A program made the translations under genes and the position numbers. Below the pieces are notes generated by a model. That model did not search any database and had not been told where the DNA came from. It worked only from the letters and a program-made list of their open reading frames with translations. A stretch of 64,000 nucleotides of DNA from Saprospiraceae bacterium (GTDB lineage: Bacteria; Bacteroidota; Bacteroidia; Chitinophagales; Saprospiraceae). Location: the NCBI GenBank assembly GCA_020628855.1, contig JAHDEL010000013.1, positions 1 to 64,000 of the forward strand, read 5' to 3'. Below are positions 1 to 64,000 of the stretch, piece by piece. Within the stretch, counting starts at the first letter, position 1. Each line of letters opens with the position of its first letter.

Positions 1-108
1 GATTATTTGAATTCTAAAAAATACAATATAGAAGATGTGAAGTCTTATTATTCGAACTACTTATTGAGACAGCAACAACTATATTTAAATCGAGAACCAG
101 AAAATTGA
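1..108 (+). CDS. C-terminal end of an unknown protein (truncated by window edge)
   Basis: An open frame runs from the first base to a TGA at 106-108 and gives 35 residues ending in ...LNREPEN. The piece is Asn-, Tyr- and Gln-rich and has no recognisable motif. It has no start in the window, so it can only be the tail of a gene lying to the left. No function can be given. The sequence after the stop is not convincingly coding for 440 bases. Confidence 0.4.
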   Translation, partial: DYLNSKKYNIEDVKSYYSNYLLRQQQLYLNREPEN

Positions 109-547
109 CTAGATGGACGTAATTTCCCACGTTGTCAGTAGTCGAACCATGCCAATAGGATATTTATAGTCTCCTGACTACAACAATATATAAACTTCCT
201 ATTATTACTTAAATTCATAATTATGGATTCACTAGGTGGTTATTAGATTCGAGATCAATACGCTTTACACTACTGGACGATGGCTACTGTGGGCTAAGTT
301 GATATCTTTTGGTAATGTTTTGGATTTTGAGCTAATTAAAGTTGGCGAATCAGATGAGGGGTTTGTTAGAGTATCATAATAGAATCATAGTCAGGGGACT
401 GCGAACAGCAGGGGACAGCAGGTAAGCTTTGTGGAGCATGTTTTAGGGAAAAAGCTTGTTATGCTTTTAGATGAAACATCTATGGAGCCTTTTGGTCTCT
501 AAAGAATTCAACGGTATATTAGATGTGCTAATACCAAATAATCAATA
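109..547. other. 439-bp gap with possible decayed coding sequence
   Basis: No intact gene is visible. Two short plus-strand stretches read like protein. One runs from about 227 to 379 (GTG start, about 50 codons, containing ...DFELIKVGESDEG... and closed by TAA). The other runs from about 420 to 501 (containing EHVLGKKLVMLLDE and closed by TAA). They are in different frames and have no good start or ribosome site, so they look like a decayed gene rather than working small genes. No clear TAnnTTTG promoter was found before the gene at 548. Confidence 0.3.
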
Positions 548-1705
548 ATGAAAAGTTTCTACTCTTTAATTGTTTTTCTAACTATTGCAGCTTCTTTATC
601 TGGGCAACAAACCGAAGATCCTGAGGGAAATCCTGATAATTCTTTAGACATGAAAGTATTAATTCAGGACTACCTTAGAATTACTGGCTCTGGGAGAAAT
701 CGGCGTGTAGAGGAGGATAGTTACCTTTTATTGAAGCTCAATGACAGATATCTACAAAATGATAATACAGGGATGAACAGATCCACACTCAAGAAGTATT
801 TATCTAATTGCGAACCTGCTTTTGATTTAAGTATGAAGGGTGTTAATACCATTGGCAGATCAAAAACCATGAAGAATATTTCGACATGGGGTAGTTATGC
901 CTTATACCTTGGAGCTGCCGTCTATGGCTATAGGTTTTTTTCTAATGAGTCTAATGACAATCGCAATATAGCATTGGCCTGTCTTGGGGCTGGATTTCTT
1001 ACCCAGACTGGATTTAATGTAGCCAGTAAGAGACTTAAGCGCAAAGGTCACAATCAAGTAATTGAAGCAATGAACCAATACAAGACGCTATGTTACAAAC
1101 CAGAATTGAATCCAGACTATGACCCGACAGGTACAATTCCTAATGGTCAGTCTAACAAGTATGAAAAAATTCTAATAAATGTACTCTCCAATAATCCTAA
1201 AGCGATAATGCTTTCAGTCGGACCTCAGGCCAGCGCTAGTTTTATTAGTGATTTTAACTATGGATTAGGTGCAGGTGTGAGTGCTTATTTCAGAGGCTTC
1301 TATTTTTCTGCCACCGCAGAGCGTATCTTTCAATGGGACCAGCTTGATCTACCTTTCTCTACTGATCTGAATGAGTATAATTGGAGATTGGATGGTAGTA
1401 TTCCAATATTTGGCAAACAGAAGCAAAAACCATTTCCGATTGAAATTGGAGCTTCGCAAGGCATTGAATTCACTGCCGAATCTGACCAAACTAAACTCTA
1501 TTCTGCTTTTGGAGCTGATGTAGGATTGCAAAGAATACAACAATACAGTTTGGACAATGAAGTAGTAGCAGATCATTATGTTAAGAATACTATAGCAAGA
1601 GCCGGTGTCAGTTTAACAGGCATGACTCACTTGAGTTATAAGATTGGTGACAATAGATTCAAAAGTAAGACTCGGACCACAATGTCCATGTACAGAATAT
1701 ATTGA
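548..1705 (+). CDS. Exported protein of unknown function, probable outer-membrane barrel, cut short by in-frame TGA
   Basis: The ATG at 548 opens a 385-residue frame. A signal peptide (MKSFYSLIVFLTIAASLSGQ) predicts export. Residues about 30-170 are mostly helical and polar, with a small-residue-rich stretch near 115-155 (YALYLGAAVYGY, ALACLGAGFL) that could be a membrane or amphipathic segment. From about residue 215 the pattern changes to alternating aromatic/small strands (SVGPQASASF, YGLGAGVSAYF, FYFSATAERIF), as in outer-membrane beta-barrels. The frame stops at a TGA (1703-1705), yet the same frame stays open and barrel-like to 1945, so the natural product was probably about 465 residues. 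Family not recognised. No cotranscribed neighbour is evident. Confidence 0.6.
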   Translation: MKSFYSLIVFLTIAASLSGQQTEDPEGNPDNSLDMKVLIQDYLRITGSGRNRRVEEDSYLLLKLNDRYLQNDNTGMNRSTLKKYLSNCEPAFDLSMKGVNTIGRSKTMKNISTWGSYALYLGAAVYGYRFFSNESNDNRNIALACLGAGFLTQTGFNVASKRLKRKGHNQVIEAMNQYKTLCYKPELNPDYDPTGTIPNGQSNKYEKILINVLSNNPKAIMLSVGPQASASFISDFNYGLGAGVSAYFRGFYFSATAERIFQWDQLDLPFSTDLNEYNWRLDGSIPIFGKQKQKPFPIEIGASQGIEFTAESDQTKLYSAFGADVGLQRIQQYSLDNEVVADHYVKNTIARAGVSLTGMTHLSYKIGDNRFKSKTRTTMSMYRIY

Positions 1706-1945
1706 CAATTACTGTATAGTGTAAGCAGTACCTATGATGTATTGAAGATTGATATTGACCAAATTACACCTGAGAACAATGATCTTGGATTTGTCCTGGG
1801 TTTAGATGCACACTATGCACGGAATTCAAAATTTGGGACCTTGTTTGTGAGGTTGGAGGGAGGTAAGTATCCAGTTGCAAATGACTTTCAGGGTTGGAGC
1901 GGCATGGTCAATCTCGGGTACAGAGTATATTTTGTGACAAAGTAG
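1706..1945 (+). pseudogene. In-frame C-terminal continuation of the 548 gene beyond a nonsense codon
   Basis: Reading straight on in the same frame after the TGA at 1703-1705 gives 79 more codons with no stop until TAG at 1943-1945. They contain GLDAHYAR, TLFVRLEGGKYPV and end GYRVYFVTK, the strand pattern expected for the last strands of an outer-membrane barrel. A single base change is enough to join the two parts. This is either a nonsense pseudogene, a sequencing error, or (less likely) a readthrough site. A separate gene starting at TTG 1742 is unlikely because it has no ribosome site. Confidence 0.6.
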
Positions 1946-2152
1946 CTGGCATAGTATAGCATTGTCTTATTAGGAAAATTTGACCCATTTTACAAGTGGG
2001 ATAATCATGGAGTAGAAATTAATCCTTAATAAAATTCCGTTGAAAAAGCCAAACTTAGAGAAACCATATTCTAATGGATGAATCTGCCAACCAGATATCG
2101 ACTTGAAGAGCATCTTCTTTGAAGATGAGGATGAGGAGAAGAGTTAGCCCTA
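1946..2152. other. 207-bp gap with a possible decayed coding fragment
   Basis: No intact gene. A plus-strand frame around 2025-2145 reads IPLKKPNLEKPYSNG, then a TGA, then CQPDIDLKSIFFEDEDEE and a TAG, which looks like the tail of a protein broken by a stop. The frame is short and I cannot identify it. The decay is consistent with the damaged gene just upstream. Confidence 0.25.
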
Positions 2153-3742
2153 CTACATTCCCGCTTTTACCACTCTGACAGCATGTGAAGATCCTCCAGC
2201 AGTGATGTGCACTATGTAGCTTCCTGATGGAAGTCTGGAGATAAGATTTGCATCTAATGTCAGCAAATTATATCCACTACTATGAGGTGTCTTCTTAGCA
2301 TGCAATACCTTTCCAATCATATCGTAGACTCTCAGATGTACAATGTCAGCATTGAGCAGTCTTATCGGGATATGAAGTTCACTTTCAAATGGGTTTGGGA
2401 AGACTGCATCTATCGATAATCGACTCGTCGGAGACGAGATACTTCCTCTACTTCCTTGCGTAATTGAGCAATTCAAGTCTCCTAACTTGATAGCAATAAT
2501 ATCTAGTGGGCTCCAATTTCCATTGCCAAAGGTGACTTCGTAATCAGAATTCAGAGCATGTAGTCCAGCACCATCCGTGGTAAATTGCCATGCGTATGTT
2601 GGCCAATCTCCACCGTTTAATATTGACTCTAATGACTGGAGGTCTGATGCATCGATACTGCCATCTTGATTAATATCAGCTGCTATTCGCGTGTAAGGAT
2701 CTAAGTCAATAACTCCATCGATGTATGCCTGCATAAGGATAAGATCATCGTTATCAACACCATGGTTAGCAGCATAGAGTGGATGTATCCTAGCCCTGTG
2801 CTTAGGTAGAGTTTCGAAGCAACAAGAGGAGAATGTGCCATCCTCACTTACTTTTATCGGTACTGATAGTTCAAAATGGTGATTGCTCATTATCTCGATA
2901 GTGAAATTGTGCAGAGGAATTCCACACACTGATCTCATACTACCTTCTATTGGCTGCGGAAAGTCGCAAACTATGAGACCTTCAATGATAAAGTTCACAG
3001 AAGTAGCACAACTCGTCATGTTTCCTGCTTGATCCCAGACATAGATTGTCACATCGACTGGTCTATGTGTAATGTCATCTAGTGGAATATCTATGACCGA
3101 TGTTCTCAAATCTTCCCTATAATCATCATCTTCCTCTGGCGGAAAAGATGTAAATGTATAGCGTAAGTCTTCACTCGATGTACAGTTATCAGAGGCATCC
3201 AATACAAAGTCTGATGCGATTATTGTAGCATTATGAGAAGAAAATGGTAGTTCGAAAGTCATCATCTCTTCATTACAAATTAAGACCGGAGCTCGATGAT
3301 CTTCAGTGAGAAGCTCTGTGGTATGAACATAAGCGTCTTCACAACCATTGCTGGCTTTCCATACGACTCTATGCGCGTAGCGAGCACCTGAAAAAGCCTC
3401 AGGGATGCTTATCGCTATCCATTGGTCCAATGTAGTTGGTGGTATATAGTATTCGTTTTCAGGTGTTCCGAAATTGGAGTCAAGTGGAGGTGCCTCTGTA
3501 GAAAAGATGTGCTCATAAGACCAGTCATTATTGATATCTACTAACACTTCCCAGCGAATGAAGTCGTCTTCACAAGGCTCAGAAAAGGTTGCGGAAGCCG
3601 ATAACTCTCCAGAAGAAGCTGGGATCAAACAGTTCTCATCCGCAACGAATCCTTGACTAGACGTAATTATCTGTGCGGTTAATGCTTGACATGCGAGCAA
3701 TATGAGGATTGCAATCTTCAGAAGTGATGTTGGTCTTTCCAC
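2153..3742 (-). CDS. T9SS-secreted protein with dockerin-like calcium motif
   Basis: A secreted protein of about 529 residues. I chose the GTG at 3742 because it leaves a normal signal peptide (MERPTSLLKIAILILLACQA, then LTAQ); a TTG at 3778 would add 12 residues. The middle has Cys-containing beta-sandwich sequence resembling HYR/cadherin-like modules (VLICNEEMMTFELPFS, DASDNC, TIYVWDQAGNMTSC). Near residue 355 there is an EF-hand/dockerin-type loop, DINQDGSIDASDLQSLE, usually calcium-binding. The end is a type A T9SS sorting domain (VFPNPFESELHIPI ... LPSGSYIVHI ... VVKAGM), which sends the protein through the outer membrane and is then removed. No enzymatic motif is seen, so a structural or binding role is more likely. 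It stands alone on the minus strand. Confidence 0.75.
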   Translation of the reverse strand: MERPTSLLKIAILILLACQALTAQIITSSQGFVADENCLIPASSGELSASATFSEPCEDDFIRWEVLVDINNDWSYEHIFSTEAPPLDSNFGTPENEYYIPPTTLDQWIAISIPEAFSGARYAHRVVWKASNGCEDAYVHTTELLTEDHRAPVLICNEEMMTFELPFSSHNATIIASDFVLDASDNCTSSEDLRYTFTSFPPEEDDDYREDLRTSVIDIPLDDITHRPVDVTIYVWDQAGNMTSCATSVNFIIEGLIVCDFPQPIEGSMRSVCGIPLHNFTIEIMSNHHFELSVPIKVSEDGTFSSCCFETLPKHRARIHPLYAANHGVDNDDLILMQAYIDGVIDLDPYTRIAADINQDGSIDASDLQSLESILNGGDWPTYAWQFTTDGAGLHALNSDYEVTFGNGNWSPLDIIAIKLGDLNCSITQGSRGSISSPTSRLSIDAVFPNPFESELHIPIRLLNADIVHLRVYDMIGKVLHAKKTPHSSGYNLLTLDANLISRLPSGSYIVHITAGGSSHAVRVVKAGM

Positions 3743-3924
3743 AATAGTCTTTATAAGATAATGCTTTAATCTCAACAAAAGCTACATCCTCCATGATCTT
3801 TGTGAGAATTCTTATTGGAAGTGAGGTACTAAGCAGACTTTGAGATCAGTTATATTCAGCAAACTCGCGCCTATAAGATGTAAGCTTTACAATTTTCATT
3901 ATTCACAATATTAAAGCTTCATCT

Positions 3925-4425
3925 ATGCGAATACCACATTTCTTTCTGCCAGTAACTTTGATGTTCTCCTTCTTAGCTTGTCAAAATACTTCTTTCGAAG
4001 AATCTGCTTCTTATCCTGCCTTTGATACATCGCTTTGGCCCTATTTGGAATCTTTTGAAATTGCTGCTGAACAAAGAGGGAAGGACTACGATCTCAATGC
4101 CCTTGACCTTGCAGGTATGGTTGATGATATCGAAGATGAAGGGGTAGCTGGTTTATGTCATTTTGGTAATAGCATCACAAATACCATAACTATAGATGAC
4201 GATTTCTGGGCCACTGCGTCTGCTACCTTCAAAGAGTATGTCGTCTTCCACGAATTGGGGCATTGTGTGCTGTTCAGAGATCATGACGAATCCACTGATC
4301 AAAATGGTGTCTGCCAAAGTATTATGCAGAGCGGGACGAGCGGATGTCTTGTGCAGTATAATAGCCAATCGAGAGAAGACTACCTGGATGAGCTTTTCTT
4401 CGATGTCACAAGTACTACACCATAA
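3925..4425 (+). CDS. Small lipoprotein with HExxH zinc-peptidase motif
   Basis: A 166-residue protein whose start has a lipoprotein signal peptide ending in the lipobox FLAC (Cys 19), so it should be lipid-anchored after export. Residues about 108-119 read HELGHCVLFRDH, a zinc-metallopeptidase HExxH motif with a further His seven residues later. A conserved-looking SIMQSG follows about 18 residues on and could serve as a Met-turn. The protein is about the size of a bare catalytic domain. Similar small HELGHC lipoproteins are common in Bacteroidota, but substrates are not known. The gene is followed after 56 bp by the glycosyltransferase at 4482, which has its own promoter, so they are probably not one operon. 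Confidence 0.7.
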   Translation: MRIPHFFLPVTLMFSFLACQNTSFEESASYPAFDTSLWPYLESFEIAAEQRGKDYDLNALDLAGMVDDIEDEGVAGLCHFGNSITNTITIDDDFWATASATFKEYVVFHELGHCVLFRDHDESTDQNGVCQSIMQSGTSGCLVQYNSQSREDYLDELFFDVTSTTP

Positions 4426-4454
4426 CATATTAAAATATATTATATATATAATAG

Positions 4455-4462
4455 TATCTTTG
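4455..4462 (+). promoter_or_regulatory. Bacteroidota -7 promoter box for the 4482 gene
   Basis: TATCTTTG matches the TAnnTTTG consensus exactly and lies 19 bp before the ATG at 4482, which implies a short leader. The expected TTG at -33 is not visible in the very AT-rich run upstream, so the site is supported by one element only. Confidence 0.5.
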
Positions 4463-4481
4463 CTTAGAATAGCCCCGATCC

Positions 4482-6620
4482 ATGGCAAAGAAATCAAAGC
4501 AAAAGACCCAGAAGCAGAAACAGCAGATCGAAAAGAAGCAAGAAAGCTCAAAGGAGGTAACCCAGCTTCCACTTGAGTCCTTCTTTAGGCAGTGGAAGTA
4601 TGCATTAGGTGCCTTGATTATTTGCTATTTACTCTATGTAATCTGGGGATTGCTTAGTCCCTATACATGGGATGATGATTGTCCTAATAGGTATTATCAT
4701 GCTTTAGAAGCGTGGCAAAATCCAGGTCAACTCATCAGCATGTGGAATCGACCACTTTGGATTTGGATATTTTTGCTTCCGGCTAAATTAGGGACTTTTT
4801 CAGTACCTATTGTCATGTCTTTTCTATCAGTAGCAGGAGCGTATTATCTCTATAAAGCTGCTGATCATCTTGGTATGAAGTACCCGTTATTGGCTGCATT
4901 ATTTTTACTCTTTCAGCCCTTCTTTATGGGTGTTGGGAGAGATGCGATGACAGAGCCATTAGCTGCCACGCTCATTGCTGCAGGTATTTATTATTCTCTC
5001 AAAGAGCGTTATCTCATTTTCGCGGTACTAGGTGCTCTTCTTCCGCTGGCAAGGACAGAATTAGTTGTATTGCTGGGTCTCTGGGCTGTAGTGTTATTTA
5101 TGAAAAAGAAGTGGCAATACATTCCAATTCTTGGTTTGGGCCTTTTACTTTGGTCTGTGATGGCGTGGATGATCAATGGGGACTTTTTCTACATACTCAA
5201 TCAAACCATCTTCAAGGAAGCAGGTGAGAATCGCTATGGCAATAGTGAAGCCAGTATTTACTTTTCAAGATATTTTTATATCGTAGGTCCGGTAGTATTC
5301 TACTATTTTATCATTGGTTTTATTACTTCTTTGTTCAAGCGAAGAATGGATCTACTCATCTTCGGGCAGTTATTCTTAGGGTTTACATTATACACGTTAT
5401 TTGCATGGAAGATTAATCTTGGAAATTCTGCCGCATTCCTTAGAAATCTTATTCCACTGTCACCTTTAGCAGCGCTTATTGCTTGCTATGGTTTCAATGA
5501 CTGTCTTGATGCATTTCAAAAGGGATCCTCTAAACTAAAACACCTCATAATAGCCTCAGTACCATTGTTGTTAACTCTGTTGTTCTATCGGAATAGGATT
5601 GCAATCCACCATAAAATTCAAAAGGATCTGGATGTTTGGAATTTGCCGCTTGTTTTCGGGTTATTCCTACTTACAGTCATTGTATTCTATGGTTTTCAAA
5701 AACACAAGCGAGAAGGCATAAGACTCTTTGCTATTCTCACTCCATTACTCATGATCATACATACCTTGGTTACTGAGCCGCCTGCAATAAATAGCACACC
5801 GGAAAGAATCTCCATCAAGCGTGCTGCAGACCTTTTAGAACAATCAGGTAGATTAGATCGAGATATTTATTGTAATCATACTTTCTTTTATTGGTCAGCT
5901 GGTCTGGATAAGACCCAAGAGCAATTTAAGATACTCAATATGGCTAACTTGGCCATGGCACCTGTTGGGAGTATCATAGTATGGGAGACACACTATGCGC
6001 ACCGGATAGAAGGTGATGTGCAGCTGACTGCACTTAAGATGGACACAAGAAATTATGTGGAGTTATTTAATGTTGTAGACAGCAGGAATGCCTTCCAAAC
6101 CTATGTGTTTGAGAAAGTAGAACCTGGTACAATCATAATAAATCATCTCAATGACTTTATTGCCAAGGTTCCAGATGCACCCGAACCTGTATTGAGCCGG
6201 GTTTCGCAATATATTGCCGAAGGACGAGGTCAAGAAGCTTTAGATGATATTGATTTTGCAATTTCAGTAAACCCTGACTACGCCGTATCATACTATGAAA
6301 AAGGCAACCTGTATATTAAAGGCCAACAACAAGAAAATGCTCTACCTTGGTTTGATAAGGCAATTGAAAAGAACGATCGTCTTTTGTCTGCCCATATTAG
6401 TAAGGGAATTGTTTTACAGCAATTAGAAAGATACTCTGAGGCCCAACCTATATTTGACAGATGTGTAGAGCTCAATGATCGGTTTTCTCAATCTTACTAT
6501 TACAGGGCTCTCAATAATCTTGGATTGCGAAGAAGGCCACAAGCTTGTAAGGATCTCAAGACTGCAATAGAACTTGGCAGGCAAGAAGCACAAGAATTGT
6601 TTAACAAACACTGCTACTAG
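4482..6620 (+). CDS. GT-C/ArnT-like membrane glycosyltransferase fused to TPR repeats
   Basis: A 712-residue protein. A Lys/Gln-rich cytoplasmic head of about 38 residues precedes roughly ten or more membrane helices (about 38-420). The first periplasmic loop has WDDDCPNRY, the acidic pair typical of GT-C enzymes that use lipid-linked sugars. The next loops carry GVGRDAMTEPLAA and ARTE, as in the ArnT/PMT (GT39/GT83) group. Residues about 570-710 form TPR repeats (AVSYYEKGNLYIKGQQQENA, AHISKGIVLQQLERYSEAQ, SYYYRALNNLGLRRRPQ). The family transfers sugars or aminosugars to lipids or proteins; the acceptor is unknown. The TPR tail is unusual and may dock a protein acceptor or partner. The stop overlaps the convergent DUF3667 gene by 4 bp. 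Confidence 0.75.
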   Translation: MAKKSKQKTQKQKQQIEKKQESSKEVTQLPLESFFRQWKYALGALIICYLLYVIWGLLSPYTWDDDCPNRYYHALEAWQNPGQLISMWNRPLWIWIFLLPAKLGTFSVPIVMSFLSVAGAYYLYKAADHLGMKYPLLAALFLLFQPFFMGVGRDAMTEPLAATLIAAGIYYSLKERYLIFAVLGALLPLARTELVVLLGLWAVVLFMKKKWQYIPILGLGLLLWSVMAWMINGDFFYILNQTIFKEAGENRYGNSEASIYFSRYFYIVGPVVFYYFIIGFITSLFKRRMDLLIFGQLFLGFTLYTLFAWKINLGNSAAFLRNLIPLSPLAALIACYGFNDCLDAFQKGSSKLKHLIIASVPLLLTLLFYRNRIAIHHKIQKDLDVWNLPLVFGLFLLTVIVFYGFQKHKREGIRLFAILTPLLMIIHTLVTEPPAINSTPERISIKRAADLLEQSGRLDRDIYCNHTFFYWSAGLDKTQEQFKILNMANLAMAPVGSIIVWETHYAHRIEGDVQLTALKMDTRNYVELFNVVDSRNAFQTYVFEKVEPGTIIINHLNDFIAKVPDAPEPVLSRVSQYIAEGRGQEALDDIDFAISVNPDYAVSYYEKGNLYIKGQQQENALPWFDKAIEKNDRLLSAHISKGIVLQQLERYSEAQPIFDRCVELNDRFSQSYYYRALNNLGLRRRPQACKDLKTAIELGRQEAQELFNKHCY

Positions 6621-7630
6621 AGTAATAGGAAGGATACAGCCAATGTAGCCAAGGTTACTCCAGACATAATAAAGAGATAACCTATCATCAAGAAGCAATA
6701 TTTCCACCCTGTTTTGAATAGTGACTCTCTGAAGTATTTCCTCAAATCAAAAAAGAGTAGGAAATAACCAAAGAGGATTGCAAAAGCAAAAAATAGCGGA
6801 TTGATGGATTCCCCACCAAAGAGTCTCCCTAGAAGAAGACTGATACAAAGTAACAGCAGTATTCGTGAGTGACCTATGGTCCAAAGTATAGCATGTTCTG
6901 CATAGATAGATCCTGTATAGAAGAGCTTTGATAGCAGGGAGATGAGAAGGATGCTGAATATAATGATCCAAGTACCGTTACCAATAAAATAGCGAAGCCC
7001 CGACATAGGGTCTTCAATCATTTTTTTGATTTGTTTGAGCAGAAGTGTTTCGTACCAAGCTTCTGGCTCATATTTTTCGACAAGTTCTTCTTCACTTAGT
7101 GTGTAAAAATCCAAGGTCCTAATACCACCTGTCATGGATAGAGTAGCGCTTTCACCAAAGGTGATAGTATCTTCATAGGGCTGTGCATTTGGAATCAGAT
7201 CACAAAGCAGATATTGTCTTTGCTCTTCATTCAACTCATACTCATCAGAATACTGTTCCAGTTTTTTGAGCATAGCATTATCCATGACTGCCTGCTTCAA
7301 TGCATGAGTAGACTCCTTGCCTTCTTCAAGAAACGATGAAATAGAGAAGAAAAAGAGAGTAAAGAATAACGCAAGTAGAATCAAGAACATTCTAATAGGA
7401 TTGTAATACTGCTGTCTCTTACCCCCAACAAATGCAATGGTAAGTTTTCCAGGTAGGACTAAGTCCCTAAGTGACACAAAAAGCTTAGATTCTACATTAA
7501 AGAGATTACTAAAGAAGTCCGAAATAAGAGTCCTGAACTTGAGCTCAGATATTTTACTTTTTTGTCCACAGTTTGGACAATGGATACTGTCTTGCGAGAG
7601 TGATTGATTACAGTTTAGGCAATGCTTCAT
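6617..7630 (-). CDS. DUF3667-type membrane protein with zinc ribbon
   Basis: The 337-residue protein opens with a double CxxC zinc ribbon (CLNCNQSL ... CPNCGQKS, residues about 4-23), followed by the region ISDFFSNLFNVESKLFVSLRDLVLPGKL that marks the DUF3667 family, and a first membrane helix near residues 80-102. A soluble insert of about 110 residues follows. Then come four or five helices to the C-terminus, which ends in hydrophobic LAVSFLLL. The family is of unknown function and widespread in Bacteroidota. Its start overlaps the stop of the sulfotransferase gene by 4 bp (ATGA), so the two are almost certainly cotranscribed and translationally coupled. Its own end overlaps the convergent glycosyltransferase by 4 bp. 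Confidence 0.75.
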   Translation of the reverse strand: MKHCLNCNQSLSQDSIHCPNCGQKSKISELKFRTLISDFFSNLFNVESKLFVSLRDLVLPGKLTIAFVGGKRQQYYNPIRMFLILLALFFTLFFFSISSFLEEGKESTHALKQAVMDNAMLKKLEQYSDEYELNEEQRQYLLCDLIPNAQPYEDTITFGESATLSMTGGIRTLDFYTLSEEELVEKYEPEAWYETLLLKQIKKMIEDPMSGLRYFIGNGTWIIIFSILLISLLSKLFYTGSIYAEHAILWTIGHSRILLLLCISLLLGRLFGGESINPLFFAFAILFGYFLLFFDLRKYFRESLFKTGWKYCFLMIGYLFIMSGVTLATLAVSFLLL

Positions 7631-8370
7631 GACTTATTACCACTGAGATGTTGGGTTCGTTTCTGAAATTCATCTTTAGCTATTGCATAGACAAATTGAT
7701 CAAGAGGTTCTGATTGATCAATAAGCAGTTGTAATTCATCTATATCACCATGGTCATATCGGCTGGTATTCGTCTTTTTGACTGTGATGTCCCATTGTTC
7801 TTCTTGCTCCAACCAGAGCAATGATTGCCTATATTCTTCGGTAATTCCAATGTAATGGAGATTCCGGATAATGTGTTCGACTTGTTTGCGATTATCTCTT
7901 TTGGGAGCATAACCCATCAACTTAGCTTGCTGCATGGAGAGGACATGGCCTATCTCCTTATATATTGTGGGTAGAGACTTTGCTTGATAGTCCTTGTGTC
8001 TTTGTTTAAAATGGAGAATATTAGAAAGTATGCGCTTTTTTGGCTCTCTGAAGAAACAATAGACTTTGGCTTCTGGCCAAAGTGCTTTGCCAAATCCAAT
8101 AGGGAAGTGGCCCATCAACCAAGACTTATTTTTCAAAAGTTTAGCGGCATTGGCCTTGAGGTCAGTATTTGCCGGATAACCATTGTATCTCTGGAGATAA
8201 TTTGGATACACAGCCTTCTGACCAAAGTTATCATAAATCAGATGGACAAAGCTGGTCCCTGCAGTCTTTGGTATATGAACGAAAACACGCCGATTATCAT
8301 CAAATTTCTGGTTACCAAAAATTATCTCAGAAGCATACTTAACAATATACTTGGCATTGCTAGTCTGCAC
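7627..8370 (-). CDS. Sulfotransferase-family protein (PAPS-dependent type)
   Basis: The 247-residue protein starts with GTG at 8370, overlapping the previous stop by one base (TAGTG). Residues about 30-42 read FVHIPKTAGTSFV, the 5'-phosphosulfate loop of the Sulfotransfer_2 family. CFFREPKKRILSN (about residues 105-117) fits the 3'-phosphate binding motif. These enzymes move sulfate from PAPS to carbohydrate or other acceptors; the acceptor here is unknown. There is no signal peptide or membrane helix, so it should be cytosolic. It is the middle gene of a DUF1801-sulfotransferase-DUF3667 run. No PAPS synthesis gene is in the window. A sulfated surface glycan is a reasonable inference in a marine bacterium, but it is only an inference. 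Confidence 0.7.
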   Translation of the reverse strand: MQTSNAKYIVKYASEIIFGNQKFDDNRRVFVHIPKTAGTSFVHLIYDNFGQKAVYPNYLQRYNGYPANTDLKANAAKLLKNKSWLMGHFPIGFGKALWPEAKVYCFFREPKKRILSNILHFKQRHKDYQAKSLPTIYKEIGHVLSMQQAKLMGYAPKRDNRKQVEHIIRNLHYIGITEEYRQSLLWLEQEEQWDITVKKTNTSRYDHGDIDELQLLIDQSEPLDQFVYAIAKDEFQKRTQHLSGNKS

Positions 8371-8825
8371 TATTTTGTTTTAATCTGATTCTCGTAAAGA
8401 GCAATGTAATTCTCAACAGTAAATTTTTGCATCAACTCTCCTATGAGATCATAAGGAATATCATTCATCCTTTTAAACCTCACACAACTCTTACCCATGT
8501 TCAACTTGTACTTAGACCTCTTGCCATATTCCTCAACGAACCATGCATAGATATCAGGATCAGCATAAAGTCCCATGTTATAGAAACCGATATGGCTTTT
8601 TTGGTTTGCAAGATTTGCAAATGGTAAAGGAAGTTCTGGCGAACAATGATAGCCTGATGGATAGAGAGAATGTGGAACCACATAACCTATCATACCATAG
8701 CTCATTGTTTCTTCAAACCCATCTCCTAGGTTTGCTAATACTGTTTCTCGCAATTGATGAAATGGCTCCTCGCGTTCTCCGGTCACAGTATTAAGATATT
8801 CTTTTACACTTTGAGGTTTTGACAT
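8370..8825 (-). CDS. DUF1801 (YdhG-like) family protein
   Basis: The 151-residue soluble protein matches the DUF1801 pattern. It begins SVKEYLNTVTGEREEPFHQLRETVLANL and continues with GFEETMSYGMIGYVVP, then HIGFYNMGLYADPDIYAWF near residues 95-115 and a final GKSCVRFKRMNDIPYDLIGELMQ. The family is small and folds as a compact alpha/beta domain; no activity is firmly assigned to it. It is first in the three-gene minus-strand run and its stop overlaps the GTG of the sulfotransferase by one base, implying coupled translation. No signal peptide. The link to the sulfotransferase may be incidental. Confidence 0.75.
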   Translation of the reverse strand: MSKPQSVKEYLNTVTGEREEPFHQLRETVLANLGDGFEETMSYGMIGYVVPHSLYPSGYHCSPELPLPFANLANQKSHIGFYNMGLYADPDIYAWFVEEYGKRSKYKLNMGKSCVRFKRMNDIPYDLIGELMQKFTVENYIALYENQIKTK

Positions 8826-8853
8826 AGTCTTGCTTATTGTAAAGTCTAAAGTA

Positions 8854-9360
8854 TTACTTTTTCTCTGTTTCGAAAATATCTTTGAGTTCGTTTGAAAACT
8901 CTTTGATACCTTCCTTCAGACCATCTATGGCTTCTTGGAAATCCTCTGATTTGAATTTGTCTATGACAACTTGCAATTCTTTTTCTACAATTTCGGTGTT
9001 CAACTTGACTTCTTCTTCTATGAATCTTGAAAATTCATCGCTGTTTTCACTTAATAAAGAGAGGAAGTTACCTTTATGCCTTAGTGTGTAATAAGTAATT
9101 GTTTGCTCCCAATACACTTCGCGTTCTGACCTGGTGAGATCGTCTTTGTATTGTTCGTAACAAGTCTTTGCATATTGCTCGAATTGTTCGTCTGCAGAAT
9201 CCCATTGATTCTTCGAATAGTCTTCATGTTTTGCTTCCACTTCGGTAACGAATTCTTCAAAACCGCTGAGGTAAGAGTCTTTGGTTATACAATCAAATTG
9301 TGAACAAGCTGTTAGCATGACAATGGCACAACTGAGTAATAGTATTGATTTTACATACAT
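8854..9360 (-). CDS. Lipoprotein, DUF6565-like
   Basis: The 168-residue protein has a lipoprotein signal peptide with lipobox LTAC (Cys 19) followed by Ser-Gln, so it should be lipidated and exported. The rest is highly charged and helical, with a repeated SYLSGFEEFVTEVEAKHEDY / QWDSADEQFEQYAKTCYEQY pattern that resembles the DUF6565 group of Bacteroidota lipoproteins; that assignment is from memory. The last 50 residues are a Glu/Lys-rich probable coiled coil. Two Cys after the lipid-anchored one (positions about 24 and 71) could form a disulfide. It lies 28 bp upstream of the DUF1801 start on the same strand and may be the first gene of that operon. No function known. Confidence 0.65.
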   Translation of the reverse strand: MYVKSILLLSCAIVMLTACSQFDCITKDSYLSGFEEFVTEVEAKHEDYSKNQWDSADEQFEQYAKTCYEQYKDDLTRSEREVYWEQTITYYTLRHKGNFLSLLSENSDEFSRFIEEEVKLNTEIVEKELQVVIDKFKSEDFQEAIDGLKEGIKEFSNELKDIFETEKK

Positions 9361-9456
9361 TTACTAATGAGTTTGGTCTAAAGTTACTACGTATTATTAG
9401 GAATAATCTATCCGTCAAACCGATGAATGTGGACCACTTTCTGACAAAGATCCTTA

Positions 9457-9464
9457 TACCTTTG
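9457..9464 (+). promoter_or_regulatory. Bacteroidota -7 promoter box very close to the 9473 start
   Basis: TACCTTTG is an exact TAnnTTTG match that ends only 8 bases before the ATG at 9473. A transcript starting at the usual distance would have almost no leader, so the mRNA may be leaderless. No TTG is seen at the -33 position (only TTTCTG nearby), so the match could be chance. Confidence 0.4.
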
Positions 9465-9472
9465 ACAAGCGT

Positions 9473-9910
9473 ATGCAGCATAGAGACATCATAAAAGACC
9501 AAATCGACCAATTAGGCAAAGTATTAGCTGCGCTTTTAGCCAAAGTAATGGCTGGAGGTAATCCGATGCAAGGTATAAGCCTAGAAGAGTGCAGAACACA
9601 ATTGAAAACAAAGACTGACTTTGATATCGAATGCTTTGCTACCTTTTCGGGTACTGATGTTGAATCTTTTTTTGCTGAAGATCAATGGGACGCTTTTAAT
9701 CTCTATCTATTAAGCAAGTTACTCTATAGGCTATCGCTCAAAGATGTAGACCCCAAACGCAGAGAAGCGCTAAACACAAATGCTATAACTATTCACACTA
9801 TTGCCAATTCTAGATCAGACCTGTTTTCATTGGAGCGGCAGTCTGATTTACATCAAATGCAACAGATGCTTTCTAATTTGGATAGAGGTCAACACAGATC
9901 GGACGCCTAA
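9473..9910 (+). CDS. Hypothetical helical protein
   Basis: A 145-residue soluble protein without signal peptide or membrane helix, predicted mainly alpha-helical (IIKDQIDQLGKVLAALLAKV, LYLLSKLLYRLSL). I do not recognise the family. Its last 38 bases overlap the 3' end of the convergent Lrp/AsnC gene, so the two transcripts are antisense to each other there. The ATG at 9473 has a near-perfect promoter box immediately upstream and no Shine-Dalgarno sequence, which suggests leaderless expression or a wrongly placed start; the next in-frame Met is about 30 codons in. Confidence 0.55.
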   Translation: MQHRDIIKDQIDQLGKVLAALLAKVMAGGNPMQGISLEECRTQLKTKTDFDIECFATFSGTDVESFFAEDQWDAFNLYLLSKLLYRLSLKDVDPKRREALNTNAITIHTIANSRSDLFSLERQSDLHQMQQMLSNLDRGQHRSDA

Positions 9911-10343
9911 AAGATGTCTCGAAAGCAAAAGTGGTGTTAGTCCCTTCTACTCCCTTGATAGTTTGGATCTTGTCATAGATAACATTGCGAAGATGTGTAT
10001 TATTTAATGCAAAGATTCTGACAAGCAAAGCATACCTTCCGGCAATGTTTGTGCACTCAACAATTTCAGGTATCTCTTCTAGTTGCTTAATGACATCATC
10101 AATAAACCTAACATTAGTAACCATTATTTGGGTAAATGCAGTGGTTTCATAACCGAGAATATCAGCATTGAGTTGGTAGACTGGTTGTTCTAAGACTTCG
10201 CTATCATGCAGTTTTTTGACTCGTTGATGAATCAAAGAATTACTCACATTGAGCTTTTCTGCAAGGGTCGAATAAACTACTCGTGCATTCTTTGACAATT
10301 CTTTCAAAATTCGGAGGTCTAGAGCGTCAAATTTGTTTTCCAT
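9873..10343 (-). CDS. Lrp/AsnC family transcriptional regulator
   Basis: I place the start at ATG 10343 (MENKFDALD), giving 156 residues; a TTG at 10364 would add seven. The N-terminal winged-helix domain shows the family pattern (LDLRILKELSKNARVVYSTLAEKLNVSNSLIHQRVKKL, residues about 9-45). The C-terminal RAM/effector domain follows (VECTNIAGRYALLVRIFALN, residues about 96-115). Such proteins bind an amino acid and bend DNA as dimers or octamers. It is divergent from the MarC-type gene at 10490, with 146 bp between them including a TAAATATTTA palindrome at 10386-10395, so control of that gene and of itself is a fair inference. The 3' end overlaps the convergent 9473 gene by 38 bp. Confidence 0.85.
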   Translation of the reverse strand: MENKFDALDLRILKELSKNARVVYSTLAEKLNVSNSLIHQRVKKLHDSEVLEQPVYQLNADILGYETTAFTQIMVTNVRFIDDVIKQLEEIPEIVECTNIAGRYALLVRIFALNNTHLRNVIYDKIQTIKGVEGTNTTFAFETSFRRPICVDLYPN

Positions 10344-10489
10344 AAGTTGAATTTGGCTAGTCAATAATCAAATTGACATAAAATTTAAATATTTAGAATT
10401 ATATAACAAATAAATAGTGGCTTTAGTGACAAAATTAGTCTTAATTGCGTTTGTATTTAGATAATTGTTAAATGTAAAAGAAAGAAGAT

Positions 10490-11059
10490 ATGTTGATGTT
10501 AAAAGCACTTTTATCGGTAACACTTGTGTTATTTTCAGTAATTGACATACCTGGTTCACTGCCTGTGATAATTAATATGAAGCGACAGGGAGTAGTGATC
10601 AATGCGCTGATGGCAACCTTAATTGCAGGTCTGCTCATGGTTGCATTTTTCTTTTTTGGTTCGTCAATTTTGGGATTGTTTGGTATTGAGATCAGTTCAT
10701 TTGCCCTAGCTGGCTCTCTCATCATCTTTTTTATTGGCCTAGAGATGACACTAGGGATTAGATTCTTTAGAGACATGGATCAAGAGGGTAGTGAAGGTAC
10801 GATCGTGCCAATAGCTTTTCCCTTGTTAGCTGGAGCAGGTACGTTGACAACCATTATATCTCTCAAGTCAGAATTTGACAGTCTGCCAATTTTGGGAGGT
10901 ATATTGATCAATTTGATCATTGTCTATATCGTACTCAATTCTACGAATTGGTTGTCAAAGAAGATTTCTGAAAATACTTTAGAGAGTCTCAGAAAGATTT
11001 TTGGGATACTGCTTATTGCTATTGCGATCCAAATGTTCAAATCTAACATCTTAGCATAG
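10490..11059 (+). CDS. MarC family inner-membrane protein
   Basis: A 189-residue protein with six predicted membrane helices and the two-fold internal pattern of the MarC/YchE family. The conserved segments are VIDIPGSLPVIINMKRQG (the family's DPxGxxPxF-like motif, with P22 and P26 kept), FALAGSLIIFFIGLEM, and PIAFPLLAGAGTLTTII (the second PxxxxxGxG signature). Family members are inner-membrane proteins once linked to multiple drug resistance; the transported substrate is not established. The ATG at 10490 is preceded by an AAAGAAG stretch. The divergent Lrp/AsnC gene suggests amino-acid-linked regulation. Confidence 0.85.
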   Translation: MLMLKALLSVTLVLFSVIDIPGSLPVIINMKRQGVVINALMATLIAGLLMVAFFFFGSSILGLFGIEISSFALAGSLIIFFIGLEMTLGIRFFRDMDQEGSEGTIVPIAFPLLAGAGTLTTIISLKSEFDSLPILGGILINLIIVYIVLNSTNWLSKKISENTLESLRKIFGILLIAIAIQMFKSNILA

Positions 11060-11099
11060 CTAAGTAATTCTGATAATCAAGATGTGAAGTCAGTAGGAG

Positions 11100-11987
11100 T
11101 TGATTGAAAGATGTGTATTTTTGCATATCGTGCATTTAATCAAACGGTTATATATTATTCTATTCAATCTTTGTTCGAAGATTTTGAATGGTAGTTATAG
11201 AATAGAAGGTCTTAAACTCGCTTATCCAGCTGACTTCACACTGCCTTATTTTCAAAAGAAGCTCCCTCAATATGATCGCTTTCTACCTCTGCTCCTGAGT
11301 AAGATACAAGGGGATAATACAGTTGTTGATGTAGGAGCCAATGTTGGAGATACTACCTTAGCCTTTCTCGCTAATTCTGATTGTAAGGTGATTGCCTGCG
11401 AGGCCTCAGATAAGTTCATCGATTATCTCAATGCTACACTAGCTTATCAAGATTCTGCATTAGCCGATCGAGTAGAAGTTGTAAAGTCCTTCGTAGGCAC
11501 GGGAGAGTTTGGAGGAGAATTACTGCATTCTGGTGGTACAGCAACTTTGAATACTGATGCGAATTCAGGAGTATCCACACACAGAAGTCTTGATTCTTTA
11601 GTTGATGCCAGTGCCATTATAGATCTCATAAAGGTTGATGTAGATGGGTTTGATTTTGATGTATTATTATCAGCAAAGACTATCATTCAACAGAATGCAC
11701 CATTGTTGTTTTGGGAAAATGTTGTTCAGAACACTGAGCAAAAGTCTGGGTATCAAAAGCTTTACTCATTTTTAAGCAAAGAAGGCTATAATAAGTTTTA
11801 TGTATTTGACAATACTGGAAAACTCATCAAGGAGGCAATAGATTATGATGAGCTCAAAGCTCTTAATGACCAATTATATGATGGTGATTTAGAATTAGGA
11901 TACTTTGATGTAGCTACAAGTACTTCTAAGTTTGGAGATATTTTGCAATCTGCGATAAACGCTTATAAAAACAAGTTCCCTAGCTAA
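11100..11987 (+). CDS. FkbM family SAM-dependent methyltransferase
   Basis: About 285-295 residues. The core is a class I methyltransferase of the FkbM (Methyltransf_21) type. The SAM loop VDVGANVGDTTLAFL lies near residues 78-92, followed by CKVIACEAS with the acidic ribose-binding residue, then IDLIKVDVDGFDFDVL near residue 178, the family's hallmark KxDVxGxE-like motif. FkbM enzymes usually O-methylate sugars or small molecules. The start is uncertain: TTG 11100 follows directly on AGGAG, while GTG 11130 sits just behind a TAnnTTTG-like box (TATTTTTG at 11116-11123). The gene lies 7 bp before the MscS gene, so the two are probably cotranscribed. Confidence 0.75.
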   Translation: MIERCVFLHIVHLIKRLYIILFNLCSKILNGSYRIEGLKLAYPADFTLPYFQKKLPQYDRFLPLLLSKIQGDNTVVDVGANVGDTTLAFLANSDCKVIACEASDKFIDYLNATLAYQDSALADRVEVVKSFVGTGEFGGELLHSGGTATLNTDANSGVSTHRSLDSLVDASAIIDLIKVDVDGFDFDVLLSAKTIIQQNAPLLFWENVVQNTEQKSGYQKLYSFLSKEGYNKFYVFDNTGKLIKEAIDYDELKALNDQLYDGDLELGYFDVATSTSKFGDILQSAINAYKNKFPS

Positions 11988-11994
11988 TTTACTT

Positions 11995-13059
11995 ATGGAG
12001 ATACTTATAGATATACTAAAGAATTGGGTTCCAACTCTAGCCACAACTCTCTTTTTCGTTTTTCTTTATTATGCAGTCAAAGTGCTCTTAGAGCGACAGT
12101 CCAAAGGCAAGTCGAATAAGGCATTGATAAGATCTATCATCTTGTTTTCTATTGTTTTTATAGGGATAGTAAGCGTAATACTTGCCTTGCCCATGAGTGA
12201 TACACAGCGTGGGCAGATTACTAACTTGATAGGTATTGTACTGTCAGCAGTGTTAGGTCTAAGTGCAACAACTTTTATAGGTAATGCAATAGCAGGTATC
12301 TCACTGCGTATGCGTAATAGTTTCAAACCTGGAGACTTCATTGAGGTCAATGGGATTTTTGGCAGAGTGACAGAGCAAGGTCTTTTTGAAACAGAAATTC
12401 AGACGCCAGATAGAGATTTGACCACTCTCCCTAATATGACTCTAAGTACTAATCCCGTGAAAGTTACCCGTTCCTCTGGGACTTTTATTCATGTGGAAGT
12501 GAGTCTGGGTTATGATGTTAATAGGTTAAAGATCGAAGAAGCATTAATCAAAGCGGCAACAAGTATTGGGTTGAAGGATCCATTCGTTCATATCATTAGC
12601 CTCGGGGATTTTTCTATTGTTTACAAGCTACATGGCTTATTAGAGGATGTAAAGTCAATTGTCAGTGCCAGGTCAAGACTAACAGGAGCTGTGATTGACC
12701 ATTTGCATGATGCGAATATTGAGATTGTCTCACCATCTTTTATGAATCAACGCCAAGTAGGAGATACTGTATTTATTTCCCAAAAATATAGAGTTAAAGA
12801 TGAGAATGTACTCTCTGAAGCAAAGCCTGAAGAAGTCATTTTTGATAAAGCCGAAGAAGCTGAAAGTATCGAGAAGCGAAGAAAACTCCTCCAAGATGTA
12901 GAGGCTAAAATAGTGACAGAGAAGGCGCAGCTCAAAGAAGCAAAAACACAAGAAGACAAGGAAAAAATTCAAGCAAAATTGGACACAACAATCCAATTGA
13001 AAGAAAAATTGCTTAGAAAGATTGACGAGAGGATAGATAAACTGGAAGGGGGAGAATAA
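11995..13059 (+). CDS. MscS-family mechanosensitive ion channel
   Basis: 354 residues. Three N-terminal membrane helices (about 10-30, 45-67, 75-105) lead into the pore-lining segment IGIVLSAVLGLSATTFIGNAIAGISL, with the Gly/Ala packing typical of MscS TM3. It is followed by the beta domain signature FKPGDFIEVNGIFGRV and NMTLSTNPV. After the alpha/beta vestibule (to about residue 265) comes a charged coiled coil of about 85 residues (RRKLLQDVEAKIVTEKAQLKEA) not present in the short E. coli MscS. It acts in the inner membrane to release solutes on hypo-osmotic shock. The stop at 13059 abuts the stop of the convergent gene at 13060 with no bases between and no terminator. Confidence 0.85.
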   Translation: MEILIDILKNWVPTLATTLFFVFLYYAVKVLLERQSKGKSNKALIRSIILFSIVFIGIVSVILALPMSDTQRGQITNLIGIVLSAVLGLSATTFIGNAIAGISLRMRNSFKPGDFIEVNGIFGRVTEQGLFETEIQTPDRDLTTLPNMTLSTNPVKVTRSSGTFIHVEVSLGYDVNRLKIEEALIKAATSIGLKDPFVHIISLGDFSIVYKLHGLLEDVKSIVSARSRLTGAVIDHLHDANIEIVSPSFMNQRQVGDTVFISQKYRVKDENVLSEAKPEEVIFDKAEEAESIEKRRKLLQDVEAKIVTEKAQLKEAKTQEDKEKIQAKLDTTIQLKEKLLRKIDERIDKLEGGE

Positions 13060-14592
13060 TCAAGAACCAAATTCTGTTAATTGGCTGAACGTCTTGTCCT
13101 CAATTCTTGCTTTAAGCCACAAAGGTACATCTAGATAAAGGAAGGCTTTTTTAGAGTAAAGTTGATCTCGAATAGCATTAAATTGTTCTGCAAAATTTTT
13201 CATTATAGTCTTATGCTCAAGCAAAGGTGCTTTTGATAAAGCCTTGAATAATGCAATCGTTAAGAGTTGTACTGCATTGTTGTCGTCTTCTGCATGGAGA
13301 TAGGACTCGTAAGACTTAATCAAATAAGGAAAGATTTCATAACCATCAAGATCATAGTTGATCATCAAGTGCATAAGACGTGCGTAGACTTGCATATCTC
13401 TTCGAAGTGATTTGCTACTCAGATTTATGATCTTCATTAAGAAACCATTCGCTTTCTTAAATTGATCGTTCCCAAGGTACATCCAAGCTATTTTGAAATT
13501 TAAGATCATGATTTTGTGCTCATCCAGATTAACGGCATAGCGCTTCATTCTTCTTAAAGTCCTAGGTATATCTTGAAGACCTTGCTCATATGTTCCGTTG
13601 AGGAAATGTTTGTTCATTCTTCCTGTGTGGACATAGAGAAAGGACATAATCTTAGAATTGTCATTCAGTTGATTGTAATTTGACTTTCTAAAGTCCTCTA
13701 AATGTTGGAGTCGAGTGTTAAAGGTGTCAACATATTTAAGATTAAATGCTGATGTCAGTACATAATGATAACCTCTCATGTAGAGGTCAGTATCACGATG
13801 CATCAGTTCTTGTGAGGATTCGAAGAGCTCAATCCACTTGATTGCAAAATCCAAGCATCCTTTAAAGTTTTCTAGTATATAGTAATACCAGACATAGCAT
13901 TGATAGAGATAGACTTTCTCCATCATGCCTATTTTATCAGCATCATACTCAGGCATGTTGCTATTAAAAAAATCAACGAGTTCATTTTTTTCAGCTTCAT
14001 TACTGACATGACCTTTTCTAATGTAATATCTGTGTAGCAAGACTTTGAGATTGCTCAGTCTTGTTCTGTTGAGAGAAGTGTGCGCAAAAGAATCAGCCTG
14101 TTCGACCAGAGCTTCGATTGATGCAGTATTTGTTCTTGTGATATGTCGAGACTGTATCATTTTTTCGACTTCCACTATTGTTAGAGTCGAGAAGTCAGTA
14201 TAATGTTTGAACGAAAGTTTCTTGGCTTTATCGAGCAGCTTCAAAGCCGGCATATAGAGTCCTTTATCATAAAGGATATATGCTTGGTCTATGTACTCTC
14301 GAATTTTAACGTAGGCTTTTTTCTCTTTATACAAGTGGCGCAAACTGACCAGTATCTGAGTGTAGAGATGACGCTTGACATTGGAGTATTGGGTTTTAGT
14401 AATATTATCAAGCTTCGAAAGAAGTTCTCTTTCATTCAGTACTTTTTGTTTTTCAAGGAGATCGAAGAGTTTGATGTAGAGCAAGTTATCCATGTCTTGT
14501 GATCTTCCTGCATGCAATCTAAAATTGCGTTTTTCAGCTTTTGTCAATGACTTGACTAACCTGAAAACTTGATCTGTTTGAGAAATTGGCAT
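13060..14592 (-). CDS. Alpha-helical repeat protein, paralogue of the 17860 gene
   Basis: I use ATG 14592 (MPISQTDQVFRLVKSL), 510 residues; the longer frame from 14655 would overlap the divergent lipoprotein gene. The protein is soluble and helical throughout, with TPR/solenoid-like stretches. The first 120 residues (RLVKSLTKAEKRNFRL, LYIKLFDLLEKQ, SNVKRHLYTQILVSLRHL) align without gaps to the protein at 17860-19404 (DLIQTLSKSEKRHFKL, LYIQLFDLLDKS, SNLKAHLYKQLLRALRDY). The C-termini also match (KKAFLYLDVPLWLKARI against RRPFLYLDILSWLDSKI). The two are clear paralogues and confirm each other's start. This looks like a Bacteroidota-specific family without known function; scaffold or regulator roles are guesses. 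Confidence 0.7.
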   Translation of the reverse strand: MPISQTDQVFRLVKSLTKAEKRNFRLHAGRSQDMDNLLYIKLFDLLEKQKVLNERELLSKLDNITKTQYSNVKRHLYTQILVSLRHLYKEKKAYVKIREYIDQAYILYDKGLYMPALKLLDKAKKLSFKHYTDFSTLTIVEVEKMIQSRHITRTNTASIEALVEQADSFAHTSLNRTRLSNLKVLLHRYYIRKGHVSNEAEKNELVDFFNSNMPEYDADKIGMMEKVYLYQCYVWYYYILENFKGCLDFAIKWIELFESSQELMHRDTDLYMRGYHYVLTSAFNLKYVDTFNTRLQHLEDFRKSNYNQLNDNSKIMSFLYVHTGRMNKHFLNGTYEQGLQDIPRTLRRMKRYAVNLDEHKIMILNFKIAWMYLGNDQFKKANGFLMKIINLSSKSLRRDMQVYARLMHLMINYDLDGYEIFPYLIKSYESYLHAEDDNNAVQLLTIALFKALSKAPLLEHKTIMKNFAEQFNAIRDQLYSKKAFLYLDVPLWLKARIEDKTFSQLTEFGS

Positions 14593-14627
14593 GGATGCTT
14601 GATAAAATGGATTAATTATCTTTAGAT

Positions 14628-15110
14628 ATGATTCAAAGTTACTCAATGATAACAAGAGGTTTGTGTCTTTGTATTTGCATCTTTTGCTTTTATGCTTGCA
14701 GCAACCAAGAAGTGTGTAATGGCAACGGGATTTTTACAGATGAACAGTGCATTTGTGATGATGGCTTTTGGGGAGACAATTGTGAAAACGAAAATCGGAG
14801 TGGTTTGTTAGGTAAATGGACTCAATTTGAACTTATCTGTTTGTCAGATTTCAATCCAAGTGTCCATACCATAAATGAACTAGAAATATTGCCTAACATA
14901 GATGTAAATATTGTAAATATTCATTTTGATGAGACAGTTGTCGTTGCAGAAATGGTAGGAAAGGACTCCTTTGTTTTTGAACAAAATCTTCATGCGGTCT
15001 TTCCAGAAGTCGAAAGAGGTGATGGTTATATCGAGGATGGAGTGCTGCATTTTTGTTTTGAATACATTTCTTTCTTTGCCATATGTTGTAATGTTCTAGA
15101 AAAGAATTAG
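14628..15110 (+). CDS. Lipoprotein with an EGF-like cysteine module
   Basis: About 160 residues (Met 7 at 14646 is an alternative start). The signal peptide ends with the lipobox FYAC (Cys 24), predicting lipidation. Directly after it is an EGF/laminin-type six-Cys module, CNGNGIFTDEQCICDDGF then WGDNC, residues about 29-52. The remaining 100 residues start GLLGKWTQFELICL, resembling the first strand of lipocalin-like domains, and have further Cys residues near the end. EGF-like modules are uncommon in bacterial lipoproteins but recur in Bacteroidota. The gene is convergent with the TonB-dependent receptor (24 bp apart) and divergent from the helical protein, so it is transcribed alone. Confidence 0.65.
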   Translation: MIQSYSMITRGLCLCICIFCFYACSNQEVCNGNGIFTDEQCICDDGFWGDNCENENRSGLLGKWTQFELICLSDFNPSVHTINELEILPNIDVNIVNIHFDETVVVAEMVGKDSFVFEQNLHAVFPEVERGDGYIEDGVLHFCFEYISFFAICCNVLEKN

Positions 15111-15133
15111 GGTCTTACATTGCTCATTCAAAC

Positions 15134-17368
15134 TCAAAACTCATATTGAAAAACAGCCTTCATAAAAAACGGAGTACCTGGCGTGAAGTGAATTTCTTCA
15201 ACTGAATCTAATTCATTTTGAAGTCTTGATTCTGTAGCGAACTGGGTTTCATTCCATTCAACATTAAAGAGATTTTGAATTTGAAATCCAATGCTAGCCT
15301 GGTTCCAACGATAGCCAGCATTGATATTGGTCACTGTATAACCATCTGCAACAATAGAGTTGTCTTCATTTGCCGGACGATCTGCTAAATGTATCACATC
15401 AAGACTGCCATACAAGCCTTTTATGAGCATCACATCTACACCACCAGTAATAGTTAAATCAGGGGAGAGTGGAATAAAGTTCTCTCCTTCAATAGCATCA
15501 ATAGATCGGGCGTGTGTGTAGGTTGCATCAACATTCCAGAACAACCAATTTACTGGTTGATGTCGAAAACTGAAGTCTAGACCTTGACGAGATGTCTTAC
15601 CACTAGGTTCTACTATTCCTGCATCTCCAACATAGACAAATTCTTGTTCGAGAAACAAGTACCAATATGCCATATTCATCACCATGTTTGGTCTAGGTTT
15701 CCAAATATAACCAAGGTCCATACCATAAGCCGCCGGTAAGATTTGATTTCCACTCTCAGCCACAACAACACGAGTATCATTTGAGTGAAAGCCTCTTCCT
15801 GATTTCAAGTAGAGTTGTAGATTTCTGCTTGGATTATAAAGGATGTTAAAGTTTGGACTGAGTATACCTTTGTTTTGCCCTTGTTTTTGAAAAGTTGGAA
15901 GCAACGCATCAACATATTGAAAGTCAAAATAATCAAACCTGATGGATGGGTTAAAATGCCATTTATTAATGTCAACAATTGCTCCAATAGACAAGCCTAG
16001 ATTTGTTTCATTGATATCTCCACGCTGTAGTTCACTTAGTGTCTCAGTTCTATTTGCAGTTCTCGACAATGCATTGTCGGTACTTTGATCATTTCTGAGG
16101 TCTAGGCCTGCATGCAGACTTCCGCTGAAATCACTAAGGGAAAACGCTCGAAAGTAAGTTGTTTGCAGACCATAGAGATTTCTGGTTTCTTGTTGTTTGA
16201 TCTGATCTCCGGAGATAGGGTCTTCTAAGAAGAAAGTAAAATTGGAGAATAATGTAAAATCATACTGACTATAGTATATCCTACTCTTTATGGATGATTT
16301 GCCATTGAGAATTTTATCATAATTAATAAGAATATTACTCCTCGAAGTCTGTCCACCTTCAGTGTCGTCTATGGCGCCTAGTCTTGTGATCAATCCACTT
16401 TCAATAGCACGCAACGGAATTTGTCCAGAAGCATCCCAGCTACTATTAAAATGTGAAAGCGTTATTCCGAGTTTTTCTGAGCCATTCATCTGGGCACTGT
16501 ATTTTCCAAACAGATTTATTCTCTGAAAATGCTGAGGGCTTTCAAAGTAGCCATTCGATGATATAAATTCAGTAGCAACATATGCACTCTGTTTTTCATG
16601 GTTGATGAGATCGAGCATGCCGAGTAGTCTCAATGTTTCAAACTGTCCTAACTCTAATTTGAATAGATTATCGTCAATGTTATCTTTAGTTTGGAATTCA
16701 ACATAGCCTGCTGTTGTAAAATTGCCTTTTTCTTGATAGTAAGGCCCCTTTCCAAAGTCTATTTTGTCCACGGTTTCTGGTATGATGAAATGCAGATCGG
16801 CATAACCTTGGCCATGGGCATGTGATACCATATTTACAGGAATTCCATCAGCTGTAATATTGATATCTGTGCCATGATCAATGTCAAAGCCCCTTAAGAA
16901 GATTTGCTCAGCCTTACCACCACCAGCATGCTGGCCGATGATAAGTCCAGGAACCCGCCGTAAGATGTCTTGAGAGGAATTCACTGGGTCCGTTTGGATG
17001 TCAATATTGGTAATTATTTGCAAAGCATTTAATCTCGGTGTAATGGTGACCTCCTTCAGTGTAATGATATCTTCTTCAAGAATAACTTTGTTGGATTCCT
17101 TCAATTCTTCAATTGAGATATATTGGGTGACAAACCCAATACTTGATACTTTCAGAACATCCGTGTGAGAGTACTTTTCTAGCGAGAATTCCCCGTCAGG
17201 ATTGGAGTGTGTATGGAAGTCTGAACTTGTGTTTAATATATTAGCATTAGGAATAGGGATAGCATGTTTATCCACAACTGTTGCTGTGATTATTTGAGCA
17301 AACGCAACATTCAAATAGAAAATAAAGAAGAGAAATGGTAGGAATATTTTCATAGATGTCAATGACAT
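15134..17368 (-). CDS. TonB-dependent outer-membrane receptor
   Basis: 744 residues. A signal peptide (to about residue 25, ...NVAFAQ) is followed by a carboxypeptidase-regulatory-like beta domain (about 26-112, ITATVVDKHAIPIPNANI) of the type found in SusC-like receptors. The plug follows (about 120-235) and contains DILRRVPGLIIGQ and the distinctive His-rich run VNMVSHAHGQGYADLHF, then GPYYQEKGNFTTAGYVEF. The rest is a 22-strand barrel ending in the typical C-terminal aromatic (...VFQYEF). The protein should import a scarce ligand across the outer membrane using TonB energy. The His cluster hints at a metal or metal complex, but no SusD partner or transport gene is adjacent, so the substrate is unknown. 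Confidence 0.85.
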   Translation of the reverse strand: MSLTSMKIFLPFLFFIFYLNVAFAQIITATVVDKHAIPIPNANILNTSSDFHTHSNPDGEFSLEKYSHTDVLKVSSIGFVTQYISIEELKESNKVILEEDIITLKEVTITPRLNALQIITNIDIQTDPVNSSQDILRRVPGLIIGQHAGGGKAEQIFLRGFDIDHGTDINITADGIPVNMVSHAHGQGYADLHFIIPETVDKIDFGKGPYYQEKGNFTTAGYVEFQTKDNIDDNLFKLELGQFETLRLLGMLDLINHEKQSAYVATEFISSNGYFESPQHFQRINLFGKYSAQMNGSEKLGITLSHFNSSWDASGQIPLRAIESGLITRLGAIDDTEGGQTSRSNILINYDKILNGKSSIKSRIYYSQYDFTLFSNFTFFLEDPISGDQIKQQETRNLYGLQTTYFRAFSLSDFSGSLHAGLDLRNDQSTDNALSRTANRTETLSELQRGDINETNLGLSIGAIVDINKWHFNPSIRFDYFDFQYVDALLPTFQKQGQNKGILSPNFNILYNPSRNLQLYLKSGRGFHSNDTRVVVAESGNQILPAAYGMDLGYIWKPRPNMVMNMAYWYLFLEQEFVYVGDAGIVEPSGKTSRQGLDFSFRHQPVNWLFWNVDATYTHARSIDAIEGENFIPLSPDLTITGGVDVMLIKGLYGSLDVIHLADRPANEDNSIVADGYTVTNINAGYRWNQASIGFQIQNLFNVEWNETQFATESRLQNELDSVEEIHFTPGTPFFMKAVFQYEF

Positions 17369-17446
17369 TTTCTAGTGAATCTCAATAAAGAAAGCAATAT
17401 TAATCTATTCTGCTTTTGAATTACCTTTTTTAGGGCTGACATGTCA

Positions 17447-17863
17447 TTATTTGACAAGGGTGGTTAGTCTCGAAATGCAGATTTCTTTTCCTTCTGCATT
17501 TGTGATTGTAATATTCCAAATATGCAGTGATCTACCTATTTTGATGGGAGTAACCTTACCATAGACTATGCCATCAGTTACTGACCTCAAATGATTAGCA
17601 TTGATTTCAACACCAACTACTTTTTGCGCCATTGGGTCTTCAACAACAAAAACAGATGCTACTGATCCTAGTGTTTCAGCAAGTGCTACAGAGGCCCCGC
17701 CATGAAGTAGCCCCATAGGCTGTTTTGTTCTTTCGTCGACGGGCATTTCAGCTATAAGGAAGTCCGAACCTACTTCTGTAAATTTTATACCCAAATGAGT
17801 AACAAGACAATTTTGGTTCAGTGCATTCAGTCCTTCTATTGTCGGGATGGTTTTCCAAATCAT
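17447..17863 (-). CDS. Hotdog-fold thioesterase (PaaI/MenI-like)
   Basis: 138 residues matching the single-hotdog acyl-CoA thioesterase family. It has a central GLLHGGASVALAETLGSVAS, with the HGG turn and the conserved Glu on the hotdog helix, followed by GVEINANHLRSVTDGIVYGK. Members hydrolyse aryl- or acyl-CoA such as 1,4-dihydroxy-2-naphthoyl-CoA in menaquinone synthesis or phenylacetyl-CoA intermediates; the sequence alone does not decide. Cytosolic, no signal peptide. Its ATG overlaps the stop of the 17860 gene by 4 bp (ATGA), so it is translated from the same message as the helical paralogue, an odd pairing. Confidence 0.8.
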   Translation of the reverse strand: MIWKTIPTIEGLNALNQNCLVTHLGIKFTEVGSDFLIAEMPVDERTKQPMGLLHGGASVALAETLGSVASVFVVEDPMAQKVVGVEINANHLRSVTDGIVYGKVTPIKIGRSLHIWNITITNAEGKEICISRLTTLVK

Positions 17864-19404
17864 TCTACTTGTATTTTTCTACGTTGTCTAATGGCATCTA
17901 CCATGCTAATATTAAGAATTTTGCTATCTAGCCAAGAAAGGATGTCAAGATAAAGAAACGGGCGCCTTTCGAGTTTGTCTTTCCTTAGAACTAATAAAGT
18001 TTGTTTAAGTTCTTGAAATTCTGACTTGATTACTCGTCTCTCCATTTTGGGTGTTCTTCTTATGAAGTTGAAAATCTCTCTTTGTACTTGCTGCATTTCC
18101 TTCATTTTTAGTAAAAACCTATAGACAGATCTCACCTGATACGAAACCAGATTCTCGTTACCCAAATCGTAATGGGCAATGAGGTTTAATATTCTAGCAA
18201 AGCATTGAATGTCTTCCTTAAACTTAGGGTAATAAGCATTCGTAATCAGATTTAAATACCTAATAGATTCTCCTAGTCTTCCTGCTCCAAAATAAACACA
18301 AGCTATTTTGTAATAGAATGTCAACTTTCTATTAATGTCCCAAGGGTATTTGGAGGATAACAACATTTGTTCAAGCTCTGGAAGTATATCCAAGCCTGAT
18401 TTATAGTTGGTATTCAAGAAAATGAGATTGAGCTGGTGGGTATAAATAAAAAGGTTCAGCTGTGATTGCTCATTCAAACTTAATGTAGCCTCATTAGCGT
18501 TTTTGAAAGCGGCTAAATCGTTCAAAGCGACCTCAAATGCGCCGAGTTTGCCTAATCCAAATAGACTATTCAGAACATTATGAAAGCCCTTAATATAAGT
18601 CACTGTTTCTGGCACTTTCATTTCAGGAAATTCATCAAAAAGCTCTACCCAGAGTTTTGCATAAGCATGATACTGCTGAAAATTTTGCAACATTTGATAA
18701 TACCAAACATGGCTTTGATAGTAGTGCAGTCTTGGGTAGAAGTCGAGATGTTCTGCTTGTGAACTTGGAAGCTCAGCTAGAAAGAATTTATTGAGATAAG
18801 ATACATCTTTAGCTCTTTTTGCATAGCCTCTCCTAAGGTAAAGGCCGTACATCTTGAGTGCAAGATTTGAAAGTCGATCAGCGACCTCTAACTTGGATAC
18901 AATCTCAGCAGAATGTGATGATAATTCTGCGGCTCGCTTAGCCATGCTCCCAGTGACATGCTGTGATTCTATTTGTTTTTCGAAAGAAATAGCAAGGTAT
19001 AGTAAGGGAGACTTTTGCGTCTTGAGAGCAATTGATTTTACTTTTTGTAGCATTGCGATGCTGGCTTGATATTGACCTTTAGCATAAAGTACTTTTGCAA
19101 AGTCAAACATTTCCCTAGCCTTAATCTCACTATAGCTAGTTTTATGGTAGTCTCTCAAGGCTCTGAGTAGCTGTTTGTATAAGTGAGCTTTTAGATTACT
19201 TAATTGAGCTCTTTTAATATTTGGAATCTTTAGAAGAATGTTCTTTTCATCGTAGACTCCAGATTTGTCTAGCAAATCGAATAATTGGATATAGAGTTTT
19301 TCCTTGCTCTTACTTTGAGTTGTATAGAGCTTAAAATGTCGCTTTTCACTTTTTGAAAGCGTCTGAATCAAATCAAGTAGATAGCGCGTTTTTAGTGTTG
19401 GCAA
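17860..19404 (-). CDS. Alpha-helical repeat protein, paralogue of the 13060 gene
   Basis: 514 residues. The start is TTG at 19404 (MPTLKTRYLLDLIQTLSK); an in-frame stop lies just upstream and no ATG is available until far inside. The start aligns exactly with the ATG start of the paralogue at 14592, which supports it. The protein is helical and solenoid-like with no membrane segment. Shared features include LYIQLFDLLDKSGVYDE, AQLSNLKAHLYKQLLRAL, AKVLYAKGQYQASIAML and the C-terminal RRPFLYLDILSWLDSKI. Function unknown. The upstream 144 bp are shared with the divergent leucine operon. It is coupled by a 4-bp overlap to the hotdog thioesterase downstream. Confidence 0.7.
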   Translation of the reverse strand: MPTLKTRYLLDLIQTLSKSEKRHFKLYTTQSKSKEKLYIQLFDLLDKSGVYDEKNILLKIPNIKRAQLSNLKAHLYKQLLRALRDYHKTSYSEIKAREMFDFAKVLYAKGQYQASIAMLQKVKSIALKTQKSPLLYLAISFEKQIESQHVTGSMAKRAAELSSHSAEIVSKLEVADRLSNLALKMYGLYLRRGYAKRAKDVSYLNKFFLAELPSSQAEHLDFYPRLHYYQSHVWYYQMLQNFQQYHAYAKLWVELFDEFPEMKVPETVTYIKGFHNVLNSLFGLGKLGAFEVALNDLAAFKNANEATLSLNEQSQLNLFIYTHQLNLIFLNTNYKSGLDILPELEQMLLSSKYPWDINRKLTFYYKIACVYFGAGRLGESIRYLNLITNAYYPKFKEDIQCFARILNLIAHYDLGNENLVSYQVRSVYRFLLKMKEMQQVQREIFNFIRRTPKMERRVIKSEFQELKQTLLVLRKDKLERRPFLYLDILSWLDSKILNISMVDAIRQRRKIQVE

Positions 19405-19548
19405 GCGTAGTAAAATATGATATAACTAATTGATAAACAATTAAATATATTATTACAATATCATTTAGAAAATGTAAATGTAGGATTTTTTGATTTTTTT
19501 GGGTTTGTATCTCGTCATAAATTGAGTTTGTAACAAATAACCCCAGTT

Positions 19549-20709
19549 GTGAAAAAGGAGATTCAAATTTTTGATACCACTCTTCGTGATGGCGAGCAAG
19601 TCCCAGGGTGTAAGCTGAATACCCAGCAGAAATTAGAAATCGCAGAAGCACTAGAAAGTCTGGGAGTCAACGTAATTGAAGCAGGATTTCCTATTTCGTC
19701 TCCTGGAGACTTTGCATCTGTAAAAGCAATCGCAAGTGTTGTTAAACATTCCACTGTTTGTGCCCTGTCTCGTTCTGTAAAAAAGGATATTGATGCAGCC
19801 AGAGATGCTTTAGTACATGCAAAGTACCCTAGAATTCACACAGGAATTGGAACCTCAGATACCCATATCAAATATAAATTCAAGAGTACAAGAGAGGCGA
19901 TTCTTGAGCGTGCTGTAGAAGCTGTTAAGTATGCTAAGCAATTTGTAGAAGATGTTGAGTTTTATGCAGAGGATGCTGGTAGGACTGATAATGAATTTCT
20001 TGCCCGTGTCTGCAGAGAAGTGATTAAAGCAGGAGCAACCGTGTTGAATATCCCAGATACAACTGGTTATTGTTTGCCTTCAGAGTATGGTGAAAAAATT
20101 CACTATCTCTATACTAACGTGGATAATATTGATAAGGCAATCCTGTCTACACATTGTCATAACGATTTAGGCTTAGCGACAGCGAATACAGTTCAAGGTA
20201 TCCTGAATGGTGCAAGACAAGTAGAAGTGACAATTAATGGTATTGGAGAGAGAGCAGGCAATACAGCATTGGAAGAAGTTGTCATGGTCATTAAGCAAAG
20301 ATTGGCAGACTCATACTCTACAACTATTCGTACAGAACAATTATCGGGTCTCAGCCAGCTAGTTTCGCAAAAAATGGCAATGCCAGTTCAACCCAATAAA
20401 GCAATAGTTGGTGAAAATGCTTTTGCTCACTCATCAGGAATACACCAAGATGGTGTAATCAAGAATAGAGAGAATTATGAGATAATTGATCCTCGTGATG
20501 TTGGTGTCGACACTTCTTCAATAGTGCTTACCGCAAGAAGTGGAAGAGCAGCATTGGCCTATAGAGCAAAGGAATGTGGGTACAACTTGTATAAAAATGA
20601 ACTCGATGTCGCTTATGCTAAATTTATACAACTCGCCGATACGAAGAAAGAAGTAGGTCAAGATGACTTACAATCGCTTCTTACTAACTTATTCTCTACA
20701 ACACATTGA
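19549..20709 (+). CDS. leuA: 2-isopropylmalate synthase, short form
   Basis: Catalyses acetyl-CoA plus 2-oxoisovalerate to 2-isopropylmalate, the first committed step to leucine. The TIM-barrel signatures are clear: [13 protein letters not shown] at residues 7-19, [18 protein letters not shown] (metal-binding His pair) near 205, [14 protein letters not shown], and the HSSGIHQDG motif near 295. At 386 residues it lacks the C-terminal allosteric LeuA dimer domain of the usual enzyme of about 500 residues, so classic leucine feedback at that domain is not expected. The GTG at 19549 is the only start that keeps the conserved N-terminus. It is first of a nine-gene operon; leuC starts 4 bp after its stop. 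Confidence 0.92.
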
Positions 20710-20713
20710 AACA

Positions 20714-22084
20714 ATGGGATATACTCTTCTAGATAAGATATGGGACACGCATGTTGTAAAGACTATCGCTGGAGGTAGGTCGATACTCTACATTGATAGA
20801 CACTTCATCCATGAAGTAACAAGCCCACAAGCATTTAATGGCTTGAAGTCACGGCAATTAGATGTTCTGAGGAAAGAAAAGATAACGGCTACTGCAGATC
20901 ATAACGTACCTACGTTAAATCAAGAGCTACCAATTCAAGAGCCTCAGTCTAGACAACAAGTCCAAGCGTTAACTGATAATTGTGCAGACTTTGATATACC
21001 GCTATTTGACTTGAAGAGCCCTAAGCAAGGTATTGTTCATGTCATAGGTCCTGAGCAAGGAATTACTAAGCCAGGTATGACAATTGTTTGTGGTGATAGT
21101 CATACTTCAACACATGGGGCTTTTGGTACTGTAGCATTTGGCATTGGGACCTCACAAGTCGAACAAGTTTTTGCAACTCAATGCTTGGTTTTGCAGAAGC
21201 CAAAATCTATGAGAATTACTATTGATGGACAACTGGATAAAGGAGTCTCTGCAAAAGACCTCATCCTTTTTATTATTAGCAAGTTAGGTACTTCAGGAGG
21301 GACAGGCTATTTCGTTGAATATGCCGGCGACGCAATCAAATCGTTGTCTATGGAAGGGAGAATGACTGTGTGTAATATGAGTATTGAAATGGGTGCAAGA
21401 GGAGGATTAATAGCTCCTGATGATACAACGATAACCTATCTCAAGGATAAAGAAGGTGCTCCGCAGCCTCAGGTGTGGGAAGAAGCAACAACGTATTGGA
21501 AGTCATTATACTCTGATACTGATGCCGTGTTTGATAAAGAATATCACTTTAATGCTGCGGATATTCGACCAATGATTACCTATGGGACAAACCCAGGAAT
21601 GGGTATAGCGATAGATGAACAAATACCAGAAAATGCCAACCCAAAAGCACTTGAATATATGGGTTTTGTTCCCGGCCAATCTTTAATTGATTTGCCTATT
21701 CAGCATGTGTTCATTGGTTCATGTACCAATTCAAGAATTGAGGATCTGAGACAGGTTGCATCCATCCTAAAAGGTAAGAAGGTAGCTGATGGGGTAAATG
21801 TCCTATTGGTTCCTGGTTCAAAAGCAGTCGCAAAGCAAGCAAAAGCAGAGGGTCTTGTTGAGATTATAGAAGCAAGTGGTGTGCAATTTAGACAGGCTGG
21901 ATGTTCTGCTTGTCTCGGAATGAATGAAGACAAAATTCCAGCAGGAGAATATTGTGTTTCAACATCTAACCGAAACTTTGAAGGTAGACAAGGACCAGGT
22001 GCCAGAACCCTACTTGCTAGTCCTCAGACAGCAGCGCTTGCAGCTATCAACGGTACATTATCTGATATAAGAAAAGTCATATAA
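20714..22084 (+). CDS. leuC: 3-isopropylmalate dehydratase large subunit
   Basis: Isomerises 2- to 3-isopropylmalate together with LeuD, using a [4Fe-4S] cluster. I start at ATG 20714 ([15 protein letters not shown]), giving 456 residues; an upstream TTG would overlap leuA and adds a non-conserved tail. Key features are [13 protein letters not shown] near 130, the first cluster Cys in [12 protein letters not shown] near 335, and the Cys pair in [12 protein letters not shown] near 395. DHNVPT and [10 protein letters not shown] are standard for the aconitase superfamily. The spacing is 4 bp after leuA and 3 bp before leuD, so coupled expression is expected. Confidence 0.95.
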
Positions 22085-22087
22085 CAC

Positions 22088-22675
22088 ATGGATAAACTGC
22101 AATTCTTAGAAAGCACGGCAGTTCCAATGCCACTGGAAGATATCGATACAGATCAGATTATTCCTGCTAGATTTTTGAAAGCAACGAGTAGAGAAGGTTT
22201 TGGAAAAAACTTGTTCAGAGATTGGAGATATGATGCGCATAATCAACCAAGGACAGACTTTGTTCTCAATTCTGATATTTATAGTGGTGAAATACTCATT
22301 GCGGGTAAGAATTTTGGATGTGGTTCAAGTAGAGAGCATGCAGTTTGGGCGCTGTATGACTACGGCTTCAGAGTGGTGATTAGTAGCTTTTTTGCCGACA
22401 TCTTCAAGTCTAATGCTTTGAATTTTGGTTTGTTGCCGATCGTGGTTCCAGAGAAATTACTGTCTGAGATATTTGAGGCAGTGACAGCAGATCCTGCTTT
22501 GAGGATTCGAGTTGATCTTCCAAATCAAGAGGTTCGATTTAGGTCGACCTCTTTTGAGTTTGAAATTGATGCGTACAAGAAGCAATGCTTACTAGAAGGC
22601 CAATCAGATCTTGATTTTTTGATTAGTCAACTTCCAGATATTCTTGAATTCGAAAAAAAGCATAAAGTCTTTTAA
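22088..22675 (+). CDS. leuD: 3-isopropylmalate dehydratase small subunit
   Basis: 195 residues, the normal length. It contains DIDTDQIIPARFLK at residues about 18-31 and GKNFGCGSSREHAVWALYDYGF near 75, the swivel-domain signatures that complete the active site with LeuC. It lies 3 bp after leuC and ends 2 bp before leuB. Both subunits are intact, so the step should be functional. Confidence 0.95.
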   Translation: MDKLQFLESTAVPMPLEDIDTDQIIPARFLKATSREGFGKNLFRDWRYDAHNQPRTDFVLNSDIYSGEILIAGKNFGCGSSREHAVWALYDYGFRVVISSFFADIFKSNALNFGLLPIVVPEKLLSEIFEAVTADPALRIRVDLPNQEVRFRSTSFEFEIDAYKKQCLLEGQSDLDFLISQLPDILEFEKKHKVF

Positions 22676-22677
22676 TC

Positions 22678-23769
22678 ATGAGCAACTCAAAAAAATCGAT
22701 TACAGTTTTGTCAGGTGATGGTATTGGTCCTGAAGTGGTCAGAGAGGCGCTTAAGGTCTTGCTCAGGGTCGGAAAAAAATATAATATCGAGTTTGACCTT
22801 GACTTTCAAGCAATAGGAGCATGTGCTATTGAAGAAACAGGTCAGCCTTTACCGGAATCAACAATAGAAAGTTGTTTGCAATCTGATGCCGTTCTCTTAG
22901 GTGCCATTGGAGATCCAAAGTATGATAACGACCCAAGTGCTACAGTTAGGCCAGAGCAAGGTTTGTTGGCATTGCGCAAGCAATTAGAGTTATTTGCTAA
23001 TATCAGACCTGTCAAGGTGTATAAGAGTTTGGTTCATCATTCGCCAATCAAACAGGAAGTGATAAAGGATACTGACTTAGTGATCTATAGAGAATTAACT
23101 GGAGGAATATATTTTGGAGAGAAAGTAAGTACACCAACATCTGCAAGTGATTTATGCGAATACCATGATTATGAAATCGAACGGATATGCAGATTGGCTT
23201 GTGAAGCCGCTTTAAGACGAAGAAAAAAAATCTGTTTAGTTGACAAGGCAAATGTCTTAGAGTCATCAAGGTTGTGGAGAAAAGTATTCACTTCAGTTGC
23301 AGAGCAATATGATGCTCTAGAGGTGGAGATGTTATTTGTGGATAATGCAGCCATGCAATTGATAATCAATCCATCTAGGTTTGATGTCATTGTCACCTCC
23401 AATATGTTTGGTGATATCCTTTCGGATGAGGCGAGTGTCTTATCAGGCTCCATAGGATTACTAGCTTCTTCTTCGATTGGCAAGAATACTAGTCTATACG
23501 AACCAGTGCATGGCTCTTTTCCACAAGCGGCGGGGAAAGACAAAGCGAACCCAATTGCTACGATTTTGAGTGTACAAATGCTGTTAGAAGATTTAGGTCT
23601 AAGTGAAGCCGCAAATGACATTCACGAAGCAGTTAATGCAGTCATTGAGCAAGGATACTTAACAGCAGATCTGTCTAAAAGTCAGCCGAGAAGTTGCAGT
23701 GAAGTTGGTGAAGCTATAGCTAATGAGGTACTCAAATTAAGAACTAACAATTTCGGAGTGATAATATAG
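22678..23769 (+). CDS. leuB: 3-isopropylmalate dehydrogenase
   Basis: 363 residues. It oxidatively decarboxylates 3-isopropylmalate with NAD. Signatures: LSGDGIGPEVV at residues 10-20; RPEQGLLALRKQLELFANIRP, the leucine-specific substrate loop; ELTGGIYFGEK; and NMFGDILSDEASVLSGSIGLL with the metal-binding aspartates. EPVHGSFPQAAGKDKANP holds the NAD-binding loop. A Pro/Asp pattern typical of isocitrate dehydrogenase is absent. It sits 2 bp after leuD and 3 bp before ilvD. Confidence 0.95.
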   Translation: MSNSKKSITVLSGDGIGPEVVREALKVLLRVGKKYNIEFDLDFQAIGACAIEETGQPLPESTIESCLQSDAVLLGAIGDPKYDNDPSATVRPEQGLLALRKQLELFANIRPVKVYKSLVHHSPIKQEVIKDTDLVIYRELTGGIYFGEKVSTPTSASDLCEYHDYEIERICRLACEAALRRRKKICLVDKANVLESSRLWRKVFTSVAEQYDALEVEMLFVDNAAMQLIINPSRFDVIVTSNMFGDILSDEASVLSGSIGLLASSSIGKNTSLYEPVHGSFPQAAGKDKANPIATILSVQMLLEDLGLSEAANDIHEAVNAVIEQGYLTADLSKSQPRSCSEVGEAIANEVLKLRTNNFGVII

Positions 23770-23772
23770 GAT

Positions 23773-25440
23773 ATGTATAACAAGTATAGTAAGCACGTCA
23801 CTTCAGATCCTTCTCAACCTGCAGCTCAAGCAATGCTACATGCCATTGGTCTCAGCTCAGAGGACTTACAGAAACCACAAATTGGTATTGCAAGTTTAGG
23901 GTGGGAAGGGAATCCATGTAATATGCACCTCAATGGATTAGCCAAGGATATCAAATCAAGTATCAATGAAGAAGATTTAATTGGTCTGATCTTTCACGCA
24001 AGTGGAGTGAGTGATGGCATTGCTATGGGTACTTCAGGGATGCGATACTCTCTTCCTTCTAGAGATATTATCTCTGATTCAATTGAGACAGTGGTTTCAG
24101 CTCAATGGTATGATGCCGTAGTAGCAGTTGTAGGTTGTGATAAGAATATGCCGGGAGCTCTGATGGCAGCAGGTAAGTTAGATAGGCCAGCTATATTGTT
24201 TTTTGGCGGGACTATTGGACCTGGTTGTCATGCAGGAAAAGACCTTACAATCATTTCTACATTCGAAGCACTTGGAGAAAAGATTGCAGGTAAAATAGAA
24301 CAAGAAGAGCTCAATCAAATCATTAAGAAAGCTTGTCCTGGTCCAGGGGCATGCGGGGGCATGTACACTGCTAATACAATGGCTTCAGCAATAGAGGCTA
24401 TGGGGATGAGTTTGCCATTCAATGCATCTAACCCCGCAATAAGCAAGAATAAACAGAAAGAGTGTATTGCTATTGGTCAGGCAATTCGACGATTACTAGA
24501 ATTAGATTTGACCCCAAGAAAAATTGTTACTAAAGCATCTTTGGAGAATGCGCTGCGCTTAATTACTGTCTTGGGAGGCTCTACCAATTCAGTGCTTCAT
24601 ATGCTGGCCATTGCCGATGCATTTGGCTTGACTCTTACTCTAAAAGAAATCCAATCAATAAGCGATAGTACGCCATACTTGGCTGATTTGAAACCTAGTG
24701 GCAAATATGTTATGCAAGACCTGCATGATGTGGGTGGGATTCCTGGAGTGATGAAAATGATGTTAGAAGAAGGATTACTTGATGGTGACTGCATGACAGT
24801 TACAGGACTAAGTATAAAAGAGAATCTAAAGGCTGTCGACCCTGTCGGTTCAGAGCAGCAAATTATATTCCCTACCAAGCAAGCGATTAAGTCAACTGGT
24901 CATCTCCAAATGCTTTTTGGTAATCTCGCTAGCGAAGGATCTGTAGCAAAAATCACAGGAAAAGAAGGAGAAGTTTTCGAAGGTAAGGCAAGAGTATTTA
25001 ATTCAGAGGAGGAAGCTAATGCTGCTATCTTAAATAAAGAGGTGGCTCCTGGGAGCGTCATCGTCATTCGGTATTGTGGTCCTAAGGGTGCGCCAGGTAT
25101 GCCAGAAATGCTTAAACCAACAGGCCTTATGATTGGAGCAGGCCTTGGAGATAACTGTGCTCTCATTACAGATGGAAGGTTTTCCGGAGGAACACATGGT
25201 TTTGTTGTGGGGCACATTACACCTGAAGCTTATGCCGGAGGTATGATAGGACTATTGAAGGATGGAGATAGCATTCGCATTGATGCGAATACTAATACAA
25301 TATCAGTTGATCTTTCAGAAGATGAAATTGCTTTGAGAAAGAGTCTTTGGAAACCTTATGTCAAACCAGCTACTGGTTTCTTAAAGAAATACAGAAAGAC
25401 CGTAAGCTCTGCAAGTGAGGGATGTATAACTGATAAATAA
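23773..25440 (+). CDS. ilvD: Dihydroxy-acid dehydratase
   Basis: 555 residues, the usual length. It dehydrates 2,3-dihydroxy-isovalerate and -methylvalerate to the oxo acids for Val/Leu and Ile. Three Fe-S/metal motifs are visible: [11 protein letters not shown] near residue 45, [12 protein letters not shown] near 120, and [18 protein letters not shown] near 190. The C-terminal [16 protein letters not shown] is the conserved substrate loop. It connects the leu and ilv halves of the operon and is separated by 3 and 7 bp from its neighbours. Confidence 0.95.
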
Positions 25441-25447
25441 TTGTAAA

Positions 25448-27187
25448 ATGAGTAACGCCATTAGTGCTAAATATAAAACTGATACCACTCAAGAACAAGG
25501 TCTCGAAATGAATGGAGCTCAAGCAGTCTTAGAATGCCTCAAAAGAGAAGGAGTGGAAGTGATCTATGGATACCCTGGCGGAGCAATCATGCCAATCTAT
25601 GATGCACTGTATGATTATAGAAATAGTATTCAACACATTCTCACAAGACATGAGCAGGGTGCTATTCATGCTGCAGAAGGATATGCTAGAGCAAGTAGGA
25701 AAACTGGAGTTGTATTCGCTACAAGTGGCCCGGGAGCCACAAACTTATTTACAGGTCTACTTGATGCATTAATGGATTCTACACCACTTGTCTGTATAAC
25801 CGGTCAAGTCTACAGCCATCTTTTAGGATCTGATGCTTTTCAAGAAGCAGATGTCATAGGTTGCACTACCTCAATTACAAAATGGAATTATCAGATCACT
25901 AGAGCAGAAGAAATTCCTTCAATATTATCTAAGGCATTTTATGTTGCTAATTCTGGCAGACCTGGACCAGTATTAATTGATATTACCAAGGATGCACAAT
26001 TCGAAAACCTCAATTTTCACTATCGGACAAATCCTTCCATAAGAAGTTATCATCCAATCCCCAATGTTGATCCGCAGAAGTTGAAACAAGCTGCTTCGCT
26101 AATAAATTCAGCAAAGAAACCATTGATTTTGGCTGGACATGGTATTCATATTGCTAAAGCGCAATCCATATTTTTAGACTTTGTAGAATTGTCACAAATA
26201 CCAGTTGGAACGACTATTCATGGACTATCTACTATACCTCAAGACCATGATTTGAATAAGGGCATGTTAGGCATGCATGGAAATTATGGGCCCAATGTTC
26301 TTACTAATTCTGCAGACGTCATTATTGCCATAGGGATGCGGTTTGATGATAGAGTGACTGGTAACTTGGAGAAGTATGCTAAGCAAGCTAAGGTTATTCA
26401 TATAGAAATCGATCCTTCGGAAATTGATAAGAATGTCAAGACAGAAGTTGCTCTCTTAGGAGACGCTAAAGATGTTCTTGAGCAGCTTTTGCCTTTGATT
26501 GAGTCTCAGAATAGGAGCGAATGGTTAGCAGAGTTTGATGCTTTCGAACAAGAAGAAGAAGCTAAAGTGATTAGTAAGGACTTAGCACAGAGGACAGATT
26601 ATATAACCATGGGAAGAGTCATGAAAGAAATTTCAGACAGGACTCACGGTAAGGCTATTATAGCCACTGATGTTGGTCAACATCAAATGATTGCTGCTCG
26701 GTATTACGACTATTTAGGCCATGACCAATGGATATCATCAGGAGGTGCTGGGACAATGGGTTTTGGGTTGCCTGCAGCCATAGGAGCCCAGATGGCAAGA
26801 AAAGACGAAACAGTTATTGCAATTATCGGTGATGGAGGATTCCAGATGACATTGCAAGAGTTAGGAGTATGTACTCAGTGGAATATTCCAGTCAAGATTG
26901 TATTGTTAGACAACAACTATCTAGGCATGGTACGTCAATGGCAAGAACTTTTCTTTGAAAAGAGATATTCTGCTGTGGAGTTGCAGAACCCAGACTTTGT
27001 CACCATCTCTAAAGGTTTTGGTGTTGAAGCTGCAGAAGTGAGCGATCCTGCAAAACTCGATGGAGCGATTCAGACCATGCTAGACTATGACGGACCGTAC
27101 TTACTCCATGTTAGGGTGGAGAAAGAAGAGAATATTTTTCCAATGATTGCTTCCGGTAAAGCAGTAGACGAAATCGTATTAGAATGA
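25448..27187 (+). CDS. ilvB: Acetolactate synthase large subunit
   Basis: 579 residues. This is a ThDP enzyme joining two pyruvates, or pyruvate and 2-oxobutyrate. The N-terminal domain has [15 protein letters not shown] and the catalytic Glu in [16 protein letters not shown]. The TPP/Mg motif is [15 protein letters not shown] ... [12 protein letters not shown] near residues 455-495. FAD-domain sequence [20 protein letters not shown] is present. The first 20 residues ([20 protein letters not shown]) are a variable extension. The stop overlaps the ilvN start by 4 bp (ATGA), typical of ilvBN coupling. Confidence 0.95.
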
Positions 27188-27726
27188 GTTCAAAAATTGA
27201 AGAATATACTATCACTGTTTTCACAGAAAACAGAACTGGTCTTTTGACTAGAGTAGTTGGTCTTATAACCAAAAGGCACATCAACATAGAGAGCCTCAGT
27301 GTGTCCAAATCATCAATTGAAGGTATTCACAGGTTTACCATTGCTGTGATGCTTACAGAAGATAGAATCAGAAAATTAGTGAGTCAGATTGACAAGCAAG
27401 TAGATGTGTTAAAAGCATTTTATTACACCAATGCGGAAGTAGTACATCAAGAGCTAGCCTTATATAAGGTGCCTGCACAAGCATTTTTCGAAAGTAAAAA
27501 CTCTGAACAACTACTAAGGGCACACAGTGCAAAAATACTTTCGATGGAACCTGATTACATCGTCATAGAGAAAACAGGACATCAACATGAAACTGAGCAA
27601 TTACTAGAAGAGCTTAGAGAAATTGGAGTGTATGAGTTTGTGAGGTCAGGTAGGGTAGCAATAGTAAAACCAATGGAAAGATTAAATAATTATTTAAGGT
27701 CTGTAGAGACACAATTCAACAACTGA
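27184..27726 (+). CDS. ilvN: Acetolactate synthase small regulatory subunit
   Basis: 180 residues. An N-terminal ACT domain ([39 protein letters not shown], residues about 6-70) binds valine and tunes the large subunit. The C-terminal ALS_ss_C domain carries [11 protein letters not shown] and a closing ...[16 protein letters not shown]. The gene is translationally coupled to ilvB by ATGA and lies 13 bp before ilvC. The symbol could equally be ilvH. With LeuA lacking its allosteric domain, this is the clearest feedback point in the operon together with IlvA. Confidence 0.93.
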
Positions 27727-27739
27727 TAAAAATAAAGTT

Positions 27740-28783
27740 ATGGCAAAAATGAATTTTGGTGGTATAGAGGAAAATGTAGTTACTCGGGAAGAATTTCCGC
27801 TATCAAAAGCAAGAGAGGTATTAAAAGATGAAACAATAGCTATTATAGGATATGGAGTACAAGGTCCAGGACAAGCTCTAAATCTAAAGGACAATGGTTT
27901 TAATGTGATAATAGGTCAACGTTCACCATCATCATCTTATGATAAGGCTATCCAAGATGGTTTTGTCCCTGGTGAGACTCTGTTTTCTATTGAGGAGGCA
28001 GTCAAGAAAGCGACGATAGTCCAATACCTACTGTCAGATGCAGCACAAATAGCTGTATGGCCTACAATTAAGCCTCATCTCACTGCAGGAAAAGCACTCT
28101 ACTTTTCACATGGTTTTGGGATTACCTATAAGGAAAGAACAGGCATCATTCCACCAGCTGATATTGATGTAATTCTTGCAGCACCTAAAGGAAGTGGAAC
28201 AAGTCTGCGAAGGTTATTTTTGGCAGGTAAAGGACTCAATTCAAGCTATGCAATTTTCCAAGATGCGACAGGAAGAGCACAAGAAAGAGTTATCGCCTTA
28301 GGTATAGGTATTGGATCTGGTTATCTCTTCGAAACTACCTTCAGGAAGGAAGTATATAGCGATTTGACAGGAGAAAGAGGATCCCTCATGGGAGCAATCC
28401 AAGGATTATTTGCAGCACAGTATGAAATTCTAAGAGCCAAAGGTCACAGCCCATCAGAAGCTTTTAATGAAACTGTAGAAGAAGCAACTGAGTCTTTGTA
28501 CCCTCTAGTCGCAGAGAATGGTATGGATTGGATGTATGCTAACTGTTCAACTACAGCACAAAGGGGAGCCTTAGATTGGTGGAAGAAATTTAGAGATGCA
28601 TGCAAGCCAGTATTCGAAGAGCTTTATGAAAGCGTAGAGACAGGCAATGAAGCGCAATTATCAATTGATAGTAATAGTAAGGCAGATTATAGAGAAAAAT
28701 TGGAAGCAGAACTCAAAGAGTTACAAGAGTCAGAAATGTGGCAAGCAGGAAGAGTCGTAAGAAGTCTTCGTCCTAGTAGATAA
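27740..28783 (+). CDS. ilvC: Ketol-acid reductoisomerase
   Basis: 347 residues. It isomerises and reduces acetolactate/acetohydroxybutyrate with NADPH and Mg. The Rossmann loop reads IIGYGVQGPGQALNLKDNGF near residues 33-54, with QRSPSSS as the cofactor phosphate loop. The C-terminal helical domain has DLTGERGSLMGAIQGLFAAQYE (metal-binding Asp/Glu) and ETVEEATESLYPLV. The N-terminus MNFGGIEENVVTREEFPL is typical of the Bacteroidota version, slightly longer than the common enzyme of about 330 residues. Spacing of 13 and 12 bp to neighbours places it in the operon. Confidence 0.95.
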   Translation: MAKMNFGGIEENVVTREEFPLSKAREVLKDETIAIIGYGVQGPGQALNLKDNGFNVIIGQRSPSSSYDKAIQDGFVPGETLFSIEEAVKKATIVQYLLSDAAQIAVWPTIKPHLTAGKALYFSHGFGITYKERTGIIPPADIDVILAAPKGSGTSLRRLFLAGKGLNSSYAIFQDATGRAQERVIALGIGIGSGYLFETTFRKEVYSDLTGERGSLMGAIQGLFAAQYEILRAKGHSPSEAFNETVEEATESLYPLVAENGMDWMYANCSTTAQRGALDWWKKFRDACKPVFEELYESVETGNEAQLSIDSNSKADYREKLEAELKELQESEMWQAGRVVRSLRPSR

Positions 28784-28795
28784 CTGCTAGAATCG

Positions 28796-30064
28796 ATGAA
28801 TCAGTTGACTGCCAAGATGAAGAGAGTGATAGCATTGCAAGACATCAAAGATGCTGAAAGGAGGATTCGAGATGTGGTGCTCGAAACGCCATTTGCAGTA
28901 AATACCCAACTTTCTCAAAAGTATGGATGCCATGTCTATTTGAAGCGTGAAGATCAGCAAATTGTCAGATCATTTAAAATACGTGGGGCTTACAACAAAA
29001 TGGCCCAATTGTCAAAAGATGAATTGGAGCATGGCATAGTTTGCGCCAGTGCTGGCAATCATGCGCAGGGAGTCGCATTTGCTTGCAACAAGCTCAAAGT
29101 CAAGGGAAAGGTTGTCATGCCAAACCCTACACCTAGCCAGAAAATAAACAAGGTGAGAGATTTTGGAGGTGAATGGGTTGAAATCATATTAAAAGGTGAC
29201 ACTTATGATGATGCATATGCTGAAGCAATTTCCTTGTGTCAAAAAAGCAGATCGACATTTATCCATCCTTTTAATGATGAGCAAGTCATTGCAGGCCAAG
29301 CCACGATCGGATTAGAAATATTAAAGCAGACCCAAAACCCAATCGATATTCTTCTGATTGCTGTAGGAGGAGGTGGGCTCATTGCGGGAGTTGGGAGTTG
29401 TTTTCAGCATCTCAGTCCATCCACAGAAATTATCTGTGTAGAAGCAGAAGGTGCTCCTACCTTTCATCATTCGGTGCGTGCAAATGCATTAACTCGATTG
29501 CAATCAATTGATAGCTTTGCAGACGGAATAGCAGTAAAGGAAATGGGGAGTATTCCCTTTACCATTGCTAAACAGTTCACTTCACGGCATGTCTTAATTC
29601 CAGAAGGTAAGATATGCACTACGATGCTAGAACTTTATAATGACCAAGGCATTATTGTCGAGCCTTCAGGCGCAGTTGGAGTCGCAGCTCTAGACCAGTT
29701 AGGAGATAGTATCAAGGGCAAAACAATTGCGATAATACTTTGTGGAGGTAATAATGATGTTGATAGACTCAATGAAGTCAGAGAACGCTCTCTTCTCCAT
29801 GAAGGCTTTAAGCATTATTTTATTATCAAGTTTCCGCAAAGAGCCGGTGCTTTGAAGGAGTTCTTAAATTTATTAGGTCCATCCGATGATATTACTCATT
29901 TTGAATACACTAAGAAGACCAATAGGGTAGCTGGTCCTGCACTTGTGGGTATCGAACTCAACCATTCGAAAGACTTCGAATCACTGATAGAAAGAATGAC
30001 TGCGGCATCAATTCAATTTCAGCATTTAAATGAGAATCCTATGTTGTTTGAAATGTTGGTTTAA
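28796..30064 (+). CDS. ilvA: Threonine dehydratase (biosynthetic)
   Basis: 422 residues. A PLP enzyme converting threonine to 2-oxobutyrate, the entry to isoleucine. The PLP lysine is in RSFKIRGAYNKM near residue 62. The phosphate-cup loop is VGGGGLIAGVGSC near 190, and the C-terminal end of the catalytic domain reads IILCGGNNDVDR. A single ACT-like regulatory domain follows (about 335-422, HYFIIKFPQRAGALKEFL), shorter than the double-domain E. coli form. The start could also be Met 8. It is last in the operon. No clear terminator follows before the next promoter at 30118. Confidence 0.93.
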   Translation: MNQLTAKMKRVIALQDIKDAERRIRDVVLETPFAVNTQLSQKYGCHVYLKREDQQIVRSFKIRGAYNKMAQLSKDELEHGIVCASAGNHAQGVAFACNKLKVKGKVVMPNPTPSQKINKVRDFGGEWVEIILKGDTYDDAYAEAISLCQKSRSTFIHPFNDEQVIAGQATIGLEILKQTQNPIDILLIAVGGGGLIAGVGSCFQHLSPSTEIICVEAEGAPTFHHSVRANALTRLQSIDSFADGIAVKEMGSIPFTIAKQFTSRHVLIPEGKICTTMLELYNDQGIIVEPSGAVGVAALDQLGDSIKGKTIAIILCGGNNDVDRLNEVRERSLLHEGFKHYFIIKFPQRAGALKEFLNLLGPSDDITHFEYTKKTNRVAGPALVGIELNHSKDFESLIERMTAASIQFQHLNENPMLFEMLV

Positions 30065-30117
30065 GTAAATTTTAGCGCACTAACCAATGACCTACAATTA
30101 ATTATACTTTAAAATTA

Positions 30118-30148
30118 TTTGTAATATGTAATTATTGATGTAATTTCG
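30118..30148 (+). promoter_or_regulatory. Bacteroidota promoter for the 30171 gene
   Basis: TTTG at 30118-30121, a 19-nt spacer, then TAATTTCG at 30141-30148 (one mismatch to TAnnTTTG). The ATG follows 23 bp after the -7 box. Spacing and both elements fit the Bacteroidota consensus, so the giant gene probably has its own promoter rather than depending on the ilv operon. Confidence 0.6.
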
Positions 30149-30170
30149 CTAGCTACAAACACCAAAAGCC

Positions 30171-33100
30171 ATGCGATTTCCATGTTCCCTTATTGTACTT
30201 GCTGTACTAAGCGCATATCTAGGTAATACTCAAGTTTCTATCCCTATAGAGCAAGACTTTAACAATTCTCATAAAGGTTGTGCAGTCAAGCCACCAAGTA
30301 AAGAACAGATCAAGTACACATTAGATGTTATTGATCAAGAAGCTCTGAGAAATAATGGTACGACAAAACTACCAATGCGTCTGCATATTGTCAGGCAATC
30401 TAATGGTTCGGGTGGTGTTGATCTCGATTGGGTCAACTTGAATATTGCGCAATTAAATAACAGACTCTATCCAATCGGCATAGAATGGTATATCGCGGAT
30501 ATCAACTATATAGATAATTCGACTTTTTATGACTTTGATGCAATGACTGAAGAAGAAGCCATGTGTGGTCCTAATGAGCAGCCTGATGCTGCTAATGTCT
30601 TTTTTGTCAATTCATTGAATGTCGATGGTGTTAACTTCTGCGGCTTTTCTTACTATCCAGTAAATATGCCTGAGTCCTTAAGATTATTTATGAGAAATGA
30701 TTGCATGGAATCTGCAACCAATGGCACTTTCGTCCACGAGTTTGGTCATTTCTTTAATCTTTTTCATACCCATGAAGGCACAGAGAATGGCAATACTCAT
30801 GCTAATGCAGAACATGTTGCTAGAACAGGACCTCAATCAAATTGCTCAACAAAAGGTGATCTGCTCTGTGATACTAATGCAGATCCAGCTGGAAACATCA
30901 ATGCTAACTGTATGTACATTGATGGAGCCACTGATATTTATGGTAATACATACAATCCGCCAGTAAACAATATCATGTCATATTATCCAAAGATTTGTGG
31001 ATGGAACTTTACTCCACAGCAATATAGTCGGATGAATGGTGGATTAAGTTCTAGATTAGCACATAATGCCTATAATGTTGATGGTGCAAATCCACAGAAT
31101 GTCACAGACCCTTCCAACCTCACTGTAGCAATAAATACTCAGTATCAAGTAGTCTTAAATTGGTCAGATAATGCTTCTAATGAAGCAGGGTATCTCATAG
31201 AACGATCTCTTGATGGTGTAACTTTCGAACCATTGTTTTTAGGAGGCGTGGGACCGAATACAACTTCCTATATCGACATTGGCGTTCTACCAAATACAAT
31301 GTATTACTATCGAATTAAGGCTTCAAATGATAATGCAGACCACTATACTAATGTGGCTAATATCTTCTCAGGCCAAATCTATTGTACACCGACGCATCAA
31401 TCTGATAATTGCTCGGCTGCTGGAGTCGGTGTTGGAATCCAGAATTTCATGCTATTAAATGGAACTACTCCACTGATAGATAATAATTCTGGTTGCGGAG
31501 GGCCACTTTCAATTTATAATGGCATCATTACACCAGGAAATATCACAACAGCTACCTCCTATAACTTCTCTGCAGAGACAATTAATTCCGGAGGAAGTTA
31601 TATTGAACAAAATCTTTCAATATGGATAGATGCAAATCAAGACGGAGACTTTGATGATAGTAATGAACTTTTGTATCAGTCCAATTTTACACCACCTGCA
31701 CCGGTGACCATCACTGGAAGTATCGCAATACCTAATTGTGCATTAAGTGGGGTGACTACCTTGAGGGTGAGAACTCGATATTTACCTAATGGAGTGGTGA
31801 GTGAGCCATGTGGATTCTACAATTTTGGTGAAGCTGAAGACTATCCTGTCAATGTCTCCAGTTCGGTTGGCACGAATCCTCAAATTACTGTCAATGAGAA
31901 CTCAGGTGTTCCAAATGATAATTCGATCTGTGATGGAGATCCAGCTACATTGACAGCAAGTGGAGGTGTAACTTATCTCTGGGATAATGGCACAACAAAC
32001 CCAGTCAGAGTTGTGAATTCAGGTAATACATACACTGTAACTGTAACGAATAGTTTAGGATGTACAGATACAGAATCGGTCTCTATTGCAGGGACAGTAA
32101 GCCCTACAGCAACCATTTTCGTCAGTGAAGATTCTGGTGCTCAGAGTAATGATGGTTTGTTGTGTGCAGGTGATAATGCCCAGTTGATTGCTGGAGGTGG
32201 AAGTACATTCTTATGGGAGAATAATGGTTCTCAGGCTATTAGAACTGTCTCAAATTCAGGAACCTATAGCTTGACCGTAACGACTTCTAATGGATGCTCA
32301 GATCAGACCTCTGTAAGCCTTGATTTCACTTCGGTAAATGCTGATATTTCGTTGTCTGAAAATTCTGGGCACACGCCAAATGATGGTAATCTCTGTGATG
32401 GAGATATTGCAGAATTAACAGCTTCTGGGGGTGTTTCTTATCTCTGGGAAAACGGATCTTCAAATAGTGTGCGGCAGGTAACCTCAACAGGAACATATCA
32501 AGTGACAGTATTTGATGCGGGTGGTTGTTCCGATATAGAGTCAATAAATTTGAGTTTCACTGGAGCAGGTTCAACAGACATAGTTGTTGCAGAAAACTCA
32601 GGAAATACGAGCAATGATGGACAACTTTGTGCAGGAGATGTAGCACAAATTATTGCTACTGGTGGTGCACAATACCTCTGGTCGACTGGAGCAAATTCTA
32701 ATGCGATTAATGCTTCAGAATCTGGTACTTATACAGTCTCTATTACGACTGAAAATGGATGTGTAAGCGTTGAGTCACTTGACATTACAGTGAAGACGTC
32801 CGATCAAGCTGTTATTGACTATGATGATGCTTCAGGAGTCTTAGCCGATGATGGAGTTATCTGTTCAGGTTCTGATGTGACATTGATTGCAAGTACAGGT
32901 CAGTCATACCTTTGGGAGAATGGATGGACGAATGCATTGCGGACGGTATCGAGTGCTGGGACTTATAATGTAACGATTACAGATTTTGATGGTTGTACTA
33001 GTGCTACATCTTCCGAGGTGTCAGTTACACCACTTCCGGACATCACCATCTCTATTGAAGATACCTCAGGTAGTAGTCCAGATGATGGAAACCTGTGTAA

Positions 33101-35948
33101 TGGTGATTCTGCTTTATTAAATGCATCGGGAGGGAATAACTACATCTGGAATACAGGCTCTAATAATCCAACAATCACTGTAAGTTCAGGTGGAACATAT
33201 AGTGTAACAGCTACAGATCAGAATGCATGTTCTGCATCTGATCAAGCAAGCATAACTGTGAGTGAAACGATTAATGGTGGTATTCAAGTGTCAGACTCTT
33301 CTGGATCAGCAAATGATGATGGTAGATTGTGCGATGGTGAAAGTGCTGTTTTGACAGCCTTTGGAGGGAGTGCTTTTCTTTGGGAAGATGGAAGCACCAA
33401 TGCAGAAAGGACTGTTTTTTCGTCGGGTAATTATACCGTGACATTAACTAATAGCGCTGGGTGTCAAGTCAATTATACGAGTACCATTTTAGTGGATCCA
33501 TTACCGTTGGCGAACATTACAATCCTTGAAAACTCAGGGAATAGCAATTCTGATGGCCTGCTCTGTGAGGGAGATGAAGCAATTCTTCAGGCCTCTGGAG
33601 GTGTCTCCTATCAATGGGATGATGGAAGCACTAATCTCAATAGGATAGTTTCAACAGCAGGCACCTATCAAGTGACGGTATACAATGCTCAAGGATGTTC
33701 TTCAACAAGTGTAACAACCATAGATGTTATCTCTATGGTTGAATCAGATATTGAGATTGACGAAACATCTGGTGATGACTCTGATGATGGTCTATTATGT
33801 GAAGGCGATATTGCAACATTGACCGCATTAGGTGGAACTAGTTACCAATGGAATACTGGCCAAACTAATGCAAGCATCCAGGTGAGCTCAGAAGGGAATT
33901 ATACAGTTACCATCACAAACGCAAACGGCTGTACGGAAATAGAAGATTTCTACGTGCAGTATCAAACAGTACAACAATTACCAATAGTTGTACAAGAAGA
34001 GTCAGGAAATCTCTCAGATGATGGTGTACTCTGTGCAGGTGATATTGCTCAGTTAACTGCTGGTAATGGGACTTCCTATCTTTGGGATAATGGTTCCACA
34101 ACACCATCGATTTCAGTAGGAGATCAAGGAGAATATAGAGTTACAGTCACTCAGACAGGTGGTTGCTCTTATGTTGAGCAAATAGCTATTACCACTCATC
34201 CTCTCCCACAAGCTTCAATACAATACATTGATAATTCAGGACTACTGCCAAATGATGGAGAATTCTGTGCAGGAGATAATCTGACTCTCCAAGCTTCAGG
34301 CAATGGCAGTTATGAATGGAATACAGGTAACACCAGCCAGACACTCAGTGTAGACGAAAGTGGATTTTATGCTGTTACTGTAACTAGTATTGAAGGATGT
34401 CAAGCATCTGCTCAAGCACAGACTACAGAATTAAGCATTCAAGACATTGAAATAGAAATCATTGAAGAGTCTGGTAGTACAAACAATGATGGTGTATTGT
34501 GTGATGGTGCAAGTGCTAATCTAGTCATTCAAGATATTACAAATATTCAGTGGAGTACAGGTAGTAATGATTCTGCAATTGCAGTTAACTCTGCAGGCTC
34601 TTATACTGTATCTGGACTAGATTCTCAAGGTTGCGATGTAGAAGATCAGGTTACTATTTCTGTTAATTCAATCCAGTCTCCTGAGATAAGTATTTCAGAG
34701 TCAAGTGGTCTTGAAAATAATGATGGACTACTTTGTAATGGTGATACTGCATTATTATCGACTATCGGATCAAATGTTGTTTGGAGCAATGGAGCAACAA
34801 CAACAAGCATTGAAGCTAGTCAAGGAGGTGACTACAGTGTGACTGTGTCTGATAATTCTGGGTGCTCCGCAAGCTCAAACCAAATTTTGACTTATTCGGA
34901 ATTACCTGAGGTTACTGTTACAATTGAGGAAGAATCAGGTCTATTCCCAAATGACAATGTACTTTGCGATGGAGATGCTGCTACTATTACAGTAGTAACG
35001 TCAGATGAAATAGAGTGGGAGGATGGTAGCAATGTCAATACAAAAGTCTTAACAGAATCAGGAAGTTATAAAGTGAATGTCAGTAATGCGTTTGGCTGTG
35101 TTACGGAGTCTGAGGTCTCTCTTTCGACAAATGAAAATCCAGATGTAGCCATTGAGATTAATGAAAATTCTGGTGGAGTAGACAATGATGGTATTATAGA
35201 TTTTGGAGATACAGCTCTACTGAGTGCTAAAGGAGCAAACTCCTATCTCTGGGATGATGGGACAACCATAGATGTGAGGTTCGTTTCTGAAGAAGGCGAT
35301 TACAGTGTGACAGGGACAAGCATGGATGGGTGTGAAGGTGTTGATGTTGCAACAATTGTGTATTCACCAATTCTCTCTCTCTACGAAATTCAGTTGGTCG
35401 GAGAAGTACAAGGAGATTATATAGACCTGACTTGGAAAGTCACCAGCGATGATCATTTGGTAGGATATAGAATTGAAAGGAGTCTTGGTTCTGGTCAGTT
35501 TGATCAAATCGGTTATCTAGAATCTAGCTCAAGTGCCCAAGAAATGACCTATTCATTAATAGATAATGATATAGATGTTGACGCAGACTATTATTATAGG
35601 ATCAGTGCAGAAAGAATGGACGGAGAGCTATTACTAAGTAATGTCATAGCACTACAGACAGGTCCTACGTCGGTTCTGCAGAATCCACCTACACAAGTCT
35701 ATCCAAACCCAAGTGTGTCAACCTTATATTTTGAAGTAAATAATACAATTGAGAATTCGGAAGTGAGTGTTGATATTATTGATAGTTCAGGAAGAATACT
35801 AGAGAGAGGCTTCTACTTAGGTGTTGCAGAACAGCTTCAAGAGTATGAATACTTCCTTGATGTTTCAAGTTTGAATTCTGGGTTGTATATATTTAGACTG
35901 AACGTAGGACCAACCGCAAAGGACCACAAGATAATTATCCAAAAGTAG
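30171..35948 (+). CDS. Giant T9SS-secreted M43-like metalloprotease with 15 Cys repeats (family member 1)
   Basis: 1925 residues. Order: signal peptide (to about 21); family motif PPSKEQIKYTLDV (about 42-54); M43/pappalysin-type peptidase with zinc site H189-E-F-G-H193-FFNLF-H199 and Met-turn NNIMSYY (Met 269); a fibronectin type III-like domain (about 310-395); a GEVED domain with calcium-like DANQDGDFDDSNE and GEAEDY (about 405-560); 15 tandem repeats of about 78 residues (572-1733); a second FN3-like module (LTWKVTSDDHLVGYRIERS); and a type A T9SS sorting domain from VYPNPSVSTLYFEV to the end. Each repeat but the last has two Cys (LCxGD and GC). The protein is likely exposed or released at the cell surface. 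Peptidase activity is inferred from intact metal ligands. The 3' end overlaps the convergent TSUP gene by 14 bp. Confidence 0.85.
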   Translation: MRFPCSLIVLAVLSAYLGNTQVSIPIEQDFNNSHKGCAVKPPSKEQIKYTLDVIDQEALRNNGTTKLPMRLHIVRQSNGSGGVDLDWVNLNIAQLNNRLYPIGIEWYIADINYIDNSTFYDFDAMTEEEAMCGPNEQPDAANVFFVNSLNVDGVNFCGFSYYPVNMPESLRLFMRNDCMESATNGTFVHEFGHFFNLFHTHEGTENGNTHANAEHVARTGPQSNCSTKGDLLCDTNADPAGNINANCMYIDGATDIYGNTYNPPVNNIMSYYPKICGWNFTPQQYSRMNGGLSSRLAHNAYNVDGANPQNVTDPSNLTVAINTQYQVVLNWSDNASNEAGYLIERSLDGVTFEPLFLGGVGPNTTSYIDIGVLPNTMYYYRIKASNDNADHYTNVANIFSGQIYCTPTHQSDNCSAAGVGVGIQNFMLLNGTTPLIDNNSGCGGPLSIYNGIITPGNITTATSYNFSAETINSGGSYIEQNLSIWIDANQDGDFDDSNELLYQSNFTPPAPVTITGSIAIPNCALSGVTTLRVRTRYLPNGVVSEPCGFYNFGEAEDYPVNVSSSVGTNPQITVNENSGVPNDNSICDGDPATLTASGGVTYLWDNGTTNPVRVVNSGNTYTVTVTNSLGCTDTESVSIAGTVSPTATIFVSEDSGAQSNDGLLCAGDNAQLIAGGGSTFLWENNGSQAIRTVSNSGTYSLTVTTSNGCSDQTSVSLDFTSVNADISLSENSGHTPNDGNLCDGDIAELTASGGVSYLWENGSSNSVRQVTSTGTYQVTVFDAGGCSDIESINLSFTGAGSTDIVVAENSGNTSNDGQLCAGDVAQIIATGGAQYLWSTGANSNAINASESGTYTVSITTENGCVSVESLDITVKTSDQAVIDYDDASGVLADDGVICSGSDVTLIASTGQSYLWENGWTNALRTVSSAGTYNVTITDFDGCTSATSSEVSVTPLPDITISIEDTSGSSPDDGNLCNGDSALLNASGGNNYIWNTGSNNPTITVSSGGTYSVTATDQNACSASDQASITVSETINGGIQVSDSSGSANDDGRLCDGESAVLTAFGGSAFLWEDGSTNAERTVFSSGNYTVTLTNSAGCQVNYTSTILVDPLPLANITILENSGNSNSDGLLCEGDEAILQASGGVSYQWDDGSTNLNRIVSTAGTYQVTVYNAQGCSSTSVTTIDVISMVESDIEIDETSGDDSDDGLLCEGDIATLTALGGTSYQWNTGQTNASIQVSSEGNYTVTITNANGCTEIEDFYVQYQTVQQLPIVVQEESGNLSDDGVLCAGDIAQLTAGNGTSYLWDNGSTTPSISVGDQGEYRVTVTQTGGCSYVEQIAITTHPLPQASIQYIDNSGLLPNDGEFCAGDNLTLQASGNGSYEWNTGNTSQTLSVDESGFYAVTVTSIEGCQASAQAQTTELSIQDIEIEIIEESGSTNNDGVLCDGASANLVIQDITNIQWSTGSNDSAIAVNSAGSYTVSGLDSQGCDVEDQVTISVNSIQSPEISISESSGLENNDGLLCNGDTALLSTIGSNVVWSNGATTTSIEASQGGDYSVTVSDNSGCSASSNQILTYSELPEVTVTIEEESGLFPNDNVLCDGDAATITVVTSDEIEWEDGSNVNTKVLTESGSYKVNVSNAFGCVTESEVSLSTNENPDVAIEINENSGGVDNDGIIDFGDTALLSAKGANSYLWDDGTTIDVRFVSEEGDYSVTGTSMDGCEGVDVATIVYSPILSLYEIQLVGEVQGDYIDLTWKVTSDDHLVGYRIERSLGSGQFDQIGYLESSSSAQEMTYSLIDNDIDVDADYYYRISAERMDGELLLSNVIALQTGPTSVLQNPPTQVYPNPSVSTLYFEVNNTIENSEVSVDIIDSSGRILERGFYLGVAEQLQEYEYFLDVSSLNSGLYIFRLNVGPTAKDHKIIIQK
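31884..35370 (+). repeat. 15 tandem repeat units of about 78 codons
   Basis: Units follow the pattern I-x-V-x-E-x-SG-x4-NDG-x-LC-x-GD-x-A-x-L-x-A-x-GG-x-SYLW-x-NGS ... GTYTVTVT-x4-GC. They are diverged from one another (roughly one third to one half identical by eye), apart from the conserved core. The last unit has FGD in place of the CxGD motif. They are coding, not a CRISPR or intergenic repeat. Confidence 0.85.
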
Positions 35949-36717
35949 CAGAGAGTATATCAATGATTCCAAACTGACTGATAAGAACGGATACAATTAT
36001 GAGTATGAGTAGACGGTATGTCCAAAGGTCAGCATGAGGAAAACTAGTGGCAAACCTTGCGGCAAGTATACCTCCGATAACTTGGCCAACAGCAATTGTT
36101 CCTCCATAATACCAGTCCACTAAGCCTCTAGAGTGAAATATTGCCAATACAATGACACTATAGATAGTTACGACTAAGATCTTAATACCATTTGCTGTAG
36201 AGAGATTATGCTTTACAATCAGTACGCTTGCAGCAAGAAAAATGATACCCATCCCCATTTGGATAAATCCACCATAAAATCCAATGCTCAAATAGATTGG
36301 ATAAAGAATGAAAAGAGGCAGAGTCTTCTGTTGGTTCTCGGAGATTAACCATTTTTTAGGATTCACTAAGATTGTAATCAGTAAGGCAAGCATCAAATAA
36401 CGAAAGACTATCATGAATTGCTGGTCAGTGACTTGTATTGCCACGATAACTCCACAAATAGCACCAATGAATGTTGGTATTAGGATTGGAAGTGTAGTCT
36501 TCATATCCAATTTGCCTTTACGTGCATATACTGTAGTCGATGCTAAACCTTGAAGAGTAACACCAACTCTGTTTGACCCATTTGCAAGATTACCGGGGAG
36601 ACCTAGGACTTCTGTTAATATGCCCAGGGTGATAGCCGACCCACTCCCAGCAAGAGTATTTATAATTCCTGCAAGTAGGCCGCCAATGATGCAGAGGGAT
36701 ATTTGGTAAAGCTCCAT
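35935..36717 (-). CDS. TSUP (TauE/SafE-like) membrane transporter
   Basis: 260 residues from ATG 36717 (MELYQISLCIIGGLLAG); the open frame continues to 36825 but that would overlap the AsnC gene by about 100 bp and adds a non-membrane tail. It has about eight membrane helices in two similar halves. The first carries GGLLAGIINTLAGSGSAIT and the second GFIQMGMGIIFLAAS, the duplicated TSUP signature. The family moves sulfite, sulfonates and other anions; the substrate here is unknown. It begins 7 bp after the AsnC-type regulator stop, so they form an operon and the regulator may respond to, or control, the transported compound. Its 3' end overlaps the giant protease gene by 14 bp. Confidence 0.8.
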   Translation of the reverse strand: MELYQISLCIIGGLLAGIINTLAGSGSAITLGILTEVLGLPGNLANGSNRVGVTLQGLASTTVYARKGKLDMKTTLPILIPTFIGAICGVIVAIQVTDQQFMIVFRYLMLALLITILVNPKKWLISENQQKTLPLFILYPIYLSIGFYGGFIQMGMGIIFLAASVLIVKHNLSTANGIKILVVTIYSVIVLAIFHSRGLVDWYYGGTIAVGQVIGGILAARFATSFPHADLWTYRLLILIIVSVLISQFGIIDILSATFG

Positions 36718-36724
36718 TGAGATT

Positions 36725-37180
36725 TTAATCTTGATGTTGGAGTTGTATACCTTTAGATATACCGTTGTGTAAAGAGATGAATGTCTCAGTACGTGCAATT
36801 CCATCGATATTTTGAATGCGTTCACTCAGAATATTCATAAGGTCCATATTGTCCTTTGCATACAGCTTGGCAAAAATAGAATAGGTTCCTGTTGTAAAAT
36901 GTGCTTCCAATACAGACGGCACTTCTTGCAAACTTGCTAAGACATCTTGATAGTGTTTTGCCTTTTCCAAGAATATTCCAATATAAGCCACAGTCTTAAA
37001 ACCTAATTTTTCCATATTAAGATTTGTGGTATATCCTTCAATAATTCCTGCTTGCTCGAGCTTGGTAATTCTTTGTTGAGTAGCAACATTCGAAATTTCT
37101 AAATCACGAGCGAGTCCTGTTGTTGTTTCTCTACTGTTTGCTACTAGTTTATTTAAAATCTTAACATCTAATGCGTCCAT
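36725..37180 (-). CDS. Lrp/AsnC family transcriptional regulator
   Basis: 151 residues. The winged helix-turn-helix is at the start (MDALDVKILNKLVANSRETTTGLARDL, then ISNVATQQRITKLEQAGII), and the RAM domain follows with LEAHFTTGTYSIFAKLYAKD and a final GIARTETFISLHNG. The family senses amino acids. It is divergent from asnB with 81 bp between the starts, the arrangement expected for an AsnC-like controller of asparagine synthesis, and cotranscribed with the TSUP gene. Two perfect copies of a 13-bp AT-rich sequence in the intergenic region are candidate binding sites. AsnC-type control of asnB is inferred from context, not proven. Confidence 0.87.
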   Translation of the reverse strand: MDALDVKILNKLVANSRETTTGLARDLEISNVATQQRITKLEQAGIIEGYTTNLNMEKLGFKTVAYIGIFLEKAKHYQDVLASLQEVPSVLEAHFTTGTYSIFAKLYAKDNMDLMNILSERIQNIDGIARTETFISLHNGISKGIQLQHQD

Positions 37181-37225
37181 GATTAATAAATTAAATTAAA
37201 TATTGCTTATTAGATTAATAAATTA
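37181..37225. promoter_or_regulatory. Paired 13-bp direct repeats between asnC-like gene and asnB
   Basis: GATTAATAAATTA occurs at 37181-37193 and again at 37213-37225, start to start 32 bp, about three helical turns, so both copies face the same side of the DNA. The position in the 81-bp divergent promoter region and the Lrp/AsnC neighbour suggest operator sites. AT-richness makes chance matches easier, so this is moderate support. Confidence 0.45.
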
Positions 37226-37261
37226 TAAATTTACACTATTAAACTTAAAATATAGAAGACT

Positions 37262-38923
37262 ATGTGTGGAATTGCTGCAATATTTAAACAAAAGGCCGAT
37301 CAACAAGATAGTAGACAGAAGGTACTAGGAATGGCTAAACAGCTAAGGCATCGTGGCCCTGATTGGTCAGGAATTTATGAAGATTCGAAAGCTGTAATTG
37401 CTCATGAAAGATTAGCAATTGTTGACCCGAAGTCAGGAAAGCAACCGCTAGTTTCTCATGATGGAAGGATAGTTCTCGCTGTGAATGGAGAAATATATAA
37501 CCATAGGAAGTTAAGAGAACAATGTAAAGATTACAGATTTAAGACAGAATCTGATTGCGAAGTAATTATACCATTGTATCAGAAGTATGGATCAGCATGT
37601 ATAGAGAAATTGCAAGGCATGTTTGCCTTTATCCTTTACGATACAGCTAGTAAGACGCATCTAGTAGCGAGGGATCATATGGGTATTATCCCGCTGTATT
37701 ATGGAACTGACCAAGAAGGACAAAGGTATTATGCTTCAGAATTGAAGTCACTAGAAGGGATTTGTCCAACTATAGACACCTTTCCTCCTGGTGAATATTA
37801 TGAGTCTCAAAGTGATAGTATGAGACAATGGTATACTACTGAGTGGACAGATTATACTAAGGTAAAAGAGAGTACACATGGTAAGGAAGCAATTAAGGCA
37901 GCCTTGATGGCTTCTGTTGAATCTCATTTGATGTCAGATGTTCCTTATGGTGTGCTTCTTAGTGGTGGATTAGACTCATCTATTATATCGGCTGTAGCCA
38001 AATCTTTCGCAGATAAGCGTATTGAGAGTGATAATACAGAAGGGGCTTGGTATCCACAACTACATAGTTTCGCTATTGGCTTAGAGGGCTCACCAGATCT
38101 TGCTGCTGCAAGAAAGGTTGCAGATCACATTGGCTCAATCCACCATGAAGTACACTTTACTATTCAAGAAGGTATTGATGCCTTGTCAGATGTTATCTAT
38201 CACCTTGAGACATATGATATAACAACAGTGAGGGCATCGACACCTATGTATCTACTTGCAAGGGTCATCAAGTCAATGGGTATCAAGATGGTACTCTCAG
38301 GAGAAGGTGCAGACGAAATATTTGGAGGATACTTGTACTTTCATAAAGCCCCAGACGCTAAAGCATTTCATGAAGAGACAGTACGTAAGTTATCAAAGCT
38401 TCATCTCTATGATTGCCTAAGAGCAAACAAATCTCTTTCTGCTTGGGGAGTAGAAGGAAGAGTACCATTTTTAGATAAGCAATTTATGGAGGTAGCAATG
38501 AGCCTCAATCCTGAACTGAAAATGTGTGGTGATGGTAAGATAGAGAAACACATTCTGAGAGAGGCGTTTGAGGACTTCCTTCCTCCCGAAGTTGCATGGA
38601 GGCAAAAGGAACAGTTTTCTGATGGGGTAGGGTATTCTTGGATTGACTCTTTGAAAGATCTCGTAAATGAGAAGGTGAGTGAGTCTCAACTTGCAGAAGC
38701 AGCAAAGAGATTCCCAATAAACACACCTCAGACCAAGGAAGAGTATTATTATAGATCTATTTTTGAATCACATTTTCCTTCAGCAACTGCAGCTAATACA
38801 GTGCCTTCTGTTCCTTCTATTGCTTGTAGCTCACCAGTGGCTTTGGAATGGGATGCTTCATTTACTAATCAGAATGAACCCTCAGGTAGAGCAATCAAGT
38901 CAATCCACGTCGAGGCGTATTAA
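37262..38923 (+). CDS. asnB: Asparagine synthetase (glutamine-hydrolysing)
   Basis: 553 residues, full length. Cys 2 after the initiator Met (MCGIAAIF) is the glutaminase nucleophile, with RHRGPDWSG and NGEIYNH completing that domain. The synthetase domain has the ATP pyrophosphate loop LLSGGLDSSIIS near residue 237, LSGEGADEIFGGYLYFHKAP near 348, and VPFLDKQFMEVAM near 400. It makes asparagine from aspartate, ATP and glutamine. It is transcribed alone, divergently from the AsnC-type regulator. The C-terminal tail of about 40 residues (PSVPSIACSSPVALEW) is variable. Confidence 0.95.
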   Translation: MCGIAAIFKQKADQQDSRQKVLGMAKQLRHRGPDWSGIYEDSKAVIAHERLAIVDPKSGKQPLVSHDGRIVLAVNGEIYNHRKLREQCKDYRFKTESDCEVIIPLYQKYGSACIEKLQGMFAFILYDTASKTHLVARDHMGIIPLYYGTDQEGQRYYASELKSLEGICPTIDTFPPGEYYESQSDSMRQWYTTEWTDYTKVKESTHGKEAIKAALMASVESHLMSDVPYGVLLSGGLDSSIISAVAKSFADKRIESDNTEGAWYPQLHSFAIGLEGSPDLAAARKVADHIGSIHHEVHFTIQEGIDALSDVIYHLETYDITTVRASTPMYLLARVIKSMGIKMVLSGEGADEIFGGYLYFHKAPDAKAFHEETVRKLSKLHLYDCLRANKSLSAWGVEGRVPFLDKQFMEVAMSLNPELKMCGDGKIEKHILREAFEDFLPPEVAWRQKEQFSDGVGYSWIDSLKDLVNEKVSESQLAEAAKRFPINTPQTKEEYYYRSIFESHFPSATAANTVPSVPSIACSSPVALEWDASFTNQNEPSGRAIKSIHVEAY

Positions 38924-38981
38924 AACATGTAACATATTGATAGACAGTTGTTTAACCTTGATTTAGCATAAGTGGAACATC

Positions 38982-38991
38982 GAGTTAACTC
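38982..38991. promoter_or_regulatory. Perfect 10-bp palindrome GAGTTAACTC
   Basis: This palindrome lies in the gap after asnB, 52 bp before the -33 element of the 39114 promoter. It could bind a dimeric regulator. There is no independent support and a single 10-bp palindrome can be chance. Confidence 0.2.
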
Positions 38992-39043
38992 ACTTGTAGG
39001 GTGTATGTAGGGCTTAAGTATGCTAGCAGTAGGATTTGTAGTA

Positions 39044-39074
39044 TTGAAATGCTTGTACTGGTAATTTATCTTTG
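39044..39074 (+). promoter_or_regulatory. Consensus Bacteroidota promoter for the 39114 gene
   Basis: TTG at 39044-39046, a 20-nt spacer, and TATCTTTG at 39067-39074, an exact TAnnTTTG. It is the best-matching promoter in the window. It overlaps the upstream TTG start of the open frame, which argues for ATG 39114 as the true start. Confidence 0.7.
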
Positions 39075-39113
39075 AAGTACAATCATTTAATAGAACACGC
39101 AAATCAGAAAACT

Positions 39114-39509
39114 ATGAACAACTTCTACAATTTCTTAAAAGTAATGTTGATCACTTCAGTATCTCTTACAATACTGAGGGCAGAGCACGGGCCAATCATT
39201 AACCCTTCTGATGCTGCGATTTTGATAACTGAGAATGCAATGAGTTTGACGACGACAGATTTAGAATTAGAATCTATCCTAGAGCTTGTTGCATTTTCAG
39301 AATCAGATGAACAGCTTGATCTTAAATCTGATCTTACTATCGAGTTTATCCAACTCCTCAATGCTGAAGGAGATCTTGAATTCCAAATGCCTATAATGAG
39401 TAATTCAGTACACTTGGCTCTGACCAACTTTGATTCTGGAATTTATCAAATGAAATTCCTCTTTGAAGGGACAGAGACATTCAAGACTTCTACTTTAACC
39501 ATTAAGTAG
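39114..39509 (+). CDS. Small exported protein with T9SS-CTD-like C-terminus
   Basis: 131 residues from ATG 39114 (MNNFYNFLKVMLITSVSLTI); the open frame extends 14 codons upstream but those lie on the promoter. There is a signal peptide to about residue 23. The mature protein of about 105 residues is acidic and Ser-rich. Its last third (VHLALTNFDSGIYQMKF then ...TSTLTIK) reads like the closing strands of a T9SS sorting domain (compare LSSGIYFLKI...), though it lacks the PNP start and may instead be a free-standing domain of that fold. It lies just upstream of the second giant protease and could be cotranscribed with it. Family unknown. Confidence 0.6.
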   Translation: MNNFYNFLKVMLITSVSLTILRAEHGPIINPSDAAILITENAMSLTTTDLELESILELVAFSESDEQLDLKSDLTIEFIQLLNAEGDLEFQMPIMSNSVHLALTNFDSGIYQMKFLFEGTETFKTSTLTIK

Positions 39510-39563
39510 CAGCGTATTTAACCAATAACTTTTTCACACATTCTATAGGCGCATATTCCTTAG

Positions 39564-39607
39564 GGTTAGCACGGGCTGAGAAGTAGTATCACTACTCCTA
39601 GCTAACC
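39564..39607. other. Nested inverted repeat (hairpin) before family member 2
   Basis: The outer arms GGTTAGC (39564-39570) and GCTAACC (39601-39607) pair perfectly. Inside, AGTAGT (39582-39587) and ACTACT (39591-39596) pair around a 3-base loop. No T-run follows on either side, so it is not a standard terminator. It lies in the 171-bp gap before the 39681 gene and could be a structured leader or an operator. Confidence 0.45.
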
Positions 39608-39680
39608 AAAGATTAGGGATTAAGCGTACTAACACCACTATAGCTAGTGTCCGAAAGCTCATGCTTCGTCTGGCATTGCT

Positions 39681-42653
39681 ATGCTAACAACTATCATTAT
39701 GGAAAATATTTTTACAACTTCAACCCAATTCGAACAACGCGTCCTAGCCATAACTCAAGTCATCGTAATCATAGGATTTCTGTTATTACTTTCGAATACA
39801 CTTCAGGCACAACAATCATGTGCGACTCCAGAACCAACAAAAGATCAAGTTAAATACACACTAGACATCATTGATAACCTTGCCGTCAATAGAAGTAGTG
39901 GTATGACATCACTTCCGATGCGAGTACATATTGTTGGTGACAATGCAGGCAATAATAGATTAGACTTGACTGATCTGAATCAAGAGCTTGCAACACTGAA
40001 TAGAAATTTTAGATCAATAAATATTGAATGGTATATAGCTTCAATTGATTACATTAATAGTACGCTCTATAGCGAACTCAACCTAGATATTGAAGAAGCA
40101 GGTTTTGTAGACAAATATGTCCAATCTGATGCAGTAAATGTGATTTTTACAAACTCACTCAGAAAGGGAGGTAATGAGTTTTGTGGTTTTGCTTATTACC
40201 CAAGTGAAGAATTAAGAAGTATCGCTATTTATGCAAATAATTCGTGTACTAACAGCTTAAGCTCTGCTAACCTAACACATGAGTTTGGTCATTTTTTCAA
40301 CCTTTTCCATACATTCAGAGGAACAGCAAATAGCCCTAGTCACGAAGAAGCAGAAAATGTAGCTAGACAAGGTGAGCACGCTAATTGCTCAACGACTGGA
40401 GACTTACTTTGTGATACTGAAGCTGACCCTCGGTGCACTATGACATCAGCTTGCGTATATGTTGGCGACGAGACAGACATCCTTGGTGCATCATATACTC
40501 CACCTATCGGGAATGTCATGACATATTATGATAAGACATGTGGAGCAGAATTCACAGGGCAGCAGTTACTAAGAATGGAACAAGCCCTAATGGCAAGATT
40601 GGCTTTTTCAAGCTATGCAATTGATCAAGCTCCAGCAATGGATGTGAGTAACCCTTTTGCACTTGAAGCTGAAGCTGGATCAGACTATAGCATTCATTTG
40701 AAGTGGAAAGATTCTGCAGCAAACGAAACAGGTTTTATTATCGAAAGATCTCATGATGGTGGAAATACATTCTTTCCATTGCTTCAAGGGGGTGTTGGAC
40801 CAGATGTTACTGAGTTCAATGATGTTACTGCACAAGCTGATATTTCTTATATCTATAGAATTAAAGCATCTAATGATAATCCTCAAGATTATACTTTGAG
40901 TAGCCCTTTCAAATTAGATCTTGCATATTGTTTGCCAGAATACAGTGAACTAACATGCAATGTATTAGGAATAGGAGCAGGTATGCAGCAAGTAGAACTA
41001 GGAATAAATGGCAGTATTTTCTCTCACAACTCAGAATGTTCAGGTGCATTTGAAATTATCACAGAAGCGCCAGAGACAGCATTAGAAGTTGGAGCTAACT
41101 ACCCATTCAATGTGCAGCTTAATACAAATAATGGTCAATACTTACAGCAGAATCTAACTATCTGGATGGACTGGAATCAAAATAATGAGTATGAACAGTC
41201 AGAGGTGCTTTTCCAAACTCACTTTACTAGCTCTGGTCCTTCACAAATTCAAGGAAACTTTAAGATTCCAGAATGTGCTCTGTCAGGTGAAACAATGATG
41301 AGATTTAGAACTACGTATTTGCCAAACGGTATCGTAAATGACCCTTGTGCCTTCTATGCATATGGCGAGGCTGAAGACTATAAAGTTCAAATTACTGGTG
41401 CTCAAGAACAAAGTGGTAACATTATCGTATCAGAGTATTCAGGTATCCAAAACAATGATGGATTTATTTGCGAAGATGGTTGGGCTAACCTCATTGCTTC
41501 ATCTGGTAAAAGTTACCTCTGGGATAACGGTTTTGATGGCCAGATTAGATCAGTATACGAGCCAGGGACCTACACGGTTGCCATTACTGGATATGATGGA
41601 TGCATTGCCTACGCCGAAGCAATAGTGCATTTACATGATGATTCAATTATTCTTTCTCAGACAGATAATGATGGAAATATCTTCAACGGAACAATGTGCG
41701 ATGGCGAAGAAATGAATCTCAGTATTGAAGGAGCTTTTGATGTGACTTGGGAGGATGGAAGTAAAATGCATACTTATACTGCTCGAGAGGCAGGTACGTA
41801 TACAGCTACAGTTATCAACCAATATGGTTGTGAAAGCACTAAATCTTTCATAGTGAATACTATAGAAGCACCAGAACTCTCTTTAGATGTTGTAAATCAA
41901 GAAGGTCAGGAAGTCTATGACGGTATGTTACTGTTCGGAGATACTGCACAATTGACAGTCAATGGAGCGGATGAATATCTTTGGAATACTGGGAGTAACG
42001 CATCCACAATTACTGCAACACAAGATGGTAATTATTCAGTAGTGGGAACTAACCAGAATGGATGCAAAGAGACAATGGAGGTCAACCTTTACTTTAATAT
42101 TATACTCTCTAATCTGGATATTAGTCTTGATGCAAAGCCTCAGACTGAAGGCACAGCATTGATTTGGACATCTACAACTGAACAAGAAGTAAACAGTTAT
42201 GTGATTCAAAAGAGTGTCGATGGTGCAAGTTTTGTAAGTATCGGTATAATTGAAGCTAAACAAGAAGAAGGTACTATCTATGAATACTATGATAATGAAG
42301 TTGCAGGAGCTACTTCATATTACAGGATTGAAGCACAATTGACTTCAGGCAATGTGGAGTATAGCGAGATTGAAGTTGTTGAAAGAGAGATATCAACAGT
42401 CTTTACAGCTGATGTCTATCCTAATCCTAGTCAAGGTATCTTGAATATCGAAATGACAGGTCTTTCTTCAAATGAAGCTCTACTTCAAGTATTTGATGAA
42501 AGAGGTGCCAATGCATATACTGCGCATCTTTCACCAGAGAATGGAAAGACAACTTTAGATCTTTCAGGATCATTGAATCCAGGAATGTATACTGTTTTGA
42601 TCTTTCAAAATGACAATAGAATTACTGAAAAAATATTGGTTACACAGCCATAG
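39681..42653 (+). CDS. T9SS-secreted M43-like metalloprotease with 3 Cys repeats (family member 2)
   Basis: 990 residues (984 if ATG 39699, MENIFTTSTQ, is used), the shortest of the four paralogues. Signal peptide with an extended n-region ending SNTLQAQ; family motif PEPTKDQVKYTLDI; M43-type zinc site HEFGHFFNLFHTF at about residue 200, with Met-turn GNVMTYY; FN3-like domain; GEVED domain ending YGEAEDYKVQI; only three repeats from residue 581, the second degenerate and the third the Cys-poor cap (LLFGDTAQL); FN3-like module; and T9SS sorting domain from DVYPNPSQGILNIEM to the end (...RITEKILVTQP). Metal ligands are intact. It shows that the catalytic part plus a minimal stalk is enough for the family. 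A strong terminator follows. Confidence 0.85.
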   Translation: MLTTIIMENIFTTSTQFEQRVLAITQVIVIIGFLLLLSNTLQAQQSCATPEPTKDQVKYTLDIIDNLAVNRSSGMTSLPMRVHIVGDNAGNNRLDLTDLNQELATLNRNFRSINIEWYIASIDYINSTLYSELNLDIEEAGFVDKYVQSDAVNVIFTNSLRKGGNEFCGFAYYPSEELRSIAIYANNSCTNSLSSANLTHEFGHFFNLFHTFRGTANSPSHEEAENVARQGEHANCSTTGDLLCDTEADPRCTMTSACVYVGDETDILGASYTPPIGNVMTYYDKTCGAEFTGQQLLRMEQALMARLAFSSYAIDQAPAMDVSNPFALEAEAGSDYSIHLKWKDSAANETGFIIERSHDGGNTFFPLLQGGVGPDVTEFNDVTAQADISYIYRIKASNDNPQDYTLSSPFKLDLAYCLPEYSELTCNVLGIGAGMQQVELGINGSIFSHNSECSGAFEIITEAPETALEVGANYPFNVQLNTNNGQYLQQNLTIWMDWNQNNEYEQSEVLFQTHFTSSGPSQIQGNFKIPECALSGETMMRFRTTYLPNGIVNDPCAFYAYGEAEDYKVQITGAQEQSGNIIVSEYSGIQNNDGFICEDGWANLIASSGKSYLWDNGFDGQIRSVYEPGTYTVAITGYDGCIAYAEAIVHLHDDSIILSQTDNDGNIFNGTMCDGEEMNLSIEGAFDVTWEDGSKMHTYTAREAGTYTATVINQYGCESTKSFIVNTIEAPELSLDVVNQEGQEVYDGMLLFGDTAQLTVNGADEYLWNTGSNASTITATQDGNYSVVGTNQNGCKETMEVNLYFNIILSNLDISLDAKPQTEGTALIWTSTTEQEVNSYVIQKSVDGASFVSIGIIEAKQEEGTIYEYYDNEVAGATSYYRIEAQLTSGNVEYSEIEVVEREISTVFTADVYPNPSQGILNIEMTGLSSNEALLQVFDERGANAYTAHLSPENGKTTLDLSGSLNPGMYTVLIFQNDNRITEKILVTQP
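41421..42100 (+). repeat. Three repeat units of about 76 codons
   Basis: Same repeat as in the neighbouring paralogues: unit 1 has ICEDGWANL, unit 2 MCDGEEMNL, unit 3 the cap form LLFGDTAQL without the first Cys. They are diverged from one another. Confidence 0.75.
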
Positions 42654-42703
42654 TTGTGCTAGCTAGAAGGAAGTAAATATTTTCCGAATCATCAATTGTT
42701 AGC

Positions 42704-42736
42704 GGGCCTTTCAAAGGTTTTGAAGGGCCCTTTTTT
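42704..42736 (+). terminator. Rho-independent terminator after family member 2
   Basis: GGGCCTTTCAAA (42704-42715) pairs with TTTGAAGGGCCC (42719-42730), 12 bp with one G-T pair and a 3-base loop, followed by six T. It isolates the 42890 gene transcriptionally from the gene before it. Confidence 0.85.
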
Positions 42737-42755
42737 ACCTCATTGAAAATTACCT

Positions 42756-42850
42756 AAAAACAAAAAACGAAGGTTTCCTACCAAAAAAGGAATAGTGCCT
42801 TTGGAAAATCGAATACTCAAATGAAACGCCCTTTTCCACATCTAGATTTG
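42756..42850 (+). promoter_or_regulatory. Promoter module of family member 3, duplicated before member 4
   Basis: AAAAACAAAAAACGAAGG at 42756, CGAATAC at 42810-42816, 26 bp, then TAGATTTG (42843-42850), an exact TAnnTTTG box. The same three elements occur at 51050-51144 with identical spacing (54 and 26 bp). Because the -7 box lies inside the longest open frame, it fixes the start downstream at ATG 42890. Confidence 0.65.
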
Positions 42851-42889
42851 AAGTGTAATAAGAACGCTAACACTCTTAATACTTCTAAA

Positions 42890-45800
42890 ATGATGACTTG
42901 GAAAATAAACTTAACTCTATTCTTATCCCTATGCTTTTCTGTGGCATTCGGACAACTTAACCTCAAAGACGCAAACTTCCACGGATGTGGATCTCCAGCT
43001 CCTACTAAAGAGCAAATCAAATACACATTGGATGTAGTTGATAATCTTACATTAACAAGGTCAGGACAAATGATTTATCTGCCAATCAGAGTACATGTTG
43101 TTACTTATAATGATGGTACTGGTGGAGTTGACCTCGGTGATGTAAATTCAGCAGTGGCCAACTTAAATCAGCAATTCGAACCAATGGATGTTGGATTCTA
43201 CATTGCAGATATTAACACTATCGCTAATTCTGCATATGCTGATCTTGATCTCACTACTGAAGAGAACGATCTCGCTTATCCAAATGTAGTCCCTGATGCG
43301 ATTAACATGTTTTTTACTGAAAGATTGACACAAGGTCCATATGACATCTGTGGTTATGCATTTTACCCAACTGATAATATTAGATCATTAAGAATCTTCG
43401 TCAGAAATGAATGTACTAATGACGCAGATAGCGGTACAATTCCGCACGAAATGGGACACTTTTTCAACCTTTTTCACACTTTCAACGGAACATCAAATGG
43501 TCCAGATCATTATAATGCTGAGAATGTGGCGAGAACAGGATCGCAAGCTAACTGTAGCACACATGGTGACTTTCTTTGCGATACTAATGCAGATCCCAGA
43601 GGATCAATTAATGGTGACTGCACCTATTTAGGAAGTGATACAGACATCTATGGACAACCTTATAGTCCTCCTATTGGTAACATGATGAGCTATTACAATA
43701 AGAACTGCGGAGCTGAATTTACACCTCAGCAGTACCAAAGAATGGCTTTGTCTTTACAAGATAGATTATCTCACACTTCTTACACTTTGACAAACCCAAT
43801 CTACTCAGATGTTGCTTATCCTACAAATGTATCAGCACAACCGGGTCAGAATTATAGTATAGACATCACATGGAATGATGTTTCGAATAATGAGACTGGA
43901 TTCATAGTTGAAAGATCTGAAGATAATGGACAGACTTTTAGTCCAATACCTGGAGGAGGTGTGGCACCAAATGTCAGCACTTTTTGTGATGAAAACATAC
44001 AATCAAATCAAGCATACAAGTACAGAGTTAAGCCTTCAAATGGTGATCCAGTTGAGTATGGTGCAAGTAATATTATCGTTGCTGATTTGACATACTGTGT
44101 TCCAGATTATCAACCAACAAGTTGTGATATACTAGATATTGGTGTTGGAATGCAACGTTTCAAGCTAGGTCAGAATCAACTAGATAACTATTCTGGTTGC
44201 GCAGTGCACTCAGTATATGATGGTCAAGTTATTCCAGTTGGTCTTAGCACTGGTGATGATCATCCTTTCACAGTTGAGTTCATCTTATCAGAAGGACAGT
44301 ATGTTGAACAAAATATAGCAATTTGGATCGATCTAAATAGAGATGGTGACTTCGATGATACAAATGAAATGGTCTATCAAAGTGACTATTTAACATTTGG
44401 CACGCAAGTCATTAATGATGTACTATCTGTTCCTGATTGTATAGAGCCTGGTCCTACCACATTAAGAGTAAGATCAAAGTATCTTCCTTATGGAAAAGTA
44501 GAAGATCCATGTGAGTTTTATCATTTTGGAGAGTCTGAAGATTATCCTGTCACGATCATTCAATCAGAATCTGACTTCGCTTCAATTAACATCCTTGAAT
44601 ATTCAGGTGATCAAGATCATGATGGACTACTTTGTACAGGAGACCAAGCTACACTTATTGCAGCTGGAGGAGTAAATTATTTGTGGGATAATGGAGCTAC
44701 TGGAGCTACCAGAATAGTATCTGAAACTGGAATCTACAGTGTCACTGTGAATGATGGAAATAATTGTTCAGCTACAGAAGTAATCGCAGTAGAGTTCAAT
44801 ACTTACCCTGAGGCTCAGATAATTATGAATGATGGATCAGGACAAACAAGCCAATGTGATGGGTCTAATGTGACATTGACTGCATCTGGAGGATTATATT
44901 ATCAGTGGGATAATGGAAGCACGCAAGCAACAAGAGTTGTCACTCAAACTGGTAATTATAGAGTTACAGTAAGTAATGGTGGCGGTTGTGAGGACATTGA
45001 AGATATCATAGTAACAATAGGACAGCCTGTCATTGCTAACATTCTTGTACTAGAAAATTCAGGACAGAACTCAAATGACGGGATCCTTTGTCAGGGTGAT
45101 GTAGCTAACTTAATGGCAAGTGGTGGACAATCCTACCTTTGGGATAATGGATCTACATCAAGTGAAAGGCAAGTTTCTACTACTGGTAACTATTCTGTTA
45201 CTGTTACAAATGCAGATGGTTGTTCAGCAATTGAGAATGTCTCAATTACTATTGGAGGTCAATTAAATACTGAAATATCAATTAGTGAAAACTCAGGAAA
45301 TTCATCAGATGATGGAAGACTATGTTATGGTGACTCAGCTCTGCTTGTAGCAAGTGGTGGACAATCCTATCTCTGGGATAATGGATCTACTTCTGCTCAG
45401 AGAACAGTTTCCACTCCTGATAATTATGCAGTAACGATTTATAATGCGGAGGGTTGTAGCCAAGTTGAAACAGTTACAATTCACGTAGAAAACAATATGA
45501 TCACAGGCTTGCAAGCTTTTGAAAATTCTGGCCAAACACCAAATGATGGTATCCTATGCTCAGGTGATGAGGCAACTTTGGTTGCAACAGGAGGCTTGAG
45601 TTATTTATGGTCAGATGGAATAACAAGCAATTCAAGAATAGTAAATGAAAGCGGTACTTATTCAGTCGAAGCATTCAATGCAGAAGGCTGTAGTAAGACA
45701 AACACTATTGATATAGTTGTCTCAAATGCAGATTTTGGTAACATTGAGGCGTTAGACAGTAATGGAAATACACTTTCTTCGCCAGCAATTTGCACAAATA

Positions 45801-48800
45801 GTTCTTTGTTGCTCAGAGCAAATGGGGGAGTAGATTATACTTGGAACACAGGAGTGACAGCTTCAGAAATTATAATTTCTAATGCTGGTACCTATACAGT
45901 AGAAATTATAGATAGCAATGGATGTAGCAATACAAAGTCTATAATAGTAGATCAAATTAATGATGATGCTACTATTGTAAGTCTAGAAGGTGTAGATCTC
46001 GATCAAATATTTTGCCCTGGTGAGTCTATAAACCTAATGGTTGCTGGTGCTCAATCTACACAATGGAATACTGGAAATGGTAACCCTGTTCTATCTGTTA
46101 ATACTGGAGGAACTTATACTGCATCTGTTGTTACATCAAATGGGTGTGTAACTACAGTGAGTACCACAATCCAATATGCAGATAGCTCTATTGCTACTAT
46201 AACAGTAGAAGATCAATCAGGAAATGTAGCAAATGATGGAATACTTTGTCAAGGAGATAATGCAATATTAATTGCTCCCAATGCTGCACAATATGCTTGG
46301 AGCACAGGTAGCAATGCACCTCAGATATCAGTCACAGAATCTGATGTGTACAGAGTGACAATTACTAATCAGCAGGGATGTACAAGCGAAGGTTCTATCT
46401 ACATTGATGTAGAGAATGCAATGAGTGCTGACATACTCGTAGCTGATAATTCAGGTAGTGATTTGAATGATGGAATTATTTGCGAAGGTGCCACTGTGAC
46501 GCTTACTGCAGTTGGAGGCAATAGCTATCTATGGTCAACAGGGAGCCAAGCTAATCAAATTACTGTATCAGAAGCTGGAAACTACTCAGTTGAAGTAATG
46601 TCAAACGCAGGATGTTCTGCTATAGCAAATACTCAAGTGACAGTGACTACAGAATTTTCATCAGAAATAGTAATAACAGATACTTCTGGCGAGTTTGCAA
46701 ATGATGGTGTATTGTGTCAAGGAGATCAAGCAACTCTAAGCATTCCAGATGAGTACCAAGTAGTTTGGGAAAATGGATTGACATCTAATACAAGAGTGGT
46801 TGATCAAGCTGGTGTCTATACTGCAAGTATTACAAATGCAAATGGTTGTTCAACACAAGCTAGTGCAACTATTCAAACTAATACAATTGCAAGTGGATCT
46901 ATCCAAGTCTCCGAAAATTCAGGAGTTGAGACTAATGATGGAGTCATTTGTTCTGGAGATCAAGCAATCCTTAGTGTGCAAGGAAACAACATACTCTGGG
47001 AAAATGGAAGTACATCTAATCAAAGGACAGTAACCGAATCAGGTATCTACACTGCCACGTTAACAAATGCATCTGGATGTGAAACAATCATTTCTACCGA
47101 AATTACTGTCACTGAATTACCTGAGCCTGCAATTGAAATTATTGAAGACTCTGGAATACAAAATAATGATGGTATCCTCTGTGCAGGTGATGAGGCTATC
47201 CTAAGAATCCAAAGTGAAAATGTCATCTGGGAGAATGGTGTAACTACTAATGAAAGAACCATAGTGGCTTCAGGTATCTATACTGCTATTGTACAGAACG
47301 CCAATGGTTGTAGTACTGAAATAAGTACTGAAGTCATTATCGAAGAGTTACCAGCAATTGCAGTTAATGTATCAGAGACATCAGGGAATACCAATAATGA
47401 TGGCATTCTTTGCGCAGGTGATATTGCATACCTCATGGTAAGTGGTGGTGAAAGTATTCTTTGGTCTGATGGTGCGAACTCGAGAGAGATTGCAGTAACT
47501 CAATCAGGTGAATATAGTGTTCAGGTATTCAGTGCAAGTGGATGTGTTACTGAAGAAACAATTGAACTTCTCTTCATAGAAGAAGCAACAACTGACTTGA
47601 ATATCATTGATAACTCAGGAGCATTTTTTAACGACGGTGTAATCTGTGCAGGTGATTATGCTAATCTGATAGCACAGAATGGTGAAGCATATCTTTGGTC
47701 AGATGGAAGTACTGATGCGCAGTTGCAAGTTGCTCAAAGTGGAACTTATACAGTTACCATCACAAATGCAAATGGTTGCGAAGAAGTACATGCTACTCAA
47801 ATAACAGTAGGTAGTGAACTTGATGCAGAGATACAAATGACTAATGCTTTTGGTCAGAATGTAGAAGGTCCAATCTGTGCAGGAGAAGGAGTTTATCTCT
47901 CACTTGGAGATAATCTTGACATTCAATGGATGGATGGGAATACGCAGAATCCGAGATATGTAACAAGTTCAGGTCTATACACAGCGACAGTATCCTCAAA
48001 TACAGGATGTTCTTCTGAAGCTGCTATAGAAGTAACAATACAAGAGAATCTTAATGCTGAGATCAATATAGTTGAGTTTTCTGGTTTGACGAATCATGAT
48101 GGTGTGCTTTGCCTAGGGGATGCAGCAACACTTACTGCTCAAGGCGGAGTGCACTATCAATGGTCCAATGGAAGCTTTGGATCTGAAATAGAAGTAACTG
48201 ATGCAGGCTTATATAGTGTGATTATCAGCGACGAAGCTGGATGTACTGCTACAACAGAAGTAGAGATTATTTATGATGCTATTCCTCAAATGAGCATAGT
48301 AACTGTGGAGACTTCTGGAGCAGAAAACAATGATGGAATTATCTGCTCAGGTGATGACGTCGTTCTTACTGTAACAGGTGGTAACACAATAAGCTGGGAA
48401 GATGGAAGTACTTTGAGAGAAAGAAAAGTAACAGAAGCTGGTTTTTACTCGGTTGAAGTATTTTCAACTCAAGGATGTAAAGTAGTAGGAGTTGTAGAAG
48501 TTGTAGTAAATAGTACTGTTGAAACAGGATTGTTAATCAATGGACAGGAGAATTTGAATACGTATGCTGGTTGCTCTAATGAAACTATTGAAGTATCAGC
48601 ATTTGGTGGAATAACTTATGTATGGAATGATGGAGTACAACAAGCTGCAAGATTCGTTGAGACTTCAGGCACATATAGTGTAGTTATCACAGACGAAAAT
48701 GGTTGCGATGCAGTCTATTCTGTAGATATCCTTATAGATCAACCCATCGAAGCTGCGATTGCTATTAACGAAACATCAGGCACTGCCAATAATGATGGTA

Positions 48801-50950
48801 TTCTCTGCTATGGTGATTCAGCAGTTATAGCAGTACAAGGTGGAACTTCTTATGAATGGAATACAGGTTCTACCAGTCCAACAATTACAGTCGAGTCAAG
48901 CGGAACTTATGTTGTAACTGTTTACAATCAAGAAGGTTGTTCGACTACTGAAGAAGTAGTCATCGAATTCAATCAATCTTCAGAATCTAGTATAGAAGTA
49001 ACAGAAACATCAGGAGTTGCTAATGATGGCATACTTTGTTATGGAGAAGTTGCAACGCTTCAAGTTGTTGGGGGAGCGAATCCTGTATGGGAAGATGGAT
49101 ACGCAGGATCAATCAGAGAGGTAACAGAAAGTGGAATCTATAGAGTAGTGACTGAAAATCAAACTGGATGTGCAACTGTGGCTGAAGTAGAAGTAGAATT
49201 TATGGATGCTATTGAGGCAAGAATAGATATCGCAGATGCTGAAGGAAATGTGCTAGAAGAGACTACATTCTGTGAAGGTGACTTTGCAACACTCACTATT
49301 GTATCTAATACAGGTATAATCTGGGAGGATGGAAGTACAGCAACCGAAAGAACGGTAAACAAATCAGGTACATACACAGCTATCTCTACAAATTCGAATG
49401 GATGTACAGAAAGCACTTCAATTAACGTGACTTTCGAATCACAACCTGAAGCTAGAATTTTGTCGAATGATCAAGAATTACCTCTTGAGGTTGCGCTGTG
49501 CTATGGCGAAACAATCGATATCATGGCACAAGGTGGATCTGAGTATAACTGGAATGATGGTAGTCAGGAAACCACTAGGACTATCAATACTGCTGGAGAA
49601 TACAGAGTAACAGTAACAAACGCTAGCGGTTGCGAAGATATAGCTACAGTGAACGTAAGTTATGAAGAAGAACTAGTTGCTACTATCATGGTGATAGATA
49701 ACTCGGGATCAGAAGACAATGATGGGATTGTTTGTGCTGGAGAGTCTGCTACATTGAGAGTTGTAGGTGGTGTTGCATTCCAATGGAATACTGGAGAAAC
49801 TAGTAATACACTTCAAGTGAATGAATCAGGTAATTATAGTGTAATTGTCACAGCTGCATCTGGTTGCACAACATCAGTGAGCCAAGAAGTAATTGTCAAT
49901 GAAGCAATAGTAAAAGGAATCATAGCGCGAGACAATGCAGGAGAAGAATTAGCACAAGCAAGTGCATGTGTTGGTGAGAAAATAACATTAGAAGCATTTG
50001 GTGGAAGTCAATACGCATGGAGTACTGGTTCAATAGATTCTGAGATAACAATTAATACTGCTGGGGAATATGCAGTGACGATTACAGATATTGGCGGATG
50101 CGAGAGCATTGAAAGTTATACTGCAACTTTTGAAGCAGTTCCTGAAATCACTTTTGATATAGTAAATCAAGATGGACAAGAAGTGTATGATGGAATCCTA
50201 GCGTTTGGAGATGTTGCTACAGTCACGGCTAGAGGAGCTGACAATTTTATTTGGAGTGATGGGACTGAAGGTGCGACAATTACAATAGCTACTGATGGAT
50301 ATTATACTGTGACCGGAAGCAATACAAATGGTTGTGAGGCACAAGGACATGTTGCACTCTATTTTTCAATCATTCTTTCTAACAACACCATCTCATTGTT
50401 TGGTGAGAGTGAAGAACAATTCAACACTCTTTCTTGGACAATGGCATCTGATATGCATCTTCAAAGCTATACACTTGAGCGTAAAGTGAATGATGATGAG
50501 TTTGAAGCAATCTATACAGTAGATGCAGAGCAAAGTGATCTTGATCCAATCTATGTTTATGAAGATGCAGACTTGCAAGAGGCTGGAGACTATTACTATA
50601 GAGTGAGAATGGAAACTATAACTGGCGCAGAGCTTAGTGAGATAATAACTCTCTTTAGAGCTGAAAGTACTCAGCTAGAAGAAAGACCAAATGTGACTGT
50701 CTTTCCAAATCCATCAACTGGACCAATTTCATTAAAGATCGAAAAGTATGATGATGCCGAATGTGCAATCAATATGATCGTAAGAAATGAAGTGGGACTA
50801 GTGGTAGCACAGGAAATCTTAGCGGGAGACCAATTTGAAGATGTAGCTACTTATACAACTGATCTTTCTCAGTTGATTCCTGGCATATACTTTATAGAGA
50901 TATTAAGATGTAATACAAAAGAAATACAAAGACTAATAATCACAGACTAA
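42890..50950 (+). CDS. Giant T9SS-secreted M43-like metalloprotease with 25 Cys repeats (family member 3)
   Basis: 2686 residues, the largest protein here. The ATG at 42890 gives a clean signal peptide (MMTWKINLTLFLSLCFSVAF, then GQ); the frame opens at 42821, but that part overlaps the promoter. Order: PAPTKEQIKYTLDV motif; peptidase with HEMGHFFNLFHTF at about 186 and Met-turn GNMMSYY; FN3-like domain; GEVED domain (DLNRDGDFDDTNE, GESEDY); 25 repeats from about 566 to 2494; FN3-like module; and sorting domain VFPNPSTGPISLKIEKYDDA ... with a Cys pair (AECAIN, LRCNTK) also found in member 4. The repeats make up over 70 percent of the protein and would form a long stalk. It should be exported by T9SS and attached or released at the surface. 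Metal ligands are intact. Confidence 0.85.
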   Translation: MMTWKINLTLFLSLCFSVAFGQLNLKDANFHGCGSPAPTKEQIKYTLDVVDNLTLTRSGQMIYLPIRVHVVTYNDGTGGVDLGDVNSAVANLNQQFEPMDVGFYIADINTIANSAYADLDLTTEENDLAYPNVVPDAINMFFTERLTQGPYDICGYAFYPTDNIRSLRIFVRNECTNDADSGTIPHEMGHFFNLFHTFNGTSNGPDHYNAENVARTGSQANCSTHGDFLCDTNADPRGSINGDCTYLGSDTDIYGQPYSPPIGNMMSYYNKNCGAEFTPQQYQRMALSLQDRLSHTSYTLTNPIYSDVAYPTNVSAQPGQNYSIDITWNDVSNNETGFIVERSEDNGQTFSPIPGGGVAPNVSTFCDENIQSNQAYKYRVKPSNGDPVEYGASNIIVADLTYCVPDYQPTSCDILDIGVGMQRFKLGQNQLDNYSGCAVHSVYDGQVIPVGLSTGDDHPFTVEFILSEGQYVEQNIAIWIDLNRDGDFDDTNEMVYQSDYLTFGTQVINDVLSVPDCIEPGPTTLRVRSKYLPYGKVEDPCEFYHFGESEDYPVTIIQSESDFASINILEYSGDQDHDGLLCTGDQATLIAAGGVNYLWDNGATGATRIVSETGIYSVTVNDGNNCSATEVIAVEFNTYPEAQIIMNDGSGQTSQCDGSNVTLTASGGLYYQWDNGSTQATRVVTQTGNYRVTVSNGGGCEDIEDIIVTIGQPVIANILVLENSGQNSNDGILCQGDVANLMASGGQSYLWDNGSTSSERQVSTTGNYSVTVTNADGCSAIENVSITIGGQLNTEISISENSGNSSDDGRLCYGDSALLVASGGQSYLWDNGSTSAQRTVSTPDNYAVTIYNAEGCSQVETVTIHVENNMITGLQAFENSGQTPNDGILCSGDEATLVATGGLSYLWSDGITSNSRIVNESGTYSVEAFNAEGCSKTNTIDIVVSNADFGNIEALDSNGNTLSSPAICTNSSLLLRANGGVDYTWNTGVTASEIIISNAGTYTVEIIDSNGCSNTKSIIVDQINDDATIVSLEGVDLDQIFCPGESINLMVAGAQSTQWNTGNGNPVLSVNTGGTYTASVVTSNGCVTTVSTTIQYADSSIATITVEDQSGNVANDGILCQGDNAILIAPNAAQYAWSTGSNAPQISVTESDVYRVTITNQQGCTSEGSIYIDVENAMSADILVADNSGSDLNDGIICEGATVTLTAVGGNSYLWSTGSQANQITVSEAGNYSVEVMSNAGCSAIANTQVTVTTEFSSEIVITDTSGEFANDGVLCQGDQATLSIPDEYQVVWENGLTSNTRVVDQAGVYTASITNANGCSTQASATIQTNTIASGSIQVSENSGVETNDGVICSGDQAILSVQGNNILWENGSTSNQRTVTESGIYTATLTNASGCETIISTEITVTELPEPAIEIIEDSGIQNNDGILCAGDEAILRIQSENVIWENGVTTNERTIVASGIYTAIVQNANGCSTEISTEVIIEELPAIAVNVSETSGNTNNDGILCAGDIAYLMVSGGESILWSDGANSREIAVTQSGEYSVQVFSASGCVTEETIELLFIEEATTDLNIIDNSGAFFNDGVICAGDYANLIAQNGEAYLWSDGSTDAQLQVAQSGTYTVTITNANGCEEVHATQITVGSELDAEIQMTNAFGQNVEGPICAGEGVYLSLGDNLDIQWMDGNTQNPRYVTSSGLYTATVSSNTGCSSEAAIEVTIQENLNAEINIVEFSGLTNHDGVLCLGDAATLTAQGGVHYQWSNGSFGSEIEVTDAGLYSVIISDEAGCTATTEVEIIYDAIPQMSIVTVETSGAENNDGIICSGDDVVLTVTGGNTISWEDGSTLRERKVTEAGFYSVEVFSTQGCKVVGVVEVVVNSTVETGLLINGQENLNTYAGCSNETIEVSAFGGITYVWNDGVQQAARFVETSGTYSVVITDENGCDAVYSVDILIDQPIEAAIAINETSGTANNDGILCYGDSAVIAVQGGTSYEWNTGSTSPTITVESSGTYVVTVYNQEGCSTTEEVVIEFNQSSESSIEVTETSGVANDGILCYGEVATLQVVGGANPVWEDGYAGSIREVTESGIYRVVTENQTGCATVAEVEVEFMDAIEARIDIADAEGNVLEETTFCEGDFATLTIVSNTGIIWEDGSTATERTVNKSGTYTAISTNSNGCTESTSINVTFESQPEARILSNDQELPLEVALCYGETIDIMAQGGSEYNWNDGSQETTRTINTAGEYRVTVTNASGCEDIATVNVSYEEELVATIMVIDNSGSEDNDGIVCAGESATLRVVGGVAFQWNTGETSNTLQVNESGNYSVIVTAASGCTTSVSQEVIVNEAIVKGIIARDNAGEELAQASACVGEKITLEAFGGSQYAWSTGSIDSEITINTAGEYAVTITDIGGCESIESYTATFEAVPEITFDIVNQDGQEVYDGILAFGDVATVTARGADNFIWSDGTEGATITIATDGYYTVTGSNTNGCEAQGHVALYFSIILSNNTISLFGESEEQFNTLSWTMASDMHLQSYTLERKVNDDEFEAIYTVDAEQSDLDPIYVYEDADLQEAGDYYYRVRMETITGAELSEIITLFRAESTQLEERPNVTVFPNPSTGPISLKIEKYDDAECAINMIVRNEVGLVVAQEILAGDQFEDVATYTTDLSQLIPGIYFIEILRCNTKEIQRLIITD
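44585..50370 (+). repeat. 25 tandem repeat units of about 77 codons
   Basis: Most units have NDGxLCxGDxATL ... SYLWDNGST ... GTYTVTVTNAxGC. Units 3 and 4 (near 45116 and 45350) are almost identical at DNA level over the ASGGQSYLWDNGSTS segment, exactly 234 bp apart, a sign of recent duplication or gene conversion. Units 2, 6, 7, 15, 18, 21, 22 and 24 vary in the NDG segment but keep both Cys. Unit 25 is the Cys-poor cap (LAFGDVATV). Confidence 0.85.
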
Positions 50951-50993
50951 GCGCTGTGTATAAAGACTATTAATATTCCAAATCATCAATTAG

Positions 50994-51029
50994 ATGGGCT
51001 TTCCTAAATGTAGGAACAGCCCATTTTTT
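50994..51029 (+). terminator. Rho-independent terminator after family member 3
   Basis: ATGGGCT (50994-51000) pairs with AGCCCAT (51018-51024), extended by TTCCTA/TAGGAA with one bulged C and a 4-base loop, followed by a run of T. The flanking ATCATCAATT also precedes the terminator at 42704, part of a duplicated intergenic module. Confidence 0.8.
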
Positions 51030-51049
51030 GCTTAATACCCAAAATTGGC

Positions 51050-51144
51050 AAAAACAAAAAACGAAGGATTCTGACCAAAAACAGAACCGCCTTTACAGAT
51101 GCTCGAATACGGCCGTGTTCAGGGGGGTATCACCAATAGATTTG
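51050..51144 (+). promoter_or_regulatory. Promoter module of family member 4, copy of the one at 42756
   Basis: AAAAACAAAAAACGAAGG at 51050, CGAATAC at 51104-51110, 26 bp, TAGATTTG at 51137-51144. Same elements and spacing as 42756-42850, with drifted sequence between them, which suggests selection on the elements. Confidence 0.65.
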
Positions 51145-51175
51145 AGGCATAATTGATGAACAACTCAAATAATTG

Positions 51176-54100
51176 ATGATGAAAATGAGAATATTAATAA
51201 CAGTTTTAACTCTATTCTTCGTAACATTTGCTAACACACAAATCGAAGGACAAACTCAACACTTTGGATGTGCTACACCTGAGCCAACAAAGGAAGAAAT
51301 TAAGTACACATTAGATGTAGTAAACCAAATCTCTGAAATGAGAAATGGAAGTACTACACATTTGCCAATTAGATTCCATGTAATCAGAAGAAATGATGGA
51401 TCAGGAGGTATAAGTACTCAAGAATTAAATAAAGCAGTAGCAACACTAAATACCTACTTCAGACCAATTGATGTAGAGTTTTTTATTGCAGACATTAATA
51501 ACATTGATGACTCAAATTACTTTGCGTTAGACTTTGACACAGAGATTGAGTCTTTATCATCACAATACCAAGTCAATGACGCTGTAAATATCTTTATGGC
51601 TGATAGACTCACAAAGAGCGGATACGAAATCTGTGGATACGCATATTACCCTTCTGAAGAAACTAAGTCATTGAGAATGTTTATGGCTAACGGTTGTACA
51701 AATGATGGTGTGAGTGCTAACTTCCCACACGAATTTGGACACTTCTTCAACTTATATCACACATTTAGAGGTACTTCCAATGGTCAAGATGATCCACATG
51801 CAGAGTGTGTACCTAGAACAGGACAATACTCTAACTGTGAAACCCATGGAGACCTTATCTGCGATACAGAAGCAGACCCAAGAGGGTATGTAAACAGTAG
51901 CTGTAATTATATAGGTTCTGAAACAGACCTTTACGGACACCCATTCACTCCTCCAGTAGGAAATATCATGACATACTATTCTAAAAAGTGTGGAGCTGAA
52001 TTTACACAAGGCCAGTATAATAGAATGCACCAAGGCTTAACAATGAGATTGAGCTACAATACATATGATGTAGATGGCGCTTCTTACGCTGATGTGAACA
52101 ACCCATCAGAGCTTACTGCTCAAGTTGGCGAAGATTATACAATCCAGCTAAACTGGAAAGATAATTCAACTAACGAAACAGGATTTTTGATTGAAAGATC
52201 TGAAGATAATGGTAAGACTTATACTCCAATTATGTATGGAGGTGCTGGTGTAGATCAGACAACTTATCATGACACTGATGTAGAATCAAATAAGTCTTAC
52301 ACATACAGAATCAAGGCATCGAATGACAACCCTAATGACTATACAAATGCCACTGAAGTAACTTCAGACCTGACGTACTGTTTACCACAGTATCAAGAAA
52401 ATAGCTGTAGCCTATTAGACGTAGGAGCTGGAATGCAGAGAGTGCAAATTGGAACTACACTTGATAATGTTTCATCTTGTGATGGTTCGTATACTGTCTA
52501 TGTACAAGATGTAGCTCCGGCACAAATGACTACTGGTGAGAGTACACCATTCTCAATTGAGCTTATGAAAGTAGGTGGGAATCACGTTCCACAGAATGTA
52601 ACAATTTGGGCTGACCTTGATCAAGATGGAGAATTTGAAGGAGGAAAGGAAATGCTATTTAAGTCAGACTTTGGATTCAACGGTCCAGCTACTGTAACAG
52701 GTAACATTACCATACCAGCTTGTACAACTGAAGGGATTACGACTCTAAGAATCAGAACACTCTACCTTCCAATGGGTATCGTTGATGATCCATGTAGACT
52801 CTATCACTTCGGAGAAGCAGAAGATTATGCAATCGAAGTTATCGAAGGTGAGCCTACATTTGGTTCGATCACAATGGAAGAAACTTCTGGAAGTCAAGCG
52901 AATGATGGTGTAATTTGTGCAGGTGCTCAGGTACAATTGAGAGCAAAGGGTGGTGTGAATTACTTCTGGGATAATGGAAGCATGAATCCACTTAGAACTG
53001 TACAAAGTGCTGGAACATATACAGTGACTGTTTTAGATGGCAGTGGTTGCGAAGATGTGGAGAGCGTAACGATCACAGAAAGTAACTCTCTTGAAGGTTC
53101 TCTAACAATAGAAAATGATGGCCAGACACTGTGTGAAGGCATGGAAGCTACATTACTGGCTGAAGGAGGAGACTTCTACTTCTGGGATAATGGAAGTTCA
53201 CTACCATACAGAACAGTAACTGTTGCTGGTGATTATGCAGTAACGATTTCTGATCTGGGAGGATGTCAAACAGTTGAGACTATTACTGTAAATTTTGCTA
53301 CAGCAGATGCTTCTTACCTAAATCTAGTTGAGACTTCTGGTAATCAAAATAATGATGGAAAGATGTGTGCCGGAGATATGGCAACCTTAACTGCGGAAGG
53401 TGGCATTGACTACATCTGGTCAGATGGAAGTACTGCTGCTACTAGAACTGTAACGGAAGCAGGAACTTACACTGTAACAATAACAAATACACAAGGCTGC
53501 TCAACTACAGAGAGTGTTACACTTGAAGTAAATGAGATAGCTGATGCAAGAATATTTGCGAATGGTGAGACTATTCAAGGCGATCTCGAACTCTGTTATG
53601 GAGAATCAGTTGTTCTTTCAACAGATGGAGAGGGTGTTACTTGGGAGAACGGTAGTCAAGAACTACAAAGAACAGTGAGTGCAAGTGGACTTTATACAGT
53701 ATCAGTTCAAAATGCAGAAGGATGCATTAGCGAAACTGCTGTGAATGTAACTGTAAGAGACCAAGTAAGTGCAGAGATTACAGTGTTTGATTCATCAGGA
53801 GATTTTGTTAATGATGGAATCGCATGCCAAGGAGAAGATGTAATCTTAAGAGTCACTGGTGGTGTAAGCTATATCTGGGATAATGGTGCTACTAGCTCTG
53901 GAAGAACAGTAACTACTTCTGGAACATATGGTGTAGTCGTAACTGATGACTTAGGTTGTACTGCTTACACAAGCTATGACATCATCGTCAGTGAGATAGA
54001 AACTCCAGTTATTGCAGTAATCGAGGATTCTGGAACCAGAGCGAACGATGGCGAATTTTGCCAGGGTGAAGCTGTCGAGCTTCAAGTTATCACAACTGAT

Positions 54101-55042
54101 AATATCACTTGGGAAAATGGTTCAACTGCATCAACAAGATTAGTGAATACAGGTGGGTATTACACTGTTGAAACTACAAACACACACGGTTGCAAAGCAG
54201 AAGCTAGTATCAATTTGACAGAAATCGCAACACAAGAAGTTGAAATCTCAGTAGATAACTTGAATGATCCTGAACTTACATTCTTACAGTATGGTGATGA
54301 AGCAATCTTGACTACAAATGCAGTTGGAGACTTTGTGTGGAATACTGGAGAGGAAACAGAACAAATCATCACTGATAAAGAAGGTCTTTACTCAGTAGTA
54401 GTAACTGACGAAAACTTATGTAGCTCTGAAGCTTATACTTATGTAGCTTTTTCACTTATTCTTTCACTAGAAGGTTTAGAACTAACAGTCGAGCAAAATG
54501 ACAACGCACATAACATTGCATGGACTGTACCTTCTGACGAGAATATCGCAAACTATGCAGTACAGAGAAAAATCAATGATGGAGATTTTGAGACTATTCA
54601 CATTGAAGAATCTTTGAGAAGTTCACTTGATCCTTATTATTCAATCGAGGATGCAGATATTAGTGAGATTGGAACTTTCTACTATAGAATCATGACTACT
54701 GATTATACTGGAGCTGAGGATTATAGTGATGTTGTAGTTGTAGAGGTAGAAATGACTGATGAGCAAGAAGTGGTGGCTAATGATATGAAAGTATATCCTA
54801 ACCCGACTCAAGGTCTATTCAAAATAGATCTTACAAAGTATGATGATGCTGCATGTTCTATCAACTTAACAGTGGCTAATGAAATGGGAAGAGTGGTTTA
54901 TCAAGAAGTTCTAGCTGGAGACCAATACGAAGAAACAAGTACATACACTGTTGATTTAACAGGAGCTACTCCAGGAGTATATTTTGTTGAAGTACAAAGA
55001 TGCGCAGGAAAGTCAATCGAAAGATTGGTGATCACTGACTAA
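51176..55042 (+). CDS. T9SS-secreted M43-like metalloprotease with 7 Cys repeats (family member 4)
   Basis: 1288 residues from ATG 51176 (ATG 51179 also possible; the frame's first TTG is at 51173). Signal peptide MMKMRILITVLTLFFVTFAN; PEPTKEEIKYTLDV motif; zinc site HEFGHFFNLYHTF at about 185 with Met-turn GNIMTYY; FN3-like domain; GEVED domain (DLDQDGEFEGGKE, GEAEDY); seven repeats from about 565; FN3-like module; and sorting domain VYPNPTQGLFKIDLTKYDDA to the end (...IERLVITD). The sorting domain is very close to that of member 3 (shared YDDA, AGDQ, Cys pair, LVITD/LIITD end), so 3 and 4 are the most recent duplicates. It is followed by a strong terminator. Metal ligands are intact, so an active secreted peptidase is inferred. 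Confidence 0.85.
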   Translation: MMKMRILITVLTLFFVTFANTQIEGQTQHFGCATPEPTKEEIKYTLDVVNQISEMRNGSTTHLPIRFHVIRRNDGSGGISTQELNKAVATLNTYFRPIDVEFFIADINNIDDSNYFALDFDTEIESLSSQYQVNDAVNIFMADRLTKSGYEICGYAYYPSEETKSLRMFMANGCTNDGVSANFPHEFGHFFNLYHTFRGTSNGQDDPHAECVPRTGQYSNCETHGDLICDTEADPRGYVNSSCNYIGSETDLYGHPFTPPVGNIMTYYSKKCGAEFTQGQYNRMHQGLTMRLSYNTYDVDGASYADVNNPSELTAQVGEDYTIQLNWKDNSTNETGFLIERSEDNGKTYTPIMYGGAGVDQTTYHDTDVESNKSYTYRIKASNDNPNDYTNATEVTSDLTYCLPQYQENSCSLLDVGAGMQRVQIGTTLDNVSSCDGSYTVYVQDVAPAQMTTGESTPFSIELMKVGGNHVPQNVTIWADLDQDGEFEGGKEMLFKSDFGFNGPATVTGNITIPACTTEGITTLRIRTLYLPMGIVDDPCRLYHFGEAEDYAIEVIEGEPTFGSITMEETSGSQANDGVICAGAQVQLRAKGGVNYFWDNGSMNPLRTVQSAGTYTVTVLDGSGCEDVESVTITESNSLEGSLTIENDGQTLCEGMEATLLAEGGDFYFWDNGSSLPYRTVTVAGDYAVTISDLGGCQTVETITVNFATADASYLNLVETSGNQNNDGKMCAGDMATLTAEGGIDYIWSDGSTAATRTVTEAGTYTVTITNTQGCSTTESVTLEVNEIADARIFANGETIQGDLELCYGESVVLSTDGEGVTWENGSQELQRTVSASGLYTVSVQNAEGCISETAVNVTVRDQVSAEITVFDSSGDFVNDGIACQGEDVILRVTGGVSYIWDNGATSSGRTVTTSGTYGVVVTDDLGCTAYTSYDIIVSEIETPVIAVIEDSGTRANDGEFCQGEAVELQVITTDNITWENGSTASTRLVNTGGYYTVETTNTHGCKAEASINLTEIATQEVEISVDNLNDPELTFLQYGDEAILTTNAVGDFVWNTGEETEQIITDKEGLYSVVVTDENLCSSEAYTYVAFSLILSLEGLELTVEQNDNAHNIAWTVPSDENIANYAVQRKINDGDFETIHIEESLRSSLDPYYSIEDADISEIGTFYYRIMTTDYTGAEDYSDVVVVEVEMTDEQEVVANDMKVYPNPTQGLFKIDLTKYDDAACSINLTVANEMGRVVYQEVLAGDQYEETSTYTVDLTGATPGVYFVEVQRCAGKSIERLVITD
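52868..54456 (+). repeat. Seven tandem repeat units of about 76 codons
   Basis: Same unit as in the three paralogues. Unit 2 has a shortened N-terminal strand (ENDGQTLCEG) and unit 4 a variant one, but Cys pairs are kept in units 1-6. Unit 7 is the cap (FLQYGDEAIL) and lacks the first Cys. Confidence 0.8.
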
Positions 55043-55079
55043 CAATGTTCATAATATTTCATTTATTTTCTAAAGTCGA

Positions 55080-55110
55080 GCAATGCCCCACGTTTGGGGC
55101 ATTGCTTTTT
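55080..55110 (+). terminator. Rho-independent terminator after family member 4
   Basis: GCAATGCCCC (55080-55089) pairs perfectly with GGGGCATTGC (55096-55105) around a 6-base loop, followed by five T. It ends the protease array before the convergent creD gene; the minus-strand side has no T-run. Confidence 0.9.
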
Positions 55111-55125
55111 GAGTCAAACTAGTGA

Positions 55126-56448
55126 TTAATCTTCATTAGATTTTCTGTAATAATTTATATTTCGAGTCATATACATAATCGATGAGAGTATGATAAATAC
55201 ACCGACGGATCCTACAAGAAGTGCATAAGCTTCTAATTGTAACAAGACAAAAATGTATAAGTAGAGACCGACCAGAATCAGACCGAGCAACATCGATTTT
55301 CTTTTATTCTTGAATACTGGATACGTATACATCAGAATTGAGGCGAGGGTAGCTAGAGCAGCTATACAATATGCAAAATCAAAACCAACATGTTCTGTAA
55401 ATGAGAGTAAGAGTAGATAGAAAACGGTTAAACTCAATCCAACAAGGATATACTGGATAGCATGAACCTTGACAGAGTTTATGAGCTCAAAGAAGAAGAA
55501 AATTAGGAAGGTCAGACTCAGAATGAGAAAAGCGTATTTTGCTGACCGGGTATTCTTCTGATAATGATTGACAGGTTCTATCAATTCGACACCAAAACTT
55601 TCTTGCATACTTGGAGTAAAGGCAAAAGCAGTGTCTGACCATTGATCAGGATTGTTTTTAGCAAATTTTCCTGCATCCCAAATCACCTGAAAACCATCAT
55701 TAGATACCTCTCTGTAACTTGGACTAAGCATACCTACAAATCCTGGAGAGTGCCAGTCTGAATTCAGTGTAACTGTGGTTGAATTAGAAATAGGCACTAT
55801 ATGCAATCCTCCTGAGCCTCTCAGAGTAAGGTCAATATGGAAGCTGAGATCTTCTACTTTTTCAATAGGGCAATCAGCACTCACCCCTCTAGGTATTATT
55901 GCTCGTTGTAGGCTCCCTGGATTAAATTGAATAGGAGTGTTATTTATCTGAGCATTGATATTGCCTTCAATACCTTTGCTGTCCGAAATTCCTAAAGTAA
56001 TGGTCGCTTTGGACCAATCTGCTGTTGTATAGATTTCTTCAGGTATATTCTCAAGAGAGAAATGCCCATCGAGTTCAAAGTCATTTGTATATAGCCAAAT
56101 AGTATAGATGCTTTTTTGCAAAGAGGTAGTCACCATATTACCATCTATTTTCAATGTCTCAGGCGTAATGTGATAGAGATGATCCTTGATTGTCACCTTT
56201 TTTTTGCCTTCAGAAATGTACTCTTCCTCCGTAGTATATGGGATAGATAATACTGGTCCAACCATCACTTGCTCGCTCCCCCAAGTTTGAGAAACTTCCA
56301 TTCTTGTTTGATGCTCAAAAGAACTTCTTTCAGTGATGAGACCACGTATCATGGCATTTGGTATCATGAGTAGTAGCAAAATGATACCTATGAGAGCAAA
56401 TTTGAGGAAAATCGAGAGTTGGGGGGATTTGAAGAATGATGTTGTCAT
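55126..56448 (-). CDS. creD: Inner-membrane protein CreD (Cet) family
   Basis: 440 residues. One N-terminal membrane helix (about 12-35, FALIGIILLLLMIPNAMI) with the conserved RGLITERSSFEHQTRMEVSQ region, a large periplasmic beta-rich domain (about 40-300, GPVLSIPY ... RGSGGLHIVP ... GFQVIWDAGKF), then about five helices to the C-terminus. This matches CreD, the inner-membrane protein of the CreBC regulon in enterobacteria and linked to envelope stress and beta-lactam response elsewhere; its molecular function is not established. No creBC-type two-component genes adjoin it. It is convergent with the protease array and transcribed alone. Confidence 0.85.
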   Translation of the reverse strand: MTTSFFKSPQLSIFLKFALIGIILLLLMIPNAMIRGLITERSSFEHQTRMEVSQTWGSEQVMVGPVLSIPYTTEEEYISEGKKKVTIKDHLYHITPETLKIDGNMVTTSLQKSIYTIWLYTNDFELDGHFSLENIPEEIYTTADWSKATITLGISDSKGIEGNINAQINNTPIQFNPGSLQRAIIPRGVSADCPIEKVEDLSFHIDLTLRGSGGLHIVPISNSTTVTLNSDWHSPGFVGMLSPSYREVSNDGFQVIWDAGKFAKNNPDQWSDTAFAFTPSMQESFGVELIEPVNHYQKNTRSAKYAFLILSLTFLIFFFFELINSVKVHAIQYILVGLSLTVFYLLLLSFTEHVGFDFAYCIAALATLASILMYTYPVFKNKRKSMLLGLILVGLYLYIFVLLQLEAYALLVGSVGVFIILSSIMYMTRNINYYRKSNED

Positions 56449-56664
56449 GTGTGAAATATTAATTCTGACAACGAAGTAAGGGTATCTATTGAGTCATTGC
56501 ATCTTGGAATGAGGATTCGTAATTAAAGAATGAGAAAGCGTAATTATTACTATGAATGCTATTCAGATCTTTATTAATATTGGGTAAATGCAGGAGGTGA
56601 TGTCGGAGCTATTAATCTTGAATTGACATCGTTCCAGGATCTACTAATAAATAGACCATAATGT
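56449..56664. other. 216-bp gap with a possible decayed C-terminal fragment
   Basis: No intact gene. In the plus strand, from about 56577 to a TAA at 56658-56660, the frame reads YWVNAGGDVGAINLELTSFQ and so on, preceded immediately by a stop, which could be the last remnant of a lost gene. No promoter box was identified with confidence. Confidence 0.2.
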
Positions 56665-56964
56665 ATGGAACTACCTAAGCTATTGATTTTTACATTGATT
56701 ATAATAGGTGTCTCAATAGTACTATTTTTTGCAAATGTGGATAATAGACTATGGAGTCATGTAGATAATTTAATTCCAATTTGTCAAGAAGATGAATTTA
56801 TTGAGAAGATCAAGAGTTTTAGGCAATACAATGGTGTTACAGAGATTAATGGACGATATAAACTATTAGTGTCATATGTGGAATCAGATGGAGAGGTATT
56901 GGTGATATATGAGCCAGAAAAAATTGACTCTATTGTAAAGTATTCAGGTAAAGACTGTTATTAA
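56665..56964 (+). CDS. Small single-pass membrane or exported protein, unknown
   Basis: 99 residues. The first 25 (LLIFTLIIIGVSIVLFFANV) form one membrane helix or an uncleaved signal anchor. The remaining 70-odd residues contain IPICQEDEFIEKIKSF, INGRYKLLVSYVESDGEVLV and a C-terminal SGKDCY, giving a Cys pair that could be oxidised outside the cytoplasm. No family recognised. It stands alone between creD and the amidotransferase gene with more than 200 bp of gap on each side. Confidence 0.5.
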   Translation: MELPKLLIFTLIIIGVSIVLFFANVDNRLWSHVDNLIPICQEDEFIEKIKSFRQYNGVTEINGRYKLLVSYVESDGEVLVIYEPEKIDSIVKYSGKDCY

Positions 56965-57195
56965 TTTATACTACTGAGAAATCTCCGATAAAAGTTAGAG
57001 CAATTTTTGATTGTGAAGAGTAGTTTGATGAAACCAACAAAAAGAAGCCTGAATTAAGAGGTCTGATATTGATTGAAAATGAATATAGTTAGTCTTGAAA
57101 TCATAATGATATCTAATGTCTAATACATTATTTATATTTCATCCCTCTAAAACTTAGAAGCATCAAGTAATAATAAGTACACCGATAGCATAGAA
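56965..57195. other. 231-bp gap without a recognised feature
   Basis: AT-rich sequence with many stops in all frames. TATATTTC near 57130 is one base from the TAnnTTTG box and could belong to a promoter for the 57196 gene, but no TTG sits at the right distance. Nothing else seen. Confidence 0.25.
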
Positions 57196-57774
57196 ATGAA
57201 ATCCATACTCCTCATAGACAATTACGATTCCTTCACCTATAACCTTGTCCATGCCTTTGAAGAAGTTTGTAATCATCAGCTTACCGTTGTCAAGAATGAC
57301 GAGATAAGTATTCTAGCTATTACTGAATATGATGCAATAGTCATCTCTCCTGGTCCTGGTGTCCCTGCAGAAGCTGGAATTATCAAAGAGACAATCGCCA
57401 CTTATGGTGGACAGAAACCTATTCTAGGTGTGTGTCTGGGTATGCAAGCAATAGCTGAAGTCTATGGCGGAAAACTCAAACAATTGTCTAGTGTATTTCA
57501 TGGAGTAGAATCAGAAATAACATTGTCATCTGATAATCCTTGTCCACTATTTAAGGGTTTGGATCAGCGATTTAAGGTTGGCAGATACCATTCATGGGCG
57601 GTTGATGAAGACTTTTTTCCAGAAGGATTACGTATTACCAGTCGGGATCAAAGTGGTGAAATTATGTCTTTGAACCATAGTAAACATCAGATATACGGTG
57701 TGCAATACCATCCTGAATCAATACTAACTCAGGTCGGAAACAGGATACTTCAAAATTTCACCAATCTGCTTTGA
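57196..57774 (+). CDS. pabA: Glutamine amidotransferase, anthranilate/aminodeoxychorismate synthase component II
   Basis: 192 residues, the complete class I amidotransferase domain. It begins ILLIDNYDSFTYNLVHAFEE and continues with the oxyanion strand VISPGPGVPAEAG, the nucleophile Cys in GVCLGMQAIAEVYGG near residue 79, and the His-Glu pair in YGVQYHPESILT near 172. It supplies ammonia from glutamine to a chorismate-using partner (TrpE or PabB). Neither partner nor any trp gene is adjacent, so the choice between trpG and pabA is open; a stand-alone subunit serving both is possible. The signature WAVDEDFFPEGL is not diagnostic. Confidence 0.85.
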   Translation: MKSILLIDNYDSFTYNLVHAFEEVCNHQLTVVKNDEISILAITEYDAIVISPGPGVPAEAGIIKETIATYGGQKPILGVCLGMQAIAEVYGGKLKQLSSVFHGVESEITLSSDNPCPLFKGLDQRFKVGRYHSWAVDEDFFPEGLRITSRDQSGEIMSLNHSKHQIYGVQYHPESILTQVGNRILQNFTNLL

Positions 57775-57822
57775 TCAAATAATTTCAATATAGATGCTTT
57801 GTCTCATTGTAATTTAGCTGGC

Positions 57823-58773
57823 ATGTTGAAATGGCAGATAGCGATTTGTTTTTGGGTATGTGTTACATGCATGGTGTTACCTGTAAATGGACAATCTCCC
57901 AATCTACAAATTGACGATAATTTTCAATCGAGAATGCAGGAAGTGCGACAGCACTTACTTTCAGATACTGTTGCGACTACTGCATTTCGGCAAGCTGTCA
58001 CTGCATTCCAATCTACTGGGGAAAGTGATGAAGATATCTGGGAATTGATTTTCAAAATAACAAATGGACTGAATCAATTTGGTTTCGATAATGATGAACT
58101 CTTGAGCAAGTTGAGTGATATTAGGTTCTTCAAAAGGGATCTCTATAATGCATTAACCAATGAGAGGCTCAATGTAATCAAAGCAAATAGTTTACTGATA
58201 AGCTTTATCTCTCTAGGGGTCTTTGACAAGGAGTATCCTTACCCTATCACATCAGAGAATGATGCCCTTAAAGAGCTTGATTTTTATGACATGAATACAG
58301 GAAGTCGCATAGCTGAGATCGGAGCAGGACTAGGTGCATTCTCATATTTAATAGCACTTACGAATATTCCAGATTATTTGGCCACGAATGAATTAACAAC
58401 AACAGCCTGTCAATCCATGTTCAAGGGATTCGAACAGCTTGATGCAGTTGTCGAATTACCATATGTAGAAATAATAGATGGCAGGACAGATGATACGAAT
58501 CTACAAGGAGCATTCGATTACATTATCCTTCGCGATGTCTTTCATCATTTTCTTAAGCCAGAGCTCATGTTGCAGTCTATTCTTGAGCAATTAAGCGAAG
58601 AAGGAGAGTTGCTAGTCTTAGAAACACCTAGAAACGCAATGAGTAAGAATGCATGTAAGAAAGTGATCCCTTTGAATCAGATAAAGCGAAACATTCGCCG
58701 AGGTGGTTTTGTCTTAGTCGATCACATGCAGTTGAATGATAAAGAGGTCCTTCTAAAGTATAAAAAGCGATAA
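57823..58773 (+). CDS. Exported SAM-dependent methyltransferase-like protein
   Basis: 316 residues from ATG 57823. The N-terminus (MLKWQIAICFWVCVTCMVLP, then VNGQ) looks like a cleavable signal peptide. After about 120 helical residues comes a class I methyltransferase core: SRIAEIGAGLGAFSYLIAL (SAM loop), ATNELTTTAC, FDYIILRDVFHHFLKPELM and ELLVLETPRNAM. The SAM loop is intact, so binding is plausible, yet SAM is not normally present in the periplasm; either the signal is a membrane anchor with the domain inside, or the fold has another role. Its stop overlaps the next ATG by one base (TAATG), so it is coupled to the YheT-type hydrolase. Confidence 0.65.
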   Translation: MLKWQIAICFWVCVTCMVLPVNGQSPNLQIDDNFQSRMQEVRQHLLSDTVATTAFRQAVTAFQSTGESDEDIWELIFKITNGLNQFGFDNDELLSKLSDIRFFKRDLYNALTNERLNVIKANSLLISFISLGVFDKEYPYPITSENDALKELDFYDMNTGSRIAEIGAGLGAFSYLIALTNIPDYLATNELTTTACQSMFKGFEQLDAVVELPYVEIIDGRTDDTNLQGAFDYIILRDVFHHFLKPELMLQSILEQLSEEGELLVLETPRNAMSKNACKKVIPLNQIKRNIRRGGFVLVDHMQLNDKEVLLKYKKR

Positions 58774-59717
58774 TGCCATACTCAGAATATGTCCCGCCAC
58801 TCATACTTAGAAATGGCCACTTGGCTACCATGTATCCTGCACTCTTTAGAGCACAAGACAATCCATTTGACGAAAGGCAAAGAATTGTTACATCAGATGA
58901 TGACTTTTTTGATGTTGATTGCATTCGGCATGGAAACAAAGCCTTGGTCGTTTTACTCCATGGCCTTGAAGGCTCAAGTAGTTCTCAATATATTTTGAGC
59001 GCAGCACGCTTGCTCAGTCAGAATGGCTATGATATAGCAGCTATGAACTATCGGTCATGTTCTGGCGAGGTCAATAAGCAAGCAAGAGTATACTATGCTG
59101 GGTGTACTGATGATGTTGAAGCATTAGTAGAACATTTTTCACCATCCTATGATGCTGTCTATGTGGTTGGTTACAGCCTTGGAGGTAATATTGCGATGAA
59201 TTATGCAGGCGGCTTTAACTGTGCTATTACTGCCAAACTGAAAGGTGTTATGGGTATCTCTATGCCTATTGACCTTGAAGCTTGTACATTACAGATACAA
59301 AGACTCCAGAATAGGCTGTATGAAAAGCGATTTGTCATCTCTTTGAAAGAAAAGGCCCGAATGAAGACGGCGCAATACCCAGAATTCTATACGGAAGAGA
59401 AGCTGTCAAGAGTCAAAACACTCTTTGATTTTGATGATCTATTCACTGGCCCTGCTAATGGTTATGCAGATGGACATGCTTATTATCAGGATTGTAGTAG
59501 TAAACTCAGACTTCCTGAAATACAAGTGCCAGCATGTATTATCAATGCGGAGAATGATCCCTTTCTGCCTCAGGATTCCTATGATGAATTAAGATCTTTT
59601 GCAAATGCGTATCTTAATGTTATTGTTACCAAATATGGCGGTCATGTAGGCTTCTCCAATTTTGGAGCAAAGCACTATTGGATTGATTATGCCATTTTGG
59701 ATTTTTTGAAGTCCTAA
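58773..59717 (+). CDS. YheT-family alpha/beta hydrolase
   Basis: 314 residues of the YheT/ABHD1-3 group. It starts YVPPLILRNGHLATMYPALF, the family's N-terminal signature, then VVLLHGLEGSSSSQYI (oxyanion loop), AAMNYRSCSGEVN, and the nucleophile elbow VVGYSLGGNIAMNY (Ser near residue 135). The acid and base are in INAENDPFLP (Asp near 265) and KYGGHVGFSNFG (His near 291). Probably a cytosolic esterase with unknown natural substrate. Coupled by a 1-bp overlap to the upstream methyltransferase-like gene; the next gene starts 12 bp on and may belong to the same operon. Confidence 0.85.
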   Translation: MPYSEYVPPLILRNGHLATMYPALFRAQDNPFDERQRIVTSDDDFFDVDCIRHGNKALVVLLHGLEGSSSSQYILSAARLLSQNGYDIAAMNYRSCSGEVNKQARVYYAGCTDDVEALVEHFSPSYDAVYVVGYSLGGNIAMNYAGGFNCAITAKLKGVMGISMPIDLEACTLQIQRLQNRLYEKRFVISLKEKARMKTAQYPEFYTEEKLSRVKTLFDFDDLFTGPANGYADGHAYYQDCSSKLRLPEIQVPACIINAENDPFLPQDSYDELRSFANAYLNVIVTKYGGHVGFSNFGAKHYWIDYAILDFLKS

Positions 59718-59729
59718 TAATTATTGATC

Positions 59730-60809
59730 ATGCTGAGACAACTTTTATCCTGTTTTCTTGCTTTCGGATTTCTCGTTTGTACTGCACAATCGTTTACCGA
59801 ATCTTTTGGTGCTGCATACGATGCAGAAAGAGATCGATGGTTGATTACCGATGGCATCCAGATTAAGCAAATGTCTGGAGATGGCCTAGGTGAGGTTACC
59901 AAATTTGGTGACTTTGGTTCTCAAGGCATCGAGATAATTGGAGAGCATGCCTATGCGATATGGAATGGAGAAGAGATTAGAGTTTTTGACTTGGCGTCCG
60001 AAACATTGGTGTCTAGTTATACCGTGCCTGGAGCGGCCTTTTTAGGAGGACTTGCATCTAACGACAACGGTAAGTTGTATGCAGGTGACTTGTTCAATCA
60101 TACAATCTTCGAAATTGACTTTTCTGACATGGAGAATCCGAGTACTCAATTCCTTGCAACAGGGTTAGTTAATACGCCAGCTGGTTTATATTTTGATCAG
60201 GACAAGAATAAACTACTCATCACAACATGGAGCGATAATGCAGCCATCCTTGGCTTAGATATGGATGACTTAATCATGGAAGTTATTATAGAAACTGAAT
60301 TCAAGGATTTTAATGGCATTGTGAAGCATAATTCTGGTAAGTACTTCGTCTCATGTACAGAGCCTCCACAGGTTATTGTGTATTCTGATGATTTTGAAAG
60401 TATAGATGAGATAATTGAGAACCCAGCGATGGATGGACCACTTGATCTAGGCTATGATGCTGTGAACGATCGGCTTGCTATTCCTGACTATGATACGGTC
60501 TTGGTCTATTCGATTATAGGGCTTGACACAGATGATATCACTCTAGAAGAATATAACATCAATGTCTCGCCTAATCCCATTACAGACAATGAAGACTTAA
60601 CAATTGATTGGCCAATTGATAGCAAAGCAAGCCTGCATATGATAAGCACTACAGGACAGATCATTTATGCAAATGATGAAGTAGCCTTAAATACTGAGAT
60701 GCCTTACACACTGAGGCTTTCAGACCTGCAATTATCCGCTGGAATTTATTGGTTGAAAATTCAGGATGATAAGGGAAACAACATCCACAAACAATTAATA
60801 AAAAACTAA
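59730..60809 (+). CDS. T9SS-secreted beta-propeller-like protein
   Basis: 359 residues from ATG 59730 (MLRQLLSCFLAFGFLVCTAQ, a signal peptide); a TTG two codons upstream is less likely. The body of about 255 residues is made of short strand units with NHL/SMP-30-like wording (GGLASNDNGKLYAGDLF, PAGLYFDQDKNKLLITTW, FNGIVKHNSGKYFVSC, LDLGYDAVNDRLAIPD), consistent with a six-bladed propeller. The end is a type A T9SS sorting domain (VSPNPITDNEDLTI ... SAGIYWLKIQDDKGNNI...). Binding or lactonase-like activity is possible; no catalytic set is clear. The adjacent downstream pseudogene is a decayed relative. Confidence 0.75.
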   Translation: MLRQLLSCFLAFGFLVCTAQSFTESFGAAYDAERDRWLITDGIQIKQMSGDGLGEVTKFGDFGSQGIEIIGEHAYAIWNGEEIRVFDLASETLVSSYTVPGAAFLGGLASNDNGKLYAGDLFNHTIFEIDFSDMENPSTQFLATGLVNTPAGLYFDQDKNKLLITTWSDNAAILGLDMDDLIMEVIIETEFKDFNGIVKHNSGKYFVSCTEPPQVIVYSDDFESIDEIIENPAMDGPLDLGYDAVNDRLAIPDYDTVLVYSIIGLDTDDITLEEYNINVSPNPITDNEDLTIDWPIDSKASLHMISTTGQIIYANDEVALNTEMPYTLRLSDLQLSAGIYWLKIQDDKGNNIHKQLIKN

Positions 60810-60836
60810 GACATTTAAGACATACCAATTGTTGAT

Positions 60837-61104
60837 TTAAGCTCTAATTTTGATGGGATTGTAAAGCATAATAATGGATTGACTACTTGTGCGATCCATA
60901 TAAGGTGAAATCTTCTATCAAAAAAGTGGATTGATTTTGAATGGTCATCAAGGGACAACAATTGAGCTACCTTGTGCTGAATATCCTTTCGTTAAGTAAT
61001 GGGTTCAGTTGATTGATGATAAAGGAGTCTCAATTAGTCGCCAGTTAGTTAGCACTAACTTTATTACAAATTTTGTTTGCTTGGGGAAGGATCTCAAATA
61101 TTAA
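60837..61104 (+). pseudogene. Decayed T9SS propeller gene, relic of a duplicate of the 59730 gene
   Basis: Two frames carry remains of a protein like the one upstream. At 60837-60908, NFDGIVKHNNGL matches FNGIVKHNSGK of the intact gene. From 60904 in the next frame, GEIFYQKSGLILNG ... TTIELPCAEYPFVK, TAA, WVQLIDDKGVSISRQL lines up with GQIIYANDEVALNT ... YTLRLSDLQLSAGIY, WLKIQDDKGNNIHKQL, the sorting domain. One frameshift or deletion and one stop (60997-60999, TAA where the intact gene has a Tyr codon) are visible. The middle of the gene is gone. It explains most of the 385-bp gap before 61195. Confidence 0.65.
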
Positions 61105-61194
61105 AAACAATAGGTTTTCAACCAAACTCATTTCTTATCTATATCTTTAAGAGGATCAAGAATTAAGATTGTCTTTTTTAAAGAACACCCTATA

Positions 61195-63984
61195 ATGAGA
61201 TTTTTATCAATCATTATATTCATTATTATTAATAACACCATCATTTCTCAGAGTGCTATCACGGATTTTAGAAATTATGGAAGCGTAAGAATTAATTCAA
61301 TTCAGACTTTTGATAATAAAAACTATCATATAGCTATTGATATCATCGATAATATCAAAGTTTATGAAGTGTTGGATCCTAATAGTCAAACTCTACTGCA
61401 TGAAAGACGTTTTGAAGGTGTCTACGATACTAAACATTTAATTCATAACAATTTCATCATAATTGAAGGACATTTTGAAGTAATTATTTATGATTTCGTG
61501 AATGATATAATAAAACAATATGCTATTCCTGATGGATATGACATTTATAGAATTAGATCTGATAAAGTTGAAAATGATAAACGTATAATTGTCACTTTGA
61601 CAACCGGTGGTTCCGCCTTAGAAAATCGAAGTTATATAGGTCTTGATATTCATACAGGATTTATTACAGAACCAAAAAGTGTATTTGCTTACTATGATGA
61701 CTTAGAAATTGATTACCTGTATCAAGAGCAAAGAGTTATTGTTCAAGATTTCAAGCTTGATATCAGAGATACATTGGATTATGAGTTCTTTTCCAACGGA
61801 ATGAAATTTTATGAGGATAATCAAGTCTTTCTTGTAAAGGACACTGTTGTTTATCAGTATAATGTATCAAATGGCTATAAAGAGATAGGAAGCTTTAGAT
61901 CTTATGATGAATTTGAATGGGACGAAGAGAATTATGTGAACGGTATCAATCACATATATCAAATAAATAGGTGTCCAAATGACAGTCTGGAGATTCAAAA
62001 AATGTCTAAACTAGATGGTAGTATATCCAGTCATCGTAAAATAAAGGCTGATGTGTGGAGTCATGATCTATTTTTAGAATACCAAGAATTTTTACTGATT
62101 TTTGAACCTTATCACATTCATGCTTATAATACTGAGACAGGAGAATCAAGAGAATATAATTCACTTTTGTCAAATGATAGAACACCATGTTTTGACAGTA
62201 AAGGTAGGTTAATCAATTACAGCTGGACACTAGCATTTGGAGCTTATCATAATCATATTGAACTAATTGATTTTGAAGATGGAACTATAGAACTTTTATC
62301 TGGTGAATCTGATAAATTAGTTCACACTTATCCTGAGAATATTCAATTAATTGAATTTGAGGAACAATATCTGATTAACATCGATGCAGAATCTCTAATA
62401 TACGGTCCGTTCTATACAATAGATTTGTCATCAAGTACATTGAATTTAAACTATAATTTGGAGAGTGGAATTACTGGTTTAAGTCACTGGTCTGAGGTGG
62501 TAAAAGTTGGTGGAAGTCCAACTTTAATCGCAGATGAAATTTGGTACATTGACGATAAAGATGAACCTAAAATGGTTTATAATGAGGCTAGAGATGAAAT
62601 TAGGTACAAGCCTTATGTTTTACATGATGATATCCTCTATTTTGTCCAAAAAAATCCTAACGTCATTATGAGTTGGAATGGTGAAGAGTTAAATGAGGAA
62701 GTGGATTTAAGCGGGATGCCAATGGGTGAATTTGGATTTAATAAACTTGATCAGTTTGCCATATTATCAGATTGTGCTTACATCATGACTTGGAAAGGGT
62801 TTTATCGTTATGATAAATTGACGAATCAATGGGAAGAAGTCATGAATAGTAATATTGAAAAATACAGATCAAGTCTGTACAGCTTTAATGGTTATGCCTA
62901 TTTTGTTCAAGACAATGGAGTTGCAAGAATTGATTGTGAAGGTGCGATTGAGGTAATTTATAGTAATGAAGAATTCCAAACCCCACTTGCTGATTTAGGA
63001 TTGGCTTTTATTCCATTTCAAGATAAATTACTCATTCCTTCATATGAGTCAACATTTGTAGTCAGCTCTGACAACAGTGTAGATAGTATTTATGATGGAC
63101 CAAATAGCTTTATTTCAATGTTGAATAATTCTGGAATTGATCAAAGTTATTACATGATGTGTCCTGATCAAGGATCAACATTAGCAATTTATAATGGAGA
63201 ATCGATAGAAGTTCTGCAAATTGACCAAGAAGTGGGACTTCAAGAAGGCAGATGTCATAATGGGATGTATTTTTTCTCCGCAGAGGATGATTATTTTGTA
63301 AATGCCAATACACTTCAGGTAGGATTATTGCCAGATGAAATAGCTGCCAGTGCAATTCTATCATATTTTGAAGTGGGTGATGAGTCCTTTACCTTGGTAA
63401 GGCGTAATGAATCTCCTAACTTTGTTTTAGATGTCTATCAGATAGACCAAGATTTTTCAAATATTAACTTGATTGAGACAATCAATAATATTGGGTTTTC
63501 TTGGCAGAGTTCATATACACCATTTGGCGATTTGGGCATGATTTATTCTGGAAATAAGATCGTGATTGTTGATAACTTATGGGGGCTTGAGCCTTTAGAA
63601 AATTTAGTTGGCCATGAAGCTTCTCATAACTACATTACTGAAAAGAATGGACATGTTTATTTCTTAGCAAATAATGCTGAAAAAGGGCTTCAGTGGTATA
63701 CAGAAGAGCTTGTTTCATTTAGAAAAGAAGAATTAGACACGATGACCTCGAATAAATTTGTAATAAAACCAAATCCTGCAACAAGAGAGATTACGTTTGA
63801 TTCTGGATCACTGTCACCTGATCTTTCAAAGTGTATCATTTATAATCAACTTGGCGAGATTATAGAATACAAGTCAATCAAAAATAATAGTATTGATGTC
63901 AGTTGCCTTCCATCTGGGTATTATATTTTATTCTTAAACGATGAAAAAAGCAGCTTTAAGGCTGAGTTCATTAAGGTTGATTAA
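61195..63984 (+). CDS. Large T9SS-secreted protein, probable beta-propeller
   Basis: 929 residues. Signal peptide MRFLSIIIFIIINNTIISQ. The body of about 830 residues is built of many short strand units with aromatic and Asp-rich turns (YHIAIDIIDNIKVYEVLDP, GFYRYDKLTNQWEEVMNS, YFVQDNGVARIDCEGAIEVI, MYFFSAEDDYFVNANTLQVG), in the style of the ELP/Kelch-type propellers common in Bacteroidota secreted proteins. The end is a type A T9SS sorting domain (FVIKPNPATREITFDS ... VSCLPSGYYILFLND ... AEFIKVD) with a Cys pair. No catalytic motif is seen. The region is Asn/Ile-rich and more AT-rich than the ilv operon. It is transcribed alone; TATCTTTA near 61142 is one base from a -7 box. Confidence 0.7.
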   Translation: MRFLSIIIFIIINNTIISQSAITDFRNYGSVRINSIQTFDNKNYHIAIDIIDNIKVYEVLDPNSQTLLHERRFEGVYDTKHLIHNNFIIIEGHFEVIIYDFVNDIIKQYAIPDGYDIYRIRSDKVENDKRIIVTLTTGGSALENRSYIGLDIHTGFITEPKSVFAYYDDLEIDYLYQEQRVIVQDFKLDIRDTLDYEFFSNGMKFYEDNQVFLVKDTVVYQYNVSNGYKEIGSFRSYDEFEWDEENYVNGINHIYQINRCPNDSLEIQKMSKLDGSISSHRKIKADVWSHDLFLEYQEFLLIFEPYHIHAYNTETGESREYNSLLSNDRTPCFDSKGRLINYSWTLAFGAYHNHIELIDFEDGTIELLSGESDKLVHTYPENIQLIEFEEQYLINIDAESLIYGPFYTIDLSSSTLNLNYNLESGITGLSHWSEVVKVGGSPTLIADEIWYIDDKDEPKMVYNEARDEIRYKPYVLHDDILYFVQKNPNVIMSWNGEELNEEVDLSGMPMGEFGFNKLDQFAILSDCAYIMTWKGFYRYDKLTNQWEEVMNSNIEKYRSSLYSFNGYAYFVQDNGVARIDCEGAIEVIYSNEEFQTPLADLGLAFIPFQDKLLIPSYESTFVVSSDNSVDSIYDGPNSFISMLNNSGIDQSYYMMCPDQGSTLAIYNGESIEVLQIDQEVGLQEGRCHNGMYFFSAEDDYFVNANTLQVGLLPDEIAASAILSYFEVGDESFTLVRRNESPNFVLDVYQIDQDFSNINLIETINNIGFSWQSSYTPFGDLGMIYSGNKIVIVDNLWGLEPLENLVGHEASHNYITEKNGHVYFLANNAEKGLQWYTEELVSFRKEELDTMTSNKFVIKPNPATREITFDSGSLSPDLSKCIIYNQLGEIIEYKSIKNNSIDVSCLPSGYYILFLNDEKSSFKAEFIKVD

Positions 63985-64000
63985 TAATTAAACCTTTGAA

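Follow-up and report, generated by a model that had tools for sequence, protein, structure and literature searches.

The intergenic regions preceding two of the four M43-GEVED protease genes in the analyzed DNA (a stretch of 64,000 nucleotides from a Saprospiraceae bacterium, referred to as the window) share a module that is probably an activator site for a LytTR response regulator linked to H-NOX, which would place both proteases in the regulon of this protein. All four genes are located on the forward strand. Member 1 (30171..35948) shares 46% identity with member 4, and member 2 (39681..42653) was assigned to the family on the basis of Pfam matches. Members 3 (42890..50950; Pfam and ORF list) and 4 (51179..55042; Pfam) encode M43 metalloproteases with GEVED and a T9SS sorting tail, and member 3 additionally has a long repeat region. 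Its product (~2686 aa) is composed mostly of tandem Ig-like repeats of ~234 bp (78 aa) and is far longer than members 2 and 4. A listed in-frame start of member 3 (42821) falls upstream of the predicted promoter box, while a further in-frame ATG of member 4 is present at 51176.

For the Saprospiraceae, which are abundant and mostly uncultured, this analysis provides an operator defined precisely enough to be searched for, together with a candidate regulator and a signal that can be tested. Gas sensing would be connected with secreted proteases and with polysaccharide of the cell surface, and an odd pair of similar gaps would lead to a regulon predictable genome by genome.

Anatomy of the paired modules

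The sequence-only reading had described an A-rich block, the heptamer CGAATAC and a promoter box in both gaps, and all of its coordinates were exact. The A-rich blocks begin at 42756 and 51050, CGAATAC at 42810 and 51104, and TAGATTTG at 42843 and 51137, with a common offset of 8294 for the three pairs within the window. The sequence ATCATCAATT is also present once per gap (42688 and 50982), and an ungapped 105-bp alignment of the two gaps contains long identical blocks.

CGAATAC had been regarded as an element in its own right; instead, it closes a third 21-bp repeat that is in phase with two direct repeats, 21 bp apart, contained in the A-rich block (ACAAAAAACGAA and CCAAAAAAGGAA in copy A, preceding member 3). 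The A-rich block and CGAATAC are half-sites 1–2 and 3 of a single 21-bp direct-repeat array with the consensus ACCAAAAANCGAA. In copy A the half-sites occupy positions 42760..42771, 42781..42792 and 42802..42813 of the forward strand (GAA at 42769-71, 42790-92 and 42811-13); the third, TGGAAAATCGAA, whose end corresponds to CGAATAC, was assigned from the array phase and alignment with orthologs. Copy B, on the same strand, consists of ACAAAAAACGAA (51054..51065), CCAAAAACAGAA (51075..51086) and CAGATGCTCGAA (51096..51107), with GAA at 51063-65, 51084-86 and 51105-07. Its third half-site is badly degenerate except for CGAATAC and was recognized by alignment with orthologs. Each array is followed on the forward strand by a sigma-A type −7 box, TAGATTTG, at 42843..42850 in copy A, where TTTG begins 33 nt past the last GAA, and at 51137..51144 in copy B, as identified from the window sequence and the array spacing.

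The pattern CGAATAC-N26-TAGATTTG, for which a genome-wide search had been proposed, has exactly two matches in the 3.43-Mb genome, namely those in the two gaps, and none in the reversed control. By itself, TAGATTTG occurs in the window at chance level (7 found vs 4.9 expected), so only the complete geometry is informative. The 57 matches of the full pattern in viral contigs were judged to be at chance level for 15 fixed bases. The claim that members 1 and 2 lack the module, and would thus not be under its control, agrees with the family model, which scored only the two known places in the window and found no array upstream of either gene; the model was trained with window sites, and model R1 and the search patterns were partly built from them, so the window scores are not independent evidence for these two sites.

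Folding energies bear out the strong terminator noted in each gap: −18.7 kcal/mol (z −3.2, followed by a T run) for the predicted intrinsic terminator of member 2 (42704..42737, forward strand) and −19.5 kcal/mol (z −4.4) for that of member 3 (50992..51029, forward strand). These strong hairpins would be expected if the module were a structured RNA leader or riboswitch, but they resemble terminators of the preceding genes, and an Rfam scan of the window gave no match. Moreover, the repeats lie upstream of the −7 box and the predicted start, and their base conservation follows a 21-bp DNA periodicity. If the −7 box occupies −12 to −5, transcription would begin near 42855 and 51149, leaving a leader of only ~30-35 nt. 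Together, these observations make an RNA element highly improbable. A shared activator or leader structure had been suggested previously; the leader is thus disfavoured, while the array geometry and the co-location with a regulator gene described below argue for the activator.

Recurrence of the array and its distance to the promoter

A search for the A-rich tandem repeat, as had been recommended, revealed a third strict copy in the same genome (C52:82367), preceding an operon that encodes a receiver protein, a FIST (NosP-like) protein and a hybrid kinase. Weaker copies are located at C52:88543, C45:30961 and C38:134127. The arrays of contigs C52 and C45 have three repeats each, whereas the C38 copy, which precedes genes for a 144-aa protein and a T9SS cargo protein, was treated as uncertain because it has two repeats and no clear −7 box. 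The best genome-wide matches to the 21-bp array have no counterpart in reversed controls.

The gene cluster is also present in the sister species G002, in which arrays 8299 bp apart precede the member 3 and member 4 orthologs and no array lies ahead of the member 2 ortholog. In a four-way alignment, in which the pairing was judged by eye, the sequence past the −7 box groups the two member 3 copies together, and likewise the two member 4 copies. The duplication thus seems to predate the split of the two species. The idea of a duplicated transcription unit with selected regulatory elements gains support from this comparison, as the sequence between the blocks has diverged while the blocks and their spacing are kept in G002, a result that also answers the test of conservation in close relatives attached to the sequence-only reading. 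It could be argued that, since members 3 and 4 are paralogs whose upstream regions align, the shared blocks are leftovers of a recent duplication devoid of selected function. However, blocks and spacing persist in four orthologous or paralogous copies from two species despite the divergence between them, and throughout the Saprospiraceae the module is also present in front of unrelated genes; because of the latter, we regard the duplication-only explanation as already refuted.

The array-plus-promoter anatomy recurs across the family. Screening of 721 kb of related sequence by repeat score alone yielded 68 arrays (vs 10 in the reversed control), each with two to four half-sites at a 21-bp period. 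TTTG starts 33 nt downstream of the last GAA in 34 of the 68 arrays and 32 nt downstream of it in nine, and no other offset occurs more than four times. The same preference was found among the 33 arrays from regions selected without regard to the promoter, where TTTG begins at 33 nt in 13 cases and at 32 nt in six, compared with 0.23 per other offset. Alignment of 38 sites gives (A)CCAAAAANCGAA at 21-bp steps (reverse complement of the half-site, TTCGNTTTTTGG), then 29 bp and TAnnTTTG, whose unselected T and A reach 57% (C in the remainder) and 92%, respectively. The 26 bp noted earlier represent this same spacing (TAC + 26 + TAGA = 33). For the array on C52, TAGATGTG had been considered as the promoter and was abandoned in favour of TTACTTTA, because the 33-nt spacing is constant.

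Sigma-A promoters of Bacteroidota usually include a −33 TTG element. None is conserved at the expected distance in the 38 aligned sites, and its absence is read as a sign of activator dependence. TAnnTTTG corresponds to the sigma-A −7 box of Flavobacterium psychrophilum, located at −12 to −5 (PMC9723704); with this numbering, the last GAA would lie at about −42, upstream of −35. Each module is probably an activator-dependent promoter, in which three in-phase half-sites, spaced by two helical turns, would cover about −95 to −42 and the −7 box would follow at a fixed distance.

A distinct arrangement was observed in genome G017, where divergent array pairs lie ~100 bp apart on opposite strands (L148 5809-6046 and L149 9975-10213), with TTTG at 33 nt in only one array of each pair. 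This genome also contains near-identical genes for a small secreted protein in several copies (L148 6116; L149 10282 and 4749), two of which have near-identical array promoters.

The candidate regulator and its gene neighbourhood

As activator, the strongest candidate is a LytTR response regulator (PF04397, E 2.7e-20) whose gene lies on contig C52 of the window's genome. The gene order there is H-NOX, a hybrid kinase (HK-REC-Hpt), the LytTR regulator, MbnP, two MauG-type cytochromes and MauE, followed by an array, genes for a receiver, a FIST protein and a kinase, and a TPR gene with another array; the matching locus of G002 is nearly identical. The genes for MbnP, the two di-heme cytochromes and MauE, which has a heavy-metal domain (L063 2445-6334), are thus enclosed between the regulator and an array-controlled operon. 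No array precedes the regulator's own operon in the window's genome, while in G021, G150, G223 and G270 an array immediately precedes the regulator gene.

Of 248 Saprospiraceae genomes, 72 have an ortholog of this regulator and 176 have none detected; arrays are present in 39 of the former and 16 of the latter (Fisher 1e-13, a value that overstates independence because arrays and regulator share ancestry). Co-location is independent of the shared-ancestry assumption: 38 of 74 arrays lie within 15 kb of a regulator ortholog, where 0.4 would be expected. Three previously unused Saprospiraceae neighbourhoods contained three arrays, and 1.3 Mb of sequence around 72 distant LytTR genes contained two, neither with a promoter (three in the reversed control).

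The array might nevertheless be a genuine activator site of another regulator, a LytTR paralog or an AraC-type protein, with the H-NOX locus merely one of its targets. AraC-type proteins can also use direct half-sites spaced by 21 bp, so this spacing by itself does not identify the protein family. The window's genome has ~18 LytTR-like matches that could share specificity, and arrays occur in some genomes with no detected ortholog, although several of these 16 cases resemble chance matches in coding sequences; genome G094 has a perfect array and no detected ortholog, which is present in its genus-mate G186. Against this, more than half of the aforementioned 74 arrays lie within 15 kb of this one ortholog, often next to it or immediately upstream. 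In G017, with at least 48 LytTR-like matches, the best match is far ahead of its paralogs and lies on the same contig, 9 kb from the perfect array of that genome. Furthermore, in the examined neighbourhoods of arrays and regulators, no recurrent protein other than the LytTR regulator has a recognized DNA-binding domain. We therefore regard another regulator as unlikely.

The array resembles LytTR-type operators in its repeat spacing, its position upstream of −35 and its association with a LytTR-domain protein. Such operators are direct repeats (9-11 bp, with 10-13 bp spacers) about two turns apart, three of which are used by RcoM and CoxC, and most LytTR proteins bind upstream of −35 and activate transcription (PMC11347149). 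Repression or a dual function has a precedent in CoxC, a LytTR protein with three direct repeats that acts as a repressor (PMC11347149), but the CoxC repeats overlap −35, while the arrays described here stop at about −42 and the −33 element is missing, as expected for activation; a repressor site accordingly appears quite improbable. In the favoured explanation, i.e. activation by the C52 protein, copies of the phosphorylated regulator would sit next to each other on the same face of the DNA and recruit RNA polymerase.

Predicted signal, targets and related systems

The putative sensor contains an HNOB domain (PF07700, E 6.1e-43) and can be aligned over its full length to H-NOX proteins of solved structure. 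Its His104, Pro117, Tyr133, Ser135 and Arg137 (the heme histidine and the YxSxR motif among them) are invariant in six aligned orthologs, and the HK-REC-Hpt kinase gene is directly downstream. H-NOX adjoins the regulator in 22 of 32 neighbourhoods and is absent there in about a third; G001 and G003, of the same genus, have none beside the regulator, which indicates that the input has been exchanged in places. Since the module is family-wide and clustered around a regulator gene that usually lies beside H-NOX, members 3 and 4 probably belong to a gas-sensing surface regulon.

The sequences themselves show the array, its fixed spacing and conservation, the wider set of sites and their co-location with the regulator. 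We infer binding by the C52 regulator, activation, and nitric oxide as the signal, which when bound to H-NOX would alter kinase activity and, in turn, protease expression. In known systems NO-bound H-NOX inhibits the kinase (PMC6769237). Should the same apply here, and should the regulator be an activator, protease expression would fall in response to nitric oxide; this direction is our guess.

Among the genes directly behind arrays are those for a TPR protein, a STAS protein (with a Wzx-type flippase and a glycosyltransferase), a GlmS-like enzyme, a polysaccharide epimerase, T9SS cargo and receiver proteins. Their shared theme is the cell surface and secretion, including exopolysaccharide genes.

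The operators of RcoM1 and CoxC (PMC11347149) likewise comprise a direct-repeat triplet about two turns apart at the promoter, recognized by a LytTR DNA-binding domain in diatomic-gas signalling. However, these proteobacterial proteins are one-component sensors of carbon monoxide, and their repeats read TTCNNGCA or TTNNNGCN, in contrast to the candidate phosphorelay response regulator with a separate H-NOX, the half-site CCAAAAANCGAA and the fixed spacing to a Bacteroidota −7 box found here. LytTR response regulators such as YpdB and AgrA (PMC4847170, PMC11347149) also activate, usually from sites upstream of −35 in which direct repeats of 9-11 bp are separated by 11-13 bp, but use two repeats rather than three (sometimes four). 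As in our proposal, H-NOX and NosP of vibrios and Shewanella lie beside a kinase feeding a phosphorelay, which in those bacteria controls biofilm and social behaviour (PMC6769237). Their outputs are c-di-GMP enzymes or LuxU/LuxO, whereas the output predicted here is a LytTR regulator with targets including exopolysaccharide genes and T9SS cargo. The three-repeat LytTR operator is therefore already known from RcoM and CoxC, while the family-wide module and its targets appear to be new: no description of the system was found in the titles and abstracts of non-subscription papers that combine H-NOX with LytTR or Bacteroidetes, LytTR with type IX secretion, or Saprospiraceae with nitric oxide.

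Tentatively, and with somewhat more doubt than confidence, we propose a Saprospiraceae-wide NO phosphorelay, in which H-NOX (in the window's genome also a NosP-like FIST protein) would act through one LytTR regulator on a rigid three-repeat promoter to switch exopolysaccharide genes, giant T9SS metalloproteases and, in some species, tandem small RNAs, as an independently reached counterpart of the vibrio LuxO-Qrr system.

Some arrays are followed by ORF-free DNA of ~110-180 nt and then a terminator. One such region of the window's genome (G000:C52:88522-88734; L063 12523-12735), comprising an array with a promoter, ~110 nt and a strong terminator, points away from the TPR gene and has a candidate small RNA at C52:88613-88734. 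DNA searches with this candidate reached no other genome at the search threshold, and Rfam scans of two candidate small-RNA regions gave sub-threshold matches only. Its counterpart in G002 (L091 1560-1712, minus strand) aligns by position, with the first ~48 nt well conserved. In genome G141 (C26; L207 8150-9740), five tandem units of ~285 bp are located directly downstream of the LytTR regulator. Each unit has its own array, promoter and terminator with no obvious gene, and they are candidate multi-copy small RNAs.
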